DNA from: a virus
Strand: one strand, 5' to 3'
Length of the DNA stretch: 49,185 nucleotides
IMG/VR virus record: IMGVR_UViG_3300008266_000090
Location: 1-49,185 of that record
In this document: piece after piece, positions 1 through 49,185 of the stretch
How positions within the stretch are numbered: the stretch's first letter is position 1
Layout of the letters: each line of letters opens with the position of its first letter
Position numbers and translations under genes: made by a program
Notes under the pieces: model-generated
The model's input: only the letters and a program-made list of their open reading frames with translations
Database searches by the model: none
What the model was told of the DNA's origin: nothing

Positions 1-540
1 AGGTATCGTGCACGCGCGCGCGTCGGCGGCTCGAAATCGGCTTTTCCGCGAGGGAGGGGTATAACCGCGCGTGTATATGCGTGTACGCGTGCGCGTATAA
101 ACCAGCGTGCGGGCGCGCGTGTATAGTCCACCGCGAGCGTGTGCCTGTTCACCATTTTGCGCGGGCGGGCGCCTCGGAAACCGTGCGCGTGTGCGGTTCC
201 CGATGAGGGAAAGTGGCGCGGCGAGGTCAACTTGGTGCCTTGTGGACTCACCCCGCACCGCCCATTATCTTCCGCTCTCGCGTCCCGAAACGCGCGCGTC
301 CATGGTGTGCGTGTGCGTGTGTGTGGTGACCTTCGAGCGCCCCTGTTTCGCTCCTGATTGCCTCGTATATTTTTCACGGGTACCCGACCTGACTGTATGT
401 TTTTTCGGCGTATCCTTCGCTCTGAACGTATAGTGTTTGCAAGGGTTTGGTGTATTTTACCGCTCTGCAGCCCGCGTCAACACTCGGAAAATAAAAAAAG
501 TACCCGCATAAATTAAGGGTTTCAGAGTTTTTATGTAAAA
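1..540. other. GC-rich non-coding left end with alternating purine-pyrimidine tracts
   Basis: No credible gene is seen here. The sequence is rich in CG, CA/TG and GCGC steps, with alternating purine-pyrimidine runs at about 8-24, 66-100 and 303-330, which are the kind of sequence that can adopt Z-DNA under negative supercoiling. Composition differs strongly from the A/T-rich leaders and ordinary coding DNA to the right, and becomes A/T-rich from about 485. The one open frame of note, 107-433, encodes an Arg/Cys-rich protein with no start context like the true genes. The stretch may be a genome-end, origin or regulatory region, or a foreign or chimeric contig end; sequence alone does not decide. 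Confidence 0.5.
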
Positions 541-544
541 TTTA

Positions 545-584
545 TTTGGAAATTGAAAATAGTTGATAGCATATTTGCACCGTC
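545..584 (+). promoter_or_regulatory. Candidate Bacteroidota-type promoter before the structured RNA
   Basis: TTTG at 545-548 and CATATTTG at 570-577 are spaced by 21 nt. The downstream box differs by one base from the Bacteroidota -7 consensus TAnnTTTG, and the upstream box fits the -33 TTTG. Initiation would fall near 584, about 20 nt before the structured RNA. It is the only reasonable promoter seen ahead of the first plus-strand genes. Confidence 0.35.
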
Positions 585-605
585 AAACAACGACAACGTG
601 CTTTT

Positions 606-818
606 ACCCTCTCACGGTTAATCAAGAGGGTCAGCCCTGAGGCAACAAGGGGACGGGAGGCAGCCCGATAATACAGTCAACATGCTGTAGCAATTTAATT
701 AGCTAAACTGCCCTGAGCCGCACAAATAGTGCGGGAGCCGAGACAAGCGAATAGGCTAGCTGCACAGGGCAGCGCGCAACGGCGTAAGGTGGTTCGACTC
801 CACCGCTAGCTACTAACC
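606..818 (+). ncRNA. Large structured RNA leader with a tRNA-like T-arm
   Basis: About 210 nt folding into many stems directly before the first gene. Visible helices are ACCCTCT/AGAGGGT (606-612 with 625-631), CGGG/CCCG (654-657 with 664-667), TACAG/CTGTA (672-676 with 685-689), an 8-bp CTGCCCTG/CAGGGCAG (708-715 with 765-772) enclosing CCGCAC/GTGCGG (718-723 with 729-734), and a T-arm-like hairpin GGTGG-TTCGACT-CCACC (788-804). TAGCTA at 700-705 can pair with TAGCTA at 807-812, closing a three-way junction. Alternatively GGCTAGC at 754-760 pairs with 805-811 as a tRNA-like acceptor, but the piece is then only about 59 nt with no anticodon arm. The loop of the first hairpin carries GGTTA (616-620), complementary to TAACC (814-818) just before the start codon. 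I do not recognise the class; a riboswitch, ribozyme, processed leader or tRNA-like element are all possible. Confidence 0.55.
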
Positions 819-831
819 AAATTTCAATACC

Positions 832-1191
832 ATGTACAAGATTGCATTTCACCTAGCGCGCGGCGCTAACTTTCAAAAGTTTCAAATTCGTGACGCTAAC
901 AACGAAGCGACCTATATTGAGCCTAACGACTTCGACATTATCCTGCACAACTGCAAACTCAAAAATCAGAAGGGCGCGTCACTGCGTATATTCAAGGGCG
1001 GCGACAAGGCACGCTGCGCGTGGATAGAGTTCGAGCGCTACGAGGTCGTAGCTAAGGGTAACTACACGTCCGAGGTCGACGTGCGCTTCAATCCTAGGGT
1101 ATCACCTACGTGGAACGTCGGCGGCGTCGACAATCAGGACGACAGAACATTCGCTCAACTGCGTACCAACGGCCGCAAGGTCTACAAGTAA
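832..1191 (+). CDS. Hypothetical protein, first gene of the left arm
   Basis: A 119-residue soluble protein of mixed charge that I do not recognise. It has no signal peptide, membrane segment or obvious motif; the C-terminal part is rich in Arg, Asn and Asp. The ATG is preceded by ACTAACCAAATTTCAATACC, a leader resembling those placed downstream of the hammerhead ribozymes, and there is no Shine-Dalgarno sequence, as is usual in Bacteroidota. It lies immediately after the structured RNA at 606-818, so its expression may be controlled by that RNA. A GC hairpin follows the stop codon. Confidence 0.7.
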   Translation: MYKIAFHLARGANFQKFQIRDANNEATYIEPNDFDIILHNCKLKNQKGASLRIFKGGDKARCAWIEFERYEVVAKGNYTSEVDVRFNPRVSPTWNVGGVDNQDDRTFAQLRTNGRKVYK

Positions 1192-1198
1192 AAACACA

Positions 1199-1226
1199 GC
1201 CCCGCCACGAGAGTGAGCGGGGCTTT
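1199..1226 (+). terminator. Bulged GC hairpin, copy 1 of 6
   Basis: Stem GCCCCGC/GCGGGGC (1199-1205 with 1217-1223), inner stem CAC/GTG, loop GAGA and a single unpaired A1216 between the two stems, followed by TTTGG. It may act as an intrinsic terminator, but the U-tract is short and the hairpin recurs between several neighbouring genes with a conserved bulge and a GTA-containing motif just downstream. Confidence 0.55.
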
Positions 1227-1257
1227 GGCAGTATAACTAAATCAATTTTTTTTTATT

Positions 1258-1620
1258 ATGAAAGTAGAGTTAAACATTGGGCTTGGCAACAATCCCTTCG
1301 ACGCGTCAGGCGCGGCAATGCTAGCAGCTAACGTGCTAACTAAAAACGGTGCAACAGAACTTGTGTTCCGCACCTCACAGGGCACCTACGAAGAGCAGGC
1401 GGAGCCCAACGTCATCATGAAGTTTGAATGGGACGTCGAGGGCGCCAAAGCGTTCCACGCCATGTCATTTCAGGACCTGCTCGAGGCGCTCGCAGTCATC
1501 ATGACTCAAGAGTGTATCGCCTTCTACGTGCAGGAGTGGAGCGACGGCGGGCTAACGTACCGCACAGGTTGGGACGGCGACCGTCTAGACTTCTCGCTCG
1601 AGTACTTCGAGCGCTTCTAA
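1258..1620 (+). CDS. Hypothetical protein
   Basis: A 120-residue acidic soluble protein that I do not recognise. It is Trp- and Phe-rich near the end (EWSDGGLTYRTGWDGDR), which suggests a compact fold. The ATG at 1258 follows a run of nine T and TTATT, without Shine-Dalgarno pairing. The gene stands between two copies of the bulged GC hairpin (1199 and 1627), so it may form its own transcript unit. An overlapping reading frame at 1110-1331 is a shadow. Confidence 0.7.
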   Translation: MKVELNIGLGNNPFDASGAAMLAANVLTKNGATELVFRTSQGTYEEQAEPNVIMKFEWDVEGAKAFHAMSFQDLLEALAVIMTQECIAFYVQEWSDGGLTYRTGWDGDRLDFSLEYFERF

Positions 1621-1626
1621 TCTACA

Positions 1627-1656
1627 GCCCCGCCACTAGCAAGTGTGCGGGGCTTT
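1627..1656 (+). terminator. Bulged GC hairpin, copy 2 of 6
   Basis: GCCCCGC (1627-1633) pairs with GCGGGGC (1647-1653); inner stem CACT/AGTG, with T1646 bulged. TTTC follows. Directly after comes GTGTAACCAATTAAATAA, the same leader found downstream of the third hammerhead ribozyme, so this hairpin and the ribozymes occupy equivalent intergenic positions. Confidence 0.55.
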
Positions 1657-1685
1657 CTAGGTGTAACCAATTAAATAATTTTATC

Positions 1686-1976
1686 ATGAGCAACATGCTA
1701 TCAATTCACGACGAACTAAACAACTTCGTTGACTACTACAACTCAGATGACGAACTGCGCTTTAAAATGCGCTCAGCCGTTATCGACTACCTCCAAGAGG
1801 TGCGCGAAGAGCCGCCCACGGTTATATTCACGAAGATTTCGTACAAGGGCGACGACGTGTACGAGAAACACTTTGTGGGCAGCCTTGACCCGTGCAAAGA
1901 AAAGTTCCTGCTCACTGACCTGTCGGCCATGGTGCACAAGTACCAAGCGCTAGGCTGCGTGGTAGTCATCCGTTAA
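1686..1976 (+). CDS. Hypothetical protein with hammerhead-type leader
   Basis: A 96-residue soluble protein (starting MSNMLSIHDELNNF) that I do not recognise. The ATG at 1686 is chosen because it follows the leader TAACCAATTAAATAATTTTA that recurs before the genes at 2527, 3465 and 3706; the frame stays open upstream to 1428 but that part overlaps the previous gene. The N-terminal half is acidic and probably helical; the C-terminal end is hydrophobic (ALGCVVVIR). It is flanked by GC hairpins at 1627 and 1984. Confidence 0.65.
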   Translation: MSNMLSIHDELNNFVDYYNSDDELRFKMRSAVIDYLQEVREEPPTVIFTKISYKGDDVYEKHFVGSLDPCKEKFLLTDLSAMVHKYQALGCVVVIR

Positions 1977-1983
1977 TTAACAA

Positions 1984-2012
1984 GCCCCGCCGCTCACCGC
2001 GTGCGGGGTTTT
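1984..2012 (+). terminator. Bulged GC hairpin, copy 3 of 6
   Basis: CCCCGC (1985-1990) pairs with GCGGGG (2003-2008), G1984 can wobble with T2009, inner stem CGC/GCG with loop TCACC and bulged T2002, then TTTTG. Compared with copies 1, 2 and 5 the inner stem changes from CAC/GTG to CGC/GCG, a compensatory change. Confidence 0.55.
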
Positions 2013-2038
2013 GTCAGTAGAAACAAATACAAATCACA

Positions 2039-2173
2039 ATGAAGTTTACACTCCTTATCGCTTCACTAGCATGCATGGTGACAAGCGCAATCATCGCTGA
2101 CCTTTTCCTCTTCGGGATATCCGTAGTGTCAGTGTTCAGTTCAATCCTATTAACCTTTCAAAAATCAAAGTGA
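2039..2173 (+). CDS. Small membrane or secreted peptide
   Basis: A 44-residue hydrophobic peptide starting MKFTLLIASLACMVTSAI, with a hydrophobic first half typical of a signal or membrane segment and a second hydrophobic stretch (FLFGISVVSVFSSILL). It could be a two-helix inner-membrane peptide. Its TGA overlaps the ATG of the next gene (TGATG), implying translational coupling. It is preceded by hairpin copy 3 and an A-rich leader. Function is unknown; small phage membrane peptides can affect the host envelope, but nothing in the sequence proves that. Confidence 0.5.
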   Translation: MKFTLLIASLACMVTSAIIADLFLFGISVVSVFSSILLTFQKSK

Positions 2174-2469
2174 TGAAAAATCCATTGGAAAAGTACGCGC
2201 GACTTGACAGCGCAACAGGCAAGGGTATGAACGAGGGCTTCTGCGTCAACGACGGCGAGGCTTACTTTGCCGAGCGCGAAGACCTTATCGCTTACCTGAG
2301 AGCGCGCAATGTCGACGAGTACAACATACTCTCGGACGACTTCATACTCGACGAGGCTTACGAACTCGAAGACTACTACTACACCGAATGGGAGGTCGAA
2401 GATGAGGACACCTACTACATTGAGGTCAACGGCGAGTGGCTAGAGGTCATCAACGCAAAGGTTAACTGA
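2173..2469 (+). CDS. Hypothetical very acidic protein
   Basis: A 98-residue protein extremely rich in Asp, Glu and Tyr (for example EAYELEDYYYTEWEVEDED), with an estimated strongly negative charge. Such acidic small phage proteins are often DNA mimics or host-enzyme inhibitors, but this is inference only. The ATG at 2173 overlaps the stop of the previous gene; a GTG one codon earlier is the alternative. Its stop codon TGA (2467-2469) is part of the catalytic CTGATGA core of the hammerhead ribozyme at 2460-2509, so cleavage would leave the coding sequence intact while the ribozyme forms its 3' end. Confidence 0.65.
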   Translation: MKNPLEKYARLDSATGKGMNEGFCVNDGEAYFAEREDLIAYLRARNVDEYNILSDDFILDEAYELEDYYYTEWEVEDEDTYYIEVNGEWLEVINAKVN

Positions 2470-2509
2470 TGAGGCTTGAGTAGCCGAAACGCCGCGAGGC
2501 GTCTTAACC
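2460..2509 (+). ncRNA. Type I hammerhead self-cleaving ribozyme 1
   Basis: The parts appear in order: stem I 5' strand GGTTAA (2460-2465), core CTGATGA (2466-2472), stem II GGCT/AGCC (2473-2476 with 2482-2485) with loop TGAGT, core GAAA (2486-2489), stem III CGCC/GGCG with GNRA-type loop GCGA (2490-2501), A2489-T2502 pair, cleavage nucleotide C2503, and stem I 3' strand TTAACC (2504-2509). All conserved catalytic positions are present. Flanking RNA joins at stem I, so it is type I. Cleavage after C2503 leaves a 23-nt leader before the ATG at 2527. Confidence 0.9.
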
Positions 2510-2526
2510 AATCAATAAATTTTATC

Positions 2527-2997
2527 ATGAAAGCAAACGCAACACGCATGACTGCTGAGGCAGTTAAACAACACAGCAAACGTGGGTACAATCCTCCACT
2601 ATGGGAAGAGACAGTTGACCGCTACCTGAAGTATGACAAGGTCGAGTTCTACCTGCTAGACCGCGACAAGCACAAGTCATACGATGAGTTCTTTGTCATC
2701 TACACCTTGCCTAGCGGCTTGAGGCTCATGGGCAGCCTTTCCTACAGTTCATCACTGACAAGCGCAGGCTTTTACGAGCTAAACTTGTTAGACCACGACA
2801 TGGACGCGCTTATCGAGGATGTGCTAGCAGGCAAGCCCGTAGACATGAAGGACTACCTGTTCGACACTGACAGGGTGCTGCTGCAATCCCGCACAGACGT
2901 GACCTATAAAACGACGCCCGAGGCGCGTGACTACATGACTGAAGGCAGCACTAGGTTCGGCTTCATATTCACCAAGCAATACATTCACACAGCCTAG
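2527..2997 (+). CDS. Hypothetical protein downstream of ribozyme 1
   Basis: A 156-residue soluble protein starting MKANATRMTAEAVKQH that I do not recognise. The central part (RYLKYDKVEFYLLDRDKH) is charged and probably alternates strands and helices. The ATG at 2527 lies exactly 23 nt after the predicted ribozyme cleavage site and follows the shared AACCAATCAATAAATTTTA leader; the frame is open further upstream through the ribozyme, but that extension is not credible. It is followed by hairpin copy 4. Confidence 0.7.
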   Translation: MKANATRMTAEAVKQHSKRGYNPPLWEETVDRYLKYDKVEFYLLDRDKHKSYDEFFVIYTLPSGLRLMGSLSYSSSLTSAGFYELNLLDHDMDALIEDVLAGKPVDMKDYLFDTDRVLLQSRTDVTYKTTPEARDYMTEGSTRFGFIFTKQYIHTA

Positions 2998-3005
2998 TAC
3001 AACAA

Positions 3006-3034
3006 GCCCCGCCGCGTAAAGCGTGCGGGGATTT
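3006..3034 (+). terminator. Bulged GC hairpin, copy 4 of 6
   Basis: GCCCCGC (3006-3012), inner stem CGC/GCG with loop GTAAA, bulged T3024, GCGGGG (3025-3030), then ATTTG. A short A/C-rich leader with GGGTACAAATC leads into the ATG at 3056. Confidence 0.55.
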
Positions 3035-3055
3035 GTGGGTACAAATCAAAATACA

Positions 3056-3241
3056 ATGACAAAAATCATCATGCTCTTTTGCCTGTTCACCGGAAAGGTT
3101 CAGCAGGTCGACAACCTCTACACCGTGCACGCCGGCACCGGCACCTACGAGTATGCCTGCGAGGGCGAGGTACTCCATTGGATAGAGACAGGGACATTCA
3201 ACTACGACGACAGCCTGTGCGGCTGCGGCGAACTTAACTAA
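3056..3241 (+). CDS. Small Cys-containing hypothetical protein
   Basis: A 61-residue protein starting MTKIIMLFCLFTGKVQQ. Cysteines at the end (DDSLCGCGEL) and in the middle could bind a metal, but the spacing matches no family I know. The ATG at 3056 is preceded by the A-rich leader AAATCAAAATACA. A run of ATCAA pentamers (3241-3260) separates it from the lipoprotein gene that follows. Function is unknown. Confidence 0.55.
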   Translation: MTKIIMLFCLFTGKVQQVDNLYTVHAGTGTYEYACEGEVLHWIETGTFNYDDSLCGCGELN

Positions 3242-3261
3242 TCAAATCAAATCAAATCACC

Positions 3262-3390
3262 ATGAAAAAAGTAATCATTTTAGCAATCATCATCATCGCG
3301 CTCGCGTCATGCAGCACCAAGAAACTTACACACTCACACTACACCAAGGGGGTAACGCACGGGCAGGACGGCTGCGCGTGGCACCGATAG
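3262..3390 (+). CDS. Small putative lipoprotein
   Basis: A 42-residue peptide starting MKKVIILAIIIIALASCSTK. It has a positively charged N-terminus, a hydrophobic core and a lipobox LASC with the cysteine at residue 17, so it would be cleaved by signal peptidase II and lipidated, leaving a mature part of about 26 residues. Small phage lipoproteins include outer-membrane spanins and superinfection-exclusion proteins; which applies here is not visible. The stop codon TAG shares its G with the first base of hammerhead ribozyme 2. Confidence 0.65.
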   Translation: MKKVIILAIIIIALASCSTKKLTHSHYTKGVTHGQDGCAWHR

Positions 3391-3447
3391 GTTAACTGAT
3401 GAGGTCTGAGTGACCGAAACCTAGGGCTCGCGCTCTAGGTCTTAACC
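3390..3447 (+). ncRNA. Type I hammerhead self-cleaving ribozyme 2
   Basis: Stem I GGTTAA (3390-3395) with TTAACC (3442-3447); core CTGATGA (3396-3402); stem II GGTC/GACC (3403-3406 with 3412-3415) with loop TGAGT; core GAAA (3416-3419); a longer stem III of nine pairs (CCTAGGGC side 3420-3427) with loop TCGC; cleavage nucleotide C3441. Stems II and III differ from ribozyme 1 but remain paired, while the core and loop II are identical. Cleavage leaves 23 nt before the ATG at 3465. Confidence 0.9.
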
Positions 3448-3464
3448 AAATAAATAATTTTATC

Positions 3465-3638
3465 ATGACAACTTACTTCATCTGCAACACAGACAGCTAC
3501 GGGCAAAGAACAGGCACCTACCGCTCCATTCAAATAAGCGAAGCCGATATAGAAACTAATCACCATGGATGGAAATTCTACAACGGCATGTTTCTTTACG
3601 AGAGCGAGCACCAAGTCATACTAGCCTGCCAAGATTAA
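3465..3638 (+). CDS. Hypothetical protein flanked by two ribozymes
   Basis: A 57-residue protein starting MTTYFICNTDSYGQRTG, aromatic-rich and without membrane segment; not recognised. It is the only gene between hammerhead ribozymes 2 and 3: cleavage at C3441 and C3682 would release a 241-nt RNA holding the 23-nt leader, this gene and the upstream half of ribozyme 3. The stop codon TAA ends one base before stem I of ribozyme 3. Whether the excised RNA stays linear or is ligated is unknown. Confidence 0.65.
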   Translation: MTTYFICNTDSYGQRTGTYRSIQISEADIETNHHGWKFYNGMFLYESEHQVILACQD

Positions 3639-3688
3639 GGTTAACTGATGAGTCCTGAATGGACGAAACGTCGTGAGACGTCTTAACC
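3639..3688 (+). ncRNA. Type I hammerhead self-cleaving ribozyme 3
   Basis: Stem I GGTTAA (3639-3644) with TTAACC (3683-3688); core CTGATGA (3645-3651); stem II GTCC/GGAC (3652-3655 with 3661-3664) with loop TGAAT; core GAAA (3665-3668); stem III CGTC/GACG with GNRA-type loop GTGA; cleavage nucleotide C3682. Cleavage again leaves 23 nt before the next ATG (3706). Confidence 0.9.
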
Positions 3689-3705
3689 AATTAAATAATT
3701 TTATC

Positions 3706-4080
3706 ATGAGCAAAACAACGCGCGCTATCGGACAGCGCAATTCATTCACCAAGGCTTCAGAGCCTGCACCATTCAAAGTTAACCGCTTCGAGGTAGCTAG
3801 ACTAGTCAAAGCACAAACCGACGCGATAACAAGCGGCGTATGGGACTACCCAATGGATTATAAATTCGCCAACAGCGGCGAGTTATGGGACGCAGTCAAC
3901 GCAGGCAAGAGCGTGCAAAAGTTCGTGCGAGAGTGCATGATTGAGTTCGGCACGATTACAGGCGCCCTGCTAGGGAGTCAATTCAACCACGTGTCGCACA
4001 GCAGCAAGCACGCCATTCGCAAGGGCGTCATGAGAGCACAGCAGTACAAACAAATCATCGAACAATTAAAAACAAAGTAA
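3706..4080 (+). CDS. Hypothetical protein downstream of ribozyme 3
   Basis: A 124-residue basic protein starting MSKTTRAIGQRNSFTKASEP. The C-terminal half (SSKHAIRKGVMRAQQYKQII) is Lys/Arg-rich and helical, which would suit nucleic-acid binding, but no known domain is recognised. The ATG at 3706 follows the shared leader and lies 23 nt after the ribozyme 3 cleavage site; the frame is open slightly upstream through the ribozyme. The next gene starts only three bases after its stop. Confidence 0.7.
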   Translation: MSKTTRAIGQRNSFTKASEPAPFKVNRFEVARLVKAQTDAITSGVWDYPMDYKFANSGELWDAVNAGKSVQKFVRECMIEFGTITGALLGSQFNHVSHSSKHAIRKGVMRAQQYKQIIEQLKTK

Positions 4081-4082
4081 CC

Positions 4083-4451
4083 ATGGGATTCTTCAGTTGG
4101 AAAACATCGGACACGGACAAGTCCATCAGCAACGCATACAGCAAGAGAGGTGCGTTCAAAGTTTATATGATAACACCTACAGACAGGTACCTAGAACAGG
4201 AGTACGAGGGCTACGGGGTATTCGGTGGCAAGGACTACTACGAGCTAGTGTACGAGCTAAACAAGTGCAGGTACCATGGTCCTGAGGACGTGGAAGACAG
4301 GTCCAAGGGGATAAGGATAGCCTTCGAAAAAAACAACAAGGGCAATCTAGTCCTGCCAAAGTTTGCCGAGAGCGAAGACGCTTCGTGGTTGGAGCTACCT
4401 GATAGCAGGATATGCGAACAGCAAGGATACTTTTACCAATCAATAATATAA
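4083..4451 (+). CDS. Conserved phage protein of the MGFFSW type
   Basis: A 122-residue protein beginning MGFFSWKTSDTDKSISNAYS. Proteins with this N-terminus (MGFFSxxTxDTxxSI) are widespread in phages of many hosts and have no established function, as far as I know. It is Tyr-rich (YEGYGVFGGKDYYELVYEL) and soluble. It probably is co-transcribed with the preceding gene (gap of two bases) and is followed by hairpin copy 5. Family recognition is from memory of the N-terminal motif. Confidence 0.75.
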   Translation: MGFFSWKTSDTDKSISNAYSKRGAFKVYMITPTDRYLEQEYEGYGVFGGKDYYELVYELNKCRYHGPEDVEDRSKGIRIAFEKNNKGNLVLPKFAESEDASWLELPDSRICEQQGYFYQSII

Positions 4452-4462
4452 AACAGGACCAA

Positions 4463-4492
4463 GCCCCGCCACTGCAAAGTGCGCGGGGATTT
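4463..4492 (+). terminator. Bulged GC hairpin, copy 5 of 6
   Basis: GCCCCGC (4463-4469), inner stem CACT/AGTG capped by GCAA, bulged C4482, GCGGGG (4483-4488), then ATTTGG and GCGGTAGAAAC. It separates the gene ending at 4451 from the one starting at 4526. Confidence 0.55.
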
Positions 4493-4525
4493 GGCGGTAG
4501 AAACAATTTAAAAAACAAATACAAT

Positions 4526-4900
4526 ATGGGACGTTCAGTATCAACACTACACGGCGCTAGATTATCATCGTATATCAGCGTCGACGACGAGGCTAACCAC
4601 GAATGGATGGTCGAGGACCTGCAGGAGGTAGGTCAGGAGTTAAAACTAACTAGCTGCCAACGATGGGACGGGCGCGAGGTTCAAATTATCATGTCTGGAC
4701 ATGGCGTAGAGGTCGGTATCTCGGAGTACTGCGGGATAGTATCGATCGGGATACGAACCGAGGAGGAGTCTGATCCGATCGGCGACAAGTGGATAGACAA
4801 GAACGGGCAAGAGATTATCAAAGCCTTTCACCATCACGGCACGCCGATACGCAGCGTCGGAACATTCAGCAACGGGGAAACTATTTACGAAAAAAAATAA
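4526..4900 (+). CDS. Hypothetical protein
   Basis: A 124-residue acidic soluble protein starting MGRSVSTLHGARLSSYISVD, not recognised. The ATG at 4526 follows the A-rich leader after hairpin copy 5; the frame extends upstream through the hairpin, which is unlikely to be translated. A patch of histidines (AFHHHGTP) sits near the C-terminus. The next gene follows after seven bases. Confidence 0.65.
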   Translation: MGRSVSTLHGARLSSYISVDDEANHEWMVEDLQEVGQELKLTSCQRWDGREVQIIMSGHGVEVGISEYCGIVSIGIRTEEESDPIGDKWIDKNGQEIIKAFHHHGTPIRSVGTFSNGETIYEKK

Positions 4901-4907
4901 TAGCACA

Positions 4908-5075
4908 ATGAACATTAAAGTTTATTTCGAGACGCAATCACCCGCATACGCGGAGCACGTCGCAACATTTCACGACAGCGGGACCTACACGGCTTGCTTT
5001 CCTGCACTAGACAAACTAAGAGAAGCGAACGGTTTTGATATCATCACCGAGAGCGTAGAGGAGGACGAGTCATGA
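4908..5075 (+). CDS. Small hypothetical protein
   Basis: A 55-residue acidic protein starting MNIKVYFETQSPAYAEHVAT, not recognised. It lies between two longer genes in the same orientation, and its TGA overlaps the ATG of the next gene (ATGA), which argues for a real, translationally coupled gene. No signal peptide or membrane segment. Confidence 0.55.
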   Translation: MNIKVYFETQSPAYAEHVATFHDSGTYTACFPALDKLREANGFDIITESVEEDES

Positions 5076-5425
5076 GCGGAAGAAAGTTTTACAACAGCGG
5101 CAGGATTGCCAACGTGTTCAGTCATCAGGACAGGCAGCGCCTGCTACACCACCACTCGATGGTCTACAAGATTTTTGTGGAGCTAAGCGAGGCGGGCTAC
5201 TGGATGAAGCCGTCACTCATCGCTGAGTTTGAGGCGTGGAGCGACGAGGTCGAGATACGCATGGGCAAGAAGCCCGACAGCGACTACAGCTACAAGGTGC
5301 TAGAAAACTGCGCGGACTACGGCCCACTCACGCTGGCCGAGTACTTCGAAACCTGTGCAAGGCACACGCTTGCTTTGTGCGAGAGCCTTGGGGCGGAGTA
5401 CAACGACCACCTGCCACGGATTTGA
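5072..5425 (+). CDS. Hypothetical protein
   Basis: A 117-residue, mostly helical soluble protein starting MSGRKFYNSGRIANVFSHQD, not recognised. It starts within the ATGA overlap with the preceding gene. Cys, His and Trp are scattered without a metal-binding pattern. The diverged hairpin copy 6 follows its stop. Confidence 0.65.
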   Translation: MSGRKFYNSGRIANVFSHQDRQRLLHHHSMVYKIFVELSEAGYWMKPSLIAEFEAWSDEVEIRMGKKPDSDYSYKVLENCADYGPLTLAEYFETCARHTLALCESLGAEYNDHLPRI

Positions 5426-5447
5426 TATTAGTTTGGTTACACCATCG

Positions 5448-5476
5448 CCTCGCCATCCTTCGGGAGGCGGGGTTTT
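5448..5476 (+). terminator. Diverged GC hairpin, copy 6 of 6
   Basis: CCTCGCC (5448-5454) pairs with GGCGGGG (5466-5472) including one wobble, with a short inner CC/GG stem, then TTTTGG and GTGGTAGAAAG. It shares the downstream GGTAGAAA motif with copies 3 and 5, although the stem sequence has changed. Confidence 0.55.
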
Positions 5477-5511
5477 GGTGGTAGAAAGTCATAATAAAAC
5501 ATAAACACAAC

Positions 5512-5679
5512 ATGAAAGTAAGGACACGCACTATTTTAGCGGCGACATTCACCGCTTACTGTATCGCCATGGCGGTTACAATGAATGAGGCACACGAGTA
5601 CAGCAAGACCAAGCGGTGCTTGGAAGAGTACGGCGAGGGCGACGTAGGGATGTGCATGTGCTATGAAAACTGTAAATAA
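5512..5679 (+). CDS. Small membrane-anchored or secreted Cys-rich peptide
   Basis: A 55-residue peptide with a basic N-terminus (MKVRTRTILAATFTAYCIAM) leading into a hydrophobic segment, then a charged tail ending in MCMCYENC with three cysteines. It reads as a signal-anchored or exported peptide. It follows hairpin copy 6 and an A-rich leader. Not recognised. Confidence 0.5.
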   Translation: MKVRTRTILAATFTAYCIAMAVTMNEAHEYSKTKRCLEEYGEGDVGMCMCYENCK

Positions 5680-5697
5680 TTTAAACCAAATAAAAAG

Positions 5698-6027
5698 ATG
5701 AAGAGATACTTCACATACCAAAAACAGCGCATGATATTCGAGAGCGCCATGACCCACGTCATAATCGAGGAGACCACCAATCAGACTCAGTCACTGAAGC
5801 TAAGAAAGGGGGTGCACCTCTCGGACTGGATGATGACCAAGGAAGAGGGCGAGGCGAGGCTCGAAGAGATTGCCAAGTACGAGTGCGACGGGGCCACCAT
5901 AGAAGGCGGCGCCGTCTCCAACGAGGGCAGCAGGTACCAACTGCACAGCATAGAGAACCTGAGCGAGATTGAACTACTCAAGATGTCGCGCGTGCTACCA
6001 CTAACATTCAAAGTATATCAACCATAA
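5698..6027 (+). CDS. Hypothetical protein
   Basis: A 109-residue soluble protein starting MKRYFTYQKQRMIFESAMTH, with a charged, helical middle (MMTKEEGEARLEEIAKYE). Not recognised. The ATG follows AACCAAATAAAAAG, similar to other leaders of this block, and the next gene begins four bases after the stop. Confidence 0.65.
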   Translation: MKRYFTYQKQRMIFESAMTHVIIEETTNQTQSLKLRKGVHLSDWMMTKEEGEARLEEIAKYECDGATIEGGAVSNEGSRYQLHSIENLSEIELLKMSRVLPLTFKVYQP

Positions 6028-6031
6028 AGCA

Positions 6032-6268
6032 ATGAACATGAAACTAAAAGGGTATCAGCCTATGGCCATGAAGATTGGCAACGGCGAGGTCGGGCTAGAC
6101 GACAACGACTTCATCGAGTGGAGAAATTTCTACAGGAACAAACTGAGCGGGATGTTTGTCGACTTCATGGTCGACGAGTTAGAGGCGGCCATGGAGATGG
6201 GCGAGGACGGCTTCACGCTCATGATATATAACCAATACAAGGGGCTACTCACCCCTGCACTAAACTAA
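6032..6268 (+). CDS. Small hypothetical protein
   Basis: A 78-residue acidic protein starting MNMKLKGYQPMAMKIGNGEV, not recognised. It is mostly helical (FVDFMVDELEAAMEMGED). Close spacing to the genes on either side indicates one operon. Confidence 0.6.
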   Translation: MNMKLKGYQPMAMKIGNGEVGLDDNDFIEWRNFYRNKLSGMFVDFMVDELEAAMEMGEDGFTLMIYNQYKGLLTPALN

Positions 6269-6274
6269 CACAGC

Positions 6275-6454
6275 ATGCAACAGGTAATCTCAAAGCAGGG
6301 GACGTTCCGCAAGGATAACTCCATCACCGTGTTCGAGGGAGACGTCACGGTGAAAAGCGACGACAGGTACACCACCATATCGGGCACGCACTACAGGCAC
6401 AACTACGATTGGGGTAACCATTGGACAGTAAACGGAGGCAGGGTATGGAAATAG
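6275..6454 (+). CDS. Small hypothetical protein, predicted beta-rich
   Basis: A 59-residue protein starting MQQVISKQGTFRKDNSITVF with repeated alternation of hydrophobic and polar residues, so probably beta-rich. Not recognised. Its end overlaps the next start by ten bases (6445-6454). Confidence 0.5.
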   Translation: MQQVISKQGTFRKDNSITVFEGDVTVKSDDRYTTISGTHYRHNYDWGNHWTVNGGRVWK

Positions 6455-6621
6455 ACAACCTAATACTCATCACGTTCCTGTCCTATTGGGGCAGCCTAAT
6501 CCTGTTGGCTAGTCAATGGTCAAGAAGGAAACCAATCACGAGGGTATCACTCATACTCCTATCAATCGCGCTCGCGTGGTTGACAGGGTACCTAGCATGG
6601 AGTTCGATATGCGCTGGATGA
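6445..6621 (+). CDS. Small two-helix membrane protein
   Basis: A 58-residue protein starting MEIDNLILITFLSYWGSLIL. Two hydrophobic segments, about residues 5-23 and 34-55, flank a basic turn (SRRKPITR), giving a membrane hairpin. The ATG at 6445 lies inside the end of the preceding gene; a TTG further upstream is less likely. Its TGA overlaps the ATG of the next membrane gene. Confidence 0.5.
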   Translation: MEIDNLILITFLSYWGSLILLASQWSRRKPITRVSLILLSIALAWLTGYLAWSSICAG

Positions 6622-6773
6622 CATGGACAATATCTATAGCCGTCTCAGTCAGCGTGCTGTGCTGGTACTATAGCAGGGGTGGGAGGGGAGTCTTCTACCT
6701 GATAGCGGGACTCATAATGCTCAGCATCGTGAGGCCGCACGTGAACAGGGCAACCGCACGCAAGGTGTGGTAG
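6618..6773 (+). CDS. Small membrane protein
   Basis: A 51-residue protein starting MTWTISIAVSVSVLCWYYSR with two hydrophobic segments around residues 3-17 and 24-38, and a basic C-terminus. The start at 6618 is chosen because it gives the ATGA overlap with the preceding membrane gene; in-frame ATGs at 6597 and 6609 are alternatives. The pair may act together in the inner membrane. Last gene of the first left-arm block. Confidence 0.45.
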   Translation: MTWTISIAVSVSVLCWYYSRGGRGVFYLIAGLIMLSIVRPHVNRATARKVW

Positions 6774-6971
6774 CTTATCTAGGCGCATAAACTAGCGCGT
6801 GATTGATAACATCTATAAGAATTTAGGTATCGATTGAAATTATTTATAAGACTTTCGATCCCTAGTTCGTATAAAAAATGTAACTTTCAGCACGCGTTAG
6901 TTAGCGCACACTAAACCGTTTAAGTATATAAATTTCAAGCAGTTAATAAAATTAAAAACAAAACAAAACAG
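6774..6971. promoter_or_regulatory. Intergenic control region with nested inverted repeats
   Basis: About 200 A/T-rich bases between the two plus-strand blocks. An outer inverted repeat pairs ACTAGCGCGTG (6791-6801) with CACGCGTTAGT (6891-6901), 10 of 11 matching; an inner one pairs TAGGTATCGA (6824-6833) with TCGATCCCTA (6855-6864), 9 of 10 matching, around an A/T-rich centre. TAACTTTC at 6881-6888 is one base from the -7 consensus. This probably holds the promoter and operator of the 6972 operon, and could be a replication origin. Confidence 0.45.
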
Positions 6972-7376
6972 ATGTACAAGATACCAACAACATGTCTCGG
7001 GTGGATAGACCTCCTGCCCGCAGAGGTAAGAGAGCAGGCCATAAAGAACGCCAGCCCGAGGTCATTACAGGACGACTGCAACAGCATGTACGACGCATTG
7101 GCAATCTCATTCGTGTGGAAGAACACGCCCGAGGGCGAGGAGTACTGGAAGGATATGGCTGACAGTCACACACCAAACTTCCTCTCGTTCATAGTGCAGT
7201 TCAGGGACTGTATCAACCTGTCGGAGGTGGCTAGGTTCGGCGGCATAAAGCGCCAGACATTGGAGGACGCGCTGAGGGATGAGGACAAGCACACACCTGC
7301 CATGAACCAGCGCATCATGACGATGTTCACTCAAATGCAGAGGGCACTCAACGAGATAAACAGCGATGAGGAGTAG
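6972..7376 (+). CDS. Hypothetical protein, possible helix-turn-helix
   Basis: A 134-residue, largely helical protein. Residues around 82-105 (NLSEVARFGGIKRQTLEDAL) resemble a helix-turn-helix as in Cro/C1-type regulators, where SEVARFGGI and KRQTLEDAL would be the two helices. It is the first gene after the intergenic region with inverted repeats, a position expected for a regulator acting on a nearby operator. The assignment is inference; no full domain is recognised. It overlaps the next gene by eleven bases. Confidence 0.55.
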   Translation: MYKIPTTCLGWIDLLPAEVREQAIKNASPRSLQDDCNSMYDALAISFVWKNTPEGEEYWKDMADSHTPNFLSFIVQFRDCINLSEVARFGGIKRQTLEDALRDEDKHTPAMNQRIMTMFTQMQRALNEINSDEE

Positions 7377-7593
7377 AGAGTCAAGGGCGCTGTCGATAAT
7401 CAAGTTCTTCATAGACAACCCGATCCCGTACAAGAGGGCAGCGAAGGTATTCTACCCCTCGCGTGAGAGGGCGCTGCTGATGAGGGTCTTCAAGAACAGT
7501 AACGACTACGACGACGAGGACTTGAGGGTGTGGGAACTAATCATAAAACAGATAAAAGAGTATGACAAGAAGGTCAAGAAAGAGGCGGGCTAA
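7366..7593 (+). CDS. Small basic hypothetical protein
   Basis: A 75-residue basic helical protein starting MRSRESRALSIIKFFIDNPI. The high Arg/Lys content suggests nucleic-acid binding, without a recognisable domain. It overlaps the previous gene by eleven bases and the next by 32 bases, each in a different frame, so the three are probably translated from one mRNA. Confidence 0.55.
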   Translation: MRSRESRALSIIKFFIDNPIPYKRAAKVFYPSRERALLMRVFKNSNDYDDEDLRVWELIIKQIKEYDKKVKKEAG

Positions 7594-7990
7594 CGCGGGA
7601 CGTTACCGCCTGCCAAAGGAGAAGAGGTCGAGAGGCCCATCCAAACTAGCCATGCTGAGGGAGGAGCAGAGGGTGACACTCACGGTCCGAATGGGCGACG
7701 CCAAGGTCGAGCAGAGACTGGTCAGGACTATAAAGCAGGTCCTCGACAGGCTGGACAACCCGACGTACAGGACACCGCTTAGGATGGCGGTATACTTCGA
7801 CCACCTGTTCGTCACCATCGAGCCTAACCACATGAAGCGCAAGCGCAGGCTGATGAAGATGTTCAGGCTGAGGCCCACGGTGGAGGACATAAGGTGGGTC
7901 AACCTCATATGGAAAGAGCAGAGCGCCATGGCCGTGAGGTCGAGAAGGCTTGGCATAAGGACAGGTATAATAAACAAACAGATATCATAG
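7562..7990 (+). CDS. Basic hypothetical protein
   Basis: A 142-residue strongly basic protein beginning MTRRSRKRRANAGRYRLPKE. The N-terminus is Arg/Lys-rich and disordered-looking; the rest (VRTIKQVLDRLDNPTYRTPL onward) is helical and mixed. Probably binds DNA or RNA, by composition only. It sits directly before the ERF recombinase gene with one base between, suggesting a role in the same replication or recombination module. Confidence 0.55.
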   Translation: MTRRSRKRRANAGRYRLPKEKRSRGPSKLAMLREEQRVTLTVRMGDAKVEQRLVRTIKQVLDRLDNPTYRTPLRMAVYFDHLFVTIEPNHMKRKRRLMKMFRLRPTVEDIRWVNLIWKEQSAMAVRSRRLGIRTGIINKQIS

Positions 7991-7991
7991 C

Positions 7992-8624
7992 ATGAATTTA
8001 CTACAGAAACTACAGGCCATCCAGTCAAAGGTTAGGGCGGTGGCAAAGGACAACGACACGCAGAGTCGTTTCAACCCGAACGGATTTAAGTACGTGAGCG
8101 GGGACAAAATCATCGGCGTCATCCGCCCGCTGATGGACGAGTACAAGGTGATCCTGAAGAGCGAGGTGCTGGCGATAAACAATTCAGTCCAGCAGTACAC
8201 CACGAGCAAGGGCGCGACAAAGAACGAGGTTCTAACCAACATCTCGATGAAGATGACTTGGATAGACACCGAGTCAGGAGAGCGCGAGGAGTGCATGTGG
8301 GGTGCCAACGGGATGAACGACTGGGACAAGGGGTTCGGAAGCGCCGTGACCTACGGTATCAGGTACTTCATACTCAAGTCATTCCTAGTTAGCACGGACA
8401 GCGACGACGTGGACGCTATCGTTAGGGACTACGAGGATCAGGAACGCGCCCCGTCTAACGCAGCGCCAGCGCCAGAATCCGACAAGCCTTGGATTGAGGA
8501 CAACGCAGAGGCCATGGCCAAGGTCGAGGGCTTCATGTCCAGCGGCGGATCAATCGACGACGTGTACAAGAAGTACCGAATGAAGAAGGTTACAAAGGAA
8601 CGTCTAATTAAACTAAGCAAATAA
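7992..8624 (+). CDS. erf: ERF-family single-strand annealing protein
   Basis: A 210-residue protein with the ERF-superfamily layout: N-terminal helix with LQKLQAIQSKVRAVAKDN, then SRFNPNGFKYVSGDKIIGVI, a beta-strand region (EVLTNISMKMTWIDTESGE), and the GFGSAVTYGIRYFILKSFLV segment typical of the family. ERF proteins anneal complementary single strands during phage recombination or circularisation. The last 70 residues are a linker rich in Ala/Pro followed by a small helical tail (DDVYKKYRMKKVTKERLIKL), possibly a partner-binding domain. The stop overlaps the next start by one base. Gene name is given for the family. Confidence 0.85.
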   Translation: MNLLQKLQAIQSKVRAVAKDNDTQSRFNPNGFKYVSGDKIIGVIRPLMDEYKVILKSEVLAINNSVQQYTTSKGATKNEVLTNISMKMTWIDTESGEREECMWGANGMNDWDKGFGSAVTYGIRYFILKSFLVSTDSDDVDAIVRDYEDQERAPSNAAPAPESDKPWIEDNAEAMAKVEGFMSSGGSIDDVYKKYRMKKVTKERLIKLSK

Positions 8625-9094
8625 TGAATCAAGTACAGCTATTCAACCAAGACCTCATGAGCAGGGATGGTATCAAGAAACTATCGGACGCCATCGTGCA
8701 GTCACTAGAGGACGGAGACTTCAACCCGCTAGACTTTAAGCTAGCGGCCAAGGGCTTCGAGAAACTGATGGAGGCCGTGAAGAAACCGATCGACAGGGCG
8801 GCGATGACCGAGGCGGAGAAGTACTCGGCAAAGAACTTCACCTACAAGGGCGCCGACATACAGGTGGCGGAGAACCTAGGCGTGTCTTACGACTACAGCG
8901 GATGCAACCACCCCGAGTACGTCAGGGTACTCGAAGAGTTCAACGCCATAGCAAAGCGAAAGAAGGAGATAGAGGCGCAGCTACAGGCTACTAAGCATAG
9001 CTTCACCATGGTCGACGAGGAGACGGGCGAGGTGGTGACGGTGTACCCTCCAGTTAAGTCCTCCACATCAGGGATCAAGATTACCATAAAATAA
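8624..9094 (+). CDS. Hypothetical protein paired with the ERF gene
   Basis: A 156-residue protein with an acidic helical N-terminal half and a predicted coiled coil at about 105-125 (RVLEEFNAIAKRKKEIEAQL). The C-terminus has VDEETGEVVTVYPPVKSSTS. Proteins of this size and pattern lie next to recombinases in many phages, but I cannot name the family. The one-base overlap with the ERF stop (TAATG) indicates coupling and a recombination-related role. Confidence 0.6.
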   Translation: MNQVQLFNQDLMSRDGIKKLSDAIVQSLEDGDFNPLDFKLAAKGFEKLMEAVKKPIDRAAMTEAEKYSAKNFTYKGADIQVAENLGVSYDYSGCNHPEYVRVLEEFNAIAKRKKEIEAQLQATKHSFTMVDEETGEVVTVYPPVKSSTSGIKITIK

Positions 9095-9101
9095 TAAGCA
9101 C

Positions 9102-9335
9102 ATGAAACTAATGAAGGGAAAGGTCATGATCAAGCCAGTGCTTGAGAAGGCCAGCGAGCTGATCGATATCGAGCAAAGGCGCGTAACCAAGGCGGTGATT
9201 GTACAGACAGGCGAGTGCGAGTACGTCAGGTCAGGTATGACGGTACTCATCAAGCCTACAGGGCTGAAGATGTTCACGCAGAGCGAAGACCAGACGCTGA
9301 TCGTGGACGAGGACAGCATACTCGCAGAGGTATGA
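9102..9335 (+). CDS. Small GroES-like co-chaperonin
   Basis: A 77-residue protein. The start MKLMKGKVMIKPVLEKASEL matches the first strand of GroES (KVLVKPL-like), the middle has the AVIVQTGE strand, and the end SGMTVLIKPTGLKMFTQSED followed by QTLIVDEDSILAEV matches the GroES C-terminal barrel strands (GDKVLF...IVREDDILAV). GroES is about 95 residues with a mobile loop that docks on GroEL; here that region (about residues 16-29) is short and has no clear GGIV-type loop motif. It may still modify the host chaperonin for capsid folding, as phage T4 Gp31 does, or be a diverged barrel with another role. Confidence 0.6.
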   Translation: MKLMKGKVMIKPVLEKASELIDIEQRRVTKAVIVQTGECEYVRSGMTVLIKPTGLKMFTQSEDQTLIVDEDSILAEV

Positions 9336-9646
9336 ACACCACACCGTGCAAGTTTTACAGGGCAGGATCTATAGCACGATCCGCCCTTGACTTTGTTGAT
9401 GCCGAGATGGGGCAGCTGGTCCATGTGTACCCTGCGGACAACAACGAAAATCTGGCGCTCATCATTGACGAAAGGGGCGACTTCATCACTACCTTTGTTA
9501 GCTTTGTTCGTGTCACAGACGTGGGCAGGGAGGACAGGATAGAGAGGATGATATCCGAGATACTCAAAGTGTCAAGGTCCTACGTCCCGTCGATGATCAG
9601 GGACCAGTACGAGAGGGATATTATAAACATAAAAAGAAAGCCATGA
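9332..9646 (+). CDS. Hypothetical protein
   Basis: A 104-residue protein starting MNTTPCKFYRAGSIARSALD, not recognised. Strands dominate the first half and helices with Arg/Ile/Asp the second (EDRIERMISEILKVSRSYVP). The ATG lies in an ATGA overlap with the GroES-like gene, and its own TGA overlaps the next start (ATGA). Confidence 0.6.
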   Translation: MNTTPCKFYRAGSIARSALDFVDAEMGQLVHVYPADNNENLALIIDERGDFITTFVSFVRVTDVGREDRIERMISEILKVSRSYVPSMIRDQYERDIINIKRKP

Positions 9647-10011
9647 AAAAGAAACTAATTATAGGCGGGGTGATTGTGCTGATAGTCACAGCCGTGATAC
9701 TAATCATGAGGGACGACAAGCCTCAGCTATCGGCAACCGACCAGCTCATACAGGATGAGATCGACCACATCAAGGAGCGGGTCGAGATGAGGGACGCCGT
9801 GATCAACGAGCTGGTGATCGAGCTAAGGATGAGGGACTCACTCATAGCAAGCATACAGCAGGGGAAAACTTCTATAACCAACAAATACTATTACGATGAA
9901 AAATTTATTCTTAGTTCTAGCGACAGCGCTAACCGTTCTCTTCGCGTCAACAACCAACGAATGTTTGTCTCAGACTTCTTCAGCGGCAGATACGCTCCCA
10001 AATCTAAGTGA
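9643..10011 (+). CDS. Membrane-anchored coiled-coil protein, spanin-like
   Basis: A 122-residue protein with a short basic N-terminus and one membrane segment (LIIGGVIVLIVTAVILIM, about 5-22), then a long charged helix (about 35-75, DEIDHIKERVEMRDAVINEL) likely to be a periplasmic coiled coil. This is the architecture of inner-membrane spanins such as Rz. A second gene with a signal peptide starts inside it, 116 bases before its end, in another frame, as for Rz/Rz1. The location, remote from the endolysin, is unusual, so the assignment is tentative. Confidence 0.6.
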   Translation: MKKKLIIGGVIVLIVTAVILIMRDDKPQLSATDQLIQDEIDHIKERVEMRDAVINELVIELRMRDSLIASIQQGKTSITNKYYYDEKFILSSSDSANRSLRVNNQRMFVSDFFSGRYAPKSK

Positions 10012-10336
10012 TGACCAAGTATTCAACCTGTGCTACAGCTCACTGAATTATTGGTGGGGATACTCTAACATTCAGGACGCGCTGCTCCAGCAGTACATAC
10101 AGAAAGTAAAACTGTACGAGAAGATGACAGGGGTACAGGCACAGAGCGTCGAGGATCTGGAGAGACTCTACCGTATACGTGAGGCGCAGATAGCAGAGAA
10201 GGACAGCAGGATAGACGAGCTGGAGGGTCAGTTAAAAAAAGCTAACAGGCGCAAGTCTACCATAAAAGTTGGTATGTTTGTCATCACACCAGCAGCCCTA
10301 TTAGCGGGCGTTTATATAGGAACTAAATTAAAATAA
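9896..10336 (+). CDS. Exported coiled-coil protein, nested partner gene
   Basis: A 146-residue protein with a signal peptide (MKNLFLVLATALTVLFASTT, followed by NECLSQ), a predicted coiled coil around 90-118 (REAQIAEKDSRIDELEGQLK) and a C-terminal membrane segment (VGMFVITPAALLAGVYIGTK). The start lies inside the previous gene in another frame (overlap 9896-10011). The combination with the preceding gene resembles a spanin pair, but this protein has no lipobox cysteine in the usual context and has a C-terminal membrane helix, so it may instead be a u-spanin-like or other envelope protein. Confidence 0.55.
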   Translation: MKNLFLVLATALTVLFASTTNECLSQTSSAADTLPNLSDDQVFNLCYSSLNYWWGYSNIQDALLQQYIQKVKLYEKMTGVQAQSVEDLERLYRIREAQIAEKDSRIDELEGQLKKANRRKSTIKVGMFVITPAALLAGVYIGTKLK

Positions 10337-10341
10337 AAGTC

Positions 10342-10635
10342 ATGAACGTAGGACAAGAAGTTGTATGTATCAAGGACCACTCCCGAGGCATAGTCAGGGA
10401 GGGTGAGATGTACACCGTGCAGGATGTCACGGAGACCCCATGCTGCCAGACAGTACTCATAGACATAGGCAAGAGACACGGCAGCAAGATCATCATGTGC
10501 ACGTGCGGGAATAAGTTCCCCATCGACGTGCCGATTCATTACCTAGCCGCCTTCCTGTTTGCCCCTCTGGATGACCTGTTCAACACGGAGATCTCGGAGC
10601 TGATGTCCGAGGTTGAGACGACAATAGAATTATAA
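10342..10635 (+). CDS. Hypothetical protein with Cys pairs
   Basis: A 97-residue protein starting MNVGQEVVCIKDHSRGIVRE, with CC (PCCQ) and CTC (MCTCGN) motifs that could coordinate a metal. The N-terminal part looks like a small beta barrel (GEMYTVQDV). Related short proteins occur in phages and genomes of Bacteroidota, but I cannot name a function. The ATG is five bases after the previous stop. Confidence 0.6.
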   Translation: MNVGQEVVCIKDHSRGIVREGEMYTVQDVTETPCCQTVLIDIGKRHGSKIIMCTCGNKFPIDVPIHYLAAFLFAPLDDLFNTEISELMSEVETTIEL

Positions 10636-10653
10636 ACCAACACACACATAACA

Positions 10654-10878
10654 ATGATAAACATTGAGAGCAAACCAAAGAAGACGATCCAACACTTTGA
10701 TGGATCGATCACACTAGACAAGACCTACACGTACACCGTATCGAAGTGTATCAACGGCGAGGTCAAGTACATTGTAGAGATGCACGATGAACTACCCGAG
10801 GCACTAACTAGTGCAATCATTGGAGGTATCCTCAACTACTGCACGACCATAGGTATAGGTCAGGTTGAAAACAAATAA
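10654..10878 (+). CDS. Small hypothetical protein
   Basis: A 74-residue protein starting MINIESKPKKTIQHFDGSIT, with alternating beta-type segments (KTYTYTVSKC) and an end predicted to be helical. Not recognised. It overlaps the first copy of the 30-bp tandem repeat by two bases. Confidence 0.55.
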   Translation: MINIESKPKKTIQHFDGSITLDKTYTYTVSKCINGEVKYIVEMHDELPEALTSAIIGGILNYCTTIGIGQVENK

Positions 10879-10936
10879 TTTCACAAACGATGAAACAGAC
10901 AGAAGAAATTTCACAAACAATGCAACAGACAGAAGA
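10877..10936 (+). repeat. 30-bp tandem duplication spanning a start codon
   Basis: Two adjacent 30-nt units, 10877-10906 and 10907-10936, each AATTTCACAAAC-(G/A)ATG-(A/C)AACAGACAGAAGA, differ at two positions. Each contains an in-frame ATG (10890 and 10920), so the duplication doubled the leader and first codons of the next gene. Confidence 0.9.
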
Positions 10937-11336
10937 GAAGAAAGAGCTGACCCTAGAGGAAGCTAAGAAACAGATGGAACGTAACAAGATCGTGTCGTTC
11001 CTCATGTACACCATAGTGATGGGCTACCTAGCCGATGAGCTAGCTGGCAAGTACATAACCAAGGATGTGAAGATGACCTTCAACAGGTTCTTTGACACGT
11101 TCATGAAGCGCAACAAGCACAACCTAGACCAGCTGTTCAACATGTCGATAGACGAGATGCCCGACAGAGGGGCCGCGTTCTTGGAGACACAGCAGATGAT
11201 CGAGATGCTGGCGGGAAGGGTTGCCATGCTGCCAGTCCACGCCTACCCAGACATCGTCATGATCATAGACGCCTATGTCGCGGGGCAGGTTATAAGAGAA
11301 GGTGATACAGACACAGAAGAGAAGCCATCCGAATAG
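10890..11336 (+). CDS. Hypothetical helical protein with duplicated N-terminus
   Basis: A 148-residue protein beginning MKQTEEISQTMQQTEEKKEL; the first 20 residues show the repeat QTEE-ISQTM-QQTEE produced by the 30-bp duplication. A second start at 10920 would give a 138-residue form with the same leader sequence. The rest is helical (LEEAKKQMERNKIVSFLMYT...) and not recognised. It is the last gene before the convergent late region, and its TAG lies in the terminator hairpin at 11323-11347. Confidence 0.65.
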   Translation: MKQTEEISQTMQQTEEKKELTLEEAKKQMERNKIVSFLMYTIVMGYLADELAGKYITKDVKMTFNRFFDTFMKRNKHNLDQLFNMSIDEMPDRGAAFLETQQMIEMLAGRVAMLPVHAYPDIVMIIDAYVAGQVIREGDTDTEEKPSE

Positions 11337-11347
11337 GGTGGCTTTTA
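11323..11347 (+). terminator. Terminator at the early/late convergence
   Basis: AGCCATCC (11323-11330) pairs with GGGTGGCT (11336-11343), with one wobble and a GAATA loop, then TTTTAT. It sits exactly at the convergence of the plus-strand block and the minus-strand late block; the plus-strand stop codon falls in the loop. U-rich only on the plus strand, so it mainly ends plus-strand transcription. Confidence 0.7.
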
Positions 11348-11938
11348 TCTTTCCGCTATAAACTCTCGCACCACATACGAGGTAGCAGTCTTGGGCTGCT
11401 CCACGTCTGGTGACTTCTTAACCTTAACAACCGATCGGCCACCTTCTGGACAGAAGTAGTCGGCCATCCTCTCCTTAGTAACCCTCCTGCCTTGGTTCCC
11501 CAAGTTTGTCTTGAAGGTCTCGTAGCCAGACATGTCCACGCCTAGCGCGTACATCCGCATCTCAACGTCGGCTACCGTGTTACCCATCTCGTTGATTATA
11601 CTATACCTATTGACGCCGTCGTGGCTGGACACCGCAAGTTCTGGGGTGCTATCCTCCACGCTCACGTCCATGCTCACGCCGTACTGTTTAGCAGCAAACA
11701 TGAGCGCCACAATCTCCGCGTGGATCGTCGGCACCAGACCCTTCTGGTCCATGCCAGCGTACTGACCACGGAACACCGGGCTATACTGACCTGTTCGCTT
11801 GTCGTAAAGCCTTACGGCTACCTCAATAATTGAATTGTAGCTTGTCCTGTCTACGCGCTCTACTATATAGCCCGCTTCCGAGAACAGGCCGTGAACTTTT
11901 AGCAGGTAGGACTGCTCTGTCTTTAACGTTACATTCAT
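11345..11938 (-). CDS. Hypothetical protein, end of the late block
   Basis: A 197-residue protein starting MNVTLKTEQSYLLKVHGLFS, not recognised. It seems soluble, with mixed strands and helices (RQYAGMDQKGLVPTIHAEIV region is well formed) and a Lys-rich tail. Its first 116 bases overlap the 3' end of the endolysin gene in another frame; here the frame of this gene looks the more protein-like. As the last late gene it is in the lysis cassette, but a lysis role is not shown. Confidence 0.6.
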   Translation of the reverse strand: MNVTLKTEQSYLLKVHGLFSEAGYIVERVDRTSYNSIIEVAVRLYDKRTGQYSPVFRGQYAGMDQKGLVPTIHAEIVALMFAAKQYGVSMDVSVEDSTPELAVSSHDGVNRYSIINEMGNTVADVEMRMYALGVDMSGYETFKTNLGNQGRRVTKERMADYFCPEGGRSVVKVKKSPDVEQPKTATSYVVREFIAER

Positions 11939-12512
11939 TTCCTATGTGTTTATTGTATCTGCTGACCTGATATATTGAGGACTGTAGCCTCTTGCGTTTC
12001 ATCACGCTGTCGCCTGTGTTACTATCCCTTGACCCACCGTCGTTGGTGTTCCCTTCTATGGTGTCGACCCACTTGTCTCCCCATGACTCTACAAAACCAG
12101 TGTGCCCGATCCTGTTTAGGTTCGGGTAGTACAGCGTGAACACGTCACCAGATTTTGGGGTGATAGTATTTGAGAGGGGCTTCCTCCTGTCGTAGATCCT
12201 GTTGATTGCTGTGGCAGACGGTGACCATGCCGTTACCTTGTGCTCTATATTGCACGCGTCCAGTATGAACTTGACGAACGCCGCACACCATGGGGCTGGG
12301 GTTGTTATGCCCGCGTTCAGCAGGTACTCTGCCACTCGCTTGCCTCTGTTGTTGCCGCCCACCTCGCGCACGCCCACCTCCTTGTTAGCCTTCTCGACTA
12401 CACAAGGGCAAGCATAGCCAGTAGAAATCCAAGCAAATACAACGACAAGAATAGCGCATACTTTCTTGGAAACCTTGGGGAACCTGATACCCAGTCCTTG
12501 TACTCTTTCCAT
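11823..12512 (-). CDS. Exported CHAP/NlpC-like endolysin
   Basis: A 229-residue protein with a hydrophobic N-terminal segment (KVCAILVVVFAWISTGYA, about 17-34) and then a cysteine amidase/peptidase-like domain: APWCAAFVKFIL (catalytic Cys about residue 75), GDVFTLYYPN, RIGHTGFVES (catalytic His) and TIEGNTNDGGSRDSNTGD, the pattern of CHAP-type phage lysins of Bacteroidota. It would cut peptidoglycan, reaching the periplasm by signal or signal-anchor export. The last 36 or so residues (after VSRYNKHIGNEC) overlap the next gene in another frame and look unlike protein, so a frameshift or shorter natural end is possible. The start overlaps the end of the upstream membrane gene by 115 bases. Confidence 0.7.
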   Translation of the reverse strand: MERVQGLGIRFPKVSKKVCAILVVVFAWISTGYACPCVVEKANKEVGVREVGGNNRGKRVAEYLLNAGITTPAPWCAAFVKFILDACNIEHKVTAWSPSATAINRIYDRRKPLSNTITPKSGDVFTLYYPNLNRIGHTGFVESWGDKWVDTIEGNTNDGGSRDSNTGDSVMKRKRLQSSIYQVSRYNKHIGNECNVKDRAVLPAKSSRPVLGSGLYSRARRQDKLQFNY

Positions 12513-12754
12513 ATAGAAGGCTGATTATATTTTAACGCGCCATGAGCGATCGCGTTACCAAACATTACTGTGACCGACGCCATGAACAGGAACTGAATCC
12601 AGTCGTCCGGTATAATATGATTTGCCTCGGGGTCCATCACCAGATATCTCTGCGATAAGAACAGCGACAGGAACACCACGGGGATTGTGATAAACTCAGG
12701 GAAGAACTTGATAGTTCTTAGTAACCACACGGCTAGAGACTTTGCTTTATTCAT
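12398..12754 (-). CDS. Holin-like membrane protein
   Basis: A 118-residue protein with three hydrophobic segments, about residues 8-32, 50-70 and 98-118 (ALFLSLYLLGFLLAMLALV). It lies immediately upstream of the endolysin, the place for a holin that releases it, though export signals in the endolysin mean it may not be required. Its C-terminal membrane segment is encoded by the same DNA as the endolysin start in a different frame. Its ATG overlaps the end of the upstream 88-residue gene by eight bases. Confidence 0.6.
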   Translation of the reverse strand: MNKAKSLAVWLLRTIKFFPEFITIPVVFLSLFLSQRYLVMDPEANHIIPDDWIQFLFMASVTVMFGNAIAHGALKYNQPSIWKEYKDWVSGSPRFPRKYALFLSLYLLGFLLAMLALV

Positions 12755-13013
12755 TGCCTTTCTTTTTTGCGTACCGTTTCTTAATCAAGTCAACAAACTT
12801 GAATGTCATTATAATCAAACCAAGAAGAGCGGTGACACTACCCATAGATACGCTTATTAATCTTATCCATTGCTCGAGATCAGGCATGAACGACGGCACC
12901 GTTAATACTGTTGTAGCAAACAACCACTTGACACACACGATCGCATCGTCTTGGTTGCTATGTAATTGGCTAATTACCTCAGTAAATATGGTATGTCGCA
13001 TCCTTTCAATCAA
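12747..13013 (-). CDS. Small membrane protein of the lysis cassette
   Basis: An 88-residue protein with two hydrophobic segments (CVKWLFATTVLTVPSFM, and ISVSMGSVTALLGLIIMTFK), and a basic C-terminus (KKRYAKKKGN). That is a class II holin-like layout, and the gene is coupled by overlap to the next membrane gene. Either could be the holin and the other an antiholin or accessory. The ATG at 13013 is used; another lies four codons on. Confidence 0.55.
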   Translation of the reverse strand: MIERMRHTIFTEVISQLHSNQDDAIVCVKWLFATTVLTVPSFMPDLEQWIRLISVSMGSVTALLGLIIMTFKFVDLIKKRYAKKKGNE

Positions 13014-13077
13014 AATATTTCTACAAAAATAAGTTAAAATTTGTATCGGTTAGTGTGTAATTTTATTTAGGTGAGCT

Positions 13078-16000
13078 CTATTGATCCGCCGCCTGAGCTA
13101 CAAGATAGTTGATGTACTTCTCCTTGGCCGTGCTTGTCTCGTCAGACACAAACCCCATCTCGTTGTATGCGCCTTCGCCCATGTCGTAGATGTAGTACTC
13201 GCCGCCGAATATATTGCCCAGCTCGATAGCCTTCTTAACCTTGAAGCCTTGGTTCATGGTGATGTTCTGGCCTATGCTGTACTCGTACCTGCTGAGGATC
13301 TCGTCAACGTTCTTGAGCTGTTCCTCGTATGGTAATCCCTTAGTGGCAACCTTGATGAGTGAGTGCGCGTACTTGTTCATAGCTACCTGCTTGGTTACCA
13401 TGTCTTGGTTCCTTGATATCGCGTGCTCCTTGATACCGTTCAGCACCTTGCCAACCTCGGCGTCTCTCTCCTCCTTGGTAATCTTACCAGCGCCCACCTC
13501 GTAGTCTAGCTTGTCAATCTTCTGCTTCGCGTCGTACTCCATGTCCTTGAACTCTTGGATAAAGTCCTTCATTCTCGGTGCAAAGTCGTCGGCCACGTTC
13601 TTACCGAACGCCCTGATCACGTCGACAGATATCACGTTGGTCCCTAGGAGGTGGCGCACCAGCTCGTCGTTCACGTCCCGCTTGTAAGACTCCTTCTCGT
13701 AGTTCTTGTCCACGTCCGTCGCCGCAATAAAATCTTGAGTCGATTTAATGAAGCCGGGCTTGGACCTGTCTAACGCATAGCCAATTGTGTTGTACGTTAG
13801 ATCCCAAAGGTCGTCGTTCATCGTGGTTATCTGCCCACCCCTGTAGTCCTTGTTAGTATATATCTCCTTGGCAACGCTGAGCACGGCCTCCTCGCCGAAG
13901 AACGGCTGGAGTAACTCGACCATCGCGGCGCCAGCTTTGGAGTCGTCTGGTCTGAACTCGCCGGTGTTAGAGTACGCGTTGTATGCCTTGGTCATAAAGT
14001 TGAAAGGGTTCATCCAGTCAAGGTCGACCATCGAGTATCCGCGCGCCGTCTTCTTTAAAACAATCTTTGTGTTATTCCTAGAGTACTTAGGTGCGCCCTC
14101 GTATATCACGCGCTCGTCGTCGTCGTCCTCATCTGTACCACCACATGCTGAGGCGATCAGCTGGGCGATGGTATTAACCGCAATAACAGCGGCGCCATAC
14201 GACGTCAACCTCTTCACGCCTACAGCCATCTGTCTCTTGTTCTTGGTGGCCGCGCCCTCGTTTATATCCTTGACCGCACGCAATGGTATGGTCACCGATA
14301 CACGCATAGCCTCGGCTACGAATGTAGGGAACGTGCCCAGAAGCGGTGATGCTGATAGCCTCTTGACAATCTCAGGCGCGTTGTCGTACACGATGTTGGT
14401 TTCCTTAAATCTAGACACCGCCATGTCGCGCTGCTCTGCCTTTGACTTGGAAGGGAACATAAACTTGACGTCGGCAAGCTCAGCCTCGTACTGCACCACA
14501 CGGTGGATGTTATCCATCATCTCGTACACGCCGACACTCGCATTCTTTACTGTAGATAAAGCCTTCTTGACCCTGTTGAACACGTTCTTGTAGTTCTCTT
14601 CTGGGTCTATGGTAAGGTTCACCGCGCCGTAAGCCTCCTCGATAACCTTCCTCATGACAGAAGAGTCAACGCCCGATCCTATAACCCCCGCCTCTATAAG
14701 GTCTAAGAGGTACTGGTCGTCTGCCTTGCCCAGCTCCTTGAACCCGTACTTAATACCTTTTGGCATCTTTGCAAACAGGCTGTACACGTGACCGTTAGCC
14801 AACGGCATCACGATGTTGGAGTAGAAGTTTCTTACCATAGACCTTGGGGAGAATACGGTCTGACCCATCTTCCATCCCGCAGCAATCTTACGCAGTGCAG
14901 GAATCTTATAGTTAGTGTCCACCTTGCCGAGCATGTCCGCGATCTCCGGGGTGGTGTACATTCCCATCAACGGGTCGTACTGGTTCTTGCTGCCCTTGAT
15001 CTGCTCGCCGAACTCGCTCGACTTGGTGTCAAAAAATATCTTGTCCTTACCTATAGCCGCCACCCCGGTCAAGAACCTCTTGTTCTCGGCGAAGTGTATC
15101 ATGTTGGCCATGGTGTTGTAGAAATTCGTCATCGGGTCTGTGTATTCCCCAAGGAACGCCCTCAACACGTCTGGTATATCCTTACGCTTTCTAAGCATGT
15201 TGTCCATAGCCTTGCCCATCTCGCCACCAGTCCTTATAAACTCTGACAGGTCAAGCCCCTTGTCTACCCTAGCCATAGCAGCGAGCATGCTGTCGATGCT
15301 GCCTAGGTCTAGGTCAGGGTACTGAGACTGCAAGAATTTAAACGCCGCGTCATACAGCGCCTGCATCTTTGGTGACCTGTCCGCCTGACCAGCTGCCGTG
15401 CTCAACCCCTTTGGGAACATAGCCTTGTTCCAGCTTCCATTGCTGAAGGCCGCGTAGCTACGGTTCATGTACACCCCGAGGTTGTTGCTGATGGCACCGT
15501 ACAAATTAGATGTCGGGTCGACATAGGTCTGTACCTCGCCGGACATGTAGTCGATGTCCTGACGCATGCCGAGGACAATGTCCTGTAGCTCGTCTGATAT
15601 TATATTGGAAGTACTAGGCTGTACCTGACCCGTGAGTAGGCTGTTGATGTGGCTGATTGCCGCGTCGATCTCCGCCTGCGTCTTCCCCTTAAATTCTTTT
15701 TTAAACTGTGCGCTGAATCTCTTAGCCGTACCCTGCATCTCACGCATCCTCTTCTTGATAGAGTTCTCGGTAGCCTTGTTCATGTCGCGTATCTCGCTAT
15801 GGAATCCTTTACCAAACCAGTAGCTGAGGAATGACTTGACAGAGCTGAATCGCTGAGGGACTAGCCAGTTCTTTGAGTTGCCCACGTACCTTGATCCTAT
15901 GCCTGTCGCGTTGAAGTCCATCACGCCGCCGGCTACGGATACCATAGCTGCCTCGGTGTCTAGCTTATCTAGCTGAGCGCTGGTGATCGTGGATATGGGG

Positions 16001-17325
16001 AAGTTACCCTCCAGATCCTTTGCTATAATCTCGGCCAAGTCCTTCGCCTTCATCTTCATGAAGTCACGGTCTGATCCGAAGAGTGACCTAAGGAAGTCGC
16101 CGATCTTCTGCATCATGGTCCTGTTCTTACGGGCAAAGCCTGCGTCCTGAATCATGTTGGCCATCGCCTGATTGATGACGTCCTCCATCTCAGTGAACCT
16201 GTTGGTGGCCTGCACCTCGTCTATGTAGGACTTGTTCTCTGGCTTCATGATCTCAGCCTTGAACGCCTTGTATATGGCAGGGTCAACCTTCTCCGCTATC
16301 TTCAACCATAGCGAAGACATCGCCGCTAGGGACGTGCTGCTATTCATCGACGCGGGGTTGATGTATATGTTACCCGACTCTATGACCGCGATGACATTGT
16401 CGAACGTGTCGTACACATTCACCGCGTCAGGGTTAGATGCCGCCGCAGTGTACTGCGCTTGGTTAACCGAGATCGATAGGTCTGGGAATTTCTTTGACAT
16501 CATATCAAACACCACACCCGACGCTCCCGCGCTTGAGGATGATCCCCTGCTTGACTTGGTCTTTATCTTTCTGTTCTGCTTGAGCGCTGTGTACTTAGGG
16601 TTCTTGAAGGTCACCGTGTTGGCAACCACCTTCTCGATAAGTATAGGCTTCTGTGGCTTGATAGACTCGGCACGTAACGCCTTGCCGCTTCTTAGCTTCC
16701 AGTCAGCCACCACCATGTCGAACCCTTTGTCCGCTGCTATCTTACCTACCCATCCCACCTGCTCGTTGAAGTCGAACGCCCTTGTGGGGTGTGCCTTTCT
16801 GAACTCCTTCTCTGCCTTTGGCAAGAGGTTAAGTGGGTCCTCATTGAACGGGTAAACCTTGTCCTTCGGGATGAGCACGGCGTGCTTGAACCCTCCGGTG
16901 AAGGACTCCGCAATGTCCGGGTCGGTGTAGTACATGCTAGCCTTGACGGTGCGTGACGCCTCGTCCCTGCCCGTAGCCCTGTTCTTGCCCAAGAATTTTG
17001 GGTCAATGCTTTTCTTTGTAAGGTCTTGGTCGCTGTAATGGAAGAACACGTAGTTACCCTCGCCATCCTCCACCATCATCGCGTCCTTCTTCGTGCCGTA
17101 CACGTGGTTCTTCTTTGACTTCACCTTGATAGGCGGCAGTGAAGACTTCTTTGGTTCGGCTGCCGTGACAGGCTGAGACTTGAACATCTCGGGCATCTCG
17201 CCCTTCATCTTGCTAGGGTCTAACACCCCAGAAGATATAAGGTTAGTGACCTCGCCGTTGTGCAGCATGGTCGCAAACTTTTCAAACGAGTGCTCCTCGC
17301 CTTTGTACTTTACCTTACAAGCCAT
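13078..17325 (-). CDS. Giant internal virion protein with ADP-ribosyltransferase-like region
   Basis: A 1415-residue protein. Residues 1-32 (MACKVKYKGEEHSFEKFATM...) resemble the N-terminus of the 981-residue protein. Residues about 85-260 (NYVFFHYSD, ASMYYTDPDIAESFTGG) look like the ADP-ribosyltransferase-like domains seen in large phage polyvalent proteins; I do not see the full catalytic set. From about 430 it is long and helical, including a hydrophobic AVIAVNTIAQLIASA segment (about 1090) and a charged end, like cargo/ejection proteins with transglycosylase-free helical bodies. By position after the tail-nozzle gene it is probably packaged in the head and ejected into the cell. I cannot prove this. 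Confidence 0.65.
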   Translation of the reverse strand: MACKVKYKGEEHSFEKFATMLHNGEVTNLISSGVLDPSKMKGEMPEMFKSQPVTAAEPKKSSLPPIKVKSKKNHVYGTKKDAMMVEDGEGNYVFFHYSDQDLTKKSIDPKFLGKNRATGRDEASRTVKASMYYTDPDIAESFTGGFKHAVLIPKDKVYPFNEDPLNLLPKAEKEFRKAHPTRAFDFNEQVGWVGKIAADKGFDMVVADWKLRSGKALRAESIKPQKPILIEKVVANTVTFKNPKYTALKQNRKIKTKSSRGSSSSAGASGVVFDMMSKKFPDLSISVNQAQYTAAASNPDAVNVYDTFDNVIAVIESGNIYINPASMNSSTSLAAMSSLWLKIAEKVDPAIYKAFKAEIMKPENKSYIDEVQATNRFTEMEDVINQAMANMIQDAGFARKNRTMMQKIGDFLRSLFGSDRDFMKMKAKDLAEIIAKDLEGNFPISTITSAQLDKLDTEAAMVSVAGGVMDFNATGIGSRYVGNSKNWLVPQRFSSVKSFLSYWFGKGFHSEIRDMNKATENSIKKRMREMQGTAKRFSAQFKKEFKGKTQAEIDAAISHINSLLTGQVQPSTSNIISDELQDIVLGMRQDIDYMSGEVQTYVDPTSNLYGAISNNLGVYMNRSYAAFSNGSWNKAMFPKGLSTAAGQADRSPKMQALYDAAFKFLQSQYPDLDLGSIDSMLAAMARVDKGLDLSEFIRTGGEMGKAMDNMLRKRKDIPDVLRAFLGEYTDPMTNFYNTMANMIHFAENKRFLTGVAAIGKDKIFFDTKSSEFGEQIKGSKNQYDPLMGMYTTPEIADMLGKVDTNYKIPALRKIAAGWKMGQTVFSPRSMVRNFYSNIVMPLANGHVYSLFAKMPKGIKYGFKELGKADDQYLLDLIEAGVIGSGVDSSVMRKVIEEAYGAVNLTIDPEENYKNVFNRVKKALSTVKNASVGVYEMMDNIHRVVQYEAELADVKFMFPSKSKAEQRDMAVSRFKETNIVYDNAPEIVKRLSASPLLGTFPTFVAEAMRVSVTIPLRAVKDINEGAATKNKRQMAVGVKRLTSYGAAVIAVNTIAQLIASACGGTDEDDDDERVIYEGAPKYSRNNTKIVLKKTARGYSMVDLDWMNPFNFMTKAYNAYSNTGEFRPDDSKAGAAMVELLQPFFGEEAVLSVAKEIYTNKDYRGGQITTMNDDLWDLTYNTIGYALDRSKPGFIKSTQDFIAATDVDKNYEKESYKRDVNDELVRHLLGTNVISVDVIRAFGKNVADDFAPRMKDFIQEFKDMEYDAKQKIDKLDYEVGAGKITKEERDAEVGKVLNGIKEHAISRNQDMVTKQVAMNKYAHSLIKVATKGLPYEEQLKNVDEILSRYEYSIGQNITMNQGFKVKKAIELGNIFGGEYYIYDMGEGAYNEMGFVSDETSTAKEKYINYLVAQAADQ

Positions 17326-17328
17326 GTA

Positions 17329-17853
17329 TTATCCGAATAGGTTTTCTTCCAACATAAGTAACTCAAACTTGCTGCCGGTGTTAACGCCGAGCAGCTTGTT
17401 TATCATGTCGCTGTACTCAGCAACCGCCTCCTTCTGTTTAACTCTATAGTCTTGTAGGAAGTCGAAGACGCACAGGTCGCCGATCTTAAATATCTTTGCG
17501 CTTGTGTCCTCGTACTCCTCATACAGGGCGTACTCTATATCATACGCCTTGCCTATGATGTCTGTCAACCCCATGAACATTAGGGTAGGCTTCTCAATAA
17601 CCGGCAAGTCCGGGACCACGTTCCAGTCTATGAGGTAGTCCTCAATCTTCTTGGCGTGAGCCAGCTCGTCCGTGCTCTCCTTGGCAAAGAACTCGGCAGC
17701 CTTCATGAAGCCCACGTTCTTGCACCAGTTAGATGCTGATCGGTAGAAGTAGTAGGCCTTGAACTCGTCGCTTAGCCTAGGTAGTAGGAGACTGATGACC
17801 TCCTCTGGTAGTTGTACTGGGGTTGGTAGCATATCTTTTTTTATATTGGACAC
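17329..17853 (-). CDS. Ferritin-like diiron protein
   Basis: A 174-residue four-helix protein closely following the bacterial non-heme ferritin pattern. SDEFKAYYFYRSASNWCKNV matches the first helix with Glu30 at the iron-ligand place; GFMKAAEFFAKESTDELAHA gives the ExxH pair Glu63/His66; a Glu-rich 107-115 (EYALYEEYE) could give the third; FDFLQDYRVKQKEAVAEYSD matches the fourth helix with Gln140 and Glu142, although two acidic ligands usual in ferritins (K139, A143) are changed. It could bind or oxidise iron, or be structural. It is encoded between two giant virion-protein genes, overlapping the 981-residue gene by 13 bases, so it probably is part of the late set. Length agrees with ferritin. 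Confidence 0.85.
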   Translation of the reverse strand: MSNIKKDMLPTPVQLPEEVISLLLPRLSDEFKAYYFYRSASNWCKNVGFMKAAEFFAKESTDELAHAKKIEDYLIDWNVVPDLPVIEKPTLMFMGLTDIIGKAYDIEYALYEEYEDTSAKIFKIGDLCVFDFLQDYRVKQKEAVAEYSDMINKLLGVNTGSKFELLMLEENLFG

Positions 17854-20786
17854 TGGTCATTTTTAGATGCCAGCCCTTTGTCTTCTAATTGTTTGTAAAT
17901 GTACGACATATTATCAATTATATATTTAGCGGACGGGCTGTCTGCTAATATATTTTTCAGCTCTTCGTTAGCCTTACGCTTCTTCGCTCCACCCTCTGCC
18001 GCCTGCACCTTGTTGTATCCCTTCTCGTACTGCTTGAACTTATCCTCCACGTCTACCTTATCGGGTACGATCTGGCCGGTGTCCTGCATATCTGTACCCG
18101 CTTGGGATGTTTCTTTGAGGGATTGTTCTACTGCTTTTACAAGTTCGGGATTGCTACCATCTGCTTTGGCTTTATGATAGGCTTCGGCAAGGGATTGTGG
18201 CGTAACCTCTCTTAATGTTTCTCTTTTACCAACATAAGAGTCCGTGATGCCAAGGTGTTTCGCTTCAGGGTTGTTTTCTTTTATTATTATACCGTCAATA
18301 TTCGTAGACTCTTTAACAATGTCGGCAGCGACCTCCCACACATAAAACACCACGTTACCAAATCCGCTATTTATGTTGTCATTCACAAAGGACGGAACTT
18401 CTATCCCTTCGCTTTCAAGGAGCTTTTTTATTTTATTGAAACTTGTTCTATTATTTAAACCACGAAGGTCTATATATTTTGAAGTGTCTATATTAAGTTC
18501 TTTTACACTACCCTTATTTGCACGAGAAAACCAAGAGGCGTATTTTTTGTTTTTTGTGTGATAGACTATAGGTTCAGAGTCAACGTCACCAACACCTCTA
18601 TAAAACACGTCTGTTCCGATTAGCTTTTTCATTGCTTCGGGACTCCTTTTCACCAATTCTTTCAACGCCTTAGCCGTAGCTTCCACATCTCCCCCTACTA
18701 CTGCTTCTGCCATAGCTTCTGCCTTTCCTTCAGACCATACCCACTCCGGTAAAAGCCCCGTCTTCTGTTCAGCAAATACCGTATCTTTAACTGTAGCCTT
18801 CCTGTTCTTTTCACCAAACGGACCGTAGTTCAGCCAGCTGTTTTGACCTCTGGTTTCAGTGGTTATGGCAGCAACTGCCGGACCTGTGAACAATCTAACG
18901 TGTGCCTGCCATGCGTTCTCTTCACCCCTTGCTCTAAAGGCAGCACCTTCTAGTCCGTGACCGAACGCGTCGTGAACCGCACGGAACAAATCGTTTGCTG
19001 TTACGGATTGTTCTTTCCCGTTCTGATCCTTCCATTTAAGCCCGGTGTCTTGGAGCATAGGGTTGTCTTCAACATTAGCGCCAGTTATACCTTCCGTCCC
19101 GTAACCAGCATAGGTTCCGTACACCGCCATCTTCTTGTTCTTTCGTAGATCACGCATGGCCTCTGATGGGTTTTCATTATACGGATCCGTTTCATCATCA
19201 AAGAAAGAGAACTCATATCCCGCCTCAGTCAGTGCATCATACTGATCTTTTGTCTGACGAATCAAATCATTATACGCCTCCAATACCTTAGGGTTCTTTG
19301 GATCGTGCTTCATTTTTTCGTACTCGTCAGCTATTCTTTTAGCCCTGTCTACGTCCACTGCAACATACTCCGCCTGTCTTGTAAACGGAATGCCAAACTT
19401 CTTGGCATAGTTATCAGCAACACTTACTAAGTTTGGATCAGGACCTGTCACCCCTTCAATCTTTGGAGCGCCCGGCAGCGGTTCAAACTTCCCTATACCC
19501 TTAGATGACTTTGTTTTTATACCTGCTTTAATAAACGGCACTTGCCCGTGACCAGCCTTACCTAATGCAGATCTCTCTTCCATCTCTGATAGAGGTGTGC
19601 CTTTAGAGTCTGTCATAAAATCTAAAAAGTTCAGCCTGTCCTTAAGCATGTGTATTTTAACCCGCTGACCATCCACTGTTTTCATAACGCCAGCGTAAGC
19701 AATGTGACGCCTTTCGCTAGGATCTTTAGATGACTCATCTTCTAGTTTTAACTTAGAAGGAATTTCAATAACCGCGTAAGCAGATTGAGACGGCACTTCA
19801 GAAATGAAACCCTCTTCTTGAATCTTACCAAAGCTGTCTATTATATCCTCTTTATTTTTAAGAGGGAATCCCAATTTCTTACTTAACGATTCAAAGTTTA
19901 TAAGATCTCCGTTTGATTTTTTATCAAATATATTCTTTATCAAATTTGTAACAACTTGCTTTCTCTTTTCAAAAGATGAAAACTCAGCTTTCATAAACAA
20001 ATCTTTAATCGATTTGTGCATATCTTTTCCGCTGATGTTCATTGGAAACAAATCCTTACCAGTGTATCCGCTTGTTTTAACAGCGCTTGACATCGCGTTC
20101 CTAAAAACAGATAACGGAATATCCCCGTCTTCCACCATGTAAGCTATTGTGTCTACAGTTGCAATCATTCCATCAACACTGCTGAGAACCTTCCTGTTAG
20201 ACCCCTTGCTAACAACCACATACACAGGAGGTCCGTTCTTATCGATGGCATCATTTACTTGTTTGATTATACTTCTGGCAATTTGAGGGGTGGACGCCCA
20301 AAAAGTACCGTCGTCATTAAATTTAACCGCGAAGTATATTCCGCCATTACCCTGAAGCACAACCCTGTCCTTGCTTCCTTTTGGCTGTTTAGTTTTCTCG
20401 TCGTAAACTATTTCTTTACCAAAGGATAAATCGCCTACCATTTTATTGTCGGGAACCATCGTAAAAACATTATCAGACCAAGCAAATGAAAACACATCAG
20501 CGTTATCTACGATGTAACCCTCCTCCCTTAACTTATCTAACTTAGTTTTACCTTGCTCATCGGTTAGATCAGCAAATAAGTTTACATTAAACTTACCGCC
20601 TACAGAGGACTTTGCTTTAAAAGTTTTTACAGTATCAACCACCTCCCTTCCTTCCTGCGCCTCAACCTTTGGAGTTTGGTCATACTCGGCAAGTATGTTC
20701 CTGTACTCACCGCCCGCAAGCAACGACATGAACTCTTCCCTAGTGTAGGTCTTGTTGTTGTATATGTACTTACATCCCTTCGGCAT
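17841..20786 (-). CDS. Large internal virion protein with ART-like and HDxFGH domains
   Basis: A 981-residue protein. Residues 1-32 (GCKYIYNNKTYTREEFMSLL) resemble the N-terminus of the 1415-residue protein. The centre (about 450-720) has a conserved phage-polyprotein region with VHDAFGHGLEGAAFRARGE at about 605, a histidine/glutamate set that could bind metal, and AHVRLFTGPAVAAITTETRG. About 722-860 (DVFYRGVGD, KKYASWFSR, NIDGIIIKEN) is ADP-ribosyltransferase-like. The C-terminus is basic and helical. Much of 18150-20650 is A/T-richer than the neighbours, consistent with exchange. Not assigned to a named enzyme. Confidence 0.65.
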   Translation of the reverse strand: MPKGCKYIYNNKTYTREEFMSLLAGGEYRNILAEYDQTPKVEAQEGREVVDTVKTFKAKSSVGGKFNVNLFADLTDEQGKTKLDKLREEGYIVDNADVFSFAWSDNVFTMVPDNKMVGDLSFGKEIVYDEKTKQPKGSKDRVVLQGNGGIYFAVKFNDDGTFWASTPQIARSIIKQVNDAIDKNGPPVYVVVSKGSNRKVLSSVDGMIATVDTIAYMVEDGDIPLSVFRNAMSSAVKTSGYTGKDLFPMNISGKDMHKSIKDLFMKAEFSSFEKRKQVVTNLIKNIFDKKSNGDLINFESLSKKLGFPLKNKEDIIDSFGKIQEEGFISEVPSQSAYAVIEIPSKLKLEDESSKDPSERRHIAYAGVMKTVDGQRVKIHMLKDRLNFLDFMTDSKGTPLSEMEERSALGKAGHGQVPFIKAGIKTKSSKGIGKFEPLPGAPKIEGVTGPDPNLVSVADNYAKKFGIPFTRQAEYVAVDVDRAKRIADEYEKMKHDPKNPKVLEAYNDLIRQTKDQYDALTEAGYEFSFFDDETDPYNENPSEAMRDLRKNKKMAVYGTYAGYGTEGITGANVEDNPMLQDTGLKWKDQNGKEQSVTANDLFRAVHDAFGHGLEGAAFRARGEENAWQAHVRLFTGPAVAAITTETRGQNSWLNYGPFGEKNRKATVKDTVFAEQKTGLLPEWVWSEGKAEAMAEAVVGGDVEATAKALKELVKRSPEAMKKLIGTDVFYRGVGDVDSEPIVYHTKNKKYASWFSRANKGSVKELNIDTSKYIDLRGLNNRTSFNKIKKLLESEGIEVPSFVNDNINSGFGNVVFYVWEVAADIVKESTNIDGIIIKENNPEAKHLGITDSYVGKRETLREVTPQSLAEAYHKAKADGSNPELVKAVEQSLKETSQAGTDMQDTGQIVPDKVDVEDKFKQYEKGYNKVQAAEGGAKKRKANEELKNILADSPSAKYIIDNMSYIYKQLEDKGLASKNDQCPI

Positions 20787-20798
20787 ACTTGTATCTTT

Positions 20799-23700
20799 TT
20801 AGAGTTCGCAATTTACTTTTAATTTTCCTTCCTTCACCATAGCCTTCTCAATTTTATCGAAGTTATCTATGATAAAGTCTAGGTCAGGGTTGGTCGCCGC
20901 GATCTGGTCGCGTAACCTGCCAGCCATGATCCTGTCGTCAACGCTCATGGCCGATGCCTGTGCCGCGTCAACGCCTGCTATCTGGGACGCAGACCTTCTA
21001 GACTGCTCCCTAACCTTAGCCTTGCTAACTGGCCTTGACTTTGCCAACTCCTTGGCGCGTTCCTTTGCCAGCCTCTTGCCAGCCTGTAGGTCGATAGCCC
21101 TGCCGGCAGCTAGTCCAGATGCCATCGCGTTGATGAACTCGACCACATCCTTCTTCGTGGCGCGGTCGCTGAACACGTTCATGCCAGACACTGACCTGAA
21201 CACGCTGTTCACTATGTCCTTGAACTTGTCGACAAGGGTGGTTGGAAGTTCAAGCTCTTTATCCGTCACCGCAAGCTGGGCGGTAAGCTCTGTTATGAAC
21301 TCCTCGGGAGACGATTCTTTGTTGTAGTTTTCTTCCGCCCACTTCTTCAACCGGTCGATAGTAGACCCCTCAAACATCTCAAGGACCTTGTCCCTAAACT
21401 TAGCATAAACCTCCGGGTCTTGACCGAACACCTCGAGCAGGACGTTGTGCACGAACTCGTGCGGTGCTACGGCAGCGTCGGCGTTCTCCATGTTAATGTA
21501 TATGCCGTACACGTTCCCGTCCTCGTCGTAAGCAAACGCCCCGCCCTCCTTTGGGTTAAAGTCTTCGTTTCTGCCCTGAGCAACTAACGCGTCGTGCATC
21601 TCCCTTGCTGTCTCGAATACAAACACCGGGGTGTCCTTGCCAAATGTTTTTCTGAACGCGCGTGCCGCCTTGTCTAGGTACTCAAGCACCGCCGCCTTCG
21701 GCTGTCCCTTGTACTTATCTTTAAGCTCAGTCTTGCGAGATGGTGTATACTCCCCCGGTTTAGTCGTCGCCGTCTCTGCTACGGGCTGCTGCTTTTCAGC
21801 TGCCTTTGGTATTGTAAACGCTTCAGTTGTAGCTATAGGTTTGATTACATCGCTATCACTAAAGTCCGGGTAAATGTTTTTAAAATTCTCCTTCGCCTGT
21901 TTTTCTAATATCTCTACGATATTACTTGGAGTGTTTTCATTCAACTCATATGAAGCAAAGGAATAGTTGTCTCGGCCTGCCGTCTTATTCTTTCTTGATG
22001 TTGCTAATTTAAGGCCGACTACTACATACTTTTTACCACCCTGTTTTACAACCGTGGCAAAGGATGCTTTCTTTTGAACGAGGGCCGCTACTTTTTTAGA
22101 AGATTTTGGATTGAACTCTGCGCCTTTAGACGCCTGCTCTATAGCCTCCTTCTCTTCACGGATCATGCCGACCGCCTCCTCTGGGGTGGCGCCCATCTGT
22201 ACAAAGGCCGTCGCCGTGTCGAGGTCATCTCCCTCAAGCGTGTCGTCGAACTCTATCACAGACATCATGGCGTCGTCGTATGCCGCCGCGTTGTCCGTCT
22301 CCTCCTCTATTGTTATAGCAGGCGCGCCGTCGAAGTCTACTTCTTGCGTGCCTTGAACCACTCCACTTGGTGTAGTCGTCTCTGTGCCTGTTCCTTGGTC
22401 AGGTTGGTTTTGGACAGTGGTTTGTTGTCCTCCGACACCACCTGATACCCCTTGCTTGTTTTTCTGATCATCTGATTTTAGGTATGGTTGTTCTACATTA
22501 AACTCTTTACTTACCTCCTCGAACACGGTGTCGAACATAGCCTGAGGCGCAAGGCCTATGGTCTGCTCTGCTGCCTTGAGACCCACGTCGACGCTGAGGT
22601 CGTCGTCCATGATGGACAGGGTGTCGCCGTTCGGCAGCTTCATGTTAGCCACGTTGTTCTGGTCAGGCGCCCATGACGGGTTGCTCTCCGTGTTAACGAA
22701 CTCGGCGTTAGAGTCGATGTCCTCCTGAGATCCTACAACGACAGCACCCTTGCGGCCTGCCCTGTTGTTGGTACCCTCAGGGACAAACACGTAGTTGCCC
22801 TCTGGTATGGTGTCGCCGACGTTGTCGACCATCTTACCATCGGACATCTTCATCGTGCCCTTCATGCCGTTGTACGCTACGGGTATTCCTTCGGCAGCTG
22901 CTGTTCTGACGGGGTTGGCTGCTCGTTCATTTGCTGCTCTAGCCTTCTCAATAGTTCCAGCTGCGCGGGCTTGGGTAGCTGTGCTACTTTTAGTCTTCGA
23001 TCTATACTCATAGTTTTCTATTTTTTGAATCCTTTCTTCTATCACCCGAGACATGCTCAGCTTCTGTTGGTCTGTAAGATCCTCCCTCTTGTCGATGTCG
23101 TCCAGCAAGGTGTACAGGTTGTCCTCTGCGGTGGCGATGTCCTTGTCGTTGACAAACTCTTCGCCCTCCATCATCGTCTCCACCTTGCCTACTGTAGGGT
23201 ACACGGTTGTTACCAAGCCTGACATTACATCTGTCCCAACATCTGTAGGCTCTGGGGCTGGCTGAGCTGCCGTCTCTTTAATTATCTTGTCCTGCTCGTA
23301 TATAGACATGATCTCTTTGTCGATGCTTTCGATATCCTCCTTGTCTAATGGAAGCAGGCCAGTCTCTTTACGTGCGTCTACAATGCTATTCTTTAACTGA
23401 ATAAGGTTGAACACCCTGTCCTTGTTATCTCCTGTAAGCTCTGCGTATGACGGTATATTGTTCAGCTCGTTGGCTAATTTTGTTAGCTCACCAAGGTCCT
23501 TCATCTCCTCTACCGTGGCACCAGAGTTTGCCCAAGCCACCTGAATATCGGCGCCGTTCTCCCCCATGTTTCTCAAGGTAGCCTGCTCCTGTGGTGTTCT
23601 GTACTTGGTACCAAACTTCATCACGCCCAAGAACGCAGGAGGAAGTGATCCGGAAATTCCACTCTCAACAACAGCGCTCATGTTCCACCCCGCGTGAAGT

Positions 23701-26552
23701 ACCTCCCTTCCAACAACACCGTTGACAGCGTTGTTTACTGCTTGGTTCAACACCTCGGATGCGGACTCTTCCAGAAATTCTGGGGCAGCCTCGTTGAATA
23801 TACTCTTAACATACTGTGGTGCCCAAGCGGTCACCCCATCCTCAAACCCTTTCTCTCTGATCAGGCTGCCTAAGCTATACCTCTGCGCAGGGTTGAAGAC
23901 GTCGATCTCGTTGAATAAGCTCTCGCCTATTCCACTCATGACGCCCACCATGTTAGCTACCACACCAGCTTCTTGCTCGCTCATGCCGCTCTTTAGCGCC
24001 TGTCTGTAGGCGTCGCCTTGGCTCATAAGGTAACCCTGCATAAATCCGGAGGTGACCTGAGCCGCCTTCATCATCTTCGCCCCGCCGCTCAATCCCTTCA
24101 CAGCAAGTCCGCCCACGCCACCAAACAATATGCTTGTCGCGTAAGAACCAAAAGCCTCAGCCGTCTTGTTCATAAACTTAAAGGCTGAGCTACCCTCTGT
24201 AATGCTAGTACCTGACTCTGAGAATATAGTATTCAAGTCAGTGCTAAAGTCATATAATCTTTCAGCAAAAACTTCTACAGCCGCGTTTGATCCAGCGCCA
24301 CCTAACGCCTCAAGGGTTACCTTTGGCGCCTGAGCAATACTGAAAACTGAAGTGGCTAGCGCTGATCCCATGGTGTCAAACAAGACACCTGCCTTTTCGC
24401 TGTACGTCCCCTCCTTTGCTATCCTATTCCTTTCTGCCTTTGATTTCTCGTAAAAATCCTTTTGTATATTAGATCTCCAATAGTCTTTATCTATAAACTC
24501 GTATGCCAGCTTAGACTGACCAAGAGAAGTGTAGGTATTATTTAAGCTGTTCAGCTTGTCTTCGGTAACGCCAGTGGTCTGCTGTACCTTATCATAATCC
24601 TTAGTCAGCGTGTTGTACTGCTCGTAAAGCCCTTGAAGTTTCTTACTGTTCACTCCCGGTACAAGGTTGCCGTTCTCGTCAAAGATAGAAGAGTACCTTG
24701 ACTGGACCTCTTTAGCTTTCTCTGACGCTATGTTGTACTGATCGATAAGTTCTTGAGCCTTTACTGCCTCGGTCGGGTTCAGGTCCTGCCTCATCGATCC
24801 GTCCTGCGCCATGAATGGCTTAAGCTGCGCTTCAATATTTTGAAGCCCTTGACCTATAGGGGTCATCTCGTCCTTGTACTTGTTGTACTTGACTATGTTC
24901 TCGTCGCCAGAAATGTTCAACAGCTTTGACTGGTCCTTGATCTGCTTCTCTACATTCTTCATGTCGTATAGCATACGCTGACCGTCAAGCTGGAATGTTC
25001 TCATGTCCATGGTAGACTCGATATCACGAGCCGCCTTGAGATCGCTAAGCTGTCTAAACTGTAGCGCCTCCTTTGTAAACGAGCTTGCAAAATCCTCCTC
25101 CTCATAAGACAATTGCTGACCGTTGTTTCTCTTGTAGTCTATCTCGTCCATTCGACTCTTGTACTGAGAATATCTTGACGGGTTAGTCCCGTTAAGGTAC
25201 ATCATAAAGTCGCTCTCTAATGTTCTAAACGCCCTGTCAACGTTGCCCTCTGCTCTTAGTTCAGATATAAGACCGCCGCCCTTCTTCTTCGACTCAAGCA
25301 ATAGCTCGTCTAGGTTTATATTTTTAAATGCATTGGGCGCATACTTTTGGTATTCAGCAACCTCCTGCATTTTTTTAGAGTGCATGTCGCGCATAGCCTG
25401 AACAGACATACCCCTAACCACTGGAGAGTCTGGGTCTAGATTTATTTCAGACGCCAGCTTAGACCTCTCCTGTATTTTGTAAACATCAAATTGTGAGTAC
25501 AGGTCTGGCACGTCCTGCAATATTGTACGAGGTTTTTTATAGTCGTACTCTGTATCACCTATAGTAGGTACATAACCCGGAGAGTATATACCCTTGTCTA
25601 ACTCATCCTGTCTCTCAGCTAAAGCGTCAAGATCTTTCTTAGCGCCGGCCAATTTTTTTTCTGCACCAACCTCTCCCGCTTTTACTTGAGACTCATACAG
25701 CCTGACCTCTTTTTCTTTGTCGGCGGTAAGCTCTGTAATCTTTGTGCGACTCAGAGCTTCTGTTGACTCGTCCAAGGGCATGGTAGATGCCAAGGAAGGG
25801 TTGATATAATACAGCTGCTTGTTAAGTAACTCTATCTTCTTTTGATATAGACTAGATATAGGGCCGCCCTCACGCTTAGACATTGCGTCTCCGTTAGATT
25901 CCAGCTGCCTAATCTTGCTGTCTATTTTTAATATCTCTCGGTCCATAGAGGCAACCTTAGCCACGGCCTCACCAGAAATTCCCTTTAGATTATCAGCTAC
26001 TGTGCGCTGCATATTAGCTGACTCTTTCTGCAAGTCAGGAACCTTAAGAGACATGGTGCCGGTCGGCGTGTACGTGCCAGATGGAATATCTTTCTTTTTT
26101 ACATCGCCTTGATTTTTACCAACCGCCTGCTGAGACTTCTTTAGTTTTATAAGCTGCTGATTCTCCTGATCGGTGAGCCAGTTACTGTTTGTCTTTAGCG
26201 CGCTCTCGTACTTGGACTGGAGGCGGTCGATCTCCTGCTGTACAGGGTCAGACGTTGCGCCACTCGGTTCTGAAGGCTCGGGCTGCTGCGCTGATTGAGC
26301 GCTTGAGCTTGCCGCACCACTGCCCGAAGGTGAGGCGGGTTGCTTTCCCAAGCCGTACTTAGTTGTGATAGCGTTGTACCTCTCGTCCGTCAGCTCTTGG
26401 TCTGGGGCATACTTAGCATAGAAGTCAAGGAGTAACTGCCTGTCGTTACCCATATACTTGGCGTCAATAGCGGCCAATCTTTCGTCCGTTAATTCCTCGT
26501 CCGGCGCATACTTCGTGTAGAAGTCCTGCAGTAACTGTTTTCTATCTGGCAT
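20799..26552 (-). CDS. Giant internal virion protein with metallopeptidase-like domain
   Basis: A 1917-residue protein. The N-terminus has two tandem units (KQLLQDFYTKYAPDEELTDE at 5-24 and QLLLDFYAKYAPDQELTDER at 39-58), then a Ser/Pro/Ala-rich linker. The body is mostly helical; about 750-950 is rich in Gly/Ala/Met (SILFGGVGGLAVKGLSGGAK), possibly membrane-active. Around 1600-1760 is a predicted metallopeptidase domain: APHEFVHNVLLEVFG has an HExxH zinc motif at about 1697, with SSPEEFITEL supplying a possible third ligand. The end is basic. It is the largest gene, in the position of virion cargo proteins, so it probably enters the cell with the DNA, and the peptidase may cut peptidoglycan or protein; that is inference. 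Confidence 0.7.
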   Translation of the reverse strand: MPDRKQLLQDFYTKYAPDEELTDERLAAIDAKYMGNDRQLLLDFYAKYAPDQELTDERYNAITTKYGLGKQPASPSGSGAASSSAQSAQQPEPSEPSGATSDPVQQEIDRLQSKYESALKTNSNWLTDQENQQLIKLKKSQQAVGKNQGDVKKKDIPSGTYTPTGTMSLKVPDLQKESANMQRTVADNLKGISGEAVAKVASMDREILKIDSKIRQLESNGDAMSKREGGPISSLYQKKIELLNKQLYYINPSLASTMPLDESTEALSRTKITELTADKEKEVRLYESQVKAGEVGAEKKLAGAKKDLDALAERQDELDKGIYSPGYVPTIGDTEYDYKKPRTILQDVPDLYSQFDVYKIQERSKLASEINLDPDSPVVRGMSVQAMRDMHSKKMQEVAEYQKYAPNAFKNINLDELLLESKKKGGGLISELRAEGNVDRAFRTLESDFMMYLNGTNPSRYSQYKSRMDEIDYKRNNGQQLSYEEEDFASSFTKEALQFRQLSDLKAARDIESTMDMRTFQLDGQRMLYDMKNVEKQIKDQSKLLNISGDENIVKYNKYKDEMTPIGQGLQNIEAQLKPFMAQDGSMRQDLNPTEAVKAQELIDQYNIASEKAKEVQSRYSSIFDENGNLVPGVNSKKLQGLYEQYNTLTKDYDKVQQTTGVTEDKLNSLNNTYTSLGQSKLAYEFIDKDYWRSNIQKDFYEKSKAERNRIAKEGTYSEKAGVLFDTMGSALATSVFSIAQAPKVTLEALGGAGSNAAVEVFAERLYDFSTDLNTIFSESGTSITEGSSAFKFMNKTAEAFGSYATSILFGGVGGLAVKGLSGGAKMMKAAQVTSGFMQGYLMSQGDAYRQALKSGMSEQEAGVVANMVGVMSGIGESLFNEIDVFNPAQRYSLGSLIREKGFEDGVTAWAPQYVKSIFNEAAPEFLEESASEVLNQAVNNAVNGVVGREVLHAGWNMSAVVESGISGSLPPAFLGVMKFGTKYRTPQEQATLRNMGENGADIQVAWANSGATVEEMKDLGELTKLANELNNIPSYAELTGDNKDRVFNLIQLKNSIVDARKETGLLPLDKEDIESIDKEIMSIYEQDKIIKETAAQPAPEPTDVGTDVMSGLVTTVYPTVGKVETMMEGEEFVNDKDIATAEDNLYTLLDDIDKREDLTDQQKLSMSRVIEERIQKIENYEYRSKTKSSTATQARAAGTIEKARAANERAANPVRTAAAEGIPVAYNGMKGTMKMSDGKMVDNVGDTIPEGNYVFVPEGTNNRAGRKGAVVVGSQEDIDSNAEFVNTESNPSWAPDQNNVANMKLPNGDTLSIMDDDLSVDVGLKAAEQTIGLAPQAMFDTVFEEVSKEFNVEQPYLKSDDQKNKQGVSGGVGGQQTTVQNQPDQGTGTETTTPSGVVQGTQEVDFDGAPAITIEEETDNAAAYDDAMMSVIEFDDTLEGDDLDTATAFVQMGATPEEAVGMIREEKEAIEQASKGAEFNPKSSKKVAALVQKKASFATVVKQGGKKYVVVGLKLATSRKNKTAGRDNYSFASYELNENTPSNIVEILEKQAKENFKNIYPDFSDSDVIKPIATTEAFTIPKAAEKQQPVAETATTKPGEYTPSRKTELKDKYKGQPKAAVLEYLDKAARAFRKTFGKDTPVFVFETAREMHDALVAQGRNEDFNPKEGGAFAYDEDGNVYGIYINMENADAAVAPHEFVHNVLLEVFGQDPEVYAKFRDKVLEMFEGSTIDRLKKWAEENYNKESSPEEFITELTAQLAVTDKELELPTTLVDKFKDIVNSVFRSVSGMNVFSDRATKKDVVEFINAMASGLAAGRAIDLQAGKRLAKERAKELAKSRPVSKAKVREQSRRSASQIAGVDAAQASAMSVDDRIMAGRLRDQIAATNPDLDFIIDNFDKIEKAMVKEGKLKVNCEL

Positions 26553-26554
26553 AA

Positions 26555-27952
26555 TTATATTGGGTTCTTAGGGTCAAATGTTTTTGTTTTCGCAGCGGGA
26601 GCGGAAGTGGACGCGCCTAACGATGCGATCCATTTGTCGAACTCTTGTTGAACAGCAGAAGGGAATACAACCTTATTCTCCGGGGACATCGGCATGTATA
26701 TGTCCTCAGCCTCGTGAAACTCCACAACGTACTGGCCTGCGTCCTCTTTTAAAGATGCGCCAACGTCGCCTGCCTGCTTCTGACTTTCTAGGAATGCCGC
26801 AGCTCCTGACTGTTCCTCCTTCTTGAACACTCTCTGGGTGGTCTTAGAGCTGAACTTCTTGGCCTTTATCCTTCCAAACACTAAACCGTTTGCGTCCTCC
26901 ATAGCGTAGAATCCTAAGGGGACAACCTGCTCAGATTTTCCATCCTTTGATGTAAGTGTGATAGGAGTGTAGTCGACCTTCTTCTTGCCTACTATATTCT
27001 TGATGCCCATGAAGTTCTTTGGAGCAACCTTCAAGCCCGGGTATATATTCTTATCGGTAACGTCGGCGAAGTCCCATGTGGTCCCCTCCTCTGTCCCCTG
27101 ACCGTAGTTCACGTATGTGCTGCTGCCCTCCTTGCCTGACGCCTCCTTCCTCTTCTCTCCGAATCCCATAGCGACGTCGGTGTAGTAATCGACAAACTTA
27201 TCCGGGCTGTCCCAAGATCCTGCCTTGACCCCTTCCGCGTACACGTCGTCCCACTGGTTGTCCTGTGGGTTGAGCAGCGTCTTCTCTATCAGACCCTTTA
27301 CGTCATTACGGTTCAATCCTGTAGTTGACTGAAACGTCCCGTTGCCGGTCTGTATCTTATTAACCTCTTCCTGTAGACCAAGGTCCTTGATGTACTTGAC
27401 AGGGTCGAACACCTGCTGGTAGGGGTTGTTGTTGTAAAAATAATTCTTTCTATCCTTGAGTGTAGTCTGCTGTGCGTACCCCTTGTTGAACTCCACGAGG
27501 GCGTCCGGGTCGTACTTGGTAGGGTCGGCGGTCACCTTCGCCGTCATGTTCGAGTAGTCAGTCTCTAGCTGCTTGCCCTCATTTGATAGCATCTTTAGCT
27601 TCATTATGATCGGGGCTGCCTGCACCTTGAACTCTGCGCTGTCCGGGTCTAGCCCACGCGCTGCGGCGTCTGCCATGATCTCGCTGAACGCCTCGACCTG
27701 CTCTGTGATCTCCGCCTGATTGGAGTAGTACACCTCGGCAGGGACGATGTCCTCGAACTTATACTTTGCCCACTTAGCCTTGTTCTCGAGCGCAGCCTTC
27801 TTAGCAAGCGCTCGCTGCTGCTGCTCTAGCGTTATAATGTTCGTAAAGAACTGGTTCGGGTCGAACGTGCTCTGGTCTAGAACAACTGCATACCCGCTGT
27901 TTCTTTCTGGCGCTATCCCTGCGGCGGGTGCGTTTGGTATTCCTAGTTCCAT
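26555..27952 (-). CDS. Putative internal virion protein, 465 residues
   Basis: A 465-residue soluble protein, helical in the first half (QQQRALAKKAALENKAKWAK; EFSEIMADAAARGL-like segments), then beta-rich. Not recognised. Its start overlaps the stop of the preceding 837-residue gene by one base (TAATG), and three bases separate its stop from the next start, so it belongs to the same translation-coupled late set and is likely a virion component. Confidence 0.6.
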   Translation of the reverse strand: MELGIPNAPAAGIAPERNSGYAVVLDQSTFDPNQFFTNIITLEQQQRALAKKAALENKAKWAKYKFEDIVPAEVYYSNQAEITEQVEAFSEIMADAAARGLDPDSAEFKVQAAPIIMKLKMLSNEGKQLETDYSNMTAKVTADPTKYDPDALVEFNKGYAQQTTLKDRKNYFYNNNPYQQVFDPVKYIKDLGLQEEVNKIQTGNGTFQSTTGLNRNDVKGLIEKTLLNPQDNQWDDVYAEGVKAGSWDSPDKFVDYYTDVAMGFGEKRKEASGKEGSSTYVNYGQGTEEGTTWDFADVTDKNIYPGLKVAPKNFMGIKNIVGKKKVDYTPITLTSKDGKSEQVVPLGFYAMEDANGLVFGRIKAKKFSSKTTQRVFKKEEQSGAAAFLESQKQAGDVGASLKEDAGQYVVEFHEAEDIYMPMSPENKVVFPSAVQQEFDKWIASLGASTSAPAAKTKTFDPKNPI

Positions 27953-30465
27953 TATTTTTTATATCGATTTTCTATCATAGCCATGGTTGCGGGCATAGGT
28001 AGCATCGCTGTTTTCCATAGCTTGTTTTCTTTTGTTCCTTCAGTATTTACCCTTTCTATAAAAGTTTCTGCGGACATATTTTCATCAGATTCTTTGCTTA
28101 TCCTAGGGAAATCATCCATGTACACCATGCTTCCTATTGTTCTTCTTGCCCCATCTCTATCGTCATCACTTGGGCACTTGCCTTTCATGTTACACTCTTC
28201 CCCTTCGTAAGTCCAGTTACCTTGCATAAAATCTTTCCATGGGATGTTAGGGTCTGTAGCTACCTTACTGCTTGTTTCACTATCTCCAAATTTAAACGCA
28301 GCGCCCTCACTCGGTGTTGCTTTTGAAGAACCTATATAATTACCTTCGTCGTCTACTATGTCTGCGTATAAGTCAGGGTACTCTTCCTTCAACGCTTTAA
28401 GTTTAGGCTTCATTTTATTCTTAACACTTTGCAAACTACCCTTAGGATGAGTCGCCCTCTCTAACCATTTCTTTTCGTCTTCACTTAGGTCTTCTTTGAA
28501 TAAAAATTCAATTGCATTCTTTTGGTCTTTAGGTGACAAGCTCGTTCCTCTCTTCTCGTTTAGATCATCAATATCTTTGAAATATCCTTCTTGGTCTATT
28601 AAGTCACCCAACATAGGTATAGCAAACCACGCAGGGCTATGTGCAGACGTTGATGAATAACACTTGCCTGCTTTACAATCTTCGGAGTTTTGATAATTAT
28701 TTACAGCAGCACGCCAATCCACAACGCCATTTACCATAGGTAGGGGAACTTCTTTAGTGTATGGTTCCCAGCGTCTAGTTTGTCCCGGCATTGTGCCTAG
28801 CAACTCTTCGCTTTTATACGTCATTGTCACCTCTCCATTTTCAGGCTCAGTCGACGCCTGCTCCGCAAACTTCTGAAGCGAAGGGGACGACTTGATAATG
28901 TCCATAGGAAGGCGAGATACCATCTGTATCGTAGATTGCAACGGGGTTATCTTTGAAATGGCAGGAGCCTCTGGAGCTACCACCGCTGGTGTTGCAGGTG
29001 CTGCCTCATTAGGATCTGGTGTTGCGTCGCTTATTAGCACCTCTTTTCTTAACTCAGAAAGTTGTTTGTATAACTTATCATCAAGTTCCTTATCTTTTCT
29101 GACAGAAGGATCATTCCGTTGTCTTTCCAACTCACGATATTTTTCATAGTCTTCTTTTGACTTCCATACATTTCCATTTGCCGATGTAAACGTATTGTCG
29201 CCAGATGACTTAACATCTCCACTTGGTGCTGCCGCAGCCGCAGCCGCCACATCCTGTGCCTGCATCTGATCCTTAATGTATTCTCCCTCTGGTATAGCGC
29301 CAGCCTGTACCGCGTTCATAGTCTGCTGAGCCTGAGCAAAGCCGGGGCTTACAATAGCTGGAGCAGGAACTGCTGGAGCAGGAACTACTGGAGCAGGAAC
29401 TACTGGTGCGGGCTGAGAAGGGATCACGGCTGTAGGCTGAACTGGTGCTGTATTTGAAACGACAGGGGGCGTGACATTTAGTGCACCTACACCTCCGTTG
29501 TTAGCCGTTCCAGTTGTAAAAGAATTTCCACCAGTCGCCTGATTGACAACGTCGTTAAAAGGCTGCTGGTTAACTAACGGCGACTCAGCCAACCCGTCGG
29601 TAACTCCGGGGATTGTGTTGAACTGTATGCCTGTAGTCTGGCCCGGTATCACGCTTGTTGCGTTGGCATCGCCCATCATCGGGGAAGATGACCTTACCCT
29701 TTCCATTATACTCTTAAACTGTGGCTGGCCTATACTATTAAATCCTTGTAGGTTGGGGTTAAACTGAGGTGTGCTGGCAGGATTAAAAGACTTTAAAGTC
29801 CCGCCTATTCCTTGTACATTGGACATGCTCTGACCTACCGCGTTGTTGTAAGGTGTTAAATTTACACCCTGCTTGTTTATAGGATTATCAAACATCCCCA
29901 TGCTCTTCATCATGAGAGCGTTCGCGCCCACACCGGCAAGACCCTTGACCGCCTGATAGGCGTTGATCTTCCCAGCCTCCGCAAGAGCAGATGCTGCCTG
30001 TGCCTCCTCGGCATAGGGCTGGTACACGTTAGTCATCCACGCCTTGTCCTCGTACTCTCCACGGGTCATCAAGGCCTGCTGTGCTAGCTGGTCGCGGCGC
30101 TGGTAGTCCTGAGCCGCAGCCAACGCCATCTGGTTCTGTGCGCCCATCTGTGCGCCGTAGACCCCTGTCATCGCTGCCAAGGCCTCTGGCCCAGACGTCG
30201 CGTTCTGTGTGATATTGTAAAGGGCGCCCGATGACGCCTGATCTATAGACTGTTGATAAGCATCCTGACCCGGCATCTGAAAAGAACTCGCCGCGTTAAT
30301 AGCGCGCTGAGTTCCCTGCATGACACTCTGTGGAATCTCATACTGCGGGCGCTCTAAATTATCAAGCATCTTGCGGGCCTTACCACTCTGGATAAAACCC
30401 TGAACGCCTTGAACCACTGCGGGTACGGCGGACATTGCAACCATTGCTCCTAATCCTACTGGCAT
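27952..30465 (-). CDS. Putative internal virion protein with proline-rich linker
   Basis: An 837-residue protein with a hydrophobic, glycine-rich start (MPVGLGAMVAMSAVPAVVQG) and helical, Gln/Ala-rich N-terminal part that resembles ejected proteins of podoviruses. A proline-rich run of PAPVVPAPVVPAP at about 345-375 is a flexible linker, followed by a charged, A/T-rich region from about 28000 to 29300. I see no enzyme motif. A TAcaTTTG box lies upstream on the minus strand at 30483-30490. Position next to the tail-nozzle gene makes it a candidate head-internal protein. Confidence 0.65.
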   Translation of the reverse strand: MPVGLGAMVAMSAVPAVVQGVQGFIQSGKARKMLDNLERPQYEIPQSVMQGTQRAINAASSFQMPGQDAYQQSIDQASSGALYNITQNATSGPEALAAMTGVYGAQMGAQNQMALAAAQDYQRRDQLAQQALMTRGEYEDKAWMTNVYQPYAEEAQAASALAEAGKINAYQAVKGLAGVGANALMMKSMGMFDNPINKQGVNLTPYNNAVGQSMSNVQGIGGTLKSFNPASTPQFNPNLQGFNSIGQPQFKSIMERVRSSSPMMGDANATSVIPGQTTGIQFNTIPGVTDGLAESPLVNQQPFNDVVNQATGGNSFTTGTANNGGVGALNVTPPVVSNTAPVQPTAVIPSQPAPVVPAPVVPAPAVPAPAIVSPGFAQAQQTMNAVQAGAIPEGEYIKDQMQAQDVAAAAAAAPSGDVKSSGDNTFTSANGNVWKSKEDYEKYRELERQRNDPSVRKDKELDDKLYKQLSELRKEVLISDATPDPNEAAPATPAVVAPEAPAISKITPLQSTIQMVSRLPMDIIKSSPSLQKFAEQASTEPENGEVTMTYKSEELLGTMPGQTRRWEPYTKEVPLPMVNGVVDWRAAVNNYQNSEDCKAGKCYSSTSAHSPAWFAIPMLGDLIDQEGYFKDIDDLNEKRGTSLSPKDQKNAIEFLFKEDLSEDEKKWLERATHPKGSLQSVKNKMKPKLKALKEEYPDLYADIVDDEGNYIGSSKATPSEGAAFKFGDSETSSKVATDPNIPWKDFMQGNWTYEGEECNMKGKCPSDDDRDGARRTIGSMVYMDDFPRISKESDENMSAETFIERVNTEGTKENKLWKTAMLPMPATMAMIENRYKK

Positions 30466-30531
30466 AGTAAATATATTTATTACAAATGTAGTAAAAACAT
30501 ATCAACGAAGAGCGGCAACTAACAAAGACTT

Positions 30532-33500
30532 TTACTCTATAGCCTCGCTCGGGACGTAGTTAACCTTCGCGCTGATCACCACAATCTTATCTGCCGGTGA
30601 ATCAAAGCTCACGGTGTGCGCCGCTGTGTAGCCACGCATCTCCTTGCCGTTCAGTCTAGCCAAGTCCACCGTGGCTAGGTAAGGTATGTCAACGTTCTCG
30701 TCAAGCTCGTCCCTCTGGTACTCAGCCCACACACCGTTCTCGTACTTCTCAAACAGTGAGGTGTCTATTGTGGTGGCCATCGCCGCATAGTTCAATCCCT
30801 CGGTGACGTTCACGTATACCGTAGGAACGGTGTTGGTTCTCAAGCCCAAGGCTAGTGGCCTCTTGACTAGCAACGGCGAGTGGTTGAACACGAACTCAAA
30901 GTCGAACGGGTACTGTACACCAAAGAAGTTACACTCCGTGCCCTCGTTGCACACATACAGCTGGGCGTCGTTGCCGAACTCTACAGCATACCCGCCAAGG
31001 TTCTCCGTCCAGTCTGGCACGTACTGTAGAAATGATTTCCATCTGCCCTCGCCAAAATTAAACGCGGCACCGTATGAAGACTCGCCGTCTGTTATCCAAA
31101 ACTTATACTCGGCGTTGAACTCGTCCACCCCGCTAACGGAATCCCATGCGGATGGTCCGCCATTCAGCGCAATAAAGTTAGTCAAGGATGTGGTGTACTT
31201 GTTGAACTTGAGCTTCTCGCTTGAGATGTCCTGCTGCCCATTGTTCAAAGACATAACAAACATACCAGAGTTGTAGTCGTAGTAGAACAGCTGACCCTCC
31301 ACCACGCGCACGCTGCCCGGGTGTACCGTTCCGTATAAGCTATCGTAAGGGTTGACACCACCGAATGTTCGGTCGGTGTAGCTAACGTTCTGTCCGCCGT
31401 CACCGCCAACAGCCATGGTGCGCTGTATGTAAACGCTCGTCTCCTTCCTTGCCTGTATGACCTTGAGGGTGTAGCCGTTTATGATAATACGATTGATCGA
31501 TCCAAACTCCTCGCTCATGTCCTGCTTGTTCAGCAGGTTGAAGTCAAAGCTGCACAGGTTGTTGTTGTTGCTGTTGTCTATGTAAGCGCCGCCGTGTATG
31601 ATAGATGCTGTAAGCTCGCGTCTTCTGAACAAGGTATCCTGTATACCTATCCTGCCGTAGTCACTCCAGTTACTGATGTAGTAGTCGGATACGCTAGGGT
31701 CCTCGACGTAGTACCTCCATAGCCAGAAGTTATCTGGTAGCTTGTTGGATATCCTTGGTCGGACATACACGTCACCGAAGTTTAATTCTAAAGTAGCAGG
31801 CGTGTCGTCCGTCTGGTTCGTGTTAAACGTGTAGGTGAGGTAAGTCAATCCGGGTGACGGGTCAGCTACGGTTATAGTACTCTCGTCGGCTACAGGGTCG
31901 TAAGAAACAAATGAAACCTGAACAATAAATGAAAACCCTACCGCCGGCGTGAACGTGATCGTGTAGTCGCTACCCGAATCGGTAAGCACCGACAGGTCAC
32001 CGCCCACGACAAAATCAAAACCTCCGGGCGCTGGGCTAGAGATAACATCCTTAGCCGCGTAGCTGTCCCCCTCGTGCTTCCTATTCGCCGTGTACGGGTT
32101 GAGGATGTTCTTGATCATCCCGATCTCAAACCAAGGCTCGTTGATCGCATCCTTTCTAGGGGTGTATATCTCTATCAAGAATCCGCCAGACTCGTCTACC
32201 AGAGGCACGTAGTCAAACTTTGTTACCCATATAGCCTCGGCACCATCCTGACCGCCAGCGGCGTCATAAGACTGCACCTCTACCTCTATATAGTTGCTAA
32301 CATATGCAGGCAAGGTATCCACAAATGAGGCGGACACGGTAAGGAATCTTACAATATCCCCCTTCTGCGGGGTGTGGTTGACGTTCGCTTGAAACGCGCT
32401 CTCGTAATAATTATCAAGGGTCAGCTTCCACAGCTGAGGGTTCTCAACATCAAGCTCTAGTATAGTAACGGTACGGTACTGAAAATTCAAAACCTCCGTG
32501 GTCTTCCTAGCTAGTATCTGGTAGTACCTAGCCCAGCTTGGAGGTTCATGCTTCACGTACATACGAGGGGATACCCAGTACGGTGAGTGAGTGTCGGCAA
32601 ATTTATCTGTAATTTCTATCCCATCCTGTGATGGGTATGGGACGTACACGCTTGCCGTGTCAGAAGTTAAAACACCCCCGCTTCTCATTCCCCTGTCGTA
32701 GTACTGTATACCGAACTCGTGAGTCGCGCCCTTCTTCAAAGACTGGTACGGCTTTGTAAGAATTAAAGTTTGACTCTGTCTTTGCCCCATAGCCTGAAGC
32801 CAGACCGTTGCGTTTGGTGCGCCAGTCGGCTCAATATTGCCAGTCAATAAACTGATTGCACATGGATATCCTGCGCTTGTTAGTGCAGTAACTAAGTCAT
32901 CCCCTAAATTCGCTAATGTTCCGGCAGCTACATCTGCGGCTGTTATAACAAGATTAATATTAAAAAAAGTACCCGCGCTAATTGTAGGATCGTTCTGAAA
33001 TTGAAAGGAAATAATATCACCCTCTTGATAAGGAAACGTTGTAAACACAGAATCAAAATCAACTTCTTGTATAACTCCAAATTGATTTTTAACATCATAA
33101 AAAATTATTCCACTCTGTGCAGTCGCGTTCCTAATCTCATGCAGCACCCTAGCCCCGTCTAAGTCAATCTCGATTGGATCATAACCCTCAACGAAATTAC
33201 CGTAGCACAGCTGCTTGGTCGGGAGTAGCTCCATAAAGCCGGACACCTGAGGCACGCGGTCATAGTTTCTTAAGCCCTCGGCGAGGGTGATGGGTATGAT
33301 AGCGTTGAGTCCGTTGAAGACAACCTCATAAGTCGTGTCATCTGATATACCCTCGAGCGCCTTGTCAAGCTCGGTGAACATTCCAAACTGTCCGATGTTA
33401 CCAGAGCGGACAGCGACCCTCAACTTTTTTACAAGGAAGCTACCTGTCGGTACCTCAAGCGTTATGATGTTCTCTGCAAGGGAGTCCAAGTAGTTACGAC

Positions 33501-34212
33501 CGCTGATGAACTCCTGCTCCACCGGGATCGGAAGCTCTGATATGGGGGACCACACACTCTCCTCGTCGTTCTCGTACACCCACTGTGTCATGAACTGGTA
33601 TAGCTGCCCGTATAATTTATTTGAAAAGATGTTAGGGTCTGTGCCGTACTCTATTGTAGCCGCCGCGTATGGTGGCGGGTACTTGATGACGTCGAGTACC
33701 TGCTCGGTTATGCTAGGGTACCCCGCTATAGCGGAGTCGATGTTCAGCATGCGTGGGGGATTAAAATCCCAGTAGCCCTCGGCGTCTATGATATAGGAAT
33801 TGAAGTAGCCGTCGGTCCAGAACAGTAGCCTGTTAGCAACCTTGGCGTCGTACACCTTGCTCGTCACCTTGAAGTTCAAGATGCCGTCCTGTAATATTAA
33901 GGTAAAGTCCTGAGTGGATATGTTGTACTTCCAGATGCTGTGGTCAAGGTCACTGTTGTGAACAAAGAACACGATCGAGTTATCCTCTACCCATGGGCAG
34001 CTGCCTATGACGGTGTTGATACCAGCCGCCAACTCATCGTTCTCGTACAGCAGGTTGCCAGCCATGGACGTGATCGCCCCGTTGTTGCTGTCCCCTGCGT
34101 TACCGCCACGCGCGTTGTTAGCTGATCGGTAGTCCCCCTCGGGGATTAGCCTCTCCTCGTCGTCGGTGTTGATGCCCCCGTAAAAGAATAGATCCTGTGA
34201 CTGCTTTGCCAT
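30532..34212 (-). CDS. Very large tail (nozzle/muzzle-like) protein
   Basis: A 1226-residue, beta-rich protein starting MAKQSQDLFFYGGINTDDEE, with repeated aromatic and Gly-rich strands and little helix. That size, beta-rich content and the position directly after three small ring-size genes correspond to the tail nozzle (muzzle) of crAss-like phages. The first 40 residues, GINTDDEERLIPEGDYRSAN, resemble the start of such phage tail proteins. A TAtcTTTG box lies upstream on the minus strand at 34229-34236. Attribution is by position and pattern. Confidence 0.65.
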   Translation of the reverse strand: MAKQSQDLFFYGGINTDDEERLIPEGDYRSANNARGGNAGDSNNGAITSMAGNLLYENDELAAGINTVIGSCPWVEDNSIVFFVHNSDLDHSIWKYNISTQDFTLILQDGILNFKVTSKVYDAKVANRLLFWTDGYFNSYIIDAEGYWDFNPPRMLNIDSAIAGYPSITEQVLDVIKYPPPYAAATIEYGTDPNIFSNKLYGQLYQFMTQWVYENDEESVWSPISELPIPVEQEFISGRNYLDSLAENIITLEVPTGSFLVKKLRVAVRSGNIGQFGMFTELDKALEGISDDTTYEVVFNGLNAIIPITLAEGLRNYDRVPQVSGFMELLPTKQLCYGNFVEGYDPIEIDLDGARVLHEIRNATAQSGIIFYDVKNQFGVIQEVDFDSVFTTFPYQEGDIISFQFQNDPTISAGTFFNINLVITAADVAAGTLANLGDDLVTALTSAGYPCAISLLTGNIEPTGAPNATVWLQAMGQRQSQTLILTKPYQSLKKGATHEFGIQYYDRGMRSGGVLTSDTASVYVPYPSQDGIEITDKFADTHSPYWVSPRMYVKHEPPSWARYYQILARKTTEVLNFQYRTVTILELDVENPQLWKLTLDNYYESAFQANVNHTPQKGDIVRFLTVSASFVDTLPAYVSNYIEVEVQSYDAAGGQDGAEAIWVTKFDYVPLVDESGGFLIEIYTPRKDAINEPWFEIGMIKNILNPYTANRKHEGDSYAAKDVISSPAPGGFDFVVGGDLSVLTDSGSDYTITFTPAVGFSFIVQVSFVSYDPVADESTITVADPSPGLTYLTYTFNTNQTDDTPATLELNFGDVYVRPRISNKLPDNFWLWRYYVEDPSVSDYYISNWSDYGRIGIQDTLFRRRELTASIIHGGAYIDNSNNNNLCSFDFNLLNKQDMSEEFGSINRIIINGYTLKVIQARKETSVYIQRTMAVGGDGGQNVSYTDRTFGGVNPYDSLYGTVHPGSVRVVEGQLFYYDYNSGMFVMSLNNGQQDISSEKLKFNKYTTSLTNFIALNGGPSAWDSVSGVDEFNAEYKFWITDGESSYGAAFNFGEGRWKSFLQYVPDWTENLGGYAVEFGNDAQLYVCNEGTECNFFGVQYPFDFEFVFNHSPLLVKRPLALGLRTNTVPTVYVNVTEGLNYAAMATTIDTSLFEKYENGVWAEYQRDELDENVDIPYLATVDLARLNGKEMRGYTAAHTVSFDSPADKIVVISAKVNYVPSEAIE

Positions 34213-34269
34213 CTAAAAGAAATTTGAACAAAGATAACAAAAAAAGACCCACCTTATTTTGAATAAAGA

Positions 34270-35007
34270 TTATCTCAAGTTCAGGCCGCTTCCCTTGTAC
34301 AACTCGTCGAGTAGCTCTCTGAGTGTAGGAGATTTTGCGAGGATGTTGCTGTCCCACATAGAGTCCCTGTACTGTCTCTCCTTGTCCTTGCTCCTAGCGT
34401 AAGCCTTGTCGATATCGCTGTGCTCGTGTATCTGCCATATAAGATAGTTACGGAAAGCATCCACGTATGGGAGCGGGATGAAGGTGAACTCGCTTACATT
34501 CTTTCCGGCACTAAGGTACTCTACAACCCCCCTGCCCACCGGGATACTCTCCGAAAATAATATGCGTCTATTCTCATGGTCAACCCTGTAGTAGTTGACG
34601 TTCTTTCCGCCGCCCTCTCCGTACCTCACGTATGAGGCGTACCAGTAACCGGGCATGAAGTATCCGTCCCCCGTGTCTGATGTCTTTGCAGGCTCGCACA
34701 CGCCGGGCACGTCGTTAAGGTTAATCGTGTTGTCGACCGTCAGGTCCCATAGCCTGCCACCGTGAGCGTAAGCCACACGGCTGATCGCTATAAAGTCTGC
34801 TGGCATTGGCCACACCCTGTTCGCCAAGTTTATCTCGATAGGCTCGGACACCAGAGATGGCATCTCAAACCCGCGTAGTTTTTCTTGATAGAAGCTGACA
34901 GCTATCTCGAGTAGCCACATATAGTCAGAGCTTGATATCCCTAGATTCTTTGTTCTGGAGATGGTGCTGAGCACTAAGCTCTGTATGTTCTTTACTGGCT
35001 GGTCCAT
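34270..35007 (-). CDS. Tail ring/adaptor protein (third of three)
   Basis: A 245-residue protein that is helical at both ends and beta-rich in the middle (NLANRVWPMPADFIAISRVA). Its length and place before the tail-nozzle gene match ring protein 1 of crAss-like phages, which joins portal and tail. Its start overlaps the stop of the upstream gene by one base. I see no catalytic motif. Structure-based identification would be needed. Confidence 0.6.
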   Translation of the reverse strand: MDQPVKNIQSLVLSTISRTKNLGISSSDYMWLLEIAVSFYQEKLRGFEMPSLVSEPIEINLANRVWPMPADFIAISRVAYAHGGRLWDLTVDNTINLNDVPGVCEPAKTSDTGDGYFMPGYWYASYVRYGEGGGKNVNYYRVDHENRRILFSESIPVGRGVVEYLSAGKNVSEFTFIPLPYVDAFRNYLIWQIHEHSDIDKAYARSKDKERQYRDSMWDSNILAKSPTLRELLDELYKGSGLNLR

Positions 35008-35600
35008 TATTTAGCAGGCTGTGTTGGTTTATCCGTGTCCGCGACGCGGTTGTTGTATATCTCTTCAATCGGACTCGCCTGATCCCTCATCATCTGAAGA
35101 ACCATAGAAAACATCTGGGACTGCATACCCTCCACGCAAACGTTGTCGTTGTCTGATAGGGCATTAAAGTCTGGAAGTATCTGCAAGTCTATCTTGGTCT
35201 CGTTAGGGTTGGCGGAGAAGTACATCTTGTTTCCAACTATCCTGTCCACGGAGCACTTGATCATTGGTAAGAGGTAGGACATAATGTTCGCCTCCTCAAT
35301 CCCCTGACTCACCGGGAAGTACTTCTGCCCCTTGCTAACCCACACTATTCCTGCAAGGCCGTTGATTGGGCTTACCGGAAGTACTATGTAGTACTGACCG
35401 TTGGCGGTCATGACGGTGCACTCGTATGGCAGCGCCATGTTGCGTACCATCTTCTTATTCTGAGACGCCAAGTCTGCGTACACCATACTCACCAGCCTTG
35501 ATATGACCGGCTTCGGGTACTTGCCCTGAAGGTCGCTAGGCGCGTCACCTCCAGCAAGGCGGTTCTGAATAAGTTCTAATAATACTCTCTTTGTTATCAT
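35007..35600 (-). CDS. Tail ring/adaptor protein (second of three)
   Basis: A 197-residue protein starting MITKRVLLELIQNRLAGGDA, with N-terminal helices and a beta middle (NGQYYIVLPVSPINGLAGIV). It overlaps the previous gene by four bases (ATGA) and the next by one. Proposed to be another ring or adaptor by position; not recognised by motif. Confidence 0.55.
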   Translation of the reverse strand: MITKRVLLELIQNRLAGGDAPSDLQGKYPKPVISRLVSMVYADLASQNKKMVRNMALPYECTVMTANGQYYIVLPVSPINGLAGIVWVSKGQKYFPVSQGIEEANIMSYLLPMIKCSVDRIVGNKMYFSANPNETKIDLQILPDFNALSDNDNVCVEGMQSQMFSMVLQMMRDQASPIEEIYNNRVADTDKPTQPAK

Positions 35601-36319
35601 TGACCTTGCTTAGTTTGTGAAGTCTGGTAGTTGAACTCGTCTCTAATCTTGATAGCGTACTCTCTCACGATGAGGTTAACCAAGTCCTCGTACACCGCCT
35701 CTGGAAACTCGAACTCTACACTCTCGCTCGGCGTCCCTACTGGGAGCACGGATGAGTTTGTGTGCACCGTCCCCGGTGGTAAGTATATCGGCCTCCCGCC
35801 AATGATGTCGTAGTCGAACACCGGCGTGGCTGGCCTGCGTACATAAGTAAATCCTATATAAGTTATGCCCGTTGGTCTTACAAGGAATCGATCGTTCTCG
35901 TCAACAGCTATTGGCTGCTCTAGTGTCGGGAACATTAACTCGGTAGACATCCTGTAGCCAAAGTCTTGCTGGTTAAGGAACTCGACCATTCTCAAATTCT
36001 CCGTGTATGTACCGCAAGAGTTCAAAAACTGACTGTATGAGGATCTTGCCGTGTAGTAATAATCGTCCGGATACTCTCCGTACCCGTAGCTATCAAGCTC
36101 TATAGCGGGAATGTTTGGGCTGCCCACGGTCACGATGAAGGGGTAGAGATCTCGTGAGATCTCCTGCTTCTCCTCGAACACCTTGAGCAGCTCGTTTATC
36201 TTATACACGCATATCCAAGGGAGCAGGGCGTTGAAGTTGTTCGGGGTAACATAACCACCGAACTGATCCTTGCCTAGCTTCTCTAGTGTGCGAGCGTATA
36301 TGTCCCCTAAGTTGAGCAT
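35597..36319 (-). CDS. Tail ring/adaptor protein (first of three)
   Basis: A 240-residue protein starting MLNLGDIYARTLEKLGKDQF, with N-terminal helices followed by beta strands and an end predicted to be helical (VNLIVREYAIKIRDEF). Podovirus-type ring proteins of crAss-like phages are of this length and occur in sequence, as here. It forms an ATGA overlap with the next gene. Assigned by position and length. Confidence 0.6.
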   Translation of the reverse strand: MLNLGDIYARTLEKLGKDQFGGYVTPNNFNALLPWICVYKINELLKVFEEKQEISRDLYPFIVTVGSPNIPAIELDSYGYGEYPDDYYYTARSSYSQFLNSCGTYTENLRMVEFLNQQDFGYRMSTELMFPTLEQPIAVDENDRFLVRPTGITYIGFTYVRRPATPVFDYDIIGGRPIYLPPGTVHTNSSVLPVGTPSESVEFEFPEAVYEDLVNLIVREYAIKIRDEFNYQTSQTKQGQ

Positions 36320-36337
36320 TATATTTAATCTTTATTT

Positions 36338-38599
36338 TTAATACTGTCTGTAAGCAAAGCCATCTATAGCGTAGAAGGTATTACCAATCTCCGAGCTTGA
36401 AACTACAATGACAGTGTTTGTGTTGAACGGAAGCGAGGTGACTGGGTCAATATTAAAATCTCCTATCACCGCCAATGCGCCGCCAATATTAACCGTACCG
36501 CCTATCTTCCAGACACCGTCGGCTGGAACATAGCACAAGTTAAATTGTATATCATAAGCGTTATCACCAACCACTAGTCCAAATACAGTTGTGTTAGTAT
36601 TTGAATTTACAAATTTTATTTCAGTCGCTACGTCTGAAGCTGTTCCCTTTATATTAAACTTGTAAAATATTTTTTCATTTAACCAATCGGCTGGAATGAA
36701 TAAATTGGCAGAGCCTTCCTCATCAACATAAAAGCCTAGCATTCTAAATTTATGCAAGCCGTTAACGGTAGTCGTTAAAGTGTTTACTTCGTTTGTTAGG
36801 TCTAATAAATCATTATACAAGTTTGAAATGACCGTCTGAATGTCGGTAAGCCAAGCGTTGATTAAATTTATTTGATTTCCTAAACTAGTCACCTCGTTGA
36901 GTATGATGGCAATAACATCCCAGATGTCTTGAATATCATCAAGGTATGTGCTAGGAGTTAATGACGCTAAGAATAATTGAAGTTGGTCTATTGCATCTTG
37001 AATATCACCAGCCGCGTTTTGAGATTGAGTTAAATACGTGGCAATGTTTACTGTGTATTGAGAATATTCTGGGAAATCCGCAATGAAAGCATCAAGCAAC
37101 GCCACTATCCCGTTTAAGTCCGTTACGACAAATCCAAACGAAACCTCCAAAGCATTTGTCCAAACCTCTAGCTGGTCAACATCATCCGCAAATGTTGAAG
37201 ACGTTGGGTCTAGCGCTAGAGCTGCTGATTGTATCTGAGTTACTTGCGCTAAAATACCAAGAAGGTCTGCATCGTATGAAGCAATAGCCGCAACAATGGC
37301 GTTGTAAGCCTCTAGAGCGTCTGCATTTTCTTGAACCGCATTACCAAGCCCGATGACTTGAAGGTTTAAATTATCAATCTCTGACTGTATCTGAGCGATT
37401 ATAGACGTTGCGTCTAGGTTGCTGTTGTCAACCCAGTAAGGTACGTCCTGATTCTCATCGCAACATCCGCAGCTGCACTCTCCGCTCTCGTCAAGCACAG
37501 ACTCTAGCTGAGCCACAGTCGCAGCGTACATGGCGTTGTTCCCACAAGTCTTGTACTCCTTAGCCAAGGCATACAGCTGAAGTACCATAAGTATGGTAGC
37601 CTCAAGACCGCTCGCCTGACCTCTCTGGAATGACGCGTAGTACTTGTCCTTTAAGCTCTCGATGCATGGCGTGAGACCACAGAGTGTTCCAACGCATGTT
37701 ACAGCCGTCTCGCCCGTATCCCTTACAGTGTAAGTGTAGACAAGCCCGTCGTCTTGGGTCACGCTCATGTTCAAAACAAGCACGTGAGTCCATGTGCCGA
37801 CAGCAAGCTCGTTAAAGGTTAGGCTAGGAGATGTCGTGGTAACCGGGTTTGTATCAGGCTCTGGGTACAGACCGTTAGGGTAGTATCCGCTAAGTGATCT
37901 GCTCACAATAACCTGACCCGTAGGGATCACAGAGCTGTCCGCAAATATGATCTGGCCGAACTGTGTGCTCTCGCAGTCGTATGTTGTTGTCACCGCAGGG
38001 GTAACAAAGTTGCACCCGTTCCATGTGTAAGTGCTGCCAGCAAAGGCTGCGCGGGTAACGTCAAAGGAAAAAGTTCCAGTCGGTATACCCTCGTTCACTA
38101 GGGTAGTCTGTGTGACTACGATTGTGGATATATCATCGCCCGTATCATAAGTAGCCGTAGCTACAGTGAACGTGCCGTTGTTCTCGGTCTCCGTGTTGCC
38201 TGTAGTCACGATGCTGTCTCCAGCTATCAGCACCCTACCAGCCTCGGTTAAGTCAAAGTTAAACGTTGAAGGGGCGTTCACCTCGTCAACAGACCCGCCC
38301 GTGATAGCGTATCTCAACGAGTATGTGAACGAGTAAGTCCCGTTCAGGATCTCCCCGTTAGAATCTAATGGCAGGTTGAACCATGCGCTGTTCGTGGTGG
38401 ACATCAAGTTCACCAGAGGGCTACCAACCGTTGTCCCGGTGTAGATCGCCACGCCGGTAGGCCCGGTGACAACACCAAGACCTTTAGCGTTCAGAGCCGA
38501 TAGGCTTATCCCCTCAGCCACATAGTTTGATGCGTCAACAATTCTTCCTTTCTTTGTTACCGCGTTTATTTCAAGGTATACGTTAGCTGTTAGAGCCAT
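36338..38599 (-). CDS. Fibre or appendage protein with long coiled coil
   Basis: A 753-residue protein. The N-terminal third is Thr/Gly-rich beta (IVVTQTTLVNEGIPTGTFSF). About residues 325-385 contain a helical region and a cysteine cluster, SGECSCGCCDENQD, which may bind metal or form disulfides; a similar Cys-rich stretch is a recurring feature of fibre proteins in Bacteroidota phages, from memory. Residues about 395-625 form a long, hydrophobic-heptad coiled coil (IIAQIQSEIDNLNLQVIGLG), and the end is a small beta domain. A/T content rises in the coiled-coil region. Likely head or tail fibre. Confidence 0.6.
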   Translation of the reverse strand: MALTANVYLEINAVTKKGRIVDASNYVAEGISLSALNAKGLGVVTGPTGVAIYTGTTVGSPLVNLMSTTNSAWFNLPLDSNGEILNGTYSFTYSLRYAITGGSVDEVNAPSTFNFDLTEAGRVLIAGDSIVTTGNTETENNGTFTVATATYDTGDDISTIVVTQTTLVNEGIPTGTFSFDVTRAAFAGSTYTWNGCNFVTPAVTTTYDCESTQFGQIIFADSSVIPTGQVIVSRSLSGYYPNGLYPEPDTNPVTTTSPSLTFNELAVGTWTHVLVLNMSVTQDDGLVYTYTVRDTGETAVTCVGTLCGLTPCIESLKDKYYASFQRGQASGLEATILMVLQLYALAKEYKTCGNNAMYAATVAQLESVLDESGECSCGCCDENQDVPYWVDNSNLDATSIIAQIQSEIDNLNLQVIGLGNAVQENADALEAYNAIVAAIASYDADLLGILAQVTQIQSAALALDPTSSTFADDVDQLEVWTNALEVSFGFVVTDLNGIVALLDAFIADFPEYSQYTVNIATYLTQSQNAAGDIQDAIDQLQLFLASLTPSTYLDDIQDIWDVIAIILNEVTSLGNQINLINAWLTDIQTVISNLYNDLLDLTNEVNTLTTTVNGLHKFRMLGFYVDEEGSANLFIPADWLNEKIFYKFNIKGTASDVATEIKFVNSNTNTTVFGLVVGDNAYDIQFNLCYVPADGVWKIGGTVNIGGALAVIGDFNIDPVTSLPFNTNTVIVVSSSEIGNTFYAIDGFAYRQY

Positions 38600-38612
38600 G
38601 GTCTTTAATATA

Positions 38613-38649
38613 TTTTAAGCAAAAATACAAAAACACTTTGTTAGTACAA
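38613..38649 (-). promoter_or_regulatory. Bacteroidota-type promoter for the 753-residue gene
   Basis: On the minus strand GTTG is followed by exactly 19 nt and then TATTTTTG (plus-strand 38647-38649 and 38620-38627), which matches the Bacteroidota consensus TTG-N19-TAnnTTTG. The start site would be close to 38612, about 13 nt before the ATG at 38599. It follows a terminator at 38654-38688. Confidence 0.65.
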
Positions 38650-38653
38650 CGAA

Positions 38654-38688
38654 TTAAAAAAGAAATTCCCCTCACATTGGAGGGGAAT
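38654..38688 (-). terminator. Terminator after the 352-residue gene
   Basis: ATTCCCCTC (38665-38673) pairs with GAGGGGAAT (38680-38688), with a six-base loop, and on the minus strand the hairpin is followed by TTCTTTTTTAATTC. It ends transcripts coming from 38758 and lies just before the promoter at 38613-38649. Confidence 0.75.
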
Positions 38689-38701
38689 CTCTGAACCAAA
38701 T

Positions 38702-38731
38702 AACAAATCAATTAACAAATCAATTAACAAA
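38702..38731. repeat. 12-bp tandem repeat between late genes
   Basis: AACAAATCAATT occurs at 38702-38713 and 38714-38725, with AACAAA at 38726-38731. It lies between the 352-residue gene stop and the terminator. A/T-rich; no function is apparent. Confidence 0.8.
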
Positions 38732-38757
38732 CCACTTTAATAGAACCACAAATATAG

Positions 38758-39816
38758 TTATCCTCTGAGTGTCTGACAAATTTCTCCTGTTAAAATATTA
38801 TAATAACCGCTGTAGCTATCATTCTTTCCCTGTGCTGGCATGAACTCTATGTACAGCTCAAGGATAGCCTGACCGGCAGCAGGATCGTAGGTTAGCGTGT
38901 GCTCCACCGCGTTGTACACTGCATTTCCTTCCGCCTCGACTAGAGATATTGATCTAGAACTAGGGTCAGACTTTAGGTATCTGCGCTTGAAGCTCTCACC
39001 CTCATTGCCGCTTGAAAGGCTTGTGGTGTCACCAACCTGCCCGTTATTATAAAGTCTCCACTCGACCACATAGTCACGGCCAGTCATGTTGTAGCTTGTC
39101 TTCAACGATCCAATCTTGTAAAAGTCTGAGATGACCCCGTTGATAAATATGTTGCCGTCATACACACCACCTGTTGCCGGCGTGATCTGAGGAAAGATGT
39201 TTGTGAAGCAAGTCGCAGGGTCCCTGTTCTCTACAATCACAACAGTCTTTGAACGCTCGATCACTTCCTCTATCGGGATAGAAAGCATGGTAGCTATCTC
39301 GTCGTGGGTCATGTAGACATCGCGTCCTCTGTACTCACAGACAATGGGCATGTTATTCTCTCTCTCAATAGTCCAGCCGCCCTCGACCTCGTTTATCTTT
39401 AGCACCTCCTCGAATACGTCATAGGTAACCTTGTTCGCGTGAAGCCAGTTCTCTCTCTGCATATGGAACACGTGAGATGATTCCTGTTTACCCTCGTAAG
39501 TGTACCCGTGCTCGTGTATAAGATTGTGCACAAAGTTCAAAGCATAGGCGCCGTAAGGGTCCTCAATCTTTTGAGGCGTCGTGTACACCGTCTTCCACTC
39601 GTAGAACGATGGGGCTTGCGGGCGAGGCGTCTTGTTTATGCGTGACGCTGCAAGGTCCGCCTTGTACTGTGCCTGTATCTCAGCTATTACCGTCGGAGAC
39701 TTTCTCGTGTAAACCTTGTTGATCACAAACTTACTGGAGATTCTCTTGACAATTACCGAGTTTTCCAATTCCTTTAACTCAAGAGGTAGCCCGAGCGTGT
39801 TAAAATCTAGCGTCAT
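38758..39816 (-). CDS. Putative structural protein, 352 residues
   Basis: A 352-residue protein starting MTLDFNTLGLPLELKELENS, with a charged helical first third, a stretch of strands with Tyr/Asn (GRDYVVEWRLYNNGQVGDTT) and a C-terminal beta part. Not recognised. It lies between two fibre-type genes, so an appendage or base component is likely. A terminator follows. Confidence 0.55.
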   Translation of the reverse strand: MTLDFNTLGLPLELKELENSVIVKRISSKFVINKVYTRKSPTVIAEIQAQYKADLAASRINKTPRPQAPSFYEWKTVYTTPQKIEDPYGAYALNFVHNLIHEHGYTYEGKQESSHVFHMQRENWLHANKVTYDVFEEVLKINEVEGGWTIERENNMPIVCEYRGRDVYMTHDEIATMLSIPIEEVIERSKTVVIVENRDPATCFTNIFPQITPATGGVYDGNIFINGVISDFYKIGSLKTSYNMTGRDYVVEWRLYNNGQVGDTTSLSSGNEGESFKRRYLKSDPSSRSISLVEAEGNAVYNAVEHTLTYDPAAGQAILELYIEFMPAQGKNDSYSGYYNILTGEICQTLRG

Positions 39817-39867
39817 ATATATTGTTTATTTGTTATACCTAAAACTTATAGCCCTTGGTATAGTTAA

Positions 39868-40143
39868 TTAAATTTCATTTGGTGGTATCTCTAAATCTGG
39901 AATTGGCTCTAACACATCAACGCCCTTTACAATCGCGTTGTATTGAGCAAGAGTCAATGTCTCGGTGTTCTCCGTACCAACAAAAGTTTTTGAATAGATT
40001 AAGTACATCTGCTGCTGTACTATTAGCTTAGTATCCTCTAAACTTGTGGGATAGTCAACATCCTCACACTTCTGGGTAATAGACATCACTACTTTTTGGG
40101 AGTCGTTATCATTGAACGTGTATGTGTACTTGTAGTATATCAT
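39868..40143 (-). CDS. Small hypothetical protein near fibre gene
   Basis: A 91-residue acidic protein starting MIYYKYTYTFNDNDSQKVVM, beta in the first part, then helical (QQQMYLIYSKTFVG). Not recognised. It overlaps the end of the fibre gene by four bases (ATGA), so it may be a fibre chaperone or attachment partner; that is inference from coupling only. Confidence 0.55.
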   Translation of the reverse strand: MIYYKYTYTFNDNDSQKVVMSITQKCEDVDYPTSLEDTKLIVQQQMYLIYSKTFVGTENTETLTLAQYNAIVKGVDVLEPIPDLEIPPNEI

Positions 40144-42386
40144 CGTTTTAAATTAAAGGATTCACCACACCAATCAACTGATGCAGACCTAGTGTTTAAA
40201 GTTCCTGCCGAGCCTCCTAGTCTATAAAAAGGAAGTCCACCATAGTTACCAGACACCCTTGTAAATCTATAAGCAAAGGAGTAGGTTATGCCGTCTGTTG
40301 AATAGAAGAAGATAGCGTCACCGCTATTTGACGAGGTAATAAATATTCCTAGATAGATGTAAGTAGCGGCGGTAATTGGTACTGTAGTCGCTGTTAGTAT
40401 AGTTAATGAATTGGCCACATTTGTAATTCGAATATTCCAAAAGGCGGGGGTCACACCACCTGATGCAAATGTCGGCATCTCCCACATTAATCCCGTCTGC
40501 CCGTTTGTTGCTACCGTAGATGTTGAGGCGTTCAGTCCAGCATTAAAATTCCAATCCTGCGCAGCCGTTGGCACCGTGTCAATCTTTACTTTTGATACCC
40601 ATAGCTGGGGACACAAGCCATTAACCCCGAATACAGTACTTCCTCCAAACCTTCTATAGTCCACACTTGCATATAAAAATCCGGTGATAGTTGTTCCTGC
40701 ACTCAACCTCATTACCCCCCAATCTGTATTAGTCTCAGCGCCCGACGCTAGACCAGATCCGGTACCAGAAGTTACCCCGTAAAACATTTTAGTTGCCTGA
40801 GAACCCGTGGTAGGGTTTATATTTTCAAAGTCATCATAGAAGTCAAAGCCGCCCTGATTTGGGTGGGTGTTAAATTGTGACCATCTTGTTCCCGTGTAAA
40901 GAAAGGTTATCTCCCTTTCAGGCATCAAGAAGTATGGAGACTTTTGTGCTAACTTAAATCTATTTGTGGCGGTTGATGTAGTAGCCTCGTTCTCAATAAT
41001 AACTACATTATTTGTTGAACTGTTTACTATTGTAACTATTTTACCAGCCGACGGGTTTGCTAGTCCACCTAAACTTATAATGTTGTTTGTATTGTTTGGG
41101 GTAAAGTCAATAACCTTTACTACATCTACAGCGCCGGGCCATCCCGTAGGTGCCCAGTTATCCTCTCTAGCATTGGTAGATGTAGCGGATATAACAGCAA
41201 GGTCCACGTTGGGTACATACTCGTTTGACCATACCCCGGCCACCGAGTCGTACAATAAAGTCTGACCCGTTAACGGGGATGATATGAGAACGTTGTGAAG
41301 CTCGTCCAGCTCATAGCCGTTGTCTACCTTCACAAATATTTTTCCATGAATTGCGTGGGCGTACTCCACGTACCCCACAATGACAGAGTGCTGCGGCGCC
41401 GTCGGCTTAACGTTGGTGATGGCGCCAGCTGTCGTCGGGGAAAGGTACAGGACCTGACCGTCCACCCACGTCTCTCCCTGTAAAGAGCCTGTGGTGTTGA
41501 TTTCCTTTACCTGACCAGACACGGTAATAAAACCTTCCTGATTTCCAAGAATAGTCTCGGTCACTATACCAAGGGTACCCGCCGAGTTGGCGTCGTTATC
41601 ACCCTGTGCAAGCCTAACCGAAAGTCTCTGTCCCGTGGCACCGGTAACCAGCACCACCTGATAATTAGCCTCCAACAAATCTATTAAAGGTGTCGTCTTG
41701 TTGACCACCCTAGCCACTAACTCTTGACCAATTTGAAGAGTCACGTTGTTACCCTTCAGCCTCAAATCCATCGTGCCGTCGGTATCGTTCCATCGCATTC
41801 TCCCTACCTGTAAAGCATTAGTAGGAGTAAGGTCAGCTTGAAAAAAGTCTGACGTGATTCCGTGAGTACCCAAGTCAACGTCGCCTGTCGCCCCGGTGTA
41901 CGGAACAAATCCTCCGCCAGAAGATCCACCTACCTGAACATACGCGGAGCCGTCCCAACGATAGAGGTAGTTAGTGTCCTCTGCTATGTAGATCACATCC
42001 ACAACCCCGGTTGCTGGGAATGACGCCAAGTCCGGATAGGACCTCACGCTGAGTGTTCCCAGATCCGTACAGCAGCTAACAAACAAGGTAGAGTTAAGGT
42101 ACTCGTAAACTTCCCTAACCTTCAGTATATAATCGTTGACATCAAAGTTAGGCTGAGGCAATGCGGTATAAGGCTTGCCGTCTATATCGATAAGACCTAT
42201 CACGGTAAACACGTACATCGACTCGCCGTTCACAATAGCAAACAGCTTGTTAGTCGCCATGTTGATCTCTATCTGGTCGGTAACCTTCAAGGACAGGACA
42301 ACCACGTCGTTCGTGTTTATAAACAAGATACGACCCGTGGCGGTCTTCTCTATAGACTTTAAGTCAGCCTCGATGTTGTATACCAT
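40140..42386 (-). CDS. Fibre protein with GFVPYTGATGD motif
   Basis: A 748-residue protein. Residues about 150-175 contain GFVPYTGATGDVDLGTHGIT, a motif I know from fibre proteins of Bacteroidota phages, followed by beta repeats (VRLAQGDNDANSAGTLGIVT, GQVKEINTTGSLQGETWVDG). The last 200 or so residues are a Thr/Gly/Ser-rich beta domain, likely the receptor-binding tip. The ATG at 42386 is chosen over the one at 42413 because the latter lies in the terminator hairpin at 42402-42425. Role: host recognition as tail or head fibre. Confidence 0.7.
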   Translation of the reverse strand: MVYNIEADLKSIEKTATGRILFINTNDVVVLSLKVTDQIEINMATNKLFAIVNGESMYVFTVIGLIDIDGKPYTALPQPNFDVNDYILKVREVYEYLNSTLFVSCCTDLGTLSVRSYPDLASFPATGVVDVIYIAEDTNYLYRWDGSAYVQVGGSSGGGFVPYTGATGDVDLGTHGITSDFFQADLTPTNALQVGRMRWNDTDGTMDLRLKGNNVTLQIGQELVARVVNKTTPLIDLLEANYQVVLVTGATGQRLSVRLAQGDNDANSAGTLGIVTETILGNQEGFITVSGQVKEINTTGSLQGETWVDGQVLYLSPTTAGAITNVKPTAPQHSVIVGYVEYAHAIHGKIFVKVDNGYELDELHNVLISSPLTGQTLLYDSVAGVWSNEYVPNVDLAVISATSTNAREDNWAPTGWPGAVDVVKVIDFTPNNTNNIISLGGLANPSAGKIVTIVNSSTNNVVIIENEATTSTATNRFKLAQKSPYFLMPEREITFLYTGTRWSQFNTHPNQGGFDFYDDFENINPTTGSQATKMFYGVTSGTGSGLASGAETNTDWGVMRLSAGTTITGFLYASVDYRRFGGSTVFGVNGLCPQLWVSKVKIDTVPTAAQDWNFNAGLNASTSTVATNGQTGLMWEMPTFASGGVTPAFWNIRITNVANSLTILTATTVPITAATYIYLGIFITSSNSGDAIFFYSTDGITYSFAYRFTRVSGNYGGLPFYRLGGSAGTLNTRSASVDWCGESFNLKR

Positions 42387-42401
42387 AGTACAAAAATAAA
42401 T

Positions 42402-42425
42402 AAAGGCGGTCAATTAACCGCCTTT
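42402..42425 (-). terminator. Terminator after the 310-residue gene
   Basis: AAAGGCGGT (42402-42410) pairs with ACCGCCTTT (42417-42425), loop CAATTA; on the minus strand TTTATTTATTTTTG follows. It separates the 310-residue gene from the fibre gene. The TATTTTTG just after it matches a -7 box for the fibre gene, but no -33 TTG was found at the right spacing. Confidence 0.7.
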
Positions 42426-42446
42426 ATTATAGTTATTTTTAATCAA

Positions 42447-43379
42447 TTACTGTAGAAGACTCTGCAAGAACTCCACATCCTTTGGGCTGACGTTCAAGAA
42501 CTCTAGGAGACCAAGCTCCTTCTCTGTCTTGTTCTTACCCTTGGACTCGACGATGGTCTTAACCTCGGCGCCGTTCTTGTTCTTCACTGTCCAGAAGCCA
42601 TCCTTCTCTATCAGCAAGCCTTCCTTGGTAAGGGACTTGATAAGAGAGTTCACGTTAGACTCACCCTTGCTAGAGTTTGCCATGGCGTCCACGTTAGCAA
42701 CGGCACGGTCAAGTCTCTCTCTGAAGCCGTCCCTGTTAGCAATGGCACGGTCGTACAACAACGTGCGGTCGTCGTCCTCTACACCTGTAGGCGTGAACGC
42801 GAGCAAGATCATCACGTTGTTCAGCTTCGAAGAACTCATGCGAGTCTCGTCCACCAGCAACATAGACATGTACTTGTGCTGAACGCTTACATTAGCGATA
42901 CGAGCCTTGGCCTCGGCAGCTGGTACCAAGAAGTAGAACCTTCCGGCAGGGTTAGCCACCACGTTGTTTGTAAAGTTAGAGCTGTAGAAGTACAGTGCCA
43001 CCAGCTTCTCAAGGTTAGCCACCGGGTCGATAGGCATGCCGTTGTGTACCGGGATGTGCTTTGCATTAAAGATAGGCTCGCCAGTCTTGCTGAAGGTTGG
43101 CTGCGTCTCCGCATACATCCACTGGTGCATCATACCGTCCTCGCCCAAGAACCTGCCCGTAGGCTTGACCATGGTCGGCAATCCCTGAACCTGCTTGGTG
43201 CCCAGAGGAACATCTGTAATTCCTGCCCTGAACGTGGTGATTGATTTAAGACCAGCATTGTTCAAGTTGATGATGACTGGAGCTTTCTTCTTCCCTGTGA
43301 ATGAGTTCGGGAAGATGCCCTTTAAAATTTCCAACTCTTTAGAAAAGTCGGTCTGTCTTTTTCCGTCAATATATAACAT
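42447..43379 (-). CDS. Putative capsid-associated protein
   Basis: A 310-residue protein starting MLYIDGKRQTDFSKELEILK, not recognised. Mixed strands and helices; the C-terminal third is charged and helical (ANVDAMANSSKGESNVNSLI). It is the first gene after the major capsid gene in transcription order, separated from it by a terminator and preceded by a TAtaTTTG box at 43400-43407, implying separate expression. Auxiliary capsid or head-closure protein is the most likely role by position. Confidence 0.5.
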   Translation of the reverse strand: MLYIDGKRQTDFSKELEILKGIFPNSFTGKKKAPVIINLNNAGLKSITTFRAGITDVPLGTKQVQGLPTMVKPTGRFLGEDGMMHQWMYAETQPTFSKTGEPIFNAKHIPVHNGMPIDPVANLEKLVALYFYSSNFTNNVVANPAGRFYFLVPAAEAKARIANVSVQHKYMSMLLVDETRMSSSKLNNVMILLAFTPTGVEDDDRTLLYDRAIANRDGFRERLDRAVANVDAMANSSKGESNVNSLIKSLTKEGLLIEKDGFWTVKNKNGAEVKTIVESKGKNKTEKELGLLEFLNVSPKDVEFLQSLLQ

Positions 43380-43411
43380 GTTGCATTTAATTTATGAGAC
43401 AAATATAAAAC

Positions 43412-43434
43412 AAAAAAAGGTAGCCTTGGCTACC
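43412..43434 (-). terminator. Terminator after the major capsid gene
   Basis: GGTAGCC (43419-43425) pairs with GGCTACC (43428-43434), tight loop, and on the minus strand TTTTTTTG follows. It lies 29 bases past the major capsid gene stop. Strong terminators after capsid genes are common. Confidence 0.75.
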
Positions 43435-43462
43435 CTTTTTATATATGATTCCTGTACTAGGA

Positions 43463-44872
43463 TTACAATGAACTGTCGTACATGTAACCGCACTGCTTCA
43501 ATGAGAAGAAGTCAAGACCGAAGTGAGTCAAGTAGTGAGTCAATCGGTTGTCGATGTCGTTCGTTGGAACAGGCGCGTTAGCTCCAGTCTCCCAAATCTT
43601 CAACATACGATCCTGACCGTTGTCACCGTTCACACCGTAAGCAAGCTCCATGTGACGGCGGGTCATACCCTGAGCGTCTACACCTGAACCTGAAGGCATG
43701 AAGTATGCTGTGTTAGCAAACAAGTTGCCAGACACACCACCAACACCGAACACTTGTGGGTCATAAGACAAGTCAAATGAGCGAAGGTTGAAAACCATAC
43801 CCTCCTTAACAACGCACTCGAAGTCGAATGTTGCGTACATGCTCTCAACGTTCTCAGCTGCTCCGAAGATCATCTCAGCAGACTGACGACGAACAGCAGA
43901 GATGTTAGCGTTCTGGAACTCAGTAGCCAACGCAGCTTGAAGTGGACGGTTGATACCGCGACATAGCCATCCCATGAAGTTGTTGTCAGGGTTGTTAGGC
44001 TTCAATGCGTCGATCAACGCGTTCAAGTCCTCAATACCAACACCTGCACCTGTAGTGTCAACGTTCACACCGTTTGCCAATGTAGCGAAGCGGTCCATCA
44101 TACCGTGAGTTGTCTGTGACAACGATGACTGATCAGACTCGATACCTAGGATAAGCTGACCGATAGTCGACTTAAGGTGACGGAACTCAGCCTGCGTGCG
44201 CTGAACACCACCCCAGTTACCTACGAAGTTTCCGTTCTCGTCAGTCTCAGGGAATAGCTGGTCAATAGCAGCGTTACCTGTGATAAGTGCAGAAGTCTTC
44301 AAAGTCTGTAGCTTGAATGAGAACTTGTCCCATGAGCTAGACTTTGCGTTTGGCTGTCCACTGTTCTCGTTGTAAGCGTTTGAGTAGATAGCGTACTGCT
44401 TGCCTGCTGTAGGCACGGTCCAGCTTGTTCCTGTCAAAGACTTTGCTGTAACAGTAACATCACCAGATGATGGGATGTCTACAGTTATTACTTGACCACG
44501 TGTGTTTGTAGCCATGTCCATGATAAGGTCACCCTCTGTCACGTACACTGTGCGTGTAGATCCAACGGTCTCGATCTGAGCGTCAGCAATTGTGAACTCA
44601 AGAGTTCCTCCAGTTGAACCAGAGTCAGCCTTAACTTGGATGTAAGTGTCGTAGAAGCTCTCCTCGAAGTGGAAACCGCCCGATGCGTTACGGATAGGGC
44701 GTGTAGCTTGCATACGCTTCAAGAGCAACAAGTCGTCCATGAACTGACCGTACTGCTTGAATAGTTTTGTCTGAAAGTCTGGACGTACAAAGTCAGACAC
44801 CGCAAGGATGCTCGACTGCTGATAGCCAGAGGTGTTAGGGGCCACCGAGTTCGGTGAATATTCTAATGCCAT
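43463..44872 (-). CDS. Major capsid protein (HK97-fold)
   Basis: A 469-residue protein starting MALEYSPNSVAPNTSGYQQS. Length, position after portal and scaffold-like genes, and the pattern of an N-terminal arm, an extended beta region (VGSTRTVYVTEGDLIMDMAT) and a C-terminal domain agree with HK97-fold capsid proteins of crAss-like phages. Its coding strand uses a restricted set of preferred codons compared with the neighbours, as in a highly expressed gene. A poly-A/T-rich leader precedes the ATG. Forms the icosahedral shell. Confidence 0.8.
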   Translation of the reverse strand: MALEYSPNSVAPNTSGYQQSSILAVSDFVRPDFQTKLFKQYGQFMDDLLLLKRMQATRPIRNASGGFHFEESFYDTYIQVKADSGSTGGTLEFTIADAQIETVGSTRTVYVTEGDLIMDMATNTRGQVITVDIPSSGDVTVTAKSLTGTSWTVPTAGKQYAIYSNAYNENSGQPNAKSSSWDKFSFKLQTLKTSALITGNAAIDQLFPETDENGNFVGNWGGVQRTQAEFRHLKSTIGQLILGIESDQSSLSQTTHGMMDRFATLANGVNVDTTGAGVGIEDLNALIDALKPNNPDNNFMGWLCRGINRPLQAALATEFQNANISAVRRQSAEMIFGAAENVESMYATFDFECVVKEGMVFNLRSFDLSYDPQVFGVGGVSGNLFANTAYFMPSGSGVDAQGMTRRHMELAYGVNGDNGQDRMLKIWETGANAPVPTNDIDNRLTHYLTHFGLDFFSLKQCGYMYDSSL

Positions 44873-44901
44873 TTTTTTTTAAATTTTAATTATTGGTTGG
44901 G

Positions 44902-46050
44902 TTATCTATTCTGCTTCCAGCTCTCCATAGCCTGTTCTGCTGGGCTGATCACCTTACCCTGTTGACTTGGTGGTGTCACTCTTCCATTTGTTATCGGGCC
45001 GAGATTGTGCTGTTCTCGCACAATTTGTTCTCTTATCTTGCCCTCAGCCGCCTTGATAGATTCGCGGATTATGTCGTCCATCTTTGCCAACCGCAAATTG
45101 GTCTCCACCGCTTGTCGTACAGCCGCCACCCCTTCATCGTCCGGGTTGGCATAGTTGAATATTCCTACCGCCATCAGGTTTTTAAGTTCAGCCCCGACCT
45201 CCGCATCGCTAACCGCGATATTAACTTGGACAGCGCCTACTCCTTCAATACCTGTGTCAACAGCCTTGCTGATCGCCTTGATAGGTGTGCCTATTGACGG
45301 AACTAGAGAGTCCCACTTCGCCTGACGCACCGCATAATCTTGCTCTTGAGCCTTAGCTTGTTGTTGCAAATTTACAAAATAATTATCATTAGATACATAC
45401 TGCTCTCTTTTTTTTGTGATAGCGTCCAACGCGTTGGTTGCCTCTATCTTTAAAAGGGCAGGGTACTTAGTGTCTTCGTTCACATACGACAGGTCGATGT
45501 TGTACTTTTGGGCAACACCCTCCATCAACTCATCAAGTCCAACAGATGCCAGCTTCGGGTTGCTTAGTAGCATCTCAATAGCGATAGCCTTTACAGGATC
45601 ATTAGTAAGGTCGTCGTCTGTCGTGTTGATTACCGTGGTCGCAAGGTTCAAGTCGTTGATCCCTGTTGCCTTACTGAAGTTGTTGATCTGTCTGATAGAC
45701 TCGTTAGCGAACGGGTCCTTCACCATGTTCAACACCTTCATCTCCTCCTGAACTTGACTGTACTGACTCGCAATACTCTCAAGCTCATTGAACCTGTTCA
45801 GCTTATTCTGTAGGTCATCCTCGCCAGACAAACCAAATCTCGAGAAGTCAAATCCCTGTGGCGTTAAGTCAGCTGCTGGCGCAATGTCTCCCGCCGGTGC
45901 TGGCTCAGCCGCTGGTATATGTTCTGGTGTAGGCTCTGCCGCCGGTGCAGGATTCTGTGCCGCGTATGCCGCCGCCATGTCGTCCGCGCTCGCGTTAGGG
46001 TTGCTAGAGCTGTAGCTCATCGCAAACTCTGCTGGTACTTGTGTGTTCAT
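44902..46050 (-). CDS. Scaffold-like protein between portal and capsid
   Basis: A 382-residue protein. Residues 20-70 are Ala/Pro/Glu-rich and disordered (PAPAAEPTPEHIPAAEPAPA), and the rest is mostly charged helix (NKLNRFNELESIASQYSQVQ). The position between portal and major capsid genes and the helical, acidic composition are typical of scaffolding proteins, which guide capsid assembly and leave. It is followed by the capsid gene after 29 bases. No protease motif is seen in this gene. Confidence 0.6.
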   Translation of the reverse strand: MNTQVPAEFAMSYSSSNPNASADDMAAAYAAQNPAPAAEPTPEHIPAAEPAPAGDIAPAADLTPQGFDFSRFGLSGEDDLQNKLNRFNELESIASQYSQVQEEMKVLNMVKDPFANESIRQINNFSKATGINDLNLATTVINTTDDDLTNDPVKAIAIEMLLSNPKLASVGLDELMEGVAQKYNIDLSYVNEDTKYPALLKIEATNALDAITKKREQYVSNDNYFVNLQQQAKAQEQDYAVRQAKWDSLVPSIGTPIKAISKAVDTGIEGVGAVQVNIAVSDAEVGAELKNLMAVGIFNYANPDDEGVAAVRQAVETNLRLAKMDDIIRESIKAAEGKIREQIVREQHNLGPITNGRVTPPSQQGKVISPAEQAMESWKQNR

Positions 46051-46065
46051 GTCTTATTGTTTGTT

Positions 46066-48405
46066 TTATATTTTACCTGTAATCTCCCTTCCCTGTGCCG
46101 CCTGTAGCCTTCCCTCTAAGGTCATGGTCTCCAAGTCGGCGTTCTTCTGCGCCTCAATCTCTGCGAGCTTAGCTTGGAGCTTGTCTGAGATCTCCTTGCT
46201 CTTCTCGTTCATCCTCATCTCGGTAAGCATCTGCTCACCCTGAACTCTAGCCTGCTCAGCTGCCTGCGCGGCCTTCATATTATTCTCCGCATTTATTGCG
46301 GACATTCTCTCCTGATTCTCCTGATTCTTTTCGTCGGCTCTTTGCTCTGCAAGCGCCAGATACCAAGCGGCAAGCTCGTCGTTCCCGTCCTCTAAAGTCT
46401 TCTCAACATACAGCGCATCTGCGGTGTTGATACCCTTCATGCCGTTCCTTCCAGCAGCCAAGCTCTGCTCAATAAGCCCCATAATATAAGCCTTGCGCTG
46501 AGCTGTCGTGGTAGCCTTGAGCTTGATCCCGCACTCGTTAAGTGTCAGATCCTTCAAGCCGTTAACAGCCGAGAAGTATACCGTGCCCAAGTAGCCCTCG
46601 TAGTAGTCGGCGCATTTCTTGTCCGCCGCGATGTTTACTCGTGCCTTCTGAATAATCTTGCGTGCAGCCTTCTCCTTGATACGGATGATAGCCTGTCTTA
46701 TGTTGTACAGCGCGTTGTTCGTGCTGTCGAGTTCCATCTGACCAACACCCACCAGCTTCTCTGGTGACGCGTTAGGTGACGCGGACGCCGTGTCTGTTAT
46801 GCCTGCGATCCTCTTCATCTGACTCTCGATAAACATCTGGTAGTTAATCCACTCGTCGAGCTGTCTGCCGACACCGTTCTCCAACTCCACCATGGCGTTA
46901 GCCCCGCTAAACTTCTGACCAAGCTCTAGCCTTGTTGCGTAGAACTGATTACCCGTCTCACGGCGGATACGCGCAATCTCAAGGGCGCTGACCTTGCCAA
47001 GACCTAAGTCCATGTTAGCAAGTAGTCCCACGTCTATAGCCATACCCTTCGGAGCTGCCGCAAGTATTGCCGCCCTTAACTTTAAGGTAGCTATCTGCTG
47101 GTCGTCAAGAAGACTCTGCCATCTCTCGACCACAGACTTGCCCGCGATACGCTCGCTGAAGTATGAAAGGGCGCAGCTGCCGTCGCCGTTCTTGATCATG
47201 TTCTTCTGTAGACCGTAGTCGTACACATAACTAGAACCAACAACCCAGCACCCCTCGTATATATTCTGCTGGTATACCTTGTCCGTCTTTCTCTCTCTAC
47301 CGTCCGCGTACTTTGTCTTCACGCGGTCCTCTTTTTTGTACACGTAGTTGCCGTTGCCGGTCTTTCTACCAACATACAAGTTGAAGTCGTCGGTCTTGTA
47401 CTCGAAGTCTAGCACGTCTACAAGGAAGTCGTACCATGTGTACCTCTGTGTCACAGGATCCTTTGATGTCCACGCGTAGTTTGTAGGGTCGCTAATATTA
47501 TTTGATGTGCTGTACATCCTAGCCAAGCCTTCAAGCTCCTTGTCCGATAGACCCGGCAGCTTGTCTTTTAGCTCGTGAATAGGTACACGCTTTATGTAGC
47601 CGGCAAACGGAGGCTCAGCCTCAGGGTTGTCGTCGTCCCACACCGTGATGTACATTGACGGGTTTATATACTTGACGCCAACGGCGCCTGTATTGTTAAC
47701 GTATATCCTTCCACATATAAAGGATGTCTGCAAGGCAGAGTCGATCATCTTGTCGCGTACCTTGTTCCAGTCGCTGATATCAAATCCGTGCTCCGCGATC
47801 ATCGACAGTCCAACCTCTATAGGCAGGCGTATGCCGTGATACTTCTCATACAGCTCCATCTCTGACTTGCTCTGTGGCTCCCAGTCCGGTGTCTTGTATG
47901 GTATACCAAGCTCCTGCTTCAGCGGGTTGGTGACCTTGGCGTCTATGTACATTTTCCACTTGATCTTTTCTTTAAGATACTTATCTGACTTGGATGTGGA
48001 AGACACGACGACCTTGTAATCACTCTGCGTTAGCAAGCCCTTTATTACGCTAATCAATAGCGGGGCGCTGCTCACGATGCTGTTCTGGTCAAAGCCTATG
48101 TTGTTGTAACCCTTTCTTGTATTCTCGTTGTAACCGTCTGTCCCTGCGGAGTTCGGTTTGGAGATCTCTCCACGGTATATCTTCTTGTACTTTAATGTAC
48201 TCTGTCTACCCTCTGAGTAACTCTTGAGCATATTGAAATAGCCAAGGTTACCGTACACCGTGCCGCCAGAACCGTATGGTATAGGCGCCGAATACCAGCG
48301 GCCGTATATAGCCTGAGCTGCTGACACACCCCATGCCATGTCCTTCTTTTTATCGGGCGAAATTGAGTCTGATGGGAACGGTGAAATCTTTCCAGTAGGT
48401 ATCAT
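46066..48405 (-). CDS. Portal protein
   Basis: A 779-residue protein starting MIPTGKISPFPSDSISPDKK. It has a mixed N-terminal half and a long C-terminal part with coiled-coil, Gln/Ala/Glu-rich helix (NQENQERMSAINAENNMKAA). Size of about 780 residues, location after the terminase and ahead of scaffold and capsid genes, and the C-terminal helix agree with portals of crAss-like phages. It forms the dodecameric DNA-entry vertex. It is separated by a terminator and candidate promoter from the upstream genes. Confidence 0.8.
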   Translation of the reverse strand: MIPTGKISPFPSDSISPDKKKDMAWGVSAAQAIYGRWYSAPIPYGSGGTVYGNLGYFNMLKSYSEGRQSTLKYKKIYRGEISKPNSAGTDGYNENTRKGYNNIGFDQNSIVSSAPLLISVIKGLLTQSDYKVVVSSTSKSDKYLKEKIKWKMYIDAKVTNPLKQELGIPYKTPDWEPQSKSEMELYEKYHGIRLPIEVGLSMIAEHGFDISDWNKVRDKMIDSALQTSFICGRIYVNNTGAVGVKYINPSMYITVWDDDNPEAEPPFAGYIKRVPIHELKDKLPGLSDKELEGLARMYSTSNNISDPTNYAWTSKDPVTQRYTWYDFLVDVLDFEYKTDDFNLYVGRKTGNGNYVYKKEDRVKTKYADGRERKTDKVYQQNIYEGCWVVGSSYVYDYGLQKNMIKNGDGSCALSYFSERIAGKSVVERWQSLLDDQQIATLKLRAAILAAAPKGMAIDVGLLANMDLGLGKVSALEIARIRRETGNQFYATRLELGQKFSGANAMVELENGVGRQLDEWINYQMFIESQMKRIAGITDTASASPNASPEKLVGVGQMELDSTNNALYNIRQAIIRIKEKAARKIIQKARVNIAADKKCADYYEGYLGTVYFSAVNGLKDLTLNECGIKLKATTTAQRKAYIMGLIEQSLAAGRNGMKGINTADALYVEKTLEDGNDELAAWYLALAEQRADEKNQENQERMSAINAENNMKAAQAAEQARVQGEQMLTEMRMNEKSKEISDKLQAKLAEIEAQKNADLETMTLEGRLQAAQGREITGKI

Positions 48406-48414
48406 GTATGTACT

Positions 48415-48454
48415 ATTACGGCAAAATTACTATAAATTGGTATAAAGATACAAA
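48415..48454 (-). promoter_or_regulatory. Candidate promoter for the portal operon
   Basis: On the minus strand TAATTTTG (48422-48429) lies 21 nt after TTTTG (48451-48455), near the Bacteroidota consensus TTTG-N19-21-TAnnTTTG. The start site would be near 48415, about ten bases before the portal ATG. It comes right after a terminator. Confidence 0.45.
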
Positions 48455-48483
48455 ATTAGTTAATTTTCTTAACGACAGCTAAA

Positions 48484-48508
48484 ACAAAAACCCCTCACGG
48501 TGGAGGGG
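48484..48508 (-). terminator. Terminator before the portal operon
   Basis: CCCCTC (48491-48496) pairs with GAGGGG (48503-48508), loop ACGGTG, and on the minus strand TTTTTGTTTT follows. It ends transcripts from the YegP-like gene. Confidence 0.7.
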
Positions 48509-48520
48509 CTCTTGTCATCT

Positions 48521-48805
48521 TTAACCTGTATAGCTCTTATTTAAGGCCGTTGCCTTACTAATCAACTTGTGAATGGACTCGTCCTTTCCCTTGTACACAA
48601 TAGGAAAGTCAAACATTACATAGGCAAGTTTCTGTGTGCTGTTCTTTGCAGTCACCTTGCTGTTGAACACCGCGTTCATGTTCTTGACTACGGCGCTAAC
48701 TGTCTCTAGAACCTCGGACTGCATAAGCATCTCCCCGTTCTTTGCAATGACAGACACTCGAAATCCATTCTTTGCGTCCTTAATTTTTACGTGAGTTTGT
48801 TTCAT
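48521..48805 (-). CDS. YegP/DUF1508-like small protein
   Basis: A 94-residue protein starting MKQTHVKIKDAKNGFRVSVI. The stretch GFRVSVIAKNGEMLMQSEVL matches the YegP/DUF1508 pattern (FRxxL-KAxNGExIxxSExY), a small beta-alpha domain of unknown function common in bacteria. The ATG at 48805 is preferred; the longer frame starts from a TTG at 48838 and would run into the gap. It lies between the terminase and portal genes. Confidence 0.6.
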   Translation of the reverse strand: MKQTHVKIKDAKNGFRVSVIAKNGEMLMQSEVLETVSAVVKNMNAVFNSKVTAKNSTQKLAYVMFDFPIVYKGKDESIHKLISKATALNKSYTG

Positions 48806-48840
48806 TTTAAAAAATTTTGTGTCTACAAATATATACAATG

Positions 48841-49185
48841 TTAGTCATACATCTCTATAAATCCGGAGAAGTCAGATGACGTGTTATCTTTTTTTATCAT
48901 ATCCGGGTAAGCACTCTCAGCCCCAAGCAGCGCCATGCCGCACGCCGCGAAGACGTCGAGGTCTGTCATGTCGCTAAAGCTCTGTGCACTCTCGATCTCC
49001 TCGAGCAGCTCTATGTGCCTTGCCCTGTGACCCGTGTTCTTCACGTAATCACCGAACTTGGCAAATATCTTTTCTTGTACAGCTGGCCCGGTCCTCACCC
49101 CCGGGATCGGGTCGATCTTTCCAGTGGTCGGGTCGATCATGTGCATGAGGTATCCCTCCGCGTGGTGATCCCTGAAATACTTTAT
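48841..49185 (-). CDS. Terminase large subunit, C-terminal end (partial)
   Basis: The minus-strand frame is open to the window edge and gives at least 114 residues ending SDFSGFIEMYD. DPTTGKIDPIPGVRTGPAVQ, HRARHIELLEEIESAQSFSD and LDVFAACGMALLGAESAYP fit the end of a phage terminase large subunit, whose last part commonly has this DLxxAxGxALLG-type helix. Position just before the portal gene supports it. The ATPase and nuclease domains, which would prove it, lie outside the window. Confidence 0.55.
   Translation of the reverse strand: MKYFRDHHAEGYLMHMIDPTTGKIDPIPGVRTGPAVQEKIFAKFGDYVKNTGHRARHIELLEEIESAQSFSDMTDLDVFAACGMALLGAESAYPDMIKKDNTSSDFSGFIEMYD

Follow-up and report, generated by a model that had tools for sequence, protein, structure and literature searches.

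What do three hammerhead-like elements do between the small genes of this phage, and is such a layout new? The window, that is, the whole stretch of DNA analyzed, is a virus record of 49185 bases. The original prediction, made from the letters alone, placed three type I hammerhead ribozymes in an early gene block of a Bacteroidota-type phage and took them for intergenic processing sites in a layout not yet described. The elements are given below with their scores under a family covariance model, which was built from 40 family members, the three window copies among them.

2460..2509, + strand: hammerhead ribozyme 1, type I, predicted cut after C2503, family model 72.2 bits
3390..3447, + strand: hammerhead ribozyme 2, type I, predicted cut after C3441, family model 62.8 bits
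3639..3688, + strand: hammerhead ribozyme 3, type I, predicted cut after C3682, family model 71.6 bits

The hammerhead core consists of CUGANGA, GAAA, H at the cleavage site and an A15.1-U16.1 pair. Every one of these features is present in 3/3 window copies, and the core bases are intact in all of them. The elements share one order: stem I, CTGATGA, stem II with a 5-nt loop, GAAA, a stem III hairpin, T, C, and stem I again. Folding, together with covariation in relatives, places three helices around the core. Stem I is an open helix and stems II and III are closed by loops, which makes the elements type I. Stem I is identical in the three ribozymes (GGTTAA/TTAACC). Stem II is GGCT/AGCC in ribozyme 1, GGTC/GACC in ribozyme 2 and GTCC/GGAC in ribozyme 3. 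The coordinates, core motifs, cleavage positions and stem II sequences of the original prediction proved exact to the base. Its statement that stem III differs in length in each copy did not, since the stem-loop is 12 nt in both ribozyme 1 (loop GCGA) and ribozyme 3 (loop GTGA), and 20 nt in ribozyme 2. Three copies in one genome are also a thin basis for the covariation it claimed; real support comes from the relatives described below.

The pattern CTGATGA-N(3,30)-CGAAA occurs three times in the window compared with a mean of 0.12 in 100 shuffles. The hammerhead fold was predicted for all three elements, with z scores of -2.22, -3.00 and -2.72 for ribozymes 1, 2 and 3, and 6/200, 2/200 and 3/200 shuffles, respectively, folded equally well. 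With filters off, the family covariance model found exactly three elements in the window and no fourth; the next match scored 11.6 bits (E 1.2). Core, fold and family model thus bear out the type I assignment.

The ribozymes were then placed relative to the genes, predicted leaders and hairpins around them.

1198..1236, + strand: GC-rich terminator-like hairpin with a GTRNAA tail, the alternative gene spacer of the block
2173..2469, + strand: gene upstream of ribozyme 1, 98 aa, no PHROGs match
2504..2526, + strand: predicted 5' leader (5'-OH) after cut 1, 23 nt, A/T-rich, family-typical spacing
2527..2997, + strand: gene downstream of ribozyme 1, 156 aa, no PHROGs match
3262..3390, + strand: gene upstream of ribozyme 2, 42 aa, lipoprotein-like N-terminus by eye
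3442..3464, + strand: predicted 5' leader after cut 2, 23 nt
3465..3638, + strand: gene between ribozymes 2 and 3, 57 aa, no PHROGs match
3683..3705, + strand: predicted 5' leader after cut 3, 23 nt
3706..4080, + strand: gene downstream of ribozyme 3, 124 aa, no PHROGs match

These coordinates confirm the intergenic position of the three copies. The TGA stop of gene 2173-2469 sits within the CTGATGA core of ribozyme 1, base 3390 is common to the TAG stop of gene 3262..3390 and stem I of ribozyme 2, and the TAA stop of gene 3465..3638 adjoins ribozyme 3. The next ATG lies 23 nt past every predicted cut in the window. No Shine-Dalgarno sequence was seen by eye in the leader 2504..2526. For gene 3262..3390, PHROGs gave two weak matches (E 0.008-0.009), both of unknown function.

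The stretch from 832 to 6027 holds 16 genes, chosen manually from the ORF list, and 15 gaps. Each of the gaps longer than 50 nt (9/9) holds one spacer, either a ribozyme (3) or a hairpin (6). The remaining six gaps are at most 20 nt or are overlaps, with neither ribozyme nor hairpin inside. Besides the hairpin at 1198..1236 there are five further copies, with GCGGGG at 1647, 2003, 3025, 4483 and 5467. The GC hairpin plus GTRNAA motif was thus found 6 times, with 0.50 expected. As intrinsic terminators the hairpins look weak: their U runs are short, and 1/6 is listed on the + strand. The layout as a whole is consistent with the ribozymes being putative processing sites between small genes.

The assignment to a Bacteroidota-type phage was corroborated by a 1226-aa protein encoded at 30532-34212 on the minus strand. 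It matches 85 phage records, among them 68 Flavobacterium phages and 15 Cellulophaga phages, every identity being <60%. An ERF-type recombinase is encoded at 7992-8624 on the same strand as the ribozymes, and virion structural families were matched by 3/7 large minus-strand proteins scanned. On this division of the strands, the ribozymes probably lie in the early block of the phage. BLAST of the first 12.5 kb of the window against named phages gave no match. One IMG/VR relative, L031, is identical to window 225-2800 over all 2576 bases compared, and the pattern finds the same three ribozymes in its source contig (63,973 bases).

The original prediction had proposed a search with the Rfam type I model as a check. 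When run, none of the three window copies matched Rfam at gathering cut-offs. In an E-value search of 1-7000, ribozyme 3 was matched by Hammerhead_1 at 29.5 bits (cut-off 34, E 3.6e-4), the best score of the three against that model, and ribozyme 2 by HH9 at 17.2 bits (cut-off 52); ribozyme 1 was not among the matches. The window elements are therefore classed as hammerheads by core and fold, not as gathering matches to RF00163. RF00163 Hammerhead_1 has the same type I topology, the same core and a 6-bp stem I in its consensus; it differs in loop II, which in the present subfamily is unlike the RF00163 consensus. The same holds beyond the window. In 11 sources, Rfam gathering scores recovered 0 copies and the family model, for which some of these copies had served as input, found 41. 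Whole ribozyme sets can escape Rfam gathering cut-offs.

How widespread are these elements? Viral contigs were scanned with two patterns. Set A, with TTAA fixed in stem I, came from at least 119 stretches; set B, with stem I free and U, A, U fixed at loop II positions 1, 3 and 5, came from at least 120. The present ribozymes belong to a large phage family, and its abundance is a lower bound. At the 99 loci new to the second scan, a full hammerhead was present at 113/116 pattern places among the matches listed; among the three exceptions, L172 ends at the contig end. Among the matches listed for these 99 loci, stem I was exactly 6 bp in 138/145 distinct copies, with many sequences, A stood on both flanks of stem I in 131/145, and the cleavage site was C in 136/145 and A in 9/145. 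The densest locus among the matches listed was L223, with 9 copies in 5.8 kb, and L035, L083 and L148 have 6 copies each. In the genome collection, 7 stretches were found, from 2 Mucilaginibacter and 1 Aquimarina (named Bacteroidota isolates) and 4 MAG contigs.

The search patterns include the core bases, whose constancy therefore cannot count as independent evidence. The scan also requires a stem I of at least 4 pairs and stems II and III of at least 3 pairs apiece, and it keeps the layout with the best score, so that percentages for the inner pairs are partly built in. Not forced by the scan are the two outer pairs of stem I and the fourth pair of stem II, whose kinds vary. In 293 copies, a set among the matches listed that leaves out identical copies and those with a stem-loop II other than 13 nt, the outer stem I pairs were standard in 291/293 and 292/293 (shuffled means 276.7 and 129.1) and the fourth stem II pair in 292/293 (shuffled mean 185.5). 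The covariation score was 0.762 on 40 aligned copies picked to pass the scan, compared with 0.155 when shuffled and at most 0.084 when slid; for this alignment (A1), 37 relatives were selected among copies having C at the cleavage site and no fewer than 6 and 4 pairs. When the two core motifs were scrambled in six ways, 0 folds resulted vs 304 for the real motifs (226 sources, 2.0 Mb), a figure that is not an unbiased rate, as most of the sources were fetched by pattern. Shuffles, scrambled motifs, unforced pairs and the family model all speak against a chance resemblance to hammerheads, for which no supporting evidence was found and which we regard as practically negligible.

The subfamily also has a signature in loop II. 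It has to be taken from set A, the pattern of which is silent on loop II, as set B forces three loop positions. Loop II was UNANU in 107/149 set A copies among the matches listed. In the same 149 copies, the base 3' of stem I changes together with base 5 of the loop, with these counts (loop base first): U-A 120, A-U 12, U-U 0, A-A 4 and G at position 5 13. The A-U rows stem from 10 loci, and several of them also carry a 7-bp stem I and a 5-bp stem II. The coupling gave a Fisher p-value of 3.6e-14 in set A alone. In the 293 copies, which mix sets A and B and include rows with U forced by the set B pattern, the corresponding counts were 251, 20, 0, 4 and 18 (Fisher 8.6e-27); the rows are related, and neither p-value counts independent events. 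The 40-row alignment is weaker, with base 5 and the flank paired in 34/40 and both sides changed in 2. Whether a direct pair or a coordinated change underlies the coupling, loop II and the terminus of stem I evolve in concert. The coupling is consistent with a possible tertiary contact between loop II and the periphery of stem I. Natural hammerheads need contacts between loop II and stem I for high activity (PMC6155905; PMC3088659).

Placement between genes was examined in copies with at least 150 bases on both sides, with duplicates removed (166 in set A, 135 in set B). Among the matches listed, 160/166 set A and 126/135 set B copies lie between a same-strand stop and a same-strand ATG, compared with 1131/4650 same-strand positions drawn at random from set B loci. 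The ATG of an ORF lies at most 80 nt after the cut in 165/166 (set A) and 128/135 (set B) of the matches listed, and the median distance from cut to ATG is 23 nt and 27 nt, respectively. The stop of an upstream same-strand ORF is nearby in 161/166 and 133/135 of the same matches. With the tighter requirement of a stop at -10 to +12 and an ATG at most 30 nt away, 126/166 set A and 77/135 set B copies among the matches listed qualified, compared with 130/4650 random positions.

Such close stops raise the idea of regulated cleavage, in which a terminating ribosome would cover stem I and delay the cut, coupling it to upstream translation. Where a stop was found, it fell at -10 to +12 of stem I in 141/161 set A and 110/133 set B copies among the matches listed. 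Upstream stops are often within stem I or the core, as is that of window gene 2173-2469 at the TGA of CTGATGA. However, tight packing of phage genes predicts the same overlap, and the motif supplies stops itself, TGA in the core and TAA in many stems I (forced in set A). We consider regulated cleavage unlikely.

Close relatives show how the elements change at homologous positions. At the position of ribozyme 2, L088 has stem II GTCC/GGAC where the window has GGTC/GACC, and one stem III pair is broken. At the position of ribozyme 3, L042 has GTCT/AGAC where the window has GTCC/GGAC, within an alignment in which 340/376 columns are identical. At the position of ribozyme 1, stem III of L045 is longer, mostly different and still paired; in L088, C replaces T at core position 7. 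Both L045 and L088 have A in place of C at the ribozyme 1 cleavage site, a change that rule H permits.

The spacers before window genes were compared with those before their homologs in L088, L076, L045 and L042, for a total of 22 pairs. The spacer was unchanged in 14/22. Hairpin and ribozyme were swapped in 4/22: a window hairpin is replaced by a ribozyme before genes 1258 and 3056 (L076) and gene 2039 (L088), and a window ribozyme is replaced by a hairpin before gene 3465 (L076). A ribozyme stood opposite no spacer in 2/22 (genes 3706 and 4083, both L088), and a hairpin opposite no spacer in 2/22 (gene 2039 in L076, gene 3262 in L088). With 14/22 unchanged, swapping occurs and is not the rule.

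One candidate role was that of a 3' element of the upstream gene. A ribozyme follows the same upstream gene in several relatives: gene 2173 in L088 and L045, gene 3262 in L088, L045 and L042, and gene 3465 in L042 and L076. After gene 1258, however, the window has a hairpin where L088 and L076 have a ribozyme. Ownership was counted with 289 upstream and 310 downstream genes of 358 ribozymes, using homologs of 30-90% identity. When the partner gene was not adjacent, upstream-gene homologs were followed by a ribozyme in 75/180 and downstream-gene homologs preceded by one in 91/233; when it was adjacent, the counts were 18/29 and 33/45. Control genes more than 100 nt from a ribozyme were followed by one in 29/1675 and preceded by one in 29/1764. 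As the counts show no asymmetry between upstream and downstream over all loci (75/180 vs 91/233), the role as a 3' element was dropped. Retention well above control with no side preference indicates that the ribozymes belong to neither gene in particular, as a boundary device would. With the partner not adjacent, the ribozyme was missing on that side in 105/180 upstream-gene and 142/233 downstream-gene homologs. Since most such homologs have none, the boundary is not essential to any gene.

Ribozyme neighbors are often rearranged between relatives, as would be expected if the elements were no longer catalytic and served as structured 3' ends or as short repeats aiding gene shuffling. Loss of catalysis does not sit well with stems that vary freely around a cleavage site confined to C (136/145) or A (9/145), nor with a core that is kept at the three homologous positions of the relatives except for the variable position 7. 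We consider this reading highly improbable.

The identical stem I of neighboring ribozymes suggests another use, in which pairs of ribozymes would excise gene-length RNAs, followed by circle formation or splicing through a host ligase or the reverse reaction. In the window, ribozymes of this kind flank gene 3465-3638, and once the RNA between them had been excised, its 5' end could rebuild ribozyme 3. Stem I differed by at most 1 base in 35/69 within-locus pairs compared with about 11% of between-locus pairs, in counts where some loci are near-duplicates and were counted twice. Shared ancestry accounts for the likeness within loci. In 34/69 within-locus pairs stem I differed by at least 2 bases, as it did in 21/38 pairs whose stems II and III have diverged; identity of stem I is thus not enforced. 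Perreault et al. report that spliced or circular products escaped detection (PMC3088659). The circular-RNA cassette was rejected as a main candidate on the pair comparison, and we keep excision as a minor and very unlikely rival.

The reading we prefer, and consider likely, is that self-cleaving hammerheads mark gene boundaries at the RNA level within the early operon of this Bacteroidota phage. Structure, conservation, placement and exchange with hairpins in relatives are its demonstrated part. From known hammerhead chemistry we infer cleavage, the 5'-OH and cyclic-phosphate ends and any gain in stability or translation; a hairpin-like job and any effect on expression are to be taken in the same way. 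Each hammerhead would fold on transcription and cut after the C at position 17, and the early polycistronic transcript would be self-cleaved into shorter mRNAs. The upstream message would keep a structured 3' end with a 2',3'-cyclic phosphate, and the next message would begin with a 5'-OH and a 23-nt leader. The ribozymes would separate genes like the GC hairpins of the other long gaps, and each kind of spacer could replace the other in evolution.

We put forward more tentatively, as possible and not probable, that throughout a large phage lineage self-cleaving ribozymes generally stand in for transcript-end hairpins, the two being interchangeable cassettes, with the early operon cut to single-gene mRNAs that have uniform leaders and 5'-OH ends escaping 5'-phosphate-dependent host decay. 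If this were true, the cut might be timed by ribosomes leaving the overlapping stop codon.

Seven named phage records were searched for carriers, four reached from short-ribozyme BLAST matches and NC_055852 through a structural protein, and 5/7 were positive. The family model matched Flavobacterium phage elemoA_7-9A (NC_055852, 17286-17349, minus strand) between gp67 and gp69, where inspection by eye shows a single mismatch in stem III. The pattern also occurs in NC_055852 at 19089, a place that the family model did not match. The other matches were in Pelagibacter phages Jormungand and HTVC131P, Agrobacterium phage OLIVR1 and uncultured phage MedDCM-OCT-S35-C6. A covariance model search did not find the family in Cellulophaga phages phi13:2 and phi38:1. 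With cultured carriers (elemoA_7-9A, Jormungand, HTVC131P, OLIVR1), function can be tested in infection.

Is the layout new? Among the open-access titles and abstract openings listed on hammerhead or self-cleaving ribozymes, none describes this subfamily. The layout as such has been reported, and the claim that it was undescribed is rejected: Perreault et al. 2011 describe clustered hammerheads that flank single phage genes or short blocks in prophages, with cleavage by three tandem sets in vitro and by one triple set in E. coli, and propose that long transcripts are cut into shorter mRNAs (PMC3088659). The window likewise has multiple copies flanking single genes on the coding strand. Their tested tandem sets were from Clostridium, Azorhizobium and Agrobacterium, whereas the present set is from a Bacteroidota-type phage (PMC3088659). 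About 40% of the hammerheads in their survey have a pseudoknot between stems I and II; in the present subfamily, loop II is short and mostly UNANU, and a single flanking base covaries with it. Exchange with hairpin spacers, seen in the present subfamily, is not mentioned in the text of Perreault et al. 2011 used for this comparison (PMC3088659).

Phage genomes have been reported with type I, II and III hammerheads (PMC7761336); near Mu-like phage genes, an enrichment of bacterial hammerheads and twisters is reported (PMC10085705). HHphage of haloviruses HF1/HF2 is a hammerhead variant that also lies in an early region, 13 nt before a start codon, and a transcript 5' end has been mapped to no more than three nt from its cut (PMC3088659). 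It differs in coming from an archaeal virus and in being described as a structural variant, with no cluster mentioned in the passage describing it (PMC3088659). Theta ribozymes of gut phages are likewise self-cleaving RNAs proposed to act on Caudoviricetes transcripts, some of them in Bacteroidota; they differ in their HDV-like fold and in their postulated role in processing tRNA 3' trailers (PMC10879173). The additions over this earlier work are the subfamily signature, the invisibility to Rfam cut-offs, the hairpin exchange and the cultured carriers. Together they describe a common phage subfamily that has a near-fixed site, swaps with hairpin spacers before some homologous genes and is carried by phages in culture.

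Besides the ribozymes, the probable early block has a second kind of gene spacer, a GC hairpin with a conserved tail, and six were located in the window.

1217, 1647, 2003, 3025, 4483 and 5467: GC hairpins, each followed by NTTTNNNNGTRNAA

The hairpins and NTTTNNNNGTRNAA are also present in the close relatives L088, L076 and L045. This conservation seems to exceed what a plain terminator would need, and the unit is therefore perhaps a phage promoter, an antiterminator target or a processing signal.

Another candidate RNA element was recognized by eye.

750-815: tRNA-like 3′ half, directly upstream of the gene at 832

Its T arm reads GGTGG-TTCGACT-CCACC, its acceptor-like stem is GGCTAGC/GCTAGCT, and most of the element is retained in L088. 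ARAGORN found no tRNA here, and the top Rfam match was tRNA-Sec (14.8 bits, E 3). The element may represent a tRNA-like RNA that has degenerated or is of an unusual form. Positions 1-520 are GC-rich with runs of alternating CG/GT and lack a clear gene; the span 1-596, which includes them, is 81% identical to L088. Farther downstream lies a possible lysin.

11823-12512, minus strand: CHAP-domain protein

Other loci carry the same hammerhead family. In Flavobacterium phage elemoA_7-9A, an annotated ORF covers the predicted hammerhead in antisense and is probably an over-annotation.

NC_055852 17275-17382 (L236 1776-1883), antisense: gp68, 35 aa

The 5.8-kb contig L223 (JAAGZR010000219.1) contains 9 hammerheads on a single strand; it comes from a MAG labelled Aliivibrio and may derive from a phage instead of the host. 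Several hammerheads of loci L142, L151, L152 and L198 have long pyrimidine-rich stretches in stem III, such as CTTTTCTTTCCCCC, which recur from copy to copy. In Pelagibacter phage Jormungand (L232, MT375528 36723-39753), the ribozyme is surrounded by ardA, MarR and integrase genes, a neighbourhood resembling that of the Agrobacterium triple hammerhead set of Perreault et al. 2011 (PMC3088659), which has ardA, marR and integrase as neighbours.
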